Shown here piece by piece: positions 1 to 64,000 of a DNA stretch of 64,000 nt (its first letter is position 1; each line of letters starts with the position of its first letter). The position numbers and the translations under genes are program-made. The DNA comes from Halichondria panicea (Eukaryota; Porifera; Demospongiae; Suberitida; Halichondriidae), in assembly GCF_963675165.1 (NCBI RefSeq), contig NC_087385.1, positions 4,154,501 through 4,218,500 of the forward strand, in the 5' to 3' direction. The notes beneath the pieces were generated by a model, which did not search any database, was not told where the DNA came from, and saw nothing but the letters and a program-made list of their open reading frames with translations.

Positions 1-239
1 TGTGAGGCTGTAAACGATCTATAGAGCTGGTTTCTGTCTCCATGCAAAATTGTTTACACTCAACAATGTACTGGGATACAAACAAGTAGTCTAAATCTCC
101 CGTCAATGTCTAACAACCGTGCATTGAATGTACGTTAGTTTTCTAGGCCTTTGCTTGCTAAAACCACCAGTACCAAAGCAAAACTTGTCAGGGTTATACA
201 TTAACTCAAACTGTGGGTCAGACATAATAAACAGTGGTT

Positions 240-1793
240 TCTGGCCTTCAGCTGGTGCTACACTCACTATCTGTTCAGGGTTCTCAAGTGATAGAATGCT
301 AGCATGCGTACGGTACCACCGGTAATTTCTAGTGCATGTTGATCGCCTTCTGCTATTGTTAAATCATCAATCTCTATGTCTCCATTACAGTCGTTTGTAC
401 TGGAATCAGTGGCACAGGTACGACTAACAGTGGTTGGAGGTGTGGGAGTGCTAACAGATAGTGTAGGTACGGTTAGCTCGTCCAGGGCCACAAAAATGTT
501 TTTTATGAGTAGACCAAGTTTAATTTCATGTTCACCAAATTCATGAAAAGTATCAACACGTGTACCATCTGGATATGAATGAAACACTAAGTTTAAGATT
601 AAATAGCTGGCAATCAGCTACTAATGTAATGGGATCACCCTAAGCACCTTCCCTTAACCTTGTTAAATACTTTTGCCAACGTAAGTCGTGCTGTACCACA
701 GGGTTTGCAACTGACTCGATGTATGCATCCTGCTGATCATTCAACTGGGGTACAAATTAAACCTGCTGTGGTCAGCACCATGTTCATCCAAATAACGTAC
801 ACACATTTGCTTTAGGGTATACTGCCATTCAAGATTTCAGCTGATATGCAAAGGAATTAAACATACCATCCCTAGGAACATCATGTACTGTGACAGTTAG
901 ACCATGTTGTTGCACCAATTCTTCTAACACTTTAGCACATACTGACACAGGATCATTACTGTTAGTACCAAAATGGATGTTAGTACATTCATTGCCATCG
1001 ACTACCATAGGCTGGGGGTCACTCGTGTGATCTACTTCACTGTCACGGTATATAGTTGCACAGGCAAGACTAGAGTTGGTCAATGTTGGGGTGGTAACAG
1101 GCCTAGGTATTGTAGGTGCATCTAAACCGACAAAATGATACTGCATAATAAGCCCTATGTTGGCTTCATGTTCACCGCAAGGATTTACAGTGACAACATT
1201 TGTACCACTTTAATTGAGAGTGAACGTGTTAATTTTCGAACTAAATAGATTGGCAATTGTCGTCAATGCAATGTGATCACCCCAAGCACCGTCACTCAAT
1301 CTGCGCAGATATATTTATCCCAGTGCAAGAGTCGCTGCTCTTCTGGGTCTGCAAGCAAGGCAATGTGTGCGTCTTCCTCGTCTAAGGGTTCGTTGTCAGA
1401 ATTGTAACCATCATTGCTGTCTACTGACTGATGTACAAAATGGCTATATCAGTCACCGTTGTCGGTAAAATAATCTACAGACATTTCTCTTAGGGTACTG
1501 GCGTTGACGTCATGCCCCAGATGTTGAAGCTGATATGAAATTGAGCTGAATATGCAGTTGCCATCACCTGGCACATCGTGTATCACTAAGCCGTGTTCAC
1601 CTACAAATTGACGTAATAGCTGAGAATGCACTGATATGGGATATCCGCTGCTAGCAATGTCAGCGCTAGTGGTAGGAACGTCTAAAGCAATTCTACCAAG
1701 TTTGGTGGGGTCAGGCTCATTGGTGTGACTATCAATATTACCATTGCCATCAAGTTTGGTGGGCTCAGGCTCATTGGTGTGACTATCATGCAT
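240..1793 (-). pseudogene. Decayed tandem OTU-domain (ovarian tumour cysteine protease-like) gene
   Basis: Read on the minus strand there are two head-to-tail copies of one unit. The first copy (about 1793-1100) starts with an OTU signature, HDVPGDGNCIFSSISYQLQ, in which D and C are the expected catalytic-loop residues. After an in-frame stop near 1447 it continues as GAWGDHIALTTIANLF in another frame, a typical OTU core segment. A tail follows with GEHEANIGLIMQYHFVGLD. The second copy (about 930-270) has HDVPRDGMFNSFAYQLKS, where the NC pair is lost, and a similar tail with GEHEIKLGLLIKNIFVALD. Stops and frameshifts between the blocks make this a pseudogene unless several unseen introns remove them. 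OTU domains are deubiquitinase-type and are also carried by some large transposons, so a mobile-element origin is possible. The left end may continue outside the window. Confidence 0.6.
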
Positions 1794-2413
1794 AGGCTCG
1801 CCTTGCTCTAACCATGCATACTAGTAGATTGTAAGGATTAGTAAAGCCTCAATGTGTCTATCTATACTGCCCGCACAACACAACCACTGTTAGCCACAAG
1901 ACTATAAATTAATACCTGCAATTAAGCTGCCATATCAAAAGTCCTAAGGTACCTAACCCTAACACATGTCCCCTCAGCTTGTAAGGACACACTACATGAT
2001 TAACTACATCTTGTATCGTACATATACACTCTTCTCAATGGTCCCCTATACAAGCTACCAATCCTACTCATCTGGTGACAGCACTGCCCTGGTGTAAATA
2101 CATAATTCTTCTCCTCATTGGACCCACTCTCTGGGTTGGCCACTAGATCTAGCAAGGAAGCCCAGGTGGTGAGAGTGTTTCTGTTTCCTCGTCTGAGCTC
2201 TCTCTTTCCTTGTATACTTCTCTTTCACTTTTTGTTTTTGAACCATTAGCATGAGACTGAGATAAAAAGTCATCATCATAATAGGAGAGTGCAAACACAC
2301 ACTTATACAAAAGTTAAAGACTTTTAATTTTAAAATTCACCAAGTATAAAATTAATTCTATCTAAATGCACATGTACACAATAAAAATTATATATTGCAG
2401 CAAATTTATATAG
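1794..2413. other. Intergenic stretch, no gene seen
   Basis: Between the OTU pseudogene and the 3' end of the kelch-kinase gene I see only AT-rich sequence without a convincing coding frame. The part just left of 2414 probably includes the kinase 3' UTR (inference). Confidence 0.4.
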
Positions 2414-5284
2414 TTAAAAGGGTGTTATTTTGTTCAGTTCCACTATCACCTGTGTCATACTGGGTCGATGGCTGGACTCTCTCTCAATACAGCGGAGTAT
2501 CAGCTCGTACACTGCAAGACGCTCTCTCTTGATTCTCTCAAACATCTCAGGGAAATTGTCTTGACTCGGAAATCGACTGGCAGTCACTTCAGCCAACACA
2601 ATGCCGTAGCTGTACACATCAATCTTGACAGTTTGTGGAGGAGGTCGTGCAAGCGGTTGAGGCATGACTTCAGGAGGGGAATAGATTATGGCCCCCTCTC
2701 CCATCGTATGAGCATGCTGCAGGAAGTTGGCGGAGCCGAGGTCGGAGACCTTCCCCTTCCACTGGTGGTTGGGCATTCGCTGCAGGAGGACGTTGGGAGC
2801 ACTCACATCACGATGGATGATGGGATCATAGCGCTGGTGCAGGTAGTCCAGAGCTAGGGCAATGTCCATGAAGATTGAGAGGCGGTTTCCTGGATCCAGT
2901 TGATTCCTCTCGTACGCTTGTCGGAGATTCATGTCCAGGAGTTCGGTGATGATGAGAGGAGGGGATCGATTGGCTTGGTTTTGCTCATCAAAAATAGCAC
3001 CAATGAATTGCACAAGGTTTGGGTGTCGCACTTCAGCCAATAGCTTCATTTCTCTCTCCATTTTTTCGATGTAGATTGGGAGGGCAATTTCTTCGTGTAG
3101 TCGCTTGACGGCCACGCTCACTGTTCCCTCCAGCACCTCCCCCCACCCTCCATTGCCAATCCTCCTGCCAATGATCACTCTGTTGGCCGGAATCCTCCAC
3201 ACCTCTGTGTTGTGTGCTGCCAACTCTTTCGTCTTGCCTTCTAACTCCCTCTCTAAATCTGTGATTCGAGCAGACAGGTCAGCTTCTCTTCTGTTGGCCT
3301 CAGCCAATTCCTGATCTTTCATAGCCAATGCTCTAGCTTGTGTAGCCAATTCTCGATCCTTCTCTTGCAGCTGTAGTTGGTGGTGACGTTGAGTGTCGTG
3401 CTCTCTCTGCTCTGCTGCTCGTAACTGTTGTTCCAGAGCCCTCACCCGGTTTTGAGAGGAGTGGTCACTGGTCTCACTGACTGATGAGGCATGTGCAGTT
3501 GCTTGTCTGATCCTCTTCTCACTCAGTCGCTGGGCGGAGCCTCTAGTGTCGTTGTGGGCCACTTCCACGATAGCCCACTTTCCAGCCGAGGGTCCAGCAA
3601 CAGACACTGAGGGTCCAGTCAACTCTGTAGGGGGAATAATTATGTAACAGTATGCATTCAGAGTCATTGACACATGTATTGTGTGCCATGTACTAGTAGC
3701 TGCTCACCAAATCTCAGTATGGTGGTCTCTGCAATAATGTTTGAAATATTATCTTCCTGCATCTTCCCCCAGCCTCCAAACACGAGGACCTCAGTGAGTC
3801 CTGGTCCCAGACTGGTGGCAGTGATGGAATGGCAGTGACGTGGTGTCATTGACTCAGGAGGTGTCACCTGGAGGCACAAAAAATAATAACCTAAATAATG
3901 CTCCCCCTGTACATGTATAGCATATACAATATTACAACAGCAAAACACAAGGAATCTCATCCTATACGTGTTTTATCTTGTGATTACCCTTTATCAAATT
4001 ATGCATCGAGGCTACGCGACCGTGTACGGAAGAGACTGTATGACTTTTATTTTACGTACGTGTGTAACCTTGAGTGAATTAATATATATAGCACAAGCAT
4101 TTAAGCAGCTTCCTATAGATCAATTAGGAAAGTAAATGTATGTCTATTTATTACACGTACACTAACAGTTCATAAGACTCACCTCTGTCCACTTGCCAGT
4201 GTCAACAAAAAGTATCCACATGTCCCCCAGTGTCTTGTTGCCATTATCCAGTCCTCCGTACATCAGTAGTTGAGGGTGGCCCTGGCCATAGTTGAGACAA
4301 CAGACAGCATGGAATGACCTCTCCACTGGCCATGGCTCTCCCTGTACTGGCTTCACCTTAGTTACCTCCTACACACAGTGAACACACAGTATTGTGCATT
4401 TCAATGTGGCAGTACTAATTCCAACTCACCATGGTCCTAAAGTCAAACATGTACACATCATTGACCGCACGATCACCACAGCGAGGTTGGTTCCCTCCAA
4501 AGAGGACTGCCCTGTGCTGGTCCACCATTATGAAGGTGAAGTAGGAACAGGGAGGAGGTCTCTCTCCTCTGAGCTCAGGGGACGACCAGACATCTGGAAG
4601 TAGGGGTGGGGCAATTTAGAGAATGGTACATAATAATCCTTATAACATTGATTGATATGAAAGTGAACATGGTTTCCTATGTGAGTGAGGGTGGGACTCC
4701 GCCCACCAGTAGCTAGATACCCTATAAGTGTATGTATGCAGCGAATGTACATATTAACAAATGTTACCATTTTGTGTGTCAAAGAAATGGAACTCGTTTG
4801 TGTATCCACGTCCATCAGACAGTCCCCTGGTGAATGTTGATCCTGGTTGTGTGGTGCCCTCAATACCGACTCCTCCAAAGCAGCACAGAGTTCTCTCGTT
4901 CACACGGACAAGTCCACAGCCAGACTTTTTTATAGGCTGACTACCAGAGGTTTGAACCATGGTCCACTGGAGAGAGTCCAGATCAAGCGTGCTCATGTCA
5001 TTGAAGAAAGAAGACCAACCCTCACGACCACCAAAGGTGTACAGGGAACGACCTACACAAACAGAACGACCACCATACTCTCCAGGGGGTAGAGGTCCAG
5101 TGGTGGGCAAGAGGCTCCACAGCTCAGTGCTTGGATCACACACAGCAATGATGTTAGACCCCTGTCTTGGACCACTCCCCCTCCACATGTAATAGTGTCC
5201 GTAAGCTGCAACAGAGAATGGACTGTAACGAGGTAGTGGTTCAACTGGTGGTCGACCAAGAAAGGAGTGAACAGCTTTCAACAT
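2414..5284 (-). CDS. Kelch repeat - coiled coil - protein kinase fusion protein
   Basis: Five exons, 5' to 3': 5284-4768, 4593-4430, 4368-4183, 3867-3708, 3624-2414. Together they encode 745 aa in frame with GT-AG introns. Residues about 1-340 are Kelch-type beta-propeller repeats (YTFGGREGWSSFFNDMSTLD, LFGGNQP, LMYGGLDNG, VLVFGGWG, each followed by a Trp-containing strand). Residues about 400-480 form a charged coiled coil rich in E, Q, R and K. Residues about 490-745 form a kinase domain with glycine loop GNGGWGEV, beta-3 lysine in VAVKRL, catalytic loop HRDVSAPN, DLG in place of DFG, PPE in place of APE, and RPSMTQV near the end. Essential catalytic residues are present, so it should be active; the loop is most like tyrosine-kinase-like (TKL) kinases. 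No signal peptide or membrane segment is seen, so it is probably cytoplasmic. An AG lies 3 nt before the start codon, so a 5' UTR intron or a further upstream exon is possible. Substrate unknown. Confidence 0.85.
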
Positions 5285-6742
5285 TGTCTGCAGGAGTAAG
5301 GACAGTAAGCAATATACATACACACATCTGTGTATATTTCGAGAGTGTTGATGTGTACAAGGTGTTATTACTTGCAATATTTACTAGGTTCATAGTTTAA
5401 TGAGTTTTGTGGTAAATGTGTTGCTTTGTTCAACTTCTTTGTTGTGCGCAGGGCACTTGGTCTGGCCCCTGCGTCTTTTGCTTTGTTATTGCCATCACCC
5501 ACTATTTTTCACTCAGTTATTGTTGTTATTGTTGCTAACTCAGTAAGAATTATTTGCAAAAAGATCAAGTCAACTTGCATGTACTCTAGCTATCTGTGGA
5601 TAAGTAGGAGCCTGTCTCAATCTCCCAGACAATAGCTGACTCTCACTCTAAACTAGCCTGTCTAGTTGTTAGTTGACAAGAAAGAGCTCAACAGAGGGTA
5701 TAAATGTTCGCGGTTTTCGCTGATCAAGCATGTACTGTGAGCATTGACTCGCCAGCCAGCCCTTTCTGGCTAGCGAGTCTACCGTGAACATTTATACCCA
5801 CGAATTTAATATCGCATGCATGCATGTTGCAGAAAGGCTGCTATTCCGCGAAAACCTTTCTAACAGTCAATCCACGAAAGTTTATACCCTCGAAATATAC
5901 CCGCTATAGTATCTAGACACTGATATACAGATCACTATCATACACACTTCTCTTATGTACACACTTCTCTTTATGTCCTGGGCTCTGTATATCTATAGCA
6001 GCAATGAGACACAGCATTTCAACTTACAAAGTCATGGACAGTAAAACACTCCCTCAGAGAGCTGCTAGTTGTTTGCCTTGCAAAAATATCAGCTCACTGC
6101 ATTAATTACCACAAAACCACAAAATCACCATACACTCTTAATGTTGCTATGCAAACAACATGCAGTCCGGCCTAAGCAATGATGGCTTCTAGAAGTTGTA
6201 TATCCGGTACTTTTTGAGTAGACCCTTGAAAAGTACCTGCTATAAGGTGGTATCACTGAAGAGTAATGCTTTTATCTACTCTTGGTGGTATGGAAACTCA
6301 CGTAACTATGGTGAGGTTTGAAGAAGTTTCAGGCCGGCTGAAGAAACTGTTAATAGTACGAAGTACCTTAAACACTAACATCACAAAATATTGTTTGGTG
6401 CTTATCTAGTAGAAAAATATGTTCGGGCTTGATGATCAAAACCAGTATAACGCAGTGAGCAAGTTAGTAGGTTCTTTAATTAACGTAACAATTTTTCGTA
6501 CAGCACAAGTCTCAGCGTAAGGCGTTGGTAAACCATTCTCTACTTCAAATCCCCTCGGTTCTATGAGTCTCCATAGTCTATTTCCATGTGAATGTACCCA
6601 ATACTACATTATAGCAACATTGTATGGTGGCTTTGTGGTAAGCAGTGAATGATTTGCAAGGTCTATGCTGTATTGTTGTTGGAGTTCTGTTGATCTTGGT
6701 TGTAAGCTTGATCTACATGTACATGCACTCATTGATAACATA
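5285..6742. other. Intergenic stretch with fold-back DNA
   Basis: No gene is supported. The part next to 5284 should hold the promoter of the kelch-kinase gene (inference from position). A fold-back repeat lies at 5696-5799; from about 5920 to 6740 I see AT-rich sequence without recognisable features. Confidence 0.4.
5696..5799. repeat. Fold-back repeat with inner hairpin
   Basis: Outer arms GGGTATAAATGTTC and GAACATTTATACCC are exact reverse complements. Inside, near 5746-5779, GACTCGC...GCGAGTC forms a second near-perfect stem with CCAGCCAG/CTGGCTA in the arms. The sequence continues to about 5910 with ATACCC/GCTATAG motifs like those in the other fold-back elements of the window. Confidence 0.7.
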
Positions 6743-7032
6743 CACTGTAAAAAGAGATGTGCCATTATAGCACGCATGTAGCGTGTTACACATGTGCCAA
6801 ACTGCTTAAAGTGTGTTATTTACCCTCTAGAAAGGTTTATCACAGCTAAAAGTATGTCGTTTTGACCCACTGAATGAAAATGACCATTACACATGTGTCG
6901 TTTCTTATGTACATTACATATAAACATGATTGTTACAAGTGATAACACAATCACTTGTAAAAATCATACTTCATATGTCCCTGGCAACAAATGTGACATA
7001 GCAACGAGTGAGACTGTTTAAATGGTAGCTAG

Positions 7033-7635
7033 CTAGCCTCGATTCCAGGCCGCATTAAAATACGGCCTGGTGCCTATTGCAGGGGTGATAGTGCGCATGC
7101 GCTTCAAATTACCCAGAATATGGGTAATCGTACTACGAACGTAAAACCTTAGTAAATTACACAGGAAATTAGTCCGTTTACTAAGAATATGTTCCGTAAT
7201 ACTTTATCTCTATGACTGAGCTCTGTAAAGCTGTGGCTTATGCCGTCTATTGTGTTGGTCTAGAAGGCTTGAACACTAGTTTTAAGACAGAAGAGGCTCT
7301 CATCTACGTCTAGGATGGTCCTATAGCCGGGTTGTCTTCGCAAGTAGCAGTTTGAGGCACCATACACTTCCCATAGCCTGTACAGATCCAAGGTAAGACA
7401 TCCTGACCATACAACCGTCATAGAGGTAGATGAGAGCCTCTTCTGGCTTCAGACTAGTGTGAAAGCCTTCTGGAACAACGCAATAGAGAGCTAAGCTGAT
7501 GTACAAAGATAGAAAATAGATGAGAGAAAGAAAAAGGGGATTCCCCAGATTTTGGAGAATAAACTAACGCATGCGCACTATCACCCCTGCAATAGGTACC
7601 AGGCCGTATTTTAATCGGCCTGGAATCGAGGCTAG
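7033..7635. mobile_element. Long fold-back (MITE-like) insertion
   Basis: Arms of about 65 bp are near-exact inverted copies, beginning CCTCGATTCCAGGCCG and running to the palindromic GTGCGCATGCGC. The interior is also an imperfect inverted repeat (about 7263-7330 against 7390-7470). The sister copy at 9950-12150 has the uninterrupted site GGTAGCTAGCTAGTTAG, which proves the insertion. The duplicated target is about 7 bp (TAGCTAG) but ambiguous because the site itself is repetitive. No coding capacity was found. Confidence 0.8.
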
Positions 7636-8415
7636 TAGCTAGCTAGTTAGTTCAACCAAGTATAGTACAGTACAGTCGAGACAACTGTTCACTTCAAAGA
7701 ATTGAACTGCTGGAACCACCCTCAACTCTGAAACTACACAGTTTTTCAGTGGTAGGTTTATATTCTCTATTAAAAATACTATTAATATGTAATTATTGCA
7801 GAATTGATAGACTCTACTTGTTTTTTTGGCTGATGAGTCAGTAATTCTCCTTTCTCAACAATGGCAGACTCCTTCGATTGTGATAGCGTACGAACAGAGG
7901 GGCTCAAAGGTACGTTTCCTATTGTTATAGCTATATATACATGATTTTTTGTCACAACACATACACACAGTGGATTTGTATGCTATTATTCTACATGTAG
8001 GCCCTCTTAACCATCCTCAAACTGCCCTAACATTTATTTGTGCAGTCTGATTCTTTTTACTAGCCGTTGTCAAGGCATTTACACAAATTTGAGTACAGTA
8101 CTAATAAATAAATAACTATTATTGTAGCTCATCAGCATAATTATTCTTCTGCAGGTAGGCCTTCCTAACCACCCTCCAAGTGAACTAGCTGTCTGAATCT
8201 TAATACTGGTCCCTGCCAGGGCACAAATTTGAGGTACGTTTCCTATCAATTTAATTCATACATACAAGTTTTACCACATTTTTTGCCACAACACATACAC
8301 ACATTGCTATTATTCTACATGTAGGCCCTCCTAACTATCCTCAAACTGCTCTAACATTTATTTGTGCAGTCTGATTCTTTTTTCTAGCCGTTGTCAAGGC
8401 ATTTACAAATTTGAG

Positions 8416-8814
8416 TACCGTATATCTTCTAATTTATCGGACAGCAAAAAATAATTATTTTGGAAATTGTCCGGGTATAATTGGAACAGATTTTTATAGA
8501 GCATGTGAAGTGTCCGGAATAATTAGAACAAGCAAGCAGCTGCATGCGAGCTAGCTAAGTTTAATAGAACAAGGTACGACTGAATAGTTGCACTAACTAT
8601 CTAAAACTAGCTACTCAAAGCTATCTAACTGCAGCACTCCAAGTCTTACTTGCCGTCTATGAATGGTAACTCAACTTTTCAAGGTATTGTCCGGATATTT
8701 AGAACAAATGTAATATTAAAGTACTGGAGTGTCCGTTGTATTAGAACAACGAAAATTGCCCAAAAGAGTGTCCGGGTAATTAGAAGTGTCTGATAAATTA
8801 GAAGATATACGGTA
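8416..8814. repeat. Fold-back element, TACCGTATA termini
   Basis: Begins TACCGTATATCTTCTAATTT and ends with the reverse complement. The interior repeats a GTCCGG...TTAGAACAA motif about four times. It is inserted in a tandem unit of the copy 1 DNA element. Confidence 0.75.
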
Positions 8815-9310
8815 CTAAGTATTATTGTTATCAGCATAATTATTCTGAATTATTATTCTGCAGGTAGCCATCCTAACCACCCTCCAAGTGAGCTAGCTGT
8901 CTACATCTTAATACTGGTCCCTGTCAGGGCACAAATTTGAGGTACATTTCCTAATTACATACAAGTTTACCACCACAACACATACACACATTGGATTTGT
9001 ATGCTATTATTCTACATGTAGGCCCTCCTAACTATCCTCAAACTGCTCTAACACATTAATTGTGCGGTATGATTATTTTTTCTAGCCGTTGTCAAGGCAT
9101 TTACACAAATTTGAGTACAGTACTAAATAATAGTTATAGACTGAGTCCAAGGTCTCAAAACTCCATAGTGACCGTGGACAAGGCCTATAACTTGTTTAGA
9201 ATAGCGCTTACTCACCTGTGTAGGCCAGTCTGTATTATAGGAACAGCTAGAGTCACAATGGACAGCACGGACGATGCTAATAGACAACTAAGAGCTAACA
9301 AAGAAGACTT

Positions 9311-9601
9311 TTGCAGAAATTCGTACTGCTTGGGGAATGGCATGACTGGGGATGCTGCTCAACACCAGAACTTGAAGGCCCCTCCCTTTTATCCAGTGTG
9401 ACTGAAGAGTTACTGCGCATGAGCAATATAGAAGAGCCCATGCATGTGCAAGTGCCACAAAATCGTTACGCACCTCCAACAACAGATGAAGCTGTGACTA
9501 AGGCTAGAGCTGATTCAGTTCCAAAGAAAACAAGAGATGACACTGCATATTGTGTGAAATTGTGGCATGACTGGGCAAGTAACCGTAAAATACTCACTGA
9601 T
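9311..9601 (+). pseudogene. Fragment resembling the N-terminal part of a Crypton-derived (ZMYM/QRICH1-like, DUF3504) protein
   Basis: One frame reads RYAPPTTDEAVTKAR, then SVPKKTRDDTAYCVKLW and HDWASNR. The pattern PPxTDEAVxKAR...VPKKTxxDTxYCVxLWxxW is one I associate with invertebrate genes carrying the Crypton-derived domain of the ZMYM2/QRICH1/KCTD1 group. This assignment is from memory of the pattern and should be tested. The frame ends in the poly-T tract at 9604, where the antisense retroelement begins, so the rest is lost. A second frame just upstream starts MDSTDDANRQLRANK and may belong to the same gene after a frameshift. Confidence 0.4.
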
Positions 9602-9949
9602 GTTGTTTTTTTTGTTTTTTTTTCTTTATAAAATTTAATGCAGAGCATAGGTGCGTACCAACTAGCAACTGAGAGCTAATATTAAGGTAGCCCTAACAAA
9701 AATAGCAAAAGGCAAAACAAAAAAACAACAAAAAAAAAAAACAACAAACAAAACAAACAAAAAACACAAGTAGACTAACTAAAAAGTGCAGGCAGTGACA
9801 AGGACATGTGAAATACAAATTAATTAACAGACAAAACTGTAAGTAAGGGCAAGCAGACAATTAGTTATAAGTAAGTAATTAATTGAAACAATCCCGCACA
9901 TGAGCCTTAAAACTAAGTAAACTACTTGCAGAGACAGCACTGCTTGGTA

Positions 9950-12150
9950 CACTGTAAAAAGAGATGTGCCATTATAGCACGCGTGTAGCGTGTTACACAT
10001 GTGCCAAACTGCTTAAAGTGTGTTATTTACCCTCTAGAAAGGTTTATCACAGCTAAAAGTATGTCGTTTTGACCCACTGAATGAAAATGACCCATTACAC
10101 ATGTGTCGTTTCTTATGTACATTACATATAAACATGATTGTTACAAGTGATAACACAATCACTTGTAAAAATCATACTTCATATGTCCCTAGGCCCTAGG
10201 CCCTGGCAACAAATGTGACATAGCAACGAGTGAGACTGTTTAAATGGTAGCTAGCTAGTTAGTTCAACCAAGTATAGTACAGTACAGTCGAGACAACTGT
10301 TCACTTCAAAGAATTGAACTGCTGGAACCACCCTCAACTCTGAAACTACCCAGTTTTTCAGTGGTAGGTTTATATTCTCTATTAAAAAGACTATTAATAT
10401 GTAATTATTGCAGAATTGATAGACTCTACTTGTTTTTTTGGCTGATGAGTCAGTAATTCTCCTTTCTCAACAATGGCAGACTCCTTCGATTGTGATAGTG
10501 TACGAAACAGAGGGGCTCAAAGGTACGTTTCCTATTGTTATAGCTATATATACAAGATTTTTTGCCACAACACATACACACATGGATTTGTGTGCTATTA
10601 TTCTACGTGTAGGCCCTCTTAACCATCCTCAAACTGCCCTAACATTTATTTGTGCAGTCTGATCTTTTTACTAGCCGTTGTCAAGGCATTTACACAAATT
10701 TGAGTACAGTACTAATAAATAAATAACTATTATTGTAGCTCATCAGCATAATTATTCTTCTGCAGGTAGGCCTTCCTAACTACCCTCCAAGTGAGCTAGC
10801 TGTCTGAATCTTAATACTGGTCCCTGTCAGGGCACACATTTGAGGTACGTTTCCTATCAATTTAATTTATTACATACAACAGTTTTACCACATTTTTTGC
10901 CATAACACATACACACATTGGATTTGTATGCTATTATTCTACATGTAGGCCCTCTTAACCATCCTCAATCTGCTCTAACATTTATTTTTGCAGTCCGATT
11001 CTTTTTTCTAGCCGTTGTCAAGGCATTTAGACAAATTTAAGTACTATTATTGTCATCAGCATAGTTATTATTCTGCAGGTAGGCCATCCTAACCACCCTC
11101 CAAGTGAGCTAGCTGTCTGAATCTTAATACTGCATGGTCCCTGTCAGGGCACAAATTTGAGGTACATTTCCATAATTTATTATAGAACATACAAGTTTTA
11201 CCACCACAACACATACACATATTGGATTTGTACACTATTATTCTACATGTAGGCCCTCTTAACTATCCTCAAACTGCTCTAACATTTATTTTTGCGGTCT
11301 GATTATTTTTTCTAGCCGTTATCAAGGCATTTACACAAATTTGAGTACTAGTATTGTCATCAGCATAATTATTCTGAGTTATTATTCTGCAGGTAGGCCA
11401 TCCTAACCACCCTCCAAGTGAGTTAGCTGTCTGAATCTTAATACTGGTCCCTGTCAGGGCACAAATTTGAGGTACGTTTCCTATCAATTTAATTTCATAC
11501 ATACAAGTTTTACCACATTTTTTGCCACAACACATACACACATTGGATTTGTATGCTACATGTAGGCCCTCTTAACTATCCTCAAACTGCTCTACTTAAT
11601 TTTTACGGTCTGATTCTTTTTTCTAGCCGTTGTCAAGGCATTTACACAAATTTGAGTACTATTATTGTAGCTCATCAGCATAATTATTCTTTTGCAGGTA
11701 GGCCTTCCTAACCACTCCAAGTGAACTAGCTGTCTGAATCTTAATACTGGTCCGAAATAGGTATGTAATTTCATACAATGCGTTCACAACTTATAATATT
11801 TTTTTCACCATTATTTTAGCTATGAAGTACGAGTTCAAAGGACTGTAGTAAAGACTCATAATTAACTGGATGCATGCACGCAAGTTTTGCAAATACTTCT
11901 GAACACTTCTGTTTCATTTTCAGTTACTATAATTATGCTATAAACTCGTCATTATTTTTGTTATTGTTTATTGTTTTATGAGATTGAAATGGCGTTAATT
12001 GGAATGATTAATAACACGTGTCAAAATGACCCGCTAGAAGTGGGTCAAATCGACACACCTTCAATTTGACACACGTGTAGCATGTCATTTGGAGGGACAA
12101 TCAAATGACACGCGTGTCAGTGTTGAAACAACCCACTTGTTTTTACAGTG
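9950..12150. mobile_element. DNA element copy 2 (CACTGTAAAAA termini) inside the retrotransposon
   Basis: Same ends and same internal order as the copy at 6743-14571, but uninterrupted. The left end is TA-CACTGTAAAAAGAG and the right end TTTTTACAGTG-TA. The 3' subterminal part repeats ACACGTGT and ACACGCGTGT motifs, possible transposase-binding sites. The middle is an array of tandem units of about 305-335 bp. No transposase was found, so it looks non-autonomous. Confidence 0.8.
10609..11750. repeat. Tandem array inside the DNA element, about 0.3-kb units
   Basis: The landmark GTAGGCCCTCTTAAC recurs at about 10609, 10945, 11250 and 11562, and GCCGTTGTCAAGGCATTTA follows it each time. Units also contain CTGCAGGTAGGCC and CCAAGTGAGCTAGCTGTCTG. 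The same units appear at about 8000-9130 and 13600-14160 in copy 1. Several short apparent reading frames here are by-products of the repeat. Confidence 0.8.
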
Positions 12151-12176
12151 TAGGGAATTCCAGAGTGGAACCACAT

Positions 12177-13584
12177 TTACGAAGAATGATGATTGATATG
12201 ACAGTGTTTTGGAAAGGGGATAAGTAGAGGTTGGTCATGATGGTAATGCCGAGGGTTAGGTTTCGGATTGAGTGTGAACCTTGACGAGTGGAGAATTGAT
12301 TCCCCCCTGATGATCCTGCGGCACAGAGTTACTTTCTGTTGAGACCGTCTTGTGCTCAGAGAGGGCCAAGATAAACTAGCTAGCAGAGGTAAGTATTGAT
12401 CTGACCAGCGTTTGGTACAGAGTCGCGCTCCAAACTTCTGAACCGACTCCAACTGATTGATGGCACAAGAAGAAGAGGGGTCCCACACACTGCTACAGTA
12501 ATCAAGGAGTGGGAGCACCAGTGATTTGTACAGGGAGGAAAGAGTGGACTGATCTGCTTGGTTGAAGTGCCTGTATAACAAGCCAAGTTTAGATTTGCCT
12601 TAGCGCAGGTGTTGGAGATGTGGCTATTCCATTTTAGGTCTTTTGTGATGGTAACTCCAAGGTAGGACAAGGAGTCCACTTGTGTAATTTGACCTGAGAT
12701 TGTAGAGAGTATGATGGACGGGGGCTGTCTCTTTCTAGAGAGGAGTAGCAGTTTGGTTTTTGACTGATTGAGAGTGAGACCCGCAGTGTTGACCCAGTTG
12801 GTGATGGCATCAATATCTCCTTGAAGATCCAAGACGTCAAATTCATTTCTAATGGGGCTGTACAGGAGTATGTCGTCCGCATACAATAACAGCTGAGAGC
12901 CCGGAGAAAGAGGAATTCTTGTTAGGGGATCAATGTATAGGCTGAACAGAAGGGGGCCTAAGATGGACCCCTGTGGTACTCCAGAATTGACATTGGCGGT
13001 GGACAAAGAGTGACCATCTAGGACTACCTTCTGCTTCCTGTTTGTGAGGTAGTCTCATGAATCAGCCGCCGTTCTTTGGAATTAATTGTGCGGTCTGATT
13101 TTTTTCTAGCCGTTATCAAGGCATTTACACAAATTTGAGTACTAGTATTGTCATCAGCATAATTATTCTGGTTCCAAAAGAACGGCGGCTGATTCATGAG
13201 ACTATTTGTGAGGTAGCTAGTAAACCACTTATGTAGGCTGCCCGAGATGCCTGCTGACCAGAGAGTTTTCAGGAGGCCTTGGTGAGGGACTCTGTCGAAG
13301 GCTTTGCTCAGGTCAAAGAAAACAGCAGCTACACTAGAGCCATTGTCCAATGAGCGGTGCCAGTCATGAGTAGCATGGAGGATTGCCTCCTGGGTAGAAC
13401 TGCCCCGCCTGAAGCCAAATTGAAGTGTTGAAAGAAGGTTGTTGGAAGTAAGATACTCCACTACCTTATTATGAACAATGCGTTCCAGCACCTTTGATAG
13501 TAACGATAGTAATGAGATCGGACGGTAGTTTGACGCTAGTTTGGGGTCGCCTGCTTTAAATATTGGTGTTACATTAGAGGCCAA
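12177..13584 (-). pseudogene. Broken reverse transcriptase of a CR1/L2/Jockey-type element
   Basis: Blocks seen in order on the minus strand: SNYRPISLLSLLSKVLERI, then AVFFDLSKAFDRVPHQGLL (catalytic aspartate block), GVPQGSILGPLLFSLYI, and YADD in LLLYADDILLYS. These are followed by YLGVTI and the C-terminal LPLLDYCSSVWDP. The frame is broken by the 155-bp insertion near 13050-13213 and by a frameshift near 12590, so the copy is dead. The upstream endonuclease is missing. Confidence 0.85.
13050..13204. mobile_element. 155-bp MITE with 9-bp target duplication
   Basis: Terminal inverted repeats of about 33 bp start TAGTCTCATGAATCAGCCGC. Both sides are flanked by TTTGTGAGG (13041-13049 and 13205-13213), a 9-bp duplication typical of Mutator-like elements. 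Removing the element and one TTTGTGAGG restores the reverse-transcriptase reading frame. The roughly 90-bp interior matches part of the tandem unit of the CACTGTAAAAA elements. Confidence 0.8.
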
Positions 13585-14571
13585 TATTTAAAGCAGTTTT
13601 ACCACCACAACACATACACACATTGGATTTGTATGCTATTATTCTACATGTAGGCCCTCTTAACTATCATCAAACTGCTCTAACACATTAATTGTGCGGT
13701 CTGATTATTTTTTCTAGCCGTTATCAAGGCATTTACACAAATTTGAGTACTAGTATTGTCATCAGCATAATTATTCTGAGTTATTATTCTGCAGGTAGGC
13801 CATCCTAACCACCCTCCAAGTGAGCTAGCTGTCTGAATCTTAATACTGGTCCCTGTCAGGGCACAAATTTGAGGTACGTTTCCTATCAATTTAATTTATT
13901 ATGACCATACATACAAGTTTTACCACATTTTTTGCCACAACACATACACACATTGGATTTGTATGCTATTATTCTACATGTAGGCCCTCTTAACTATCTT
14001 AAAACTGCTCTAACATTAATTTTTGCGGTCTGATTCTTTTTTCTAGCCGTTGTCAAGGCATTTACACAAATTTGAGTACTATTATTGTAGCTCATCAGCA
14101 TAATTATTCTTTTGCAGGTAGGCCTTCCTAACCACCCTCCAAGTGAACTAGCTGTCTGAATCTTAACACTGGTCCGAAATAGGTATGTAATTTCATACAA
14201 TGCGTTCACAACTTATAATATTTTTTTCATCATTATTTTAGCTATGAAATACAAGTTCAAAGGACTGTAGTAAAGACTCATAATTAACTGGATGCATGCA
14301 CGCAAGTTTTGCAAACACTTCTAAACACTTCTGTTTCATTTTCAGTTGCTATAATTATGCTATAGACTCGTCATTATTGTTTATTGTTTTTAATGAGATT
14401 GAAATTGAAATGGCGTTAATTGGAATGATTAATAACACGTGTCAAAATGACCCGCTAGAAGTGGGTCAAATCGACACACCTTCAATTTGACACACGTGTA
14501 GCATGTCATTTGGAGGGACAATCAAATGACACGCGTGTCAGTGTTGAAACAACCCACTTGTTTTTACAGTG

Positions 14572-14787
14572 TACCGTACAGCGCGAAATTTTCGCGGATT
14601 TCGTGGGTTAGCAATCCTACACGAAAGTTAAGTCCATGAAAATTGTTAGAATTATCTGCTATAACGTTGCAAATATTAAAGGCGTGGCTTCCGGTAAACA
14701 GTCATTCCACGAACATTGAGCAACAAAATGTTTTTAGAGGCCATTCCACGAAATATAAGTGCCTCGAAAATTTCGCGCTATATGGTA
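14572..14787. repeat. Fold-back element, GCGCGAAATTTTCG subfamily
   Basis: Left arm TACCGTACAGCGCGAAATTT and right arm ending AAATTTCGCGCTATATGGTA are inverted copies. It abuts the right end of the copy 1 DNA element. The same family occurs at 17975 and 23951. Confidence 0.75.
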
Positions 14788-14839
14788 AATATATTAACAA
14801 CATAATTATGCTTGCTACTTCACAATCCAAATATAACTT

Positions 14840-16650
14840 CTAGCCTGACTGAACAAAAGGAGTGGCATGAGTTCCATCACAGTAAGGCTGACTTCCAGTT
14901 TGCTTGCATCCACACAAGAACGCCTCAGGCTCTTCCGTCTCAACTTTAAACTTTATCGGAGTGAAGACTCCGCCCTTGTGGCTGCCATCACACCACGGCT
15001 GCTTCTTACTTAATCCACATCTGCACCAGAAGTATGTCTTTCCTGTTTTCAAGGAGGTTTGGAATGGCTCTTTGGCAGCAATGTGCCCTGAGTATAGGCA
15101 TTGACAAAATTTAAATATTAGCATAATAATAGATTTGGGAGGTATATATTAGCACTAGAATAATTTTTGAATATTCGGCCTAAGGTGCATAGTTAGAGGT
15201 GTGGTTAATAGCGGTTCACGATGATAAAGGGCCAAGGTAGGTTTTTCCCTTTCTAAAACTACAATTTTTTCTGAGAGACAAGAACGTTCTTTGAGAGACT
15301 ACATTTAAGACTTAATGCCTTTCTTCATGAGCACAATTACAAAACATAATTTGAATAATAGGTATACCCCGGTATAAGCATGCTGGAATAATAGGCAGAA
15401 CCATGCATGAGCATAGAATAATAGGCAAATTGTTTAGCATAATTTTAGTCAATGGGGCAAATAATACCGGCCATATACGAGCTAGATGATTAGCAAACTT
15501 AAATAGCAACAACTGTGACGAACTTATTTCATGCTAGATCTAGCACTGTAAATCTACATGTACATACCGTATATGCTCGATCAGAGGCCGCTCTTGTATA
15601 AAGGCCGCACTCAAATAGTAGCCTCCCTTGCTAGCAAAATAAAACATTTAGTAGCCGCTCTCAAATAGTAGCCTCAGTGAAAAAAACTTTGACTCTAGCA
15701 TTTCTCCACGTTGCAGCCAAAAAAACTAGCAGCTAGCTACATGTACATAGCTACTAGGTACAGGTAGCAACTTGTTAGTGCTTCACAAAGACTTTCTCAT
15801 GGCAAAGTTCAAGTTTTTATGCAGGTGAAAAGAACTTTTTATGACTAATTAAATTGTTGAATTAGCTGGAGCTAATAAACGCCGCTCTTGAACAGTGGCC
15901 TCTCTCGAATTGTAGCCTCCTCTTTGAGTAAAATGAAACATTTAGTAGCCGTGGCTCCTGATCAAGCATATACGGTATACAAAATACAAATTAAACACAG
16001 TCTCCTATTATGGCTAATACGTACGGTATGCATCAACACGTTCGTATAATTATAATATAGGTCTTGTACTACTACTATAGACCGTATTGCATCATATAAT
16101 TATAGTTTCACCAGTGACTGATCGGCTAAATACCGGTATACACCCTCGAGTCGCTTTTATTAAACCGAGTTAGCTTTACAGCCTGTCTTCAAGGTGTGGT
16201 TTTTACTGGCCTGTTGTAAATGTTGATCTAGCTTGTTGTTTACAACCTCCTATACAGTACTACCATTATTTAATTTAAGGCGACTTTTGGCCAGTAAAAA
16301 CCACACCTTGAAGACAGGCTGTATAAAAGCTCATTATGTTTGCAAGATTGCTTTAAACTCATATTCATCACTCGATGAATGCAATGAGGTTCAATATAAA
16401 GGTCGGAGTCGTAAATCAAATAGACCTAAAATTGGGGATTAGTTTGCATGTGCTAATCTAGTATTGAGCATGAGTAATGACGACTGTAAAAATCATGAAA
16501 ATAATGCTTGCCTGTTTCAGAAGAGCAGCTTCTTGTCAATGTGTACAGTAAGGAGTGATTGCTCTGTTTACTCCTCACTGCAGCACGGCTGATGCAGCAG
16601 GTTCCAGTCTTTATGGGCTGGCTGAGCAGAGACACCACAGTAGAATACAT
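14840..16650 (-). CDS. CISD3: CDGSH iron-sulfur domain protein 3 (mitochondrial)
   Basis: Two exons, 16650-16512 and 15087-14840, encode 128 aa; the human protein has 127. Exon 2 holds two CDGSH-type motifs: WCRCGLSKKQPWCDGSH, and CGCKQTGSQPYCDGTH. Each has the three Cys and one His that hold a 2Fe-2S cluster. Two motifs in one chain are the hallmark of CISD3, a matrix protein of mitochondrial iron-sulfur and redox homeostasis. Exon 1 encodes an Arg/Ser-rich, acid-poor leader (MYSTVVSLLSQPIKTG...) suited to mitochondrial import. The intron uses a GC donor (ACAG|GCAAGC) with a CTCAG acceptor; no GT donor fits the frame. The intron contains a fold-back element. The gene is divergent from LAP3. 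Confidence 0.88.
15565..15977. repeat. Fold-back element, TACCGTATATGCT termini
   Basis: Starts TACCGTATATGCTCGATCAG and ends with its near reverse complement. The interior repeats AGTAGCCTC/AGGCCGCTCT motifs. It lies in the CISD3 intron. Confidence 0.7.
16178..16323. repeat. Inverted repeat with about 34-bp arms
   Basis: TACAGCCTGTCTTCAAGGTG continuing to ACTGGCC at the left is exactly mirrored at 16289-16323, with a loop of about 75 nt. It is MITE-like and lies in the CISD3 intron. Confidence 0.75.
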
Positions 16651-17017
16651 TTCAGCTTTTTCTTCAATACGCCATGTAATTATCTCGAATATCTCTGAAT
16701 ACACGCGGCATGACCTCGAACTTGTCGAAGATTTACAATGTTACCTCTCCCCAGCTACCTCTCTGTTCTGTGTTGGATTATGTTATGATGACTCTTTGCC
16801 TCTATCTCTGCTTTAATGAAAAGAGAAAGTGTTGCAGTGCACCGAAGTGTTTTTGAATTAACAGACTGCAGAAAGACAGTTCTGAGGCAGGTTCTGAGGG
16901 CATGCAATGAATGCACATTCTCATTTTATAACCATTTACACATGTGTAGAGATCTAGCAATAACAGTAGGAGCCCCGCCCCCATTTGCACGTGGCTTTGT
17001 AAGTGAATCTCTGCAAT
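16651..17017. promoter_or_regulatory. Divergent promoter region, CISD3 / LAP3
   Basis: The two start codons lie 367 bp apart on opposite strands, with no other gene between, so the promoters of both genes must lie here or inside their 5' UTRs. No TATA box is evident. The boundaries are start codons, not mapped transcription starts. Confidence 0.5.
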
Positions 17018-21908
<4,891 letters not shown>

Positions 21909-22036
21909 TATTGGCACTACAAGTGTAGTACCAATGTAATTATGAGTGAAAATTGCTGTAGATAATTCTACTCTGTTCTACTGCCATTTTACATCGTTCT
22001 ACTATTGGCCAGGACATTATTTCACTATACTATACA

Positions 22037-22556
22037 AAATGAAAGCACCGCAGGTGCTGATGCCTCGGTGGAGATGCCAAAGCTACATAACATAAAGCTA
22101 CTAATAGCTTTTATACACATGATGAACATTTTTTGTTTGCTGCATGCAAACTCAAAGAGTGGGTAATGATCGACCATAATTGTTGTTAAAAACGATCGAT
22201 GCTGAAGTTCAAGTCTAAAATTAATGGCTGCATTAGCAGAGCTTTGCAGCTCTCTTCTTACTCTTGCAGTTACCAATAGCTAGCGTTCTAGTGCAGAGCT
22301 AACTACTAAGTAGAGTAGCAACACTCGGTAAACAAGTTTGGCTACGTGCTCTTCTGAAAAGGCTGCAATGGCATTCCAAGTAGGCATAGCTCAAGAACGA
22401 AGTATTATTTTGCAAATCCATGAATGAAAACATGACTAGAAGCCTATAGAAACCCTTACTTGTACTTGATTGATGAATTAAAATCCAAGAAAACATGACT
22501 AGAAGCCTATAGAAACCCTTACTTGTACTTGATTGATCCTTGAGCAGCTGTAGCAG

Positions 22557-22609
<53 letters not shown>

Positions 22610-22645
22610 CCGTATACCTTGCTTGCGCATGCGCATCGAGGCATA
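22037..22645. mobile_element. Dispersed CCTCGGTG repeat, copy A
   Basis: Starts AAATGAAAGCACCGCAGGTG, then CTGATGCCTCGGTG. It ends with a TG/CA microsatellite, ACCGTATACC, TTGCGCATGCGCA and CGAGGCATAA. CCTCGGTG at the left is mirrored by C(A/T)CCGAGG-like sequence at the right. Copies B-F lie at 30066, 39131, 50466, 34700 and 45450. Here an internal block of about 60 bp (GACTAGAAGCCTATAGAAAC...) is duplicated. An apparent Cys-Val-rich reading frame is just the microsatellite. Confidence 0.75.
22557..22608. repeat. (CA)n microsatellite
   Basis: About 25 uninterrupted CA units inside dispersed repeat copy A. The same position in the other copies holds shorter CA-rich tracts. Confidence 0.95.
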
Positions 22646-23034
22646 AAAATTATTATAGCTAGCTAATATATGGTCGACTTGCGTCTCATTCAATTGTTCA
22701 AGAGAAGGTGATTCTTGTGATTCTACAACTATTTTTTTTCCAACCCTCCATTCCAGATTGTTGGAGAATCTATAAATGCAATTTCTTTTGATATTCACTT
22801 GTCATTGGTTAACTGCTAGCAACATAACATGGATACCAAATGCACATAATCTTATGATTGAGACCCCTACTGTACATTGGGTAACTAAAGCTAGCAATAT
22901 TACATTGTTTGCATCCTCAAGTAATCTATAGTTACCGGGAACTATATAGCTCATAATTATATATAATAGTGCCCTGCTTATAATCACGGATCTGATGTAC
23001 TATTACACAATTCAAAATGCTGGGAAATGTAGCA

Positions 23035-23217
23035 CTAGAAGAACAGTGAGGACATCTGTACGGTACGCTCTATTTTGGCACTCGTTCGCAAGATATGTGT
23101 CCACATACTGTTTCTGTACTTTCTCGCAGCCTTTGGGGGGCAGTCCATATCGATATAGACACAATCCCCAGTAGTGAGATCTAAGTGAGCATTGAGGCGT
23201 TGAAGTTGGCCAACCAT
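23035..23217 (-). pseudogene. Coding-like fragment shared with 55118-55200
   Basis: The minus-strand frame contains LQRLNAHLDLTTGDCVYIDM, then CPPKAARKYRNSMW. A second copy within an SRP54 intron reads LQRLNAHLDLTTGDCVYVDG, then DCP. Protein-level conservation between two dispersed copies suggests a piece of a transposon-encoded or retrocopied protein. I do not recognise the family. Confidence 0.4.
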
Positions 23218-23950
23218 TCACAGCCACAACTCTTTAGAGAACAGTATAATTATGTTGAGAGCTAGAATCTTAGGTTGATATTTTGTGTCAAAAAGAAGCT
23301 AATGACTTGTTCTTGACAGCAAGGACATGGCTACATGGCTTCTTGTCTTGAATCGTAGCTTCAATGCAAACATTGCAGAAGACTTTGACACAGCGGTTAA
23401 TGTTCGCTAGCCTGGCTACCTGAAGGAATCCTCCATATTACATAGTTTATATACGTGTTTGGCAGTATATATAGTATTCTTCAGGAACTGGTTCACACTC
23501 ATGGGTTGCTGGGTTGTTCAGAGCAGCTATTTTAGGGGGATCCAGGAAATTTACGTTTGTGTGGTTGTGATGCAGGGATCGACCGCCTGCGCGCCGGAAA
23601 ATGTTGAAGCCACGCCACCTCCAAACCCATTTAATTGCATATGACACCGTACGTAATTATTGTTATTATAATGTAGTCACATAGCGCACCCTATACATTA
23701 CACCAATATATATACAATGATGTCATATACAATGATGTCACCACAAAAATGTGAAATCTGTAAATAGTGAATAGCCTTTGTGGTTAATGTTGTACAAAAT
23801 CATCATGGCATAAAGTAAGTTAGCTGGTTACAGTCATTAGGTGCGCTTGTATCTTTCTACCAGATATCGTGCACAAATAAATCTCAAAATTAGATGATAA
23901 TAGGACGGATAATAGCAAAACATTTCAGCAGTTGCAAGATCTACTATCAC

Positions 23951-24190
23951 TATCGTATAGCGCGAAATTTTCGAGGCACTTATATTTCGTGAATTAGCCT
24001 GTAAAAGCATTTTCGTTGCACAATGTTTGCGGAATGATTGCTTACCGGAAGCCACGCCTTTAAATCTTTGCACATTATAGCATGTAATTCTAATTAAAGA
24101 ACAATTTTCGTGGACTTAATTTTCGTGTAGGATTGCTACCCACGAAATCCGCGAAAATTAAGCCCCTCGAAAATTTCTCGCTATACGGTA
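23951..24190. repeat. Fold-back element, GCGCGAAATTTTCG subfamily
   Basis: Left arm CGTATAGCGCGAAATTTTCG and right arm CGAAAATTTCTCGCTATACG. About 240 bp, closely matching the copy at 17975. Confidence 0.8.
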
Positions 24191-24255
24191 TATACCACCT
24201 GTTCATAAAGCCACTGATGTCACTGGGACAGTGCTTAGCTACACATCTCTACTGC

Positions 24256-24316
24256 AAACACTCAGCTCCACCCTTTTTGCATTACAGTAAAAACTGAGGG
24301 TTGGAGCTGAGTGTTT
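24256..24316. repeat. Short hairpin
   Basis: AAACACTCAGCTCCACCCT and its complement AGGGTTGGAGCTGAGTGTTT (one extra base) flank a loop of about 23 nt. Confidence 0.65.
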
Positions 24317-24782
24317 GGTCACCCCTAGACTGCATGCCCCCTGCATTTTACAAAAGGACATCTGCATGGCTGTCGTGTTTTATCTATGTACAAATCAATT
24401 AGTGAACAATGCGTACGTTGTGCCATGTTTATGTCTACTGTAGCCTACACGTACCCCTTTGTTTTTTTAGCCTTGTACATTTAACACTGCATATGCACAC
24501 ACACATACAGGGAGACCTACCCGGACTCTAATACAGTACGTAATGGACACCTCAACATAAAAATAATGCATAAATAACACTGACTGTATTAGCTATAATT
24601 TATAGTGTTGTAATTATGTTTCCACCCTTTTTAAAATGTTTGTATCGTCACCAATTTCAATGCATGATATGTGAATGCAGATCGTGAATTATGTGTGAAG
24701 TGAAATTTAGAAATAAAATTGTCTCAAACATAAAATAGCTAGTATAAATGCTGTTCTGTTATCAGGAAATAATTATTATAAG

Positions 24783-25013
24783 TTTGCCACTGAGTTCGAG
24801 TATATACTGCATGCATGCTGTAAACATAATGTTCATTACTTGTACATATATACAGTTATTAGACATTATGAAAACAAATTAAAAATTAATCTATAAGGGT
24901 TAGCTTAATTTGCCACTGAGTTCGAGTATATACTGCATGCATCCTGTTAAAGAAAGCTTGTACAGTTATTGAACATCATTAAAACAAAATTCTTTCATTA
25001 AAAATTAATCTAG
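24783..25013. repeat. Direct duplication of about 110-125 bp
   Basis: TTTGCCACTGAGTTCGAGTA occurs at about 24783 and again at about 24909. Both are followed by TACTGCATGCAT, GTTATT(A/G), and AAAAATTAATCTA. This is a local tandem duplication next to the PLC-beta 3' end. Confidence 0.75.
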
Positions 25014-25085
25014 TGCACTAAGACACGAATTTTCTGCAGAATGTGAGACTATAGTTGCTATATATATAACCGTGAGTTTGATAGG

Positions 25086-28000
25086 CTACATTGCTGAGGC
25101 TCCTTCACTTAGAGGGTGCTTGGCATCGAAATCAGCTAGTTCCTGCAGGGTAAAAATTTAAGAGTTACTATATATAGAAGAGCATAAAATCCAGCTGGCC
25201 AGTACAAAGTTTAGCATGCACAACTCAATCTCAATCAGTATAATTTATATATCCATTCCCTTGACCGTATATTCCATGCAACACAAGGATTCTTATGCTA
25301 TGTGTTTATATCATGACGACCCTGACGACCCTGTTCCAAAATGTGCCTGGAGGTTGCGTGACCGCATAATAAAAAATAAAAACACGGTAGGGACTGTATG
25401 ACTTTTATTACAAGCTTGTAATAAAAGTTACTCTGTACTACATGTTACTACTTGTACTACTTGTTACTTCGACCAGGAGTGCACTCCTGCTTTATTTTAA
25501 AATCTCATACAGTATAATGCCAGTAATTGTACATGACAGTGCTACATGTACAGGTATATCACACACCTAGCAGTGAGTAGCTACTAAACTTGTTACTGTT
25601 TTGAAACCTGTGCTTCTAGATACATGTACATGTACCTCCAAAACAATGTCACATTTATTGGTCGTATACACTGTTTTGTACATCTTGCAATACTACAGTC
25701 ACATGATATGAAAAACTAAAACTATATACTTTGCTTGAATGAACTTGTAATTGTTAAGTCACATGACTCACCTTAGCTTGTGCTTTGATCAGTTCTTGTG
25801 TGGCTGACTTCTGTACATCATGCATCTTGCTGACCTCACGTTGGTGAATCATCTCCAGCTATATACCCATTATAGGGGTACAAGTTAAGGCAATGAAATA
25901 TTGCAAATGAAGAACACATGTAAAACTAGGTCGATGGGGGGAGGGGGGGGGGTATGCATGAAATCTCAAACTTCCTAGACCTACGTAGGTACAAGTATTG
26001 AAATAGCCACCATAATTAACAAATGTATAGCTGGATACCATGCATCATTGTACGAGACTGATCCTACAACCATGCACACTGCTTACCTCATTGCGAGCCT
26101 TCTTCCCGACCTGCACCAGCTTGTCCTCAGCGTCCTTCATAGAGTCCTTCTTTTTTATGACCCCCAGATCCTCGCCAGTTGAGACCTTGCGCTGCTCCCG
26201 AATCATGTCCAACAGGGCAGCATTCAAGTTGTCAAAGTCCCTGCATGTACGTGTGTGTGGTGTGGGGGGGGGGAAGGTGAGGAAGATAACGCATTTAATC
26301 TGATAATAGTGAATACAATGAATAATGTTAGCAGCACTTAGCGGTTTGACATAATTATTATGGCAATGTTTGTACATAGCAGGACGATATCATTTCTGCG
26401 TAGTAAGACGCTCCATCTACTCGTATGATAATGTTCTGTGTTTTTAGACTCAAGAAAAAATACAACATGGCAGTACAAAGAGTTCTCACTTCTTGTGAAA
26501 CTTCTTGCTCAGTGCCTCCAGCTCTACTTTATGTGCGCCTTCCAACAGCTTACGCTTCTGTTCATAAAGCTGTGTGTGTGTGAGGGGGTGATATCTCATG
26601 ACATGTTCACGTTAGTATGTGGGAGGGGGTGCAGTCAGGGTAGACGGCTTGGTGGAGAAACATAATACGTACATGTATGGTTTCCAGTCTCTAAATCTTT
26701 CATGCAAATACGAACTAAACAGCAAGACACATGCAGCTCGTAATAATTTACATAACATCAAACGCCGTCTACAATAATGCTAATCATACTGTACCTTGGT
26801 GGACGCATTCTTGTCAAAAGTGGCCATTTCAGCTTCCTGCTGTTTCTCAGTCTCTTTCAGACTCTCCTCTGTGGTCTTCCCTTTCCCCACCTTCTCCCTC
26901 ACTGATTTGAGGGCCTTCTCATGCTTCTTGACCAATGACGCTCGATCCTTGGTTACTTTGCTGGCCACCTTCAGGTAGTCCTGCACGTATGCACACAGTG
27001 AGCAGAATAGATTGACATGATTGAGGTACTTTGCAGCATTACTGTTAGCTAATCACAAACTCGAGACAGCGACACTTTGTGACTTTTCATAAGCTTCCTA
27101 GAAGTGTTTGCCTCCAATTTAAAAGCAAAAAATTCACAGCATTCTCCACAGATTATAACCAGTATATACACATATCAGGGTTTCATCTAGTGGGGGGGGG
27201 GTGAACCTTCCCCCCCAAAATGTTTGTATAATAATGACATCATCACATTAGTACTGTATATGATGTGCAATATGTAACTAAAGTCTGTTTGTGTTGAGTT
27301 TGACCTTCATAAAGTTGTCATAACTTTGTCATACTTTACTGAAATTCAAAGTTTCATATACCATTGGATTCCTTGTTAAAAAGCGCTTCTATCTATATGC
27401 TGTAGAGCTGGTAAGCTCCAACCAACTAAAAGTTAGCATTTTCCATGTAGAAGTCCCAGGCATACTTGTCCACCACATAAAGCATAAATGAAGCCATAAT
27501 TGCCCACATAACTTCCGGGATCTAATGTGATGCACTAGCATGTAATAGGGGGTGTAGTCAATAAATGTGGGAGTGGCCAAACATTTTGCGGCGTGCATAA
27601 ACCTTCCCCCCCAAACTTTTAATCCTAGATGAAACCCTCCAACATCAAACTTGCACCATTATTTTTTGTATGGGGATAAAATGAGCACAAATGTACCTTG
27701 TGCTTCAGGATGTCGTCGTGCGTTGTTATGGGTGGTAGATCTCTGGTTTTGGCATCCTCGACACACTTGATGCTATCGTCAGGGCCAGGAGGTAACTGAG
27801 GGGAAGGGCAGGATTGAGCCTCTTTACGAATGTTGTGGGAGGAGCCTATGGGTGTGTGGAGGTGGGAATAAAAGAGCATAATTATAAACACATCCGTACA
27901 GAGACTGATCATGTAATTATTGAATATCACAAAGAAATTATAGTAGTACAGGTACACATACATGTAAGTAGGAACAAACACATGAACTATTTGACAAGAC

Positions 28001-30867
28001 CCAATAGGGTTCTACGCCCTCACCTGATAAAGGAATCTGGCTTGGGAGTCCAAGTCCCAAATCATCATCTTTCTTGAGAGTATTGAGCAGTGGGTTTCTG
28101 ATGGGTGTGGCAGTGGAGGAGGGAACCTCAGGGGGGGAATCACTAACAGGGGTTGTGGCACTAGGGTGAAAAAGCTCTTGTAAGCAATTATTATTATTGT
28201 ATAGTTACTATTATACACATCATTATAGTAAATTTGATGCTGTCAATAAATGTACATGTAGTTATGGAAAATACTGTAAAATCCTCAAAGCTACGTGCTA
28301 TTGCTAGAATATGGGAGGGTCAGCTCCTGCATGTTCACCTGTCGATGGTTGGAGCGGATTGAATAGCCTCAAGGTGTCCTTCCTCACCCTCCTCCTGTGG
28401 GCGAAGTAATACACACGTTTAGATTCACAGACCCAAGCCACGCTAACATTTTATTATAATAAATCAACATGGATAGACAGTAATATACACAAGTAATATA
28501 CACAAGGATTGCATACCGTTCCTGCAGACATAGCTTTGAGGGCATCAGAGGCATAGGAAATCGGATCCATCAGCATCAGGACAAAGTCTGTGTGTGAATA
28601 CAGGGTTGACACACACCCACGCACAACTACATTGTATGTAATCTTTCATACTGTACACAAAATATTTAGAAAAAGGGGAACCAAAAATCGATGATGTGAC
28701 ATGCATTGGAGGCAAAGTAAATACAACACCATCTTATGGGGGAAACGTCCTTGTCCCGCCTCCCCCTGTTTGTATGCCCTCCCAATAGGCTTCAAATTCA
28801 TTAAGGTGCAACATAGCCCTAACACACCCCTCCCAACCTCACGCACCTCCCATATCGTCAGGCACCCAGTCCTCAACCTTGATGTGCACAAAGAGCATGG
28901 ACAAAGACAGTGGGTTGTTGTGCTTGTCTCGTAGGGGAATGTGGCGGAACCCAGGCCGAATAGCGTTCAGTGGTAGTGACCTCTGACCTACGATTTCATG
29001 GTCTTCATTGTAGACGGCTATTCGCAGCAAAGCCAACTCAGGAAGGAGAATCTAGATAAAAGAAGCACAGTGAAGGAGGATCAATCAACACAAGCAAGTT
29101 GACCTGATTGTTCTCAGATCGGTAGCTACATGCATGCTACAGTTACAGATTCTATCCCAAAAATGTTCTTGAGCATACATGTAATAGTTAGTAGCTATAC
29201 TACTGTACACTGAATATTAACCAGCCTTTGTCAATCATAGATATGCTGTAATAGTTAGTAGCTACACTACATGTACACTGAATCTTTGTCAATCATAGAC
29301 ATGCTCCAATGTACATGTACAGCCTATAAGAGTTCTACAATAAATGGCATACATGTACGTACACAACGTACATTTACGCACCTGTTTGAAGGTGAAAGGG
29401 CTCTCATTCCAGTGTGGGTGTGGTGCGGGCATCCGCTTGGTGTAGAACTTGTGCCGAATTGTATCAGCGTACAAACCGTAGGTCTCCACCTCCACAAAGC
29501 AGTTGGCACCTTTTTTGTCCGTGAGGAAGTACCCGGAGATGATCTGAGGGGAGGGGCTATAATGAGTGTTTGATGTCTCTAGCTAAAAACATAAGAACTT
29601 AAACAGGGCAGCATTAAACAATGTACTTTCAACAAGTCAGGATGGCCGAGTGGTCTAAGGCGCTACGTTCAGGTCGTAGTCTACAATTGTAGGCGTGGGT
29701 TCGAATCCCACTTCTGACAGAATTTTTTTACCTAACTACCATGAGTCAAAACATTTTCTATACCGCCACTAACAAACATGCACACCCTCACCTTAATGGA
29801 GATTTTGGCAGGCACGATGTCCTCCAGCTTCTTGATGACAAAAGGGCTGAACTGAGCCCTCTCACTGCGCAGCACCCACGGCTGCAATATGTACCCAGTG
29901 TTACCATTGAACTCAAACTTTGCATTGTTAAGCTGCATGGGTAAGTCTGTGTAGGGGAAAGTAGTAGATTAAATGTTAGTTTCCAACTAACGACATGCAT
30001 GCGTGTATGGACGGACATTTTCTAGCCAAGACCCCCTGCAAATTCATCAGCTAGTTCACAGTTAAAAATGAAAGCACCGCAGGTGCTGATGCCTCGGTGG
30101 AGATGCCAAAGCTACATAACATAAAGCTACTAGATCTATACACATGATAAACAATTTAATTTTGCTGCAAAAACTCCGGGAGTGGGTAATGATCGAGCAT
30201 GATTGTTGTTAAGAACAATCGATGCCAAACGTTCAAGTCTAAAATTAATGGGCAAGTCAGCAGAGCCTTGGAGCTCTCTTCTCACTCTTGCAGCTACCAA
30301 TAGCTAGCGTTCTAGTGCAGAGCTAACTACTAAGTAGAGTAGCAACACTCGGTAAACAAGTTTGGCTACGTGCTCTTCTGAAAAGGCTGCAATGGCATTC
30401 CAAGTAAGCAAAACTAGGCATAACTCGAGAACGAAGCATTATTTTGCAAATCCACGAATTAAAATCCAAGTAAACATGACTAGAAGCCTATAGAAACTCT
30501 TACTTGCACTTAATTCATCCTTGAGCAGCTGTAGCAGTCTACACACACACAGACACACAGACACAAACACACTACCGTATACCTCGCTTGCGCATGCGCA
30601 CCGAGGCATAATTAAAAGCAAAATTGCAAGCCACTGCAACATCAAATACTTAGCAGTACCTGGGGTTTGGAAGTTGAGTGCCACAAGCTGACAGCCTACA
30701 TCCCAGTGACCTTGAGGCATGTAGTTGCTGGAGGCAATCCTCTTCCCCTCAGGGTACACACGAGACAGCTGACGAATGTTGTAGCGAACATACTCCTTAG
30801 GCTGTGAGCGGATGTAGTTAGAATTCTTTTCATCAGCAAAAGACGACATGTAGAAACTGCAGTTTAA

Positions 30868-30966
<99 letters not shown>

Positions 30967-33900
30967 TTCATTTTATGATTATACATTTGTATGTGTAAAT
31001 GGTTAAAGTGTCATGGGTGTTATTCGGAGCACTGTACTATATGGTTTTCATCTCTTGAGCAAAAGACACCACAGTAGTACGAAGTGATGAGTGCTCCAAA
31101 ACGACTGCTCCATAGACTTAACACATCATACATGTACGTGCATACAACGTAAACTCACTCTCAGCAGACATAAAGCCCTCGAAGGAGATTCCTGTACAGT
31201 AGTTAAGCAGTTCCCTCAGTGGGCTGGCTCCACCCAGTCCCTCCACCTCACTGTGTCTCGGCATCATAGTCATATCAATATCTCCATCCATACTACCATG
31301 ACTACGAACACTGGATCGATGACCGAACCGGGACCCTCGAGGAGAGTCTATACCAGACGTGTTTGGGGTACTCGGTGTCGTCTCTGTAGAATAATGGAAT
31401 GGAACAATCATAGTGTACGTAGTTCAAACATGTGCATGTAATACAATTCAAGCTAAAGTTACAACTGGTAACAGCCCACTGAGTGCATGTATAAAACCAA
31501 AAAATGTACTTACGACCATACCTTCTTCAGTTTTGGGTTTAGTCCCCTCACTGTCTTTAAAACCTTCAGCATCTTTCTCTTCCGTTTTAACCTCTTCCTC
31601 ACTAGAACCTTTCCCCTCACTACCGGTATCTTTAACCCCATCAGCAGTGGATTTCTGTTCTGTCTTTGCGTCACCCTCAGTGTTATCGTCTTCTTTCCCA
31701 TCAGTGTTGTTGCTAACATAGTCCTCTTTGACGGTGATAGCTGGCAACACCTCACCCTCCGAATCATTGGACGCGGGGGAGTCGCGATTAGTGTCTGCAG
31801 TAGCTGAAGTGTCTGCAGTAGCTGATGAACCTGTATAATTATAGATATAATCTAAAATTATAAGTACAGTTGAACCTCGCACAAAAATTGTCCCTATAAT
31901 TTTTCTTGGCGCCATTTTTATAACCACCTCAACATAGAGTGGTTTGTAAGCCTCTGCTGTATAATTAGATTTTACTTGACGGTCTCAGATGTTTTCCATG
32001 CACAAAGATGCAGTTACGACGCAGACACATGACTGGTTGACTTACCCGTGGTGGCAGCTGTCTCTTCAGGTACCTCATCCAGGGTAGGGGGGAGAGCATG
32101 GGACTGTGTAGGGAGATAATAACGATGAATAAAAATGTAAAAGAGCAAACAAAGTAACTTTATTATAACTAGCTGCATCCACTTGTTCACTACCCGTTTT
32201 TACTTGTAAAGTAATCAAGACTTTCTTCTTTTTTCAACCTTGCAAATGTTGTACATTGTAAATGCGGTAAATGTTTATCTCACAACGCCTAAACTTTCCA
32301 CTCTATTTGAATTGGGTGCTCAAGCAGCAATTTGTATGAGGACATGGCCATATTCACTCACCCCCCTGGTTAGTGTTCCATAGTCTCCGGGTAACCCACT
32401 CTTTCCTCTCTTGACCTTGTCCTTAAGAAGGATACGGCCCTTTAACCTCTCAGGAGATGGGAGTGGTACTCCAGGCTCGAGCTGGGAACAAAGTGGTTAT
32501 AAAAAGGTAATTTAGCAATTTACTACATGTCAGTGTACACATTAAAAAAGACTGCATGCAGCTAATCCATATTGAAGTAAAAGCTGCACCAACTTGTTTC
32601 AAAAGTATATTGACCCATGCATAATTATTAACCCGAGGCGCGTGGGCGGCCACGGGTTATAGTAGTCTGTTGGTTTGTTTGTTTGTTTGTTTGTTTGTGA
32701 TGGGATTTTCTACTCACCTGGATGCCACAGCACTGCAATTACAGCATGGACAGCCTTCACACAACAGTATCTTGTTTTAAATAGTGGCAGATTTTGGTGT
32801 TAAAGCTCCTTTGTCGAATAAAAGCGAGCAAAAGCTAAACTTGCATGTGGCCTTGAGTCAAGGTACGGGATCACTTCAGCTGCAAATACGTAGTCAAGGC
32901 TTTATTACGTATTTTCAGCTGAAGTGATCCCGTACCAGGAACAATTGAATAGGCCTACGGTCAAGAAAGTAGAATTGTGACTGGTTGTTGACTGACTCTG
33001 GATCCTATACTCTAGCCTAGCAGGAGCCATACTTCTCTTAGTCTAAGACACCAGGCTTCTTTGCTGTGATCCCAGTCCACAGTGCATGTCTCATGTAGTT
33101 GTACGTTGTTAGTTTAGTTTTATTGCTCTTGAGTTGCTGTGCTAGTCATATAGGCATACTACATGCACTGCATTATAGTATCATGTCACCAGCCGAGGGT
33201 TTGCACTTTAGTGCTCTAGTTATTTGCATGAACTGCAATATACACAGCATCACGACAACTGTACAATGCAACATAGTTTACAGATATCCAATCTCTTAAC
33301 CCTTAATAGTGAGAGTAAATGGTACGTACCGGCAGATCATCAAAAGGCTCAGCCAGTAGCTTGTCCCCGAAGGTGACTTTAAAGATGGTGGCCATTCTCT
33401 CGATGAGCTTGGGCTTGCTCTTACAGTGGTTCTCAATAGAGAGGATGAGCGGGTACTCACTCGTGACAAAGGCAAACTCGTTGATTGCCTCCACCACATC
33501 CTACGGGAGGTGTGAGTTGTGTGGTAAGGTTACAGAAGATGAAGGTGGTTACAAAGAGGCTCTTACATACATTAATGAAGTGAATGTATGTAATCAATGA
33601 GATGAGCGTACCTTAAAGTAGATCTTAGTACAGAGAGTGCCCCCGTGAGTGATAACTATGTCATCATTCTCCGGCCAGCAGTCTAGCTCAACACATCGAC
33701 AGCCCAAGAGCAGGGTCTGGATGTACATCTCCACTGTCGATTTGCCTCTCAGCTGGTGACCTGCATGCATAAACGCATATCAGGCTTGTACAGTGTAATT
33801 CGCAAAACCCGGAGCCATACAAATGACAAAAAAGTAAAAAAGATATTCCCACTCCGGGAATTGAACCCGGGCCACCTGGGTGAAAACCAGGAATCCTAAC

Positions 33901-36900
33901 CACTAGACCAAATGGGAGGTACACAAACAACTCAGAGATTTATCTACGGCAAAGCTAAACCCATAAGTATAATGGTCAGTACGGTGTACATACAAATATT
34001 AAAGTTGAGACTACATCCCTACCTGTGAGGTAGGTGTTGTGAGAGGAGTTGATAAAGTAGTGAGAGATTGGGGCAGTCATGTCCTGCGTCTGATTGAGGT
34101 GGTCCATGTCCAGAACGTTGTTGTCATCAGACAAGAGGTACTCCAGGAGGCCCTTGGACGTCAGACGATCTGTTAGGGATAATTATGAATGTAGTTACAT
34201 TACATAAGGCAGTGACACGCAAACAACCGATCTGCATAAAGCCTGAAATTCTATAGCCTAAAACCTAAAATGCTTATTATACGAGTGCTGCAAGCTGCAC
34301 TGTGCTAATGCCTCTCGCCATGTTTTGCTTTTCGCTTAAAAACTATTAGAAGAGGTAACTATAGTTTCGTTATTATATATAATGTTACGTTATTTAATAT
34401 TGGAATTGTTGACAATGAATTCTACCCAGTTACTATAGTAGACATTATAGTAGAGAGCTTATAAATAGAAAAAGAAGCCTATCTGATGGGTTGATGAATG
34501 ATCTTCAAGGATAGAAAGCAACTGCATGTTATTGTAGATAAGTTTACATTTCCTGTCAATGAACAAAAGGTGGGGGTTCAGAGAAATAGTTGTGTATCTA
34601 CACAGTAGCATTACAATGTTTGGTGGCTTACCAGGACCTCGTGAAAAGAGTGAAAAGAAGAAGAGAAATTGTATTCTGTCTCAAAATCTTGTGGGATTGA
34701 ATGCGCATGCACAGAAAAAGGGGTGTATCCACAATAGGTTAAAATTTGCAATGGCTGCTGCAACTCTGGCAGCAGCTTTGCAGCTCTTTTCTAACTCTTG
34801 TAGCTAACAAAAAGCTAGCGCTTTAGTGCAAGGCTAACTCATAAGTTGAATAGAAACTTGCAAAAGATTCTGAAGAGATTGCAACAACCTTCACTGTAAG
34901 TAACAAAGCTTTAGTTTGCAAATCCATGAACAAGAGAACGTAGCTAGAAGCCTATAGAAGCTGTTAGTTTTCGTCACATTGCAACCGTTGAGCAGTTACA
35001 GCTGGAACAGACACACAGACAGACACACAGACACATACACAGTAAACTTTACCGTATCCCTTGTGCGGCTACGCCTCAAGGCATAAAAACTGTGTACACC
35101 ACACACATGCGTATATTCCTAACCCTCCCTACCTACACCCTACCCCTCCCACACTCACCTCCCCTCCGTCCCTTCTCATGACGGCTGATGAGCTTGGAGG
35201 CGTGCTCCTTGGTTGTGTAGGGGTGGAGGATCTCATTGAGGCGGGGGTCACGCTGATCGCCATTCAGGAACTTATGGAAGTCGTCCTTTGACATCTGGCC
35301 CTTGGACTTGTGGGACTTCCCTTGCCTGAGGTAAAAGGTAAAAGAAATTATCATGCGTGTACACACTGACATAAATAGGGGCAAATAATAGTATACCAAG
35401 CTCAGGGAAACTAATTTTGTGGTCTAGTCATAACATGCATGCTTCTTGGGAATATCCCCATTAACCACAAGTCCATGTGGAAAAAATGTCTTCTTTTGCA
35501 AGGAGAACAAGCATTAGCAAACCCAGCTATGGCCATGACTACAAGTGGGTGGAGAGCCCCTCTGAAGAGCTACTCTGTAAGCTATGCTTACGTGTAGCCA
35601 CGGACCCCTATCAGCACAGGTATCAACAAGTTTTATGATGAGCTTTATAATAATAAAAGCACATGTATGTAATCTATAATAAAAACTCATCCAGATATGG
35701 AAGCAGAGGTTGTGGAAAGGTGTTTTGCAAGCGATGTTTAGTCTATCATCTCGACCAGGTGTTCAAGTGTCCTTGCTGCAAGAAACCTCCAAGGATGTAT
35801 GAAAATCGACAGTGTAAGGCTTTGCGATATAGATGTACATGCTACAGTGTATGCCTGTATCAGAAGCCAATGAATTCCAACTATATCGGAGGCACATTAT
35901 ACACTATTAGCATGCACTGTTAGCATTTTAATGCTAAACTGCAGGTGCAGAAAGGATAAGCTCTCTTGATGTCCAGTGTGAGAACCAGGACAATGGCTGT
36001 GAGTGGGTGGGCCAGCTAGGATCCCATAACAAGCACGTCAAATCATGTGACTACGCCCTCATACTATGCCCTAGAAGCTGCCTGTCACATGATGGTAATA
36101 AAGTAACAAAGCTCCCTAGGAGTGAGCTAGCTGAGCACCTGAAGCAGTGTCCCAAACGAGAAACTAAGTGCCGACACTGCAAGGTGGTGGGTGACCATGA
36201 TACAATGGCCGACCACTCTAGCAAATGCCCCAGGGTAAGAGTAGCTTGCCCCAACCATCCTTGCCCTGCAAAGACTTTCCGATGCAACTTGTCGCTGCAT
36301 CAAGCTAGGTGCAGATACGAACAAGTCAAATGCAAGTACAGGAAGATAGGGTGTTGGAAGACGCTACCTCGCGAGGACATCGAAGATCATAAAGATAAAA
36401 ATGATGGTTTTCATCTTGAGATTGCTTGTGACCAATTGGTGTCTTTAACTAAAATGTTGGATTTTACTATCATGTCCCCATTTACTTTCAAAGTGAGACA
36501 TTTTGAACAACAGAGGACGAAAAACAAACTATTTTGCAGCCACCCGTTTTACACTTCATCTAGCGGCTACAAAATGTTCGTAAAAGTGTACCTCAACGGC
36601 AGAGGCCAAGCTAAAGGCTCTCACGTTTCTGCTTATGTCTGCATTATGAAAGGAGAAAACGATAGTACATTGAGCTGGCCATTTGCAGGGTCCATGACGA
36701 TAGAGATTCTCAATCAACACGTAGACAAGTACCATTATCAGGAGGTGGTGGTCCCAGGCAATGATATGCAGAGAGTAGTGCAGGGGGAATATGGTACAGG
36801 CTACGGTAGCCCAGAGTTTATAGCACACGATCAGCTCAGGTTTACTCGTATCATAAACTGTCTGTACTTGAAGGACGACACACTGATCTTCCGAGTGTCA

Positions 36901-39900
36901 GTCCACCCACGAGGCTACAAGCCCTGGCTAGATTGCTCAATGAACGCAGAGCAGGTATCGGATTCTGACTCAGACTAAATTTGAACATTCACATTGTCAA
37001 GTATGCTCACATTACTTATCATCACTATCCTGTTTGATTGTATAACAGTATTTTGTTCTCAAGTTCAGACTCAACCAATCATGTTTCAGTACACACATAT
37101 CAGCCTATACAGTGTATGCTACGCTTTGGACTGTACATGCACGTGCAGACAGATCCAGCGAATTAATCCTTCTATAAAATATTTTGTTATGTAATTATAC
37201 ATATACCACAAATTGATTTCAAATAATTGAAATTTCATGACATTTGTGTACATGAGCGAGTTACCGGTAACTGGTCCGCTCATTATGTATAAATGCACGC
37301 ACAAAGTAACATACCCCTGCATATCTGGATTCCTTTAGTCTAGGCCAAGAGTATAATTAACTCTTATCTACTCTTGCTGCCTAGGTACCACAGCCCATTG
37401 TAGAAGTAAAACAGGTTCATACGTTATAATCTAGGTACATGTAAATACAGCTGTATATGTATTACTAGAATATTTTGGGTGAAAAACCTTTGCGAATGAG
37501 CCAAATCAGCATAAAAATTGACCCTTTGCGATAAACTATTGCATTCTGGCAAGGATCGTGTGTAATTACAATGTATCAGTGCTAATTTTAGGTTTGCGAT
37601 TTTATTTTTGCGATTTTATCAACCGTCGCAAAGTTCACATAATTATACATTCTAGTAATACGATACATATACACGTAGTTTTGCTTACATAAGACTAAAG
37701 ACCGCATCCAGATCTTGTTGTCTGTTGTTGAGAATCTGATCAAACATTTTCAGGAATATATCCTCTGTGAAGTCTGCCCCCATGACATACTTGTTACCAT
37801 CCACCTATGTGGGAGGGTCACACAACGTTAGTATGCGCATGGTAACAAGAGAATATGTTTTGTTGCCATCCACCTGTGTGGGAGGGTCACACAACGTTAG
37901 TATGCGCATGGTAACAAGAGAATATGTTTTGTTGCCATCCACCTGTGTGGGAGGGTCACACAACATTGGTATGCATGGTAACAAGAGAACATGCCTATAG
38001 CTTATACACTGTACATGTATGTACTATGTAGGCCTTGGTAGAGTGTATGTTCAAGTTATCCCTCCCCTCTCTCGCATTATTCCTCAGTGTAAACCACGAT
38101 ACCATAATATTATTATCACAAGTATTAAACATAATTATCACAACTTTATAATGGCCACATGCATGACTGTGTTAACACTCTAGCCTATAGCTGTCAAGGA
38201 GATACCGTATAGAGGGTAATTTTTGTGGGGTGAAAAATTCGTTTATCTGGAAAACGGTGGTTTTCGTGAGTAAAATTTTCGTTTAGTCTCGTTGCCTGCA
38301 CTGCATTCATACGTTCCGGTAAGTCACGCCTACGTTAACATTTCGTGGAGATCACCTTGCCCACGAAAATAACGAATTTTTTATCCCACAAAAATTACCC
38401 GCTATACGGTAATTGTTATCCACCATTTCAATTAGTAGTACGTACATGGTGGAATAGCAACTTTGGAATCAAACAACGTATACGTATAACCAAGGGCGTA
38501 TGAAGAGAAGAGGGCATGCAACTCGCAATGTATACTGTGTAGTCGTCAAAAAACTGATGAGTCAGCAGGATATACTATATTTAGCCAACCGCCCACACAT
38601 AAATAGGCGTGATAGTGGGCGTGAACACTGTTATACTAGAAATTTACCGCAAAATTAATTTAAAAGAGCTTTATAGAATTGATCAATGGCTACTTCTAGT
38701 CTAGCATTGGTCCTTCTCTTCCGCTTGTTGACCTTTGTGGCTAACTCTACCCAACAATACAGTGCTAGCTAGCTAGCTGGCTTGGTGACTATTATGGAGT
38801 AAGTGCACGTGCAATCTATTTTTAGTGCACACGCCCCTCCTATTTGTAATTTGATAGATTGTAGTTGCATGCCCTCTTCTCTTCATACGCCCTTGGTATA
38901 ACTAATAGTGTCACAGAAATAATACTATAGTAAACTAGAGCACTAAAGTGCAAACCCTCGGCTGGTGACATGATTATAAAGAAACCAGAAGAGTGATATA
39001 ATGCAGTGCATAATATAGTGATGTTGTTATCATGCATGACTTGCACAGCAACTCAGGAGTAATAAAACTAAACCAGAGACTGGAGGCATGCTGAAACATT
39101 TGAGAACAGGTAAGTTATAGGTATGTTGTTTTGCTGCATGCAAACTCAAAGAGTGGGTAATGAACGCCATGATTGTTGTAAAACGATAGATGCCAAAAGT
39201 TCAAGTCTAAAATTAATGGCTGCATCAGTAGAGCCTTGCAGCTCTCTTCTCACTCTTGCAGCTACCAATAGCTAGTGTTCTAGTGCAGAGCTAACTACTA
39301 AGTGGAGTAGCAACACTCAATAAACAAGTTTGGCTACGTGCTCTTCTGAAAACGCTGCAATGGCACAAGCCATTCCAAGTAAGCAAAACTAGGCATAACT
39401 CGAGAACGCAGCATTATTTTGCAAATCCACGAATTAAAATCCAAGAAAACATGACTAGAAGCCTATAGAAACTCTTACTTGCATTTCATTGATCCTTGAG
39501 CAGCTGTAGCAGTCTACAAAGACACACAAACACACTACCGTATACCTCGCTTGCGCATGCGCACCAAGGTTTTACATGCTATAGTCATTCATCCCCACTA
39601 CCACACCACACCCACCGTTTCCTTGACAATGTTGAAAGTACCAAGCCATTGGTTGATGAAGTTGTCTGGAGTATAACGGATCATCATGAGACGATTCACA
39701 CTGAAAAAACCAACAGTAACAATGAGTATACAGTCTAAAGATCTGAAACAGTGCTGACGTGCATAAACGTATAGGTCCCTATCTACGTGTACACCTGAGA
39801 AACAAGATGTTCACTGAGATTTCTGAAATTAATAGCGAGATACAGTATGGAAATTTGATGGACTTACTCTTTCAAAAGTATCTCTCCCCTCCCATTGGCA

Positions 39901-42172
39901 TGGAGACCGATCTTTGTGTAGCTGTAGGTAGTGAAACATTGGAATTGTGCTTAACACATGAGAAAACACATGTGCACTTGATCATTAAAGAATTCGGATG
40001 GCACAAACATTATTATAACTACACTACACGAGTCGGTATTCAAAATTTATGTAGAGGAAACGAAAGTACTGTACAGTATTGACTATATATGTGGCTACTC
40101 AAATTACTTCCAGGAACTGTCAGCCTTAGTACAAAAGATGATGCAAGCTGGTATAATAATAATTACGGCTGGTATTATAATTATTATACGTGCATGAAAT
40201 ATAGGAACGGGTGTGTGCGAGTGCAGGTGTGGGGAGGGTAAGAAATGAGGTGGAATGTAGCATTGTAAATATGGACTTACTGCTTGCGGAGGAATCGACT
40301 TGGAGCAGCGTGGGCATGGAGCATGTTAGCGGTGAGAGCATTCACAGCTTTCTTGAATCTGCAGGGCAAAAGAAAAATATTCACAGGGAGAATCGAAAAA
40401 AAAAACTTCATTGTTGAGCCAACAAGTCAGTTACAATTTTGTGTACGTGCACCTTTTGTACTCTCTCCTGATTCACAACATACATGCAATACACTGCTTA
40501 CCGGTCAGCAGCTGCTGTTGACTCAGTGATTAGGTTGACGTACTCCAGGCTCACAATCCCCTCCTTTCGGTAGACAAAGGTGAGGCAGAGATCTAAATAG
40601 TCATCACCAGCAGGGCCCTGCTTGGAGTCCTGTGCATACATGTACCGTATAGCTGGTTATTTTCGAGGCACTACATATTTGAGGTTTTCAAGGATTGACC
40701 AAGAAACACGAAAATTTAGTGCCTTGAAAATTGGTATTACTGTAGGAGTGTGGTCATTTGAACCGCTTATCCTTGAAAACAAAATCCTCGAAAATCGAAA
40801 ATCCTCCTTGTTTTGTCTGGGCAATCCGCGAAAATAACCCGCTATACGGTATGTGTTTTTTAAACTTCTAGTGTTGGGTGGGAAATGAGTGAAGTAGGTA
40901 GACTCAGACTACATGTATAATCCACCACTAATTATTTATTAGCTCGAAATGAAATCTGCACGAACCTTACCAAACTCCCATGCTATAATAAGCCACATTA
41001 CACATTACCACACAAGCTGCATACAAGGATGCTGTGTTTGAGAAGTTGGTTTATATACCTTCGGAGGCTTCCCATTCCGTACGTCACTGATCTGAGAGAA
41101 GTCCCAAATGTAGGAATCCTGAATGTACGAATACAGGTACAGTTGTTATTGTTATTTGTATATTATGTTATTGTTATATGTATATTAGTATGGAGGCGTA
41201 CCATGAACACAAGTTTAAGGAAGTCAACCATAACTAACAGTGAAACCACAAGAGCTTACTATGTATACAGGTCACCTAACAACCATACCATGTACAAGTA
41301 TATAATTTTGCACATGTAGGGATTGGTTATAGATTCATTGTGTGGTAAAAACTCGGCTCTACAAATTTCAGGTGCCCCCATACAATAATAAGCAGACTTG
41401 TAGGCACTCTGTTAATAAGATGTACCTATTACAATTACTCCTGACCACTGGCTATTTGCTTGCCAATGGGATATTTTGTGGGATAGAGGTACAGGACACT
41501 GGGATGTGTAAGTATATCAACAACCTTCAGAGCGAGCAGCGACACTTCTTGCAATTAAAAGTGTAGGGCATACATGTACAATGTACACTGCACATTAATA
41601 CATGTATACAAATGATGAGGGCATACATGTAAACTAGCTGCACATATGCACGTTAATGCACGCTAATACACACATAAAATGCAATACAGACTTACATAAC
41701 ACTTTCCCTTGTCATCTCCCCTCGCGTAGAGGAAGAACCCATCGTGGTCGGCATGGAACACCAACTTTGTTAGGTTACTGTCTCCCTGGGAGAGAAAAAG
41801 AGGGAGTACATATACCTGGTTACATTTAAGGACAATAGCAGTTGTTAAGGGATTGAAATACACACTATACAGACACTTGACACCTACTCAATGCACAAAC
41901 ATCTCTTGCTCATAACAATATGGTAATGACTGTTTTAAAACTACTTGCGTAAGCTCAATGACTGCCGGTTGGGATAACCACTAAGAATGTTCAAAACAGC
42001 ACAATATACATACCCTCACGTACACCATAGCCAGCTAGACCATGATGAATTAACCCACAGCACCCCACCCACTCCTGCGTACCTCCTCCCATTTCCAGAG
42101 TGCGGTCCCACCCAGCAAACACTTGTCAATGTCTGGTTGCTTCAGCAACCTCCTCGGCACATGACCAGCCAT
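25086..42172 (-). CDS. PLCB: Phosphoinositide phospholipase C-beta
   Basis: 28 exons, 1,233 aa, every junction in frame: 42172-42083, 41785-41696, 41118-41059, 40629-40502, 40358-40281, 39700-39616, 37804-37689, 35325-35159, 34169-34023, 33760-33612, 33500-33330, 32481-32362, 32103-32046, 31830-31522, 31383-31146, 30856-30660, 29946-29792, 29543-29382, 29051-28847, 28587-28517, 28394-28339, 28160-28024, 27845-27697, 26980-26795, 26569-26490, 26240-26087, 25858-25772, 25142-25086. Order: PH ([13 protein letters not shown]), EF hands ([16 protein letters not shown]), X half with catalytic His in SSHNTYLTG and in VITHGG and Ca-binding CVELDCW, an acidic Ser/Glu/Asp linker of about 150 aa, Y half ([20 protein letters not shown]), C2 ([20 protein letters not shown]), and a Lys/Glu-rich C-terminal coiled coil. 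This layout defines the Gq-regulated beta class that splits PIP2 into IP3 and DAG. Closest human paralogue not assigned. The exon 15 donor (GTATGC at 31145) was chosen for frame and family spacing. Confidence 0.93.
25401..25428. repeat. Perfect 28-bp palindrome
   Basis: ACTTTTATTACAAG followed directly by its reverse complement. The preceding GGACTGTATGACTTTTATT also occurs near 4030 (GAGACTGTATGACTTTTATT), so this is probably the tip of a dispersed element. It lies in the last PLC-beta intron. Confidence 0.85.
26325..26420. repeat. Dispersed repeat shared with 60030-60120
   Basis: AGCACTTAGCGGTTTGACAT, TTTGTACATAGC, and AGTAAGACGCTCCATC appear in the same order at both sites. This copy lies in PLC-beta intron 25. 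Confidence 0.7.
29636..29719 (+). tRNA. tRNA-Leu (anticodon CAG)
   Basis: The cloverleaf can be drawn by hand: acceptor GTCAGGA pairs with TTCTGAC, D arm GGCCGAGTGGTC, and anticodon loop TTCAGGT closed by CTACG/CGTAG. It has a long class II variable arm and T arm GTGGGTTCGAATCCCAC. The box-A and box-B type internal promoter sequences are intact. It lies antisense within PLC-beta intron 17. Confidence 0.95.
30066..30610. mobile_element. Dispersed CCTCGGTG repeat, copy B
   Basis: Same ends as copy A (AATGAAAGCACCGCAGGTGC ... GCGCACCGAGGCATA). It fills most of PLC-beta intron 16 (29947-30659) and ends about 50 nt from exon 16. Confidence 0.8.
30871..30958. repeat. (TG)44 microsatellite next to a splice acceptor
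   Basis: About 44 uninterrupted TG units, which are CA on the transcribed strand of PLC-beta. They end 14 nt upstream of the exon 16 acceptor, in place of a normal polypyrimidine tract. Confidence 0.95.
32668..32699. repeat. (GTTT)n microsatellite
   Basis: About seven GTTT units next to a GC-rich inverted segment (AACCCGAGGCGCGTGGGCGG...GGGTT at 32630). It lies in PLC-beta intron 11. Confidence 0.8.
32862..32936. repeat. 75-nt near-perfect hairpin in a PLC-beta intron
   Basis: Arms of about 31 bp: GGTACGGGATCACTTCAGCT, then GCAAATACGTA, against the complement ending CAGCTGAAGTGATCCCGTACC. The loop is about 13 nt. It may be a minimal MITE or a small-RNA precursor; the sequence alone cannot decide. 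Confidence 0.8.
33060..33220. repeat. Dispersed repeat, inverted partner of 38935-39080
   Basis: GTCACCAGCCGAGGGTTTGCACTTTAGTGCTC here appears reversed near 38940, with TAGTTTTATTGCTC...GAGTTGCTG at the other end. A weaker relative lies near 21030-21240. It sits in PLC-beta intron 11. Confidence 0.6.
33846..33917 (-). tRNA. tRNA-Glu (anticodon TTC)
   Basis: On the minus strand, acceptor TCCCATT pairs with AGTGGGA. The D arm is GGTCTAGTGGTTAGGATT, the anticodon loop TTTTCAC is closed by CCTGG/CCAGG, and the T arm CCCGGGTTCGATTCCCGG. It is nearly identical to animal tRNA-Glu. It lies sense-oriented in PLC-beta intron 9. An apparent reading frame over it is not a gene. Confidence 0.95.
34700..35086. 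mobile_element. Dispersed CCTCGGTG repeat, diverged copy E
   Basis: Recognisable blocks are GCAGCTCTTTTCTAACTCTT, GCTAGCGCTTTAGTGCA, AGAAGCCTATAGAAGC, GAGCAGTTACAGCTG, ACAGACACACAG and CTTTACCGTATCC, ending AAGGCATAAA. Much more diverged than copies A, B and D. It lies in PLC-beta intron 8. Confidence 0.6.
35486..36978 (+). CDS. RING-finger TRAF family protein nested antisense in PLC-beta
   Basis: Three exons, 35486-35619, 35695-35813 and 35945-36978, give 428 aa in frame. An N-terminal RING-like finger spans exons 1-2 ([33 protein letters not shown]). TRAF-type zinc fingers follow ([35 protein letters not shown]). The C-terminal MATH domain runs about 290-410 ([55 protein letters not shown]). 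This layout is that of TRAF adaptors, which are E3 ubiquitin ligases in receptor and innate immune signalling. The extreme C-terminus is acidic (SDSDSD). Exons 1 and 2 and the short introns lie wholly within PLC-beta intron 7 on the opposite strand. Confidence 0.9.
37791..37995. repeat. Minisatellite carrying three copies of a PLC-beta splice acceptor
   Basis: Three units of about 70 bp (starts near 37791, 37860, 37930) share CCATCCACCT(A/G)TGTGGGAGGG and ATGGTAACAAGAGAA. Unit 1 overlaps the start of PLC-beta exon 7; on the minus strand every unit contains CACA(T/C)AG|GTGGATGG. Units 2 and 3 therefore carry a duplicate acceptor plus the first bases of the exon. Confidence 0.9.
38203..38411. 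repeat. Fold-back element, GGGTAATTTT subfamily
   Basis: Begins TACCGTATAGAGGGTAATTT and ends AAATTACCCGCTATACGGTA. The interior repeats ATTTTCGTTT/AAAAATTCG motifs. It lies in PLC-beta intron 6. Confidence 0.8.
38485..38901. mobile_element. MITE with about 38-bp terminal inverted repeats
   Basis: Left arm AAGGGCGTATGAAGAGAAGA then GGGCATGCAACT is mirrored exactly at 38860-38896, giving a 0.4-kb element in PLC-beta intron 6. No coding capacity. Confidence 0.8.
38935..39080. repeat. Dispersed repeat, inverted partner of 33060-33220
   Basis: AGAGCACTAAAGTGCAAACC, TCGGCTGGTGACATGAT and GCAACTCAGGAGTAATAAAA are the complement of blocks at 33060-33220. Both are in PLC-beta introns. Confidence 0.6.
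39131..39570. mobile_element. Dispersed CCTCGGTG repeat, truncated copy C
   Basis: Starts inside the element (TTGCTGCATGCAAACTCAAA) and runs to the TACCGTATACCTCGCTTGCG end. The GAAAGCACCGC end is missing. It stops about 45 nt short of PLC-beta exon 6. Confidence 0.75.
40643..40851. repeat. Fold-back element, AATAACCCGC subfamily
   Basis: Starts TACCGTATAGCTGGTTATTT and ends AAAATAACCCGCTATACGGTA. It is inserted 14 nt upstream of the PLC-beta exon 4 acceptor. Confidence 0.8.
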
Positions 42173-42933
42173 ATCTCAATGATACCTGCATGAAAGCGAG
42201 CAGAGAGCATTTGGTTAAAACTGAGCACTTACATATATCACATTTGTACGGCTTTACAAAAAGGACTTTTATGCAAATAGAGCTCTGGTGTATTTATATG
42301 TAGCAGCAAATTCTAGTTTTAGAGGGTTTCCTCCTCTATCTACACACAAAATATCGACGACACAACAACTTAATTACAGATAGACCTGGTTGAAACCCTT
42401 GACAAACTGTGATACATGTTGCGACAACTGTGCTGTGTAATGTTGTCTTTACATGCAGTAAAAAGACACCTGGTGTTTATTTAGAAGTTTTCTTTCAATT
42501 CTTCAAGTATACCTAGTTAGCAGTTGCTGCACACGCGTACATATAAAAATCACTATATCTCACTTGCAAACAACAGTAGTCCAGTCCTCCTTCTGTGACT
42601 TTTCAGCTCAGTGTTGAATGTCAGAGTTGTGTTGTTGTTGGGGCATGTGGGAATGGTCGACCACACCTAACACTGTTAATTAATAGCACCTTTGGTGGGC
42701 GTGTCTCTTGCTTGTTGCACGTTCCTTGTTGCTGACAAGCAAAATAGTGACAAGTTCTTCCCCAGATCGGAGATCAGACCCTGACAGTCTCATCATATCA
42801 TACATCCAACTGCATCATGGTTTGTAACACTCCAATTGTGTGATTAAAACCTCAGTTGCTCAAGGTCACACAACCAAGTCAAGATTTTAAAAAGTGAAGC
42901 TGTTCCACGAAGTCTTAAATCTAAAACTGAAAA
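42173..42933. promoter_or_regulatory. Divergent region, PLC-beta / SMIM12
   Basis: 761 bp separate the two start codons and no other gene is seen, so both promoters or 5' UTRs should lie here. No specific element is claimed. Confidence 0.4.
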
Positions 42934-43146
42934 ATGGCAATGCAAATTGCATTGAGACTGGTACAAAGATTCTTCCCTCAAGTGATACTACCCATCACTA
43001 TTACGATTGGTTTCGTAGGGTACTCTGTGGAGACATATATTCGGCCACCCAAGTCACTCGACCAGCTGCCTCTGTCCCAAAGTGTAAGTGAAGTGAGGCA
43101 AGAGAGGTTGCTCGAGGATATGGAAAAATTTAAACGGGACAAATAG
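42934..43146 (+). CDS. SMIM12: Small integral membrane protein 12
   Basis: A single-exon 70-aa frame. Residues about 14-32 (FFPQVILPITITIGFVGYSV) form one hydrophobic membrane segment. It is followed by the family pattern of a Tyr/Glu-x-x-Ile-Arg stretch and a charged tail (VSEVRQERLLEDMEKFKRDK). Human SMIM12 has the same plan (about 92 aa; short N-terminus, one membrane helix, then an ERREDRKL-like segment); function unknown. This copy lacks the last roughly 20 residues. It is the first ATG after the divergent PLC-beta start. Confidence 0.75.
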   Translation: MAMQIALRLVQRFFPQVILPITITIGFVGYSVETYIRPPKSLDQLPLSQSVSEVRQERLLEDMEKFKRDK

Positions 43147-44199
43147 AAGATAGACTTTGTTGTCTAGTCATAATCATTCCTATTTTTTGTCATACACTTC
43201 ATCTCAAACCTCTTTTGGGGATAGACTTTACGAATTGTTGAATGGGAAGGTTATCTAGCCAAAAGATGTACAATTTAGGGAATTAAGGTAGTAACTTGAA
43301 GATATCCTCGATCTGATCCTGACCACTAATAACAAAGGAGTCCCTCACAGAGTGTTCACACAGCCTATGTAAACAAAGGGTAGCCAATTATGGGACAAGA
43401 AGCCAGAAAAGGAAGTGCATGAATCTCATTATCTCACTCCCACAAGAGCTAGCATCAAGAGTGGAACTGTTTCTCTGTAGCTGCTGGACCAATAGGGAAT
43501 ATTGGAAAGACGCCAGGCTGATTGTAAACTACTTACTCTACTGCACTGAGTGCTGAGCAAAAGGTAACCTCTAGCTCAGTAGCTAAACCGCATGGCTTGT
43601 AGCTAGCTACTTATAGTCTATAGTCTCTTAATTAGACCACAAACCCTAGCAAAAAATGGGTGTGTAAATCTTGAATACATGAATAGATGGTACTAAACAC
43701 CTTTGCCTAATCTAGCATGTAAACTGTATCCATTCAAGTTTCAATGCAGAACATGTTTCACTCTCTAGCTAACAAAGAAGAACCCAAACAAAATACCCAA
43801 TTAGCTCACAACATACGTCAGTGAGCTACAATTACAACCTTCTAGACTCTTGGTAGAATTCGGTTTCCCATAGGTTCTATTTTCAGTCTAACAATTTAGA
43901 CAAGACTGAGTGTGTAATTCCATGCAAGTGTGCCATTCAAGTACTATGGTGTTAAATGATTTAATGGTGCTAGCTATAATTATAAAGGATAGTACCAGAC
44001 AAATTCCACACATTGGTTTAACCATGGGCGCCGGGCACATAGGGTTAGGGTTAGGGTTAGCCAGTAGAATTCCACTAGCTTGAGTGTTGTTACTATTATG
44101 TAGTGTACCAGTATTTGACCCACACACGACGACGTGATTTACAGAGTGAATCGTTCACTTCTCCTGTTGTTCTGCAGATATCACCTTCCATTGTCTGTG
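43147..44199. other. Intergenic stretch with a short telomere-like tract
   Basis: No gene is supported. It should contain the SMIM12 3' UTR and the promoter or a 5' exon of the SWAP70-like gene. At 44041-44060 there are three GGGTTA units. Confidence 0.4.
44041..44060. repeat. Short interstitial telomere-type repeat
   Basis: AGGGTTAGGGTTAGGGTTAG, three units of the animal telomere hexamer. Too short to call an old telomere or fusion site. Confidence 0.8.
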
Positions 44200-47100
44200 A
44201 TGACTGAATCCCACGAGAAATACGTGGTAACCAACTGTCTGAAAATAGCCTATGATTCGCTACGTGTCCTGGGGCGGTTTGTGCAGGGAAGTCACTTGTC
44301 ACCGTACAAAGAGTTCTTCGAGAAGCTGCTGGATAGGAAGCTTGACGGGGAAGTTCCTAACTCCGAGGTAGAAGCGTATTACTTGAATAGGCTAACTGAG
44401 AGCGACTTTGTGAATGCCGCAGAGAGCCGAGTGTTTGCAGGGAACTATGGAGGTATGTGTGTATATAAAATCTCCCTCGTATGCTTCGAAATTGTTCACT
44501 CTAGACTCCGACCTCATTGCACGTCTCCTATCCGCTGTGTGGGACATTGAGTTAGCCACGCCCACCCGTTCTAGCCTCTGCACGGGAAGCAACTCAGAAT
44601 CTAGTCGTCAGCTCTGGGAGATATTCATACGGTTGGACACAGGTGATAATTAAAGTTGATAGAGTATGCACGTCTATATTAGACATGGAGTGAATGGACC
44701 ATTATACAGTCGCTTAGTGATTACATCTCTATAGTAGATTTACATAAGTGAGAGAAAAGCTATAGTCTAATTATATTACCAATGTCTAAATGCACTGCCT
44801 GAAAAACACTTGGTAAGGCATCCCCCCTCCCCACACACACATCACCATGCACACACAGAGAGTCAGCTAGCAGTGCACATCGAAGATGTTTGCGACCTGG
44901 TTCTCCGGATCTTCAAGTCCAATGGCCACATAGAGGAGCCGGAGATGGTTCAGGGGTGGTTCAACAATCAGCAGACAGTCCAGTTCTGGCCGTTTTTTGA
45001 AATCATGGCGGAGAACTATAAGCAGTATCTGCAAGTACGTCAGTCCAATTATTATTAGCAAATGTCTGTCCTTTGATGGAGTGAAACCTAGCTTTTTTAT
45101 CTGTATTGAAACTTTACAATGTATGTACGGCACCCTACATGTATATATAGTTCACACCACGCACCTCTCACACCCTCACAGACCCCAGCGGTGACTGAGC
45201 TCTACACAATGATCTCCACAGAGATGATTAAGGACGGAAAGCTTTCAAAAAAGGGACACATTGTACCCAACTGGAAGGGGAGATGGTTTGCACTCACAGC
45301 CAGGTCTCTCACATACAGGGAAGGAAAGGACACACCCATTTTGAAGGTATAGGTACTAAATGGTACATAACTTTAATTCCTTACTGAGTACAGAAACTGA
45401 TTATTATAAGTGGATAGTTAGTTAGTTGCATGTAGTTAGTGCATAGTTATGCCTCGGAGACTCGGATGCGTAGCCACAGAGGAATACGGTGAAGCTGAGT
45501 GTGTGTGTGCATAGCAAACTTTTCTCATAAAAAGTAGTTAGCCTTGCACTAGAGCGCTAGCTATTTGATAGCTTCAAAAGTGAGAAAAGAACTGTACTGC
45601 GTGCAATGGCAGAAGCGAACCAGCAGCCATTGTGAACTTCAACCGTTCTGTATATTCATAAATGATGTTCATTGATTGGACATGCACATAAGACTACACT
45701 TCTATCCTCCATCACACTTCTATAATTATTTAACTACAGTATGATCATCGTATGCATACAATATGCATAGTCTTAATCACCTCTTCCATAATACTCTAAT
45801 ACTTTTGAGCGAAACAAAACATGCCCCGGGGCACAATGCAAACTTTTGATGTAGCTTAAGAGTGTCTTTTACGATTATGCCAGAATCTTGTGTTCACTTT
45901 CTGTGGTTAATCAAATTCATTGCTTTTATGTTCCCCAGACGATAGTGATTAACGAGAAGTCTCAAGTGCAGAATATGCCAAACACCAAAGGTCACCTGTT
46001 CAGGTTCAGAATTCTTGATGGAGTATCTACCACACCCACTGAGATATCGGCCACAGATGAGTTTACCATGAGAGAGTGGATGGCCTTCATCAGACTAGTA
46101 TGTTGAGTAGTCGTAGCATTTCGCTCATCTCTATCCTGCTTTGTATGCAAAGCAAAAATGTTCTGAACGTACTTAGCTTCATCGATCATGTCCGACTCTT
46201 TATACCGACTCGGCTCTAACTTAATTGCTAGACCGTTACAATGCAGCCCAATGCTTTTGTGGGTTCATGCTTGACACACTGTAATTATGTTTGTGACTAT
46301 TGTTATTTTAATGCTTCTTCATTGTTGAAATATTTATGTACTTAGTCCTTGTGGGAGTTAATAGGTACATACACGCTGAAACAGCACTTCCTCAAGCTGT
46401 CATAACTCATTGCAATTAAGGGTCACCGGTTTATGGTTAGTTTATTGTTACGCTAGCAGACACACAATGACCTCATGTAGACTTTATGGACTGTTACCAT
46501 TGAGTTACTTATCTGCATAGGCTATCAAGATGCACCAAATTGAAGGCCGGAATTTTCTTCATAAGTATCGATTAGCAATCAGCTCATTTCCCAAGTCCTT
46601 CTTCAGCCAGGCGTCCGCCATACCCTTGTTCACAGCTGCTCCCTCCCTACCCCAAGCTAAGAAGAGCAACACCGACCCCTCTCACAAGTGAGCAGAGATG
46701 TGTGCTAGTAGACTGTACAGTGTATGTACATTTGAATGTGTAATGTAATCCATTGTAAGATTGTGTTAGTATGTCAACTAAATGGGATCATGAACATCGG
46801 CTTAATTTGTCTGTATTACAGTGCTATAAAAAGTATGTAAGGACAAATGTAAGGGTAGGTTGATTAATTAAGGTGGTGCAGTTTAGGAGAGTGACTCACT
46901 GTATACTTATGTTGTGTAACTGTAAACTGTACTGTGCAGGGGGCTAAGGAGTAGCCAGTCTGTTCCACTGGCCAGCGCTACCTACAATGGTCGGTCTTCT
47001 GAAAAGACACTACCCATTATTGAGCAAGAATTGGATCCTACTTATGGTACCTGTATGACATTTACAATAGGCCTATAGGTGTACGTATGAAGCGTTTATG

Positions 47101-49159
47101 TTGAATTCTTTAGTAGGAACTGAATGTTAAGATAGTTATGTATAAATGTCTTTTAATTCAGATTTCGCAGACAGTGCGTTAGGCAATGAACCTCCCCCCA
47201 TCCCACATCAACAGTTTGACTCCGAGTGTGACATGAGCCCTCCTGGCGGTAACTTGTTGTTGTTGTACTGAAAGAATAAATAGGACTTACCGTATAGCGG
47301 TAATTTTTGTTAGTGCTAATTTTCGTACAACGACCTATTTAAATATTTCGTATGTTTAATTTTCGTATAGCTCAGGATAGTAACATTGAATCTATTGTGG
47401 TAGAATCGTACGAAAAATTTCCACCATACGAAAATAACCTGCCTGCTATACGGTATTGTCCTAAAATTTTTCACTTTTCGTTCAAACACCATTATTTGCT
47501 GTGCTATCGTTAGTAATGTGAAAAATTGCTTTTCAGTGTCTGACTCTCCCCACATGCATTATTTAGTATGAAAATTAAGTAAGCCCACACCTCACAGGTC
47601 ACTCCCATTTGAGAAGAAAAAGCTCTTTGGACTCTTCAGAAATTGATCATATTCAGGTGGACGGTGATCTGGAATATGCTGTTGTTACTAAGGTGAGCTG
47701 GGGTGTGTGGTTTTAGTGTGTATGTATGTACGATCTAAATCTAATCTGAACGTGCATACATACTCCTAGTTTTACAACATTAATATTATCTCCAGGTTAT
47801 TAAAAAAAAGAAAAATATCAGTGTTCCAGAAATGGCTACTAATTATGGTAAGTTTTTCTACAATGCTGCAAAACTTTAAAGCTCATAATGGTCTCTTCCT
47901 CATAGCGGAAAACCCTATGCCTCCTGCGCCACCACACAGAACATCTTCTCCTATTATCAGTACCAAGTCTAAGTCTATGGACGCCCCCTTACCACCTCTG
48001 CCACCCACAATCGCACCACATGCCTCTACACCTCCAGCAATCCCACTGCACACCTCCACATCTGCACATCCCTTGGCCAACACTCCACAACTACCCCCTC
48101 CAAGACGATCTCCTCCTGGTATCTCGAAGAACACTCCCTTCCTCGATATTACAAGCTCTGCCCCACTCTCTCAATCTCCACACTCCTCCCCCACACCTCA
48201 ACGCAAAGGTTATGCCGAGCTGCAGTTTGAAAATGGGAACTTAAATACCTCGAAAACGTCACCTATCCCAGAAAGACGACATCAGCCAGATGTTCCAAAC
48301 AAGTTTAGCTATTCAAAACTTCAATTCGAAGGAGACAAAGAAAAAGAAAAGGAGTTGGAGAGTGGTGAAGTCAGCAAGAAAGGTAAGAAACCACCCCCTC
48401 CTCCAAGATATCAGGGAAATATGATGAAAAATCTGACCGAATCAAACCTACAAAAGGCTGAAAATAGAGGACGTTCTAAACCCACCTCCCTACCCGATAT
48501 TAAAGCTGGTCAACAAAATTTGGACTACGCTGAAGTAGTTTTCTCGAATAAAACTGCCGTTTCTCCATTAGTATCTCGACGTATTCTTGGCGCACCTAGC
48601 GATGATCCTCCCCCAGGCAATCAAATGACACCTACATCAGTTGGAACAGTTGAATATGCTACCGTCATTTTAACACCAAAGGTAGAGGTGAGAACGACAA
48701 AGAACGACAAAGACAAACCTCGACCAGATGGTTATGAAAACTTCGACTTTAATCCAATTTTGCAAAAGGAAAAGGATTCTGGCTATGCGAATTTCGACTT
48801 TAGCCCCAGTCCTTCTGCGGGACGGGATAGTTCTAACCTTACCCAAGGTCCAACAGTGGTTGGTTCTGCCAGACTCATAAGACCAGACCATCCACAACCC
48901 AAGCCACAACCCAAGCCTAGGTGAGTCGTGTCAACTCACGTGTATATACAGTCACCAGCTGTAGCTAACGAAATTAAATGTTAGTGACCGTCCAAAAACC
49001 GGTGCTATAATTATGCTCAACCTAGCTCTTGGGCCCTATTTCACTGATTATTGTTCCTGTAGAGCATCTCCACGGAAAGCAATCTCAGCTGAAGACAAAG
49101 GACCAGTGCCACCAGCGAGAAAAACTAACGGCAGCCTCGCAAACACTGACTCTTATTAG
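44200..49159 (+). CDS. SWAP70/DEF6-like PH-domain scaffold with proline-rich, multi-tyrosine tail
   Basis: Twelve exons, 836 aa in frame: 44200-44452, 44505-44642, 44859-45034, 45182-45346, 45939-46097, 46521-46687, 46940-47046, 47162-47248, 47598-47692, 47796-47847, 47906-48920, 49063-49159. Residues 1-190 are a helical module like the EF-hand-like N-terminus of SWAP70/DEF6. A PH domain spans about 200-305 (MIKDGKLSKKGHIVPNWKGR, WFALTARSLTYREG, EISATDEFTMREWMAFIRL). The tail is not the usual DH-like coiled coil but Pro/Ser-rich, with tyrosine motifs EYAVV (~444), GYAELQF (~569), SYSKLQF (~602), DYAEVVF (~674), EYATVIL (~717), GYENFDF (~743) and GYANFDF (~760), plus KKPPPPPRYQ. Known chemistry: YxxL/V sites can bind SH2 domains of phosphatases or kinases, YxN suits Grb2-type SH2, and poly-Pro suits SH3. 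It is probably a membrane-recruited signalling adaptor (inference). An upstream 5' exon is possible. Confidence 0.85.
45450..45660. mobile_element. Dispersed CCTCGGTG repeat, diverged copy F
   Basis: Starts ATGCCTCGGAGACTCGG, then AATACGGTGAAG, GTGTGTGTGT and TTAGCCTTGCACTAGAGCGCTAGCT. It is in opposite orientation to copies A-D. It lies in intron 4 of the SWAP70-like gene. Confidence 0.6.
47288..47455. repeat. Fold-back element, GGTAATTTTT subfamily
   Basis: Starts TACCGTATAGCGGTAATTTT and ends TGCTATACGGTA. The middle (TATAGCTCAGGATAGTAACA) is shared with the fragment at 57489. It lies in an intron of the SWAP70-like gene. Confidence 0.8.
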
Positions 49160-49373
49160 TTGTGGGTATTGTGTGTACTTACATGACCGTGTGTGTATAC
49201 GACATAGTAATAATTATTTGCAAAGTTCATGTTATTGTACGTGTGTATCTCATTTTATGCTGCGGTGTATATAGTATTCTTTTTATTTTTGCATTGGTTG
49301 ATGATTAAAATATCCACTGAAACTAAAAGCATAATTATACTATAATACCAAAAATAATTATTGTTGTATGAAA

Positions 49374-51693
49374 TCATACTTCTATATGAGGGTTTGACGG
49401 TTTGCCTTGCTGGATGAGTTGATCTTCTTGTTTCATTTTGGGTTTCTCAGTCCGAGTGTGCCACACCATCACCTGTGTATAAGAAATATGTACAGTATGT
49501 GATGTGTCAAGTGCAGAATTCAATTAACAAGCATCAATTAAAATATAATGAGCAAAACTAGTTACCATACAACTACTACACACAGTACCGCAATATAGGC
49601 ATTTCAGCAGAAGTTAAAGAGCATCATGGCATTCAATCACAGGGCAAAGCGCTAAGTGGATCTAATGTTGCATGCAGTCCATGCTCAAGTACATGCATAT
49701 ATACATGTATATGACTCTATACAAGTGTGCCATGAGGTTCGACTCCTTCAAATTTCTTTCAGCTACACCACAGCGTAAGCAAACAGTTTTGTGAGAGTGA
49801 TTCACATGAGTTCGATGTGGTTCGACTCCTTCCAACAGCAGCACCAGTTAAAGTTAAAGCCAGTAGGCTAGGATTGGTACCACTTTTGATTATAATGTTA
49901 TAGATACATGTAATGTATTTTTCTCACTTTTTTACAATCTAGTGGCCTTCCCTCCAGCTCCTCCTTGGTTACCAGGTGCTCCAGCAGGGAGCTCTCAAGG
50001 TTACCACGCAGCGCTTTAGGATTAATGTACGCTGTAGGCTTGGAGACAAGGAGATCCAGATTGACGGCAAAACCTTGGAAAACAGTGTGTTTACAAGGAT
50101 ACAAGTACAAGAAGAACAATGGAATAAGACACTCACTGGTGAATGGCTTTTAAAACTATACGATGCTCAGATTAGAGCCAAGAATACGCATACTCCACGC
50201 ATTGCCACACAACTCAACAACTACTCTCACCGGCCATGTCTATCGGGAACTTTCTTGTAGTGCCCCACTCAGCATACCATCCAGTCACATGACCATCCTT
50301 ACACAGCGGACCTTCAAACCTTAACCCACCCGTGATCCCCACCAGCCATACAGAGACAGTAGTAGTGTAGCGCATCTGGGGTTAAAACACATAGAATCAC
50401 AACAGTTAAACGACTAACTGTTTATGAACACTAATAGCAGCTGGATTGGTGATAATAAAACTGGACAAATGAAAGCACCGCAGGTGCTGATGCCTCGGTG
50501 AAGATGCCAAAGCTACATAACATAAACACTGACTTTTTTATTCAGTCCAATATCATGCATGCAAACTCAAAGAGTGGGTAATGATCGACCATGAATGTTG
50601 TTAAAAACGATCGATGCCAAAAGTTCAAGTCTAATGGCTGCCGTCTGCAGAGCCTTGCAGCTCTCTTCTCACTCTTGCAGCTACCAATAGCTAGCGTTCT
50701 AGTGCAGAGCTAGCTACTAAGTAGAGTAGCAACATTCGATAACAAGTTTGGCTACGTGCTCTTCTAAAAAGGCTGCAATGGCATTCCAAGTAAGCAAAAC
50801 TAGGCATAACTCGAGAACAAAGCATTATTTTGCAAATCCACGAATTAAAATCCATGACTAGAAGCCTATAGAAACTCTTACTTGCACTTGATTCATCCTT
50901 GAGCATCTGTAGCAGTCTACACATACACACACAGACACACACTACAGTATTCCTCGCTTGTGCATGTGCACCGAGGCATAATTAATGTTTACCTCTTCAA
51001 ATAGTACTGGGTCATAGGTGTTATCATCATCTCCAAAGTAGACCACACCCTTCTCATTGAGACCATCCCCTGCTTGTCTCTCCCTCAGCCAATCAATGGC
51101 CAGGTTCCTCTGCTCCACTCCGCGATTCTTTTTCCATTTCGGTTCATTCTCTGATAGTCTCATTTGCTCTGGAGTTCTTACATTCAGTTGTGTACTCTTA
51201 TCAATTTTGCAGCTCTCAATTCCCGAAAGCAATCTGGTAACTAGCCGAGTTTGCTGGTCTGAGTCTTCCACTAAGATCCAGTGCAGTTTAGGCACATGCA
51301 TTAAGGTCATACACAGCCTCAAAAGGTCAGCTTTCTGCGTCCATCTTTGGTAGGTGGGTGTTATCACGTAGATGGTGGGGAAGTTAACATTTACTCTGGT
51401 CTGCTTTTGGGTTAAGAGTTCTGTGAGATTTTGGAGTTCGGCCTTTGTTTGTTTGAGTTCTTGTTGCAGCGAAGTGATGAGGAGCGACTTAGACAATAGT
51501 TGATGGGTATAGCTCTCACCTGTGATGTGTTGTGTGTGTGGAGGGGAGGGAGGATGGTGAGTTCTTGTTGCAAATCATTATGTGAGGTACCTTGGTCAAG
51601 TTGATGTTGTGTGAAGAAGAACACTGTGAACACGTTGACGACCAGGAAAATTAGTAACACTCCAGCTAACCTGTATGGCCCCCTGAATAGCAT
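49374..51693 (-). CDS. B3GAT3: Beta-1,3-glucuronyltransferase (GlcAT-I type, glycosaminoglycan linker)
   Basis: Five exons, 51693-51520, 51487-50993, 50375-50231, 50073-49928, 49472-49374; 352 aa (human B3GAT3 has 335). A type II membrane plan: short cytoplasmic start, signal anchor at about 11-30 ([17 protein letters not shown]), Gln/Leu-rich stem, then the catalytic domain. It starts with [20 protein letters not shown], followed by LHWILVEDS, the metal/UDP-binding DDD in [29 protein letters not shown], and the acceptor-site region [17 protein letters not shown] and terminal IEV complete it. The enzyme adds GlcA to the Gal-Gal-Xyl linker of proteoglycans in the Golgi. The B3GAT3 orthologue is the most likely, but a B3GAT1/2-like relative is not excluded. 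Intron 1 is only 32 nt; a 77-nt intron using a later AG would also stay in frame and remove 15 stem residues. Intron 2 is almost filled by a transposon copy. Confidence 0.88.
50466..50980. mobile_element. Dispersed CCTCGGTG repeat, copy D
   Basis: Same ends as copies A and B (AAATGAAAGCACCGCAGGTG ... GTGCACCGAGGCATA). It occupies most of glucuronyltransferase intron 2 (50376-50992) and ends 12 nt from the exon 2 donor. Confidence 0.8.
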
Positions 51694-57281
<5,588 letters not shown>

Positions 57282-57488
57282 CAAACGCTAACATTACTGA
57301 TACTCACAAACTTTCTCATTCTCACTTTCTTGCAGTATTGTTGATAAATCTTACTGTTGTAGTTTGTCAGCCAGAGTTTTATGTCATGGTGAAGTTTGTG
57401 CCATAAAAATTGATCAGAATGGCACGATTTGCTGTCTGGTATACATCATAGCTATAACTTTAAAGCATTGCATTGCATTGTACAATTA

Positions 57489-57570
57489 TTGTATAGCGGG
57501 TAATTTTCGTATGAACTACCATTTGAATATTATTTGTACAGCTCAGGATAGTGACGTTGAATCTATTGTG
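57489..57570. repeat. Truncated fold-back element of the 47288 subfamily
   Basis: GTATAGCGGGTAATTTTCGT, ACAGCTCAGGATAGTGACGT and TGAATCTATTGTG match the left and middle of the element at 47288. The right arm is missing. It lies between SRP54 and the PPP1R3-like gene. Confidence 0.6.
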
Positions 57571-57910
57571 CCATCGGAGTTTTAATTTTAGGATGATGCT
57601 CTACGAAATATATGAAACTTTCTACCAGAAGGAAATCATCGTTTAATATAAATAGGTCCTATAATATTATTTGTATTGTGTGGCGCTCGATTTGAGCAAA
57701 CAAAACGTAAGCTATTTGCCTTACTCAATAACCTTGATTAATAGCTCTTTACCTTACCCACATCATAGATCTAACTCGCCCAAATGAAGTCACTCGATTC
57801 GTATATATGAATCATGCATAGCTTGAAGGACCTCCTCCGGCTTGAAGTTACGATACGCATCACGTGCTACTTAGTCTTAGATCCATCGCGCATGCTTATT
57901 AAAATCTATT

Positions 57911-59583
57911 ATGTCTAGCGTTTGCCCTGTGTGGTCTCCGATAGCAACAATTAGTAGCGTGCAGAGAATTTCATTTATTCATGCAAGTATTGTCAAGAAG
58001 AAGATGGGGAAGAGAATACGTAGAAGGTTCAAGAAGGTCATCAAGACTGTTACCAAGATCATCTTCTGTAGAGGTTGCTCAACTCAAGTCATCCCCATTG
58101 ATGACAATCAAACTGATACAAATCCTAAACATTCCAAAATGAAGGTGATCATTCATTGACACCATTATAAGTAGATAATTACACTAGTCATTACTGTATA
58201 CAGTATCGGGAGATTATAGTGTTTTAGCTGTAACATATTTACATCCTTGTGAAATTGCAGAAACAGCTCAAGCAAAAAGTAATGTCAAGGTCTGCAAAAA
58301 ATCGAGCTGAGAGGCCAATCAATGAGACCTCCACTCCCATCACTGTGGTTGCTGCCACCAATTACTCTACTTCAACAAGGACCAGTATCGGGTCGGTTGA
58401 TAGTGAGACCTCCACTCCAATCACTGCAGTTGCTACCACCAGTCACTCCACCTCAGCAGGGACCAGTATCGGGCCAGTTGATAGTGAGACCACCACTGCA
58501 GTTGCTACCACCAGTCACTCCACCTCAGCAGGGACCAGTATCGGGCCAGTTGATAGTGAGACCACCACTGCAGTTGCTACCACCAGTCATTTTACCTCAG
58601 CAAGGACCAGTATCGGGCCAGCTCATAGTGAGACCTCAACCACTGTGGCAGCCACTGTTAGTTCAGCAAGGACCACTGGACCAGATAGATGCTCTCCTGA
58701 TGCCTCCACTCACACAAATATGGTAGAGCAAGAATATCTACAGGTGAGACCTGGATGTTATTGCTTTTAACTGTACTTTCCCTTTATTGCAATTTTCCCT
58801 GCGGAATCTCAGACCAATGAAGACACTGTTATGCTGAGTGTAGCAAGTGAACCTGTTGTGATCTCTAGAACACCTTCTGCTGAGCTCTTGGAAAAACTCG
58901 AGAAGTTCATAGAGAATCAAGAAGTTACCAGCCGGCCTTTGCCTGATCATTGTGAGATTGTCGATGCTTCCTTGCCTTGCAACACCGAGCAAGACGAACC
59001 ATTGAAACTCTCTGTTTCAGACATGTTATGCATTCAGAATGATCCAGTAAGTTACAAAAGATGGTATAGAAAAATTATTGAGAAGTATGTCTCTCATTAT
59101 TTTATGTAGGACCTGGCGGATCATATTGACAGATTCCAAGGGGGTGTTACCAAACGAGAACCTCTGTACATCGTTATCGATATCAAACTCTCAAGTCCTA
59201 CTATCTTCCAGTTTGATCAGCCACTCTTTCGTGAAGGTTGCTTTGCATCCCGCGTTCACAGAAAAAAGATATCTCTAGAATACTGCTTGTATGGATGTGA
59301 AAATGAGTTCACGGGATTCGTACGGGTGTCTGACTCTGTACCAGCAAAAAAGTTATTTGTTCATTACACACTTGATGAATGGAAATCATGCGCAGACGTT
59401 TCAGCCACCTTGATTAGGACTAATTACAAAGGAGAACAAACTAATAGATACGTGTTTGACCTACCGTACTTTAATCCTGGCTGCACTGACTTTGCCTTGT
59501 GTTTGGAGTCCGAAGATAGAAAGAGTTGGTGGGACAATAATTCTGGCAAGAACTACCGAGTTGGACTCGATTATAATTATTAG
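57911..59583 (+). CDS. PPP1R3: Glycogen-targeting PP1 regulatory subunit (PPP1R3 family, CBM21)
   Basis: Four exons, 57911-58144, 58261-58743, 58813-59046, 59110-59583; 474 aa in frame. Residues about 355-470 form a CBM21 starch/glycogen-binding module: KKISLEYCL, FVRVSDSVPAKKLFVHYTLD, EWKSCADV, FDLPYF, and WWDNNSGKNYRV near the end, matching the WDNNxGxNYRI signature. IFQFDQP just before it matches the FSQP segment of vertebrate family members. These proteins tether PP1 to glycogen. The N-terminus is very basic (MGKRIRRRFKKVIKTVTKII), and TKIIF there fits a loose RVxF-type PP1 docking motif (inference); the usual KKRVSFAD is absent. Residues about 100-210 are a Ser/Thr-rich tandem repeat. 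The ATG at 57911 was chosen as first in frame; the ATG at about 58001 is a possible alternative. Paralogue not assigned. Confidence 0.85.
58324..58629. repeat. Coding minisatellite in the PPP1R3-like gene
   Basis: Four units start with GAGACC at 58324, 58405, 58486 and 58558 (81, 81, 72 and 72 bp), and a partial unit starts at 58630. Each encodes a version of ETTTAVATTSHSTSAGTSIG, then PVDS. The unit lengths are multiples of three, so the frame is kept. Confidence 0.9.
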
Positions 59584-60029
59584 CCACAAACTACATGTAT
59601 ACAGAACTCTTAATACAGCAATTCATATTCATGAATTTTTGTAAGCATGCAGTGTATAAGTTTCTGCCAGCCACAATGAACGGTGAACGTATGAAGTAGA
59701 AATCAGAAATTTGGGAAGTAGTATGTTGAGAAAATTGCTCCTAAAGTTTGGTATAATTATTAGGAAAAAAATCGTAATTATAATTATGTACTTTCTATCT
59801 TTATTACATAATCTTCTATATGCAGGAGAATATTTAATACAGTTCTGTTATTACTTTTTACACGTCAACGTTTGCATCAATGTTTTCTGGTATGCACAGG
59901 AGCAGATGAGGGGATGTCTTACTCTGCATAGTATTGCGGATTCACTATCGACTTAACCACTTTCCTTGTTTAAGTGCTCTGTATACATGTGTGGCTTATG
60001 CGTTAAAGTACAATGAATATAATAATTAT

Positions 60030-60120
60030 AGTCAGTAGCACTTAGCGGTTTGACATAATTGTATGGCATTTGTACATAGCTAGACGATACAGAATCTCCT
60101 GTAGTAAGACGCTCCATCCC
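60030..60120. repeat. Dispersed repeat shared with 26325-26420
   Basis: AGCACTTAGCGGTTTGACAT, TTTGTACATAGC and AGTAAGACGCTCCATC in the same order as in the PLC-beta intron copy. Confidence 0.7.
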
Positions 60121-60350
60121 CTCATGTACGTGCTCCTGGTATGTATAAACCAATTAATTGAGGTACGTAATTAATTTTTACATTCATATAAAGGTTGAAA
60201 GTGACTTTAGTACAATCTCCTTCCCGGCCAGTAAAGCTTCTCTCGGCCATATAGTAGAATTCTGTACAGGATATAATTATGGTGAGCCTACTGTTCCATG
60301 TATCAATCTAGCTCTGCTCTCAACAAAATCTCACTCTTCCACTTCATGAG

Positions 60351-60518
60351 GGATTGATAGCGCAAGGCTACTCACAGAAGTTTGGTACCGATTACGATGA
60401 GACATTTTGTCCAGTCGTCAGACTCAAATCTAGGGCCTTGAAGAAAAGCTTAAGGCTACATGCAGTTTTACTTGAGGAGTCTTTGTTTTGGCAGGGACGC
60501 CATGTCATGCTGAACTAG
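60351..60518 (+). pseudogene. Ty1/copia reverse-transcriptase fragment
   Basis: The frame reads GLIAQGYSQKFGTDYDETFC, then PVVRLKS, matching the conserved start of copia-type reverse transcriptase (LVAKGYxQxxGxDYxETFxPVVR). Similarity fades after about 60434 and the frame stops at 60518. No other part of the element is seen, so this is a remnant. Confidence 0.75.
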
Positions 60519-61849
60519 GGGGTATATCACTGTGGAAATGTAGCGGCTGGTCAGAGTAGGCCTCCCCTCGAGACATGTATGTGTACTCAGAGCGATCCCT
60601 GTGTGTGTGTGTTGGGAAAGGCGGGTAGAATGAATGTGCACCATTGTGAAGGCCAATTGTACATAATTATTAAGTAGTGACAAGGTGATGCTTATACATT
60701 GCTTGTTGAGCTGTGCTTGCATTTTCTTCATGAGTTGCTTGGGGGGGGGGTCTAGATCTAGAGTGGGGTGTGAAAACTTCAACTCTTTAGAGTTACTTCT
60801 CTCTTCCTCTAAAAGTTCTGTTCTCTTTGCTACTATCAGAAGATGTCTTAGACTTGCACATGTGTTGGAGCAACTAGAACTTTATTGGCTGCTGGTACAG
60901 GAATCGCTATATGCTCTCCAAGTTCAGCGATGAACTGCACTTGACTTTCAGACTCTGAAACGTAGAAGAAAACACGCTAGATTAGCTCCTGATAACATAA
61001 AAAAACGCCATGCACATCATCATCTGCATGGTCTTGCCTAAACAATGGCAAGTACTTTAACTCACCATAATTATTTCCTGATGCATGGAACAATAATTAT
61101 GATATCAAGTGCATGTAAATGTGTGCACCAGACCTTTTTTCGCTCTGATAAGGTTTGGCCACGTTGAGCATAATAGGCATGCATGGGGTATGAGCAAACG
61201 TGAAAAACTTCTGTCTTTCCTTCATCTGATTCCGTTCCTTGCTTGCGACCCTGCGAGAGTGAGTAAGGGTGTGTTAGATTACAGCAAGAGACTCATATTA
61301 TATATAATTATGGTATCAGGATAGAACATTGACCGAACTGAGAGGTTAGCTCCTTATCATATCCTGGCTTATTAATTTTTGGCTCCTCCAGTTGACTCTT
61401 AATTCTCAATTCTCACAGTCTTACATATAGTTGTGTATAATGTAGCTATACAGCACAAGTACTCTCAGTTGATGCATTGAAGAGCAGTTATAGTCTACGC
61501 TTTCTCCGCCATTGAGAATGACAGATACAGAACAAATTTACAAATACAGTATGGTTTTACTTGCTTTAAGTTCGTACGTAGTGCACATTAATTAGTCAGT
61601 CCACCTAACCTTAAACTCATCCACACCCATGTCAATTCCTGTGGAGTGTTTGTATGGATGATGTGCATGTGAGTGTTTTGTGCAGGTGAGAGAACTGCAT
61701 GCTATCGGGACATACATACATAGTGGAAGGAGGGTGAAATGAGATTACTCGGACTTATCATATTCTATTACTCATAGAATAAGATTTCTAAGCAATCATT
61801 GGATCGATTAAAATACGAAATGGCTTATTTTATTTTAGCCTTGGAAATC

Positions 61850-62438
61850 TCACCTGAGAAATACAAATTTTCACACAAATAATTAATATGTAAAAGTTGT
61901 TCCTTTGTTGATCTTGGTATCGAATGAGACATCTGTTCCTGATGCAAACGATCGACTCCACACAACAGTCTGAGAGTTGAGTTGTACATGCCTGCACTCC
62001 TTGGAGCTCCAAGAAGCTTGTTACTCAGGATGCCAGGTTAGAGAGCCTCAGTACCATTTCTTGTAACACAATTACCGCAACCAAAATAGGAGTATTGACC
62101 AGCACCAATCAGGAATGCAGCTATGTCAGTGAGATCACTTGTACATTTAACAAAAATGGGAGCATGTGCTTGAACTACTTGACCCGCTTCAATCCCAGCA
62201 TTAGTCGATTAATGGAGACATTTTTCGCATAAAAGTACTCAATTTGAACAGCTTTGACGTAAGGCTGATCTGCTTCTTTCAGTTTGTCTTTTCCTAAGGC
62301 ATTTTGAACATCTCGTGTCAAATTCAGCATCCCCTCACCCCAAGCTTTCATTTTGGACTTGGACGGCTCACGGTAAAAGGTCGTATTCTCTCTTTGTGAA
62401 GAGGTAACAGCCATCACCACTAGCAACTTTTGTAGCAT
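61850..62438 (-). pseudogene. Decayed copy of the family at 63698-64000
   Basis: The minus strand gives an upstream block (AWGEGMLNLTRDVQNALGKD..., EADQPYVKAVQIEYFYAKN) and then, after a one-base shift near 62175, VVQAHAPIFVKCTSDLTD, FLIGAGQYSYFGCGN. A stop follows near 62040, and the rest continues in other frames with KLLGAP. The intact neighbour reads the same blocks without breaks. It shows what the missing upstream part of the intact gene probably looks like. Confidence 0.65.
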
Positions 62439-63512
62439 TTAAACAGATATTCAGCCACTATTGCCGGACATCAGAGTTTGACAAATCAAAAGCGTACTTT
62501 CCCTTCTTATCGACAACTAGAGTACCATATTGCTATCCCGTACGTAACAATTAGGATGCTCTTACTCTCTGTGCGTTTGTGTCCTTTGAGGAGCATCTTT
62601 AAAAGAGTTCATGTAAAAGTAGGTGGCAATGTGATAGCTTTCACAGCTTTCATGGCTATTATATACCTTCATTCATCATCGATATTCTTCACATCAAATC
62701 CTGTTATTTTACCAAAAGTAGCCATTTGAAACCTAGCAATTACTAAGAGAGAATTCTCATTGAACTGTCCACTGGAGTTTGCTGAGTGAAAGAATATATA
62801 TATAATATATAATTTATATATAGGCAGAGTGTCCCAGGAGAACTGAGGCAGTACTGCCCAGCTGGGACTATAGCACAGAGAACAGCCAACAGCCTATTAA
62901 AAGGCCAGCATGACACACTTTCTTTCTCTATAACTATTATACTACTCAATGCATGCATGCATGCATGTGACAAATGTGAATCAGTTTAAGATAATGAATA
63001 TCCATGCATGCATGCTGTTCACGCTCAATGTAACATTAGAACCTTATTAACACCTTATGTTATGTAATATTTACTACTACCTTAACCATGATTTGATGTT
63101 GATATCACTCTTTTCTCATTGTTAATGGTCCACTTCCTCCCCTTTGTTGGTGTGCGAGCCTCTGGGGCCCCGCTCCACGTATTAAAGGTTTTGTTTACCT
63201 TTTTGCTTCACTTCACCTTAACTTCACTTTAACTTTGTTTTACCCTCACTTTACCCTGTATTGTCAGTTTATGTTTTGCTTCTCAATCTAAGAATTTAGT
63301 TAAGCTACACTGTGAAGTCAATTTGTCTATAACTAGTTGTTGTTGCCTATAGCTAGGGGCCTGTATCTAGCTAATTTGTCTAGCCTGTCTAGAATCCCTC
63401 TAGCACCAAGATAAGAGCTCAACACATGCAGACATATGTACGACACAACATGGTGCTAAAAACTTCAAAACAACACTGTACTGGCTGAAGTAGAGAAAAA
63501 CAGTGAAGGACA
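62439..63512. other. Intergenic stretch, no gene seen
   Basis: AT-rich DNA with a CATG run near 62951 and repeated TTCACTT/TTTACC motifs at about 63190-63260. The part before 63513 should hold the FTSJ3-like promoter (inference). Confidence 0.35.
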
Positions 63513-63607
63513 ATGGGGAGGAAGGGTAAGATTGGCAAGAGCCGTAAGGATAAGTTCTACCATCTCGCCAGAGAGACAGGATACAGAGCTAGATCTGCCT
63601 TCAAACT
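63513..63607 (+). CDS. FTSJ3: FTSJ3/SPB1 pre-rRNA 2'-O-methyltransferase, first exon only
   Basis: The ATG opens [20 protein letters not shown], then [12 protein letters not shown], nearly identical to the strongly conserved N-terminus of FTSJ3/SPB1 (MGKKGKxGKxRxDKFYxLAKExGYRSRSAFKL). A GTAAAG donor after AAACT at 63607 leaves phase 2. Without it the frame ends in TAA after 32 codons. The family is a nucleolar, AdoMet-dependent rRNA ribose methyltransferase of ribosome assembly. No second exon is visible in the 390 nt that remain, so the gene continues past the window, or this is a stranded exon. The minus-strand exon at 63698 would then lie in its first intron. Confidence 0.75.
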
Positions 63608-63697
63608 GTAAAGGATAAAAACTGTCACACAAACTAATTTGTACGTAGATAGACTATTTATCTGTCCTATATACTGTATATACACATGCATGCTAAG

Positions 63698-64000
63698 TTA
63701 TTGTGACCACTTTATTGTTCCTTTGTTGGTCTTGGTATCGAATGAGACCTCTGTTCCTGATGCAAACAATCGACTCCACACACCAGTCTGAGAGTTGTAC
63801 ACACCTGTACTCTTTGGAGCTCCAAGAGGCTTGTCATATTCGGGACGCCAGGTTAGAGGCCTAGTATCATTTCCAGCAGCATTCCAGTTCCCACAGCCAA
63901 AATAGGAATATTGTCCAGCACCAATCAGGAATGTAGCTAAGTAGTTAGTGAGATCACTTGAGCATTTTACATTTACTGGTACATGTGCTTGTACAACTTG
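63698..64000 (-). CDS. C-terminal exon of an unrecognised, probably secreted protein (partial)
   Basis: An open 100-codon frame ends in TAA at 63698 and continues beyond the window edge. It contains CSSDLTNYLATFLIGAGQYS, YFGCGNW, RPLTWRPEYDKPLGAPKSTG, and VWSRLFASGTEVSFDTKTNK. The Cys, Tyr/Trp and Gly content and the beta-rich ending look like an extracellular hydrolase-like fold, but I cannot name the family. A decayed paralogue lies 1.3 kb to the left in the same orientation, implying local duplication. Confidence 0.6.
   Translation of the reverse strand, partial: QVVQAHVPVNVKCSSDLTNYLATFLIGAGQYSYFGCGNWNAAGNDTRPLTWRPEYDKPLGAPKSTGVYNSQTGVWSRLFASGTEVSFDTKTNKGTIKWSQ

Follow-up and report, generated by a model that had tools for sequence, protein, structure and literature searches.

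At 44200-49159 on the forward strand, the window (the whole stretch of 64,000 nucleotides analysed here) appears to join a SWAP70-type PH region to a long tail rich in tyrosine and proline motifs. The question raised by this locus is whether it encodes a divergent exchange factor of the SWAP70/DEF6 family, a docking protein for tyrosine-kinase signalling, or two adjacent genes read as one.

Gene model, PH domain and N-terminal region

The gene model comprises 12 exons and 836 aa in a single frame, from the ATG at 44200 to a TAG ending at 49159, and these are the limits that an earlier sequence-only reading had given (Table 1). All 12 exons are free of stops and all introns are GT-AG, although two donors, gtacct and gtgata, deviate from consensus as judged by eye. 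Exon 11, with 1,015 bases, contains no stop in the coding frame, whereas the alternative frames have 11 and 20 stops.

Table 1. Exons and tyrosine codons of the window gene
Feature	Position	Strand	Residues and content	Basis or remark
Exon 1	44200..44452	+	aa 1-85 (part), N-terminal region	ATG, open frame, GT donor
Exon 2	44505..44642	+	aa 85-131, N-terminal region	AG/GT, frame kept; donor gtgata off consensus
Exon 3	44859..45034	+	aa 131-189, N-terminal region	AG/GT, frame kept
Exon 4	45182..45346	+	aa 190-244, PH first half, SWAP70-type KKGH..NWKGRWF	Pfam PH, PDB 2dn6
Exon 5	45939..46097	+	aa 245-297, PH second half	Pfam, PDB; following phase-0 intron common to L039
Exon 6	46521..46687	+	aa 298-353	splice signals, frame
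Exon 7	46940..47046	+	aa 353-389, low-GC3 tail begins, Y388	donor gtacct off consensus
Exon 8	47162..47248	+	aa 389-418, tail	gene model
Exon 9	47598..47692	+	aa 418-449, Y444 (LEYAVV, ITIM-type; Tyr codon 47675-47677)	gene model, motif scan
Exon 10	47796..47847	+	aa 450-467, Y466 (NYAENP)	gene model, motif scan
Exon 11	47906..48920	+	aa 467-805, Pro-rich stretch, six Tyr sites	open frame, motif scan
Exon 11 Tyr codon starts	48211, 48310, 48526, 48655, 48733, 48784	+	Y569, Y602, Y674, Y717, Y743, Y760	
Exon 12	49063..49159	+	aa 805-836 and stop; PVPPAR (aa 819) SH3-type site	gene model

The sole Pfam domain of the protein (searched to E 1) is a PH domain at residues 205-299 (E 7.8e-9). Its best PDB match is 2dn6 (KIAA0640, human SWAP70; 1.5e-8), followed by 1eaz (TAPP1; 4e-4), and it scores z 21 against the human SWAP70 PH and z 36 against the PH of L039, a second gene on the same contig (0 of 2,000 shuffles in each case). 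PIP3-binding PH domains follow the consensus Kx(7-13)[KR]xR, which is matched here by KKGHIVPNWKGR.

The sequence-only reading had assigned both the PH and the region preceding it to the SWAP70/DEF6 type; the PH bears this out, whereas the N-terminus of the window gene alone does not. A profile comparison of residues 1-204 failed, with an hhalign probability of 0.2% against a two-sequence profile, within the range of 20 shuffled controls. Pairwise comparison with L039 gave a local z of 1.6 (145/2,000 shuffles) and an end-anchored z of 2.9 (11/2,000), or an end-anchored z of 4.05 (0/2,000) with the last 20 residues removed. Against a provisional human SWAP70 sequence, the local and end-anchored values were 0.9 (376/2,000) and 2.2 (59/2,000), and a Pfam search with E up to 10 found no match for the N-terminus of either the window gene or L039. 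In other words, residues 1-204, taken alone, are not demonstrably SWAP70-like at the sequence level.

Tyrosine and proline motifs of the tail

A motif scan of the Pro/Ser-rich tail located all of the sites previously claimed for it: five YxxL/V (Y444 YAVV, Y569 YAEL, Y602 YSKL, Y674 YAEV, Y717 YATV), two YxNF (Y743, Y760) and poly-proline stretches. The tyrosine sites form three look-alike pairs. To judge their number, residues 306-836 were shuffled 20,000 times. Yxx[LIVMF] occurs 7 times against 2.4 expected (84 shuffles reach 7), Yxx[LVI] 5 times against 1.9 (519 shuffles) and the ITIM pattern [SIVL]xYxx[ILV] 3 times against 0.5 (225 shuffles). Two further patterns were picked after reading the sequence, namely YxNF (2 against 0.02; 8 shuffles) and Yxx[LVIF]x[FL] (6 against 0.2; 0 shuffles). 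YxN (2 against 0.7; 2,768 shuffles), PxxP (15 against 10.7; 1,789) and [RK]xxPxxP (2 against 1.4; 7,996) fall within the ordinary range for such a tail. PxxPxR, a candidate SH3-binding motif, occurs at residues 473, 629 and 819 and PxPxPR at 629 and 800; PxxPx[RK] shows a modest excess (4 against 1.3; 831 shuffles).

The likeness to ITIM/ITSM sites holds in part: three of the five YxxL/V sites (Y444, Y674, Y717) fit the ITIM pattern, but none fits the ITSM pattern TxYxx[VI], which has no match in the tail, and the ITSM label was dropped. Membrane-protein and ITAM readings were likewise set aside, as the protein has neither a transmembrane-like segment nor an ITAM-like pair. The replacement of the family's coiled coil by this tail is consistent with a crude heptad count, made with no positive control, which gave no coiled-coil signal: the longest proline-free run is 43 aa, the best heptad window has 5 of 8 a/d positions, and 76 of the 531 tail residues are proline.

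A sister gene and the exon 6/7 junction

The best match to the front of the window protein elsewhere in the genome is L039, which encodes 795 aa comprising an N-terminal region, a PH and a tyrosine- and proline-rich tail and aligns to the window protein at a pairwise E of 2e-24. Two phase-0 introns, one within and one after the PH, lie at the same places in both genes when compared by eye, the one after window exon 4 corresponding to that after L039 exon 2. The front of L039 has 2dn6 as its best PDB match (9e-24; next solved PH 3.3e-9). Against the provisional human SWAP70 sequence, it shows 28% identity over 270 aa, with z 7.6-11.9 for the N-terminus. By sequence, L039 is clearly SWAP70-like across N-terminus and PH, including the EF-hand-like N-terminal region, and in this way partly bridges the distance between the window gene's N-terminus and the family. 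Its ATG sits inside a longer open frame, and its start is therefore a choice. Two other PH genes were inspected by eye and rejected: the first half of the L040 PH (C16:96000-105000) resembles that of SWAP70, but the frames of this gene show no tyrosine tail, and L041 encodes a PH protein of another kind whose N-terminal open frame is long.

The tail of L039 is enriched in Yxx[LIVMF] (9 against 2.6 expected; 4/20,000 shuffles), in YxxM (2 against 0.27; 526/20,000), present as the PI3K-type sites YVAM and YVPM, and in PxxPx[RK] (5 against 0.87; 22/20,000); it also bears YDxV/P sites. The two tails hardly align, with z 0.5 near the junction (568/2,000 shuffles) and 2.45 overall (13/500), the latter carried by proline-rich stretches. 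A search of the genome with the window tail returned six matches, all six of them the gene's own exons.

The front and the tail of the window gene differ sharply in codon usage. Third-position GC falls from 0.605 in the N-terminus and PH to 0.368 in the tail, the drop affecting 17 of the 18 amino acids with codon choice (isoleucine rises), and synonymous codon use in the two parts is uncorrelated (r -0.007). Such a change would also suit a pair of genes or a tail that was acquired late; in L039 the fall is mild, its last exon standing at 0.36. In one alternative, exons 1-6 would form a short PH protein of SWAP70 type, terminated by the TGA of the exon 6 donor, and exons 7-12 a separate LAT- or SIT-like cytoplasmic adaptor. 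Besides the codon shift, this would account for the immediate stop met by an unspliced exon 6, which completes one codon and runs into the TGA inside the donor; a short PH-only isoform is therefore possible. However, the 252-bp intron 6 (CAA|gtgagc ... ctgtgcag|GG) has good splice signals by eye, a compatible phase and no AATAAA or ATTAAA, and exon 7 lacks an in-frame Met. The same N-PH-tail layout in a relative as diverged as L039 also makes it less likely that two gene models were fused by chance. We regard two genes as unlikely, though the most credible of the alternatives.

Proposed docking role

We favour, with some confidence, the hypothesis that the window gene encodes a cytoplasmic docking protein with a PIP3-recruited SWAP70-type front, acting in a GAB/DOS-like manner and not as a Rho GEF. 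The tyrosine phosphorylation of the tail and the binding of partners are wholly inferred. Hypothetically, PI3K activity would generate PIP3, and the PH would then carry the protein to the membrane, where a tyrosine kinase, possibly Src-like, would phosphorylate the tail. The paired pYxxL/V sites Y569/Y602 (33 aa apart) and Y674/Y717 (43 aa apart) could engage the tandem SH2 domains of an SHP2 orthologue, much as GAB proteins engage SHP2 through a two-site BTAM. The duplicated YxNF, together with the PxxPxR sites, may recruit GRB2 and other SH2/SH3 adaptors. In this way, the protein would connect tyrosine-kinase signals with Ras/ERK and with the control of actin while having no Rho GEF activity of its own, and L039, with YVAM/YVPM and YDxV/P, would form a branch feeding PI3K. 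The genome encodes orthologues of SHP2 (PDB match 3.8e-76) and of GRB2 (2.1e-78), the SH2 stretch KYFLWVVKF of the latter being identical to human. Exon matches number 71 for SH2 (all 89 candidates scored), at least 81 for SH3 (150 of 159 scored) and at least 176 for PTP (150 of 361 scored).

Among known systems, the window protein shares with GAB/DOS/SOC-1 the hallmarks listed in a 2009 review (PMC2747914), namely a PH, proline-rich SH3-type sites and many tyrosine sites, and its pairs could suit SHP2. It differs in that the PH is not N-terminal but is preceded by an extra region of some 200 residues, and in having YxNF but no YxxM, which is found in L039. The best solved relative of its PH is SWAP70, the GAB PH itself lying outside the comparison. 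DOK, FRS2 and IRS proteins combine a membrane-binding front with a phosphotyrosine tail. The window protein has a putative front and tail of this kind, but Pfam (E up to 1) found only the PH and no PTB/IRS domain, whereas elsewhere in the genome there are 14 PTB/IRS exon matches (all 19 candidates scored).

Where SWAP70 has its coiled coil, DEF6 has a DH-like part. The exchange activity of DEF6 is reported to lie in its DH-like C-terminal part, and tyrosine phosphorylation on an ITAM-like sequence to allow DEF6 to reach the membrane (PMC5421089). The window protein shares the PH type but carries a tyrosine- and proline-rich tail, with neither coiled-coil signal nor ITAM-like pair. Because the DH-like part is missing, the lymphocyte-type GEF backbone previously proposed is doubtful on this account, while the accompanying GAB/DOK/LAT-style adaptor persists as a probable GAB-like docking role. 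A second alternative is that this is a divergent SWAP70/DEF6 which retains Rac/F-actin regulation at PIP3 membranes through its N-terminus and PH, the tail being a fast-evolving linker with mostly incidental tyrosines. The SWAP70-type PH is in keeping with this, and the low tail GC3 and barely alignable tails suggest weak constraint. Yet the tyrosine sites show more patterning and pairing than shuffled tails do, L039 has the same kind of tail with a different set of sites, and the N-terminus of the window protein is itself poorly conserved. We consider this reading improbable, slightly more so than two genes. A provisional sequence of the C-terminal F-actin-binding segment of SWAP70 had no match in the genome in a search with no positive control.

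Vertebrate ITIM proteins are mostly membrane receptors. An inhibitory scaffold, recruiting SHP2-like and SHIP-like phosphatases to damp kinase signals instead of promoting Ras/ERK, would draw on the three ITIM-fitting sites, the SHP2 orthologue and the PTP matches, but is very improbable given that this protein has no membrane segment and that YxN points to GRB2. With ITIM/ITSM receptors of Siglec, KIR and PD-1 type the window protein shares YAxL/V sites; it differs from them in having no membrane segment and no ITSM, and in bearing its sites on a PH protein.

The docking hypothesis bears on an older problem. A 2009 review, which describes a Gab-like protein from Nematostella, identified no bona fide GAB/DOS in either Monosiga or Trichoplax, sponges going unmentioned there (PMC2747914). 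A 2020 survey reports GRB2 and SHP2 in the sponge Amphimedon, where Dof was not found and FRS2 not convincingly (PMC7260276). Against this background, the two proteins with a SWAP70 front and suitable sites, both encoded in one such genome, are concrete candidates, open to test, for what SHP2 and GRB2 docked on in early animals. Tentatively, sponges may possess a GAB-like docking family on a SWAP70/DEF6 front, the window gene offering ports of SHP2/GRB2 type and L039 those of PI3K type, by a route separate from GAB/DOS; we hold this to be possible but less than even. There are hints that early animals made their own docking proteins from a SWAP70-type front. If the tyrosine-tailed SWAP70 is the older, the coiled-coil exchange-factor SWAP70/DEF6 of other animals would be the derived form. 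Among the matches listed from open-licence literature, we found no published description of a SWAP70 front with a tyrosine/proline tail. Against prokaryotic genome contigs, where little was expected, the whole protein gave 99 pattern matches, none confirmed.

The TRAF and kinase neighbourhood that had seemed to add interest carries no functional weight: the neighbours examined (a kinase, a kelch gene, an M17 peptidase, two TRAF/MATH frames and a glycosyltransferase) lie on both strands and were dropped as evidence. Separately, a peptidase exon (L079) has Ser in place of the catalytic Cys, as silicateins do, and a sponge origin is plausible.

PH domain and tail of the predicted protein

The gene model is coherent: twelve exons, lying within C9:4154501-4218500 of a 131 Mb genome of 39 contigs, read in a single frame with GT-AG borders at all introns and encode a predicted protein of 836 aa. 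Its sole Pfam domain (E up to 1) is a PH at residues 205-299 (E 7.8e-9). Among solved structures, residues 1-320 match the SWAP70 PH best (1.5e-8, versus 4e-4 for TAPP1 in second place), which bears out the SWAP70-type PH of the sequence-only reading. That reading had also assigned the N-terminal region to the SWAP70/DEF6 type, which this gene by itself does not confirm. The region has no Pfam match, and against a profile of the N-termini of human SWAP70 and L039, a predicted second SWAP70-type gene on the same contig, it scores similarly to shuffled sequence. When aligned end-anchored, it shows a weak similarity to L039 (z 2.9; 4.05 omitting the last 20 aa) and less to human SWAP70 (z 2.2); the corresponding values from local alignment are z 1.6 and 0.9. 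The predicted protein aligns well with human SWAP70 only in the PH and the stretch immediately before it, where identity is 29% across 116 aa at a pairwise E of 8e-13. The SWAP70 identity of the gene thus rests on the PH and the sister gene.

The tail (residues 306-836) contains 13 Tyr, 76 Pro and 64 Ser. No coiled-coil run was seen in it, in agreement with the claim that it replaces the family's C-terminal coiled coil, nor was any ITAM-like pair or membrane-like segment. The five YxxL/V and two YxNF sites first counted are all present (see table). Yxx[LIVMF] occurs 7 times versus 2.4 in shuffles (reached in 84/20,000). Three sites fit the strict ITIM (reached in 225/20,000 shuffles) and none the ITSM, leaving the first half of the proposed ITIM/ITSM resemblance; YxxM and YxxP are likewise absent from residues 306-836, and plain YxN and plain PxxP show no excess over shuffles. 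Three look-alike Tyr pairs are spaced by 33 (YAELQFE/YSKLQFE), 43 (DYAEVVF/EYATVIL) and 17 residues (GYENFDFNP/GYANFDFSP). SH3-type sites comprise three PxxPxR and two PxPxPR, one common to both sets.

Positions of the features in the window and genome
Feature	Location	Strand	Remark
SWAP70-type gene	window 44200-49159	+	predicted
YxxL/V sites of its tail	Y444, Y569, Y602, Y674, Y717		
YxNF sites of its tail	Y743, Y760		
Retroelement open frames	window 12177-13584	-	Pfam RVT_1 (reverse transcriptase) for 13027-13584; other two frames by eye
TRAF-type MATH open frame	window 19476-20213	-	
TRAF-type MATH open frame	window 36007-36975	+	with TRAF zinc fingers
Glycosyltransferase family 43 exon	window 50945-51496	-	opposite strand, downstream of SWAP70-type gene
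L039	G000:C9:3566000-3575900	+	predicted second SWAP70-type gene; coding exons 1548-8151
L040	G000:C16:96000-105000	-	PH half
L079	G000:C9:2570213-2570782		cathepsin-L-like stretch

One gene or two

Third-position GC and codon usage break abruptly at the exon 6/7 boundary (window 46687/46940). Third-position GC drops from 0.605 in exons 1-6 to 0.368 in exons 7-12, being lower in the tail for 17 of 18 amino acids, and synonymous codon use of the two parts is uncorrelated; in L039 the drop stays mild up to the last exon. A tail that evolves under another constraint or was gained later would explain this, as would a model that fuses two genes. Exon 6, if left unspliced, runs immediately into a stop. 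Our main argument for a single gene is that its layout is common to two diverged genes.

L039 (10 exons, 795 aa) contains the top genome match to the human SWAP70 PH (C9:3570109). Its front matches the SWAP70 PH structure at 9e-24 (next solved PH, 3.3e-9) and is 28% identical to human SWAP70 over 270 aa; the SWAP70 front of L039 is clearer than that of the window gene. Self matches aside, L039 ranks first for the front of the window protein (PH exons 29.1 and 23.7 bits; next, on C16, 25.6); in the reverse search, from the L039 PH, the two PH exons of the window gene reach 34.1 and 26.7 bits, and the best other place 36.7 in one piece. The two proteins align at a pairwise E of 2e-24 (24% identity), and the intron within the PH and the one after it, each of phase 0, occupy identical positions. 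The L039 tail is also Tyr/Pro-rich, with YDEV, YISL, YDPV (twice), YIHV, YDEP, YLTL, two YxxM of PI3K type (YVAM, YVPM) and PPLPP-type stretches; the two tails are hardly alignable. L040 encodes a SWAP70-like first PH half (KKGHVRRNW), its product apparently short and without a Tyr tail.

A candidate docking protein and its possible partners

SWAP-70 is described as comprising an EF-hand-like part, a PIP3-binding PH, a coiled coil and an F-actin-binding part (PMC3595256), and DEF6 an EF-hand, ITAM-like, PH and DH-like parts, exchange activity residing in the last (PMC5421089). The window protein shows no C-terminal part of this kind. We therefore claim no SWAP70/DEF6 membership proper, and the earlier label of a lymphocyte-type GEF backbone should be dropped. 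Unlike in GAB/DOS proteins, its PH is not N-terminal, so we claim no membership there either. The gene is a good candidate for a new docking-protein variant.

In GAB proteins, two SHP2 sites act as a bisphosphoryl activation motif (PMC2747914). By analogy, the window protein would reach the membrane through PIP3, a tyrosine kinase would phosphorylate its tail, and the phosphorylated tail would recruit SHP2, GRB2 and SH3 proteins. The analysis shows the parts list; we infer all binding steps from the GAB analogy.

Among the proteins encoded in the genome is one with tandem SH2 domains, and this pair matches human SHP2 (3.8e-76) better than SHP1 (1.6e-63). A PTP-domain exon lies on that strand too, and the PTP signature HCSAGIGRTG is readable further along. 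A GRB2 (SH2 and second SH3 versus human GRB2, 2.1e-78) and an NCK-like open frame (three SH3 and the beginning of an SH2) are also present. Exon matches number 71 for SH2 (89/89 candidates scored), at least 81 for SH3 (150/159 scored) and at least 176 for PTP (150/361 scored). Most of the tyrosine phosphatase exon matches listed lie at about 0.04-2.6 Mb of contig C4, an arrangement that resembles a large tandem array.

Other observations

The L079 stretch begins SSWAFS, with Ser at the expected catalytic Cys position as in silicateins, which hints that the source is a silica-forming sponge. Three telomere-type TTAGGG repeats occur at window 44040-44060, about 140 bases 5' of the start codon of the SWAP70-type gene.
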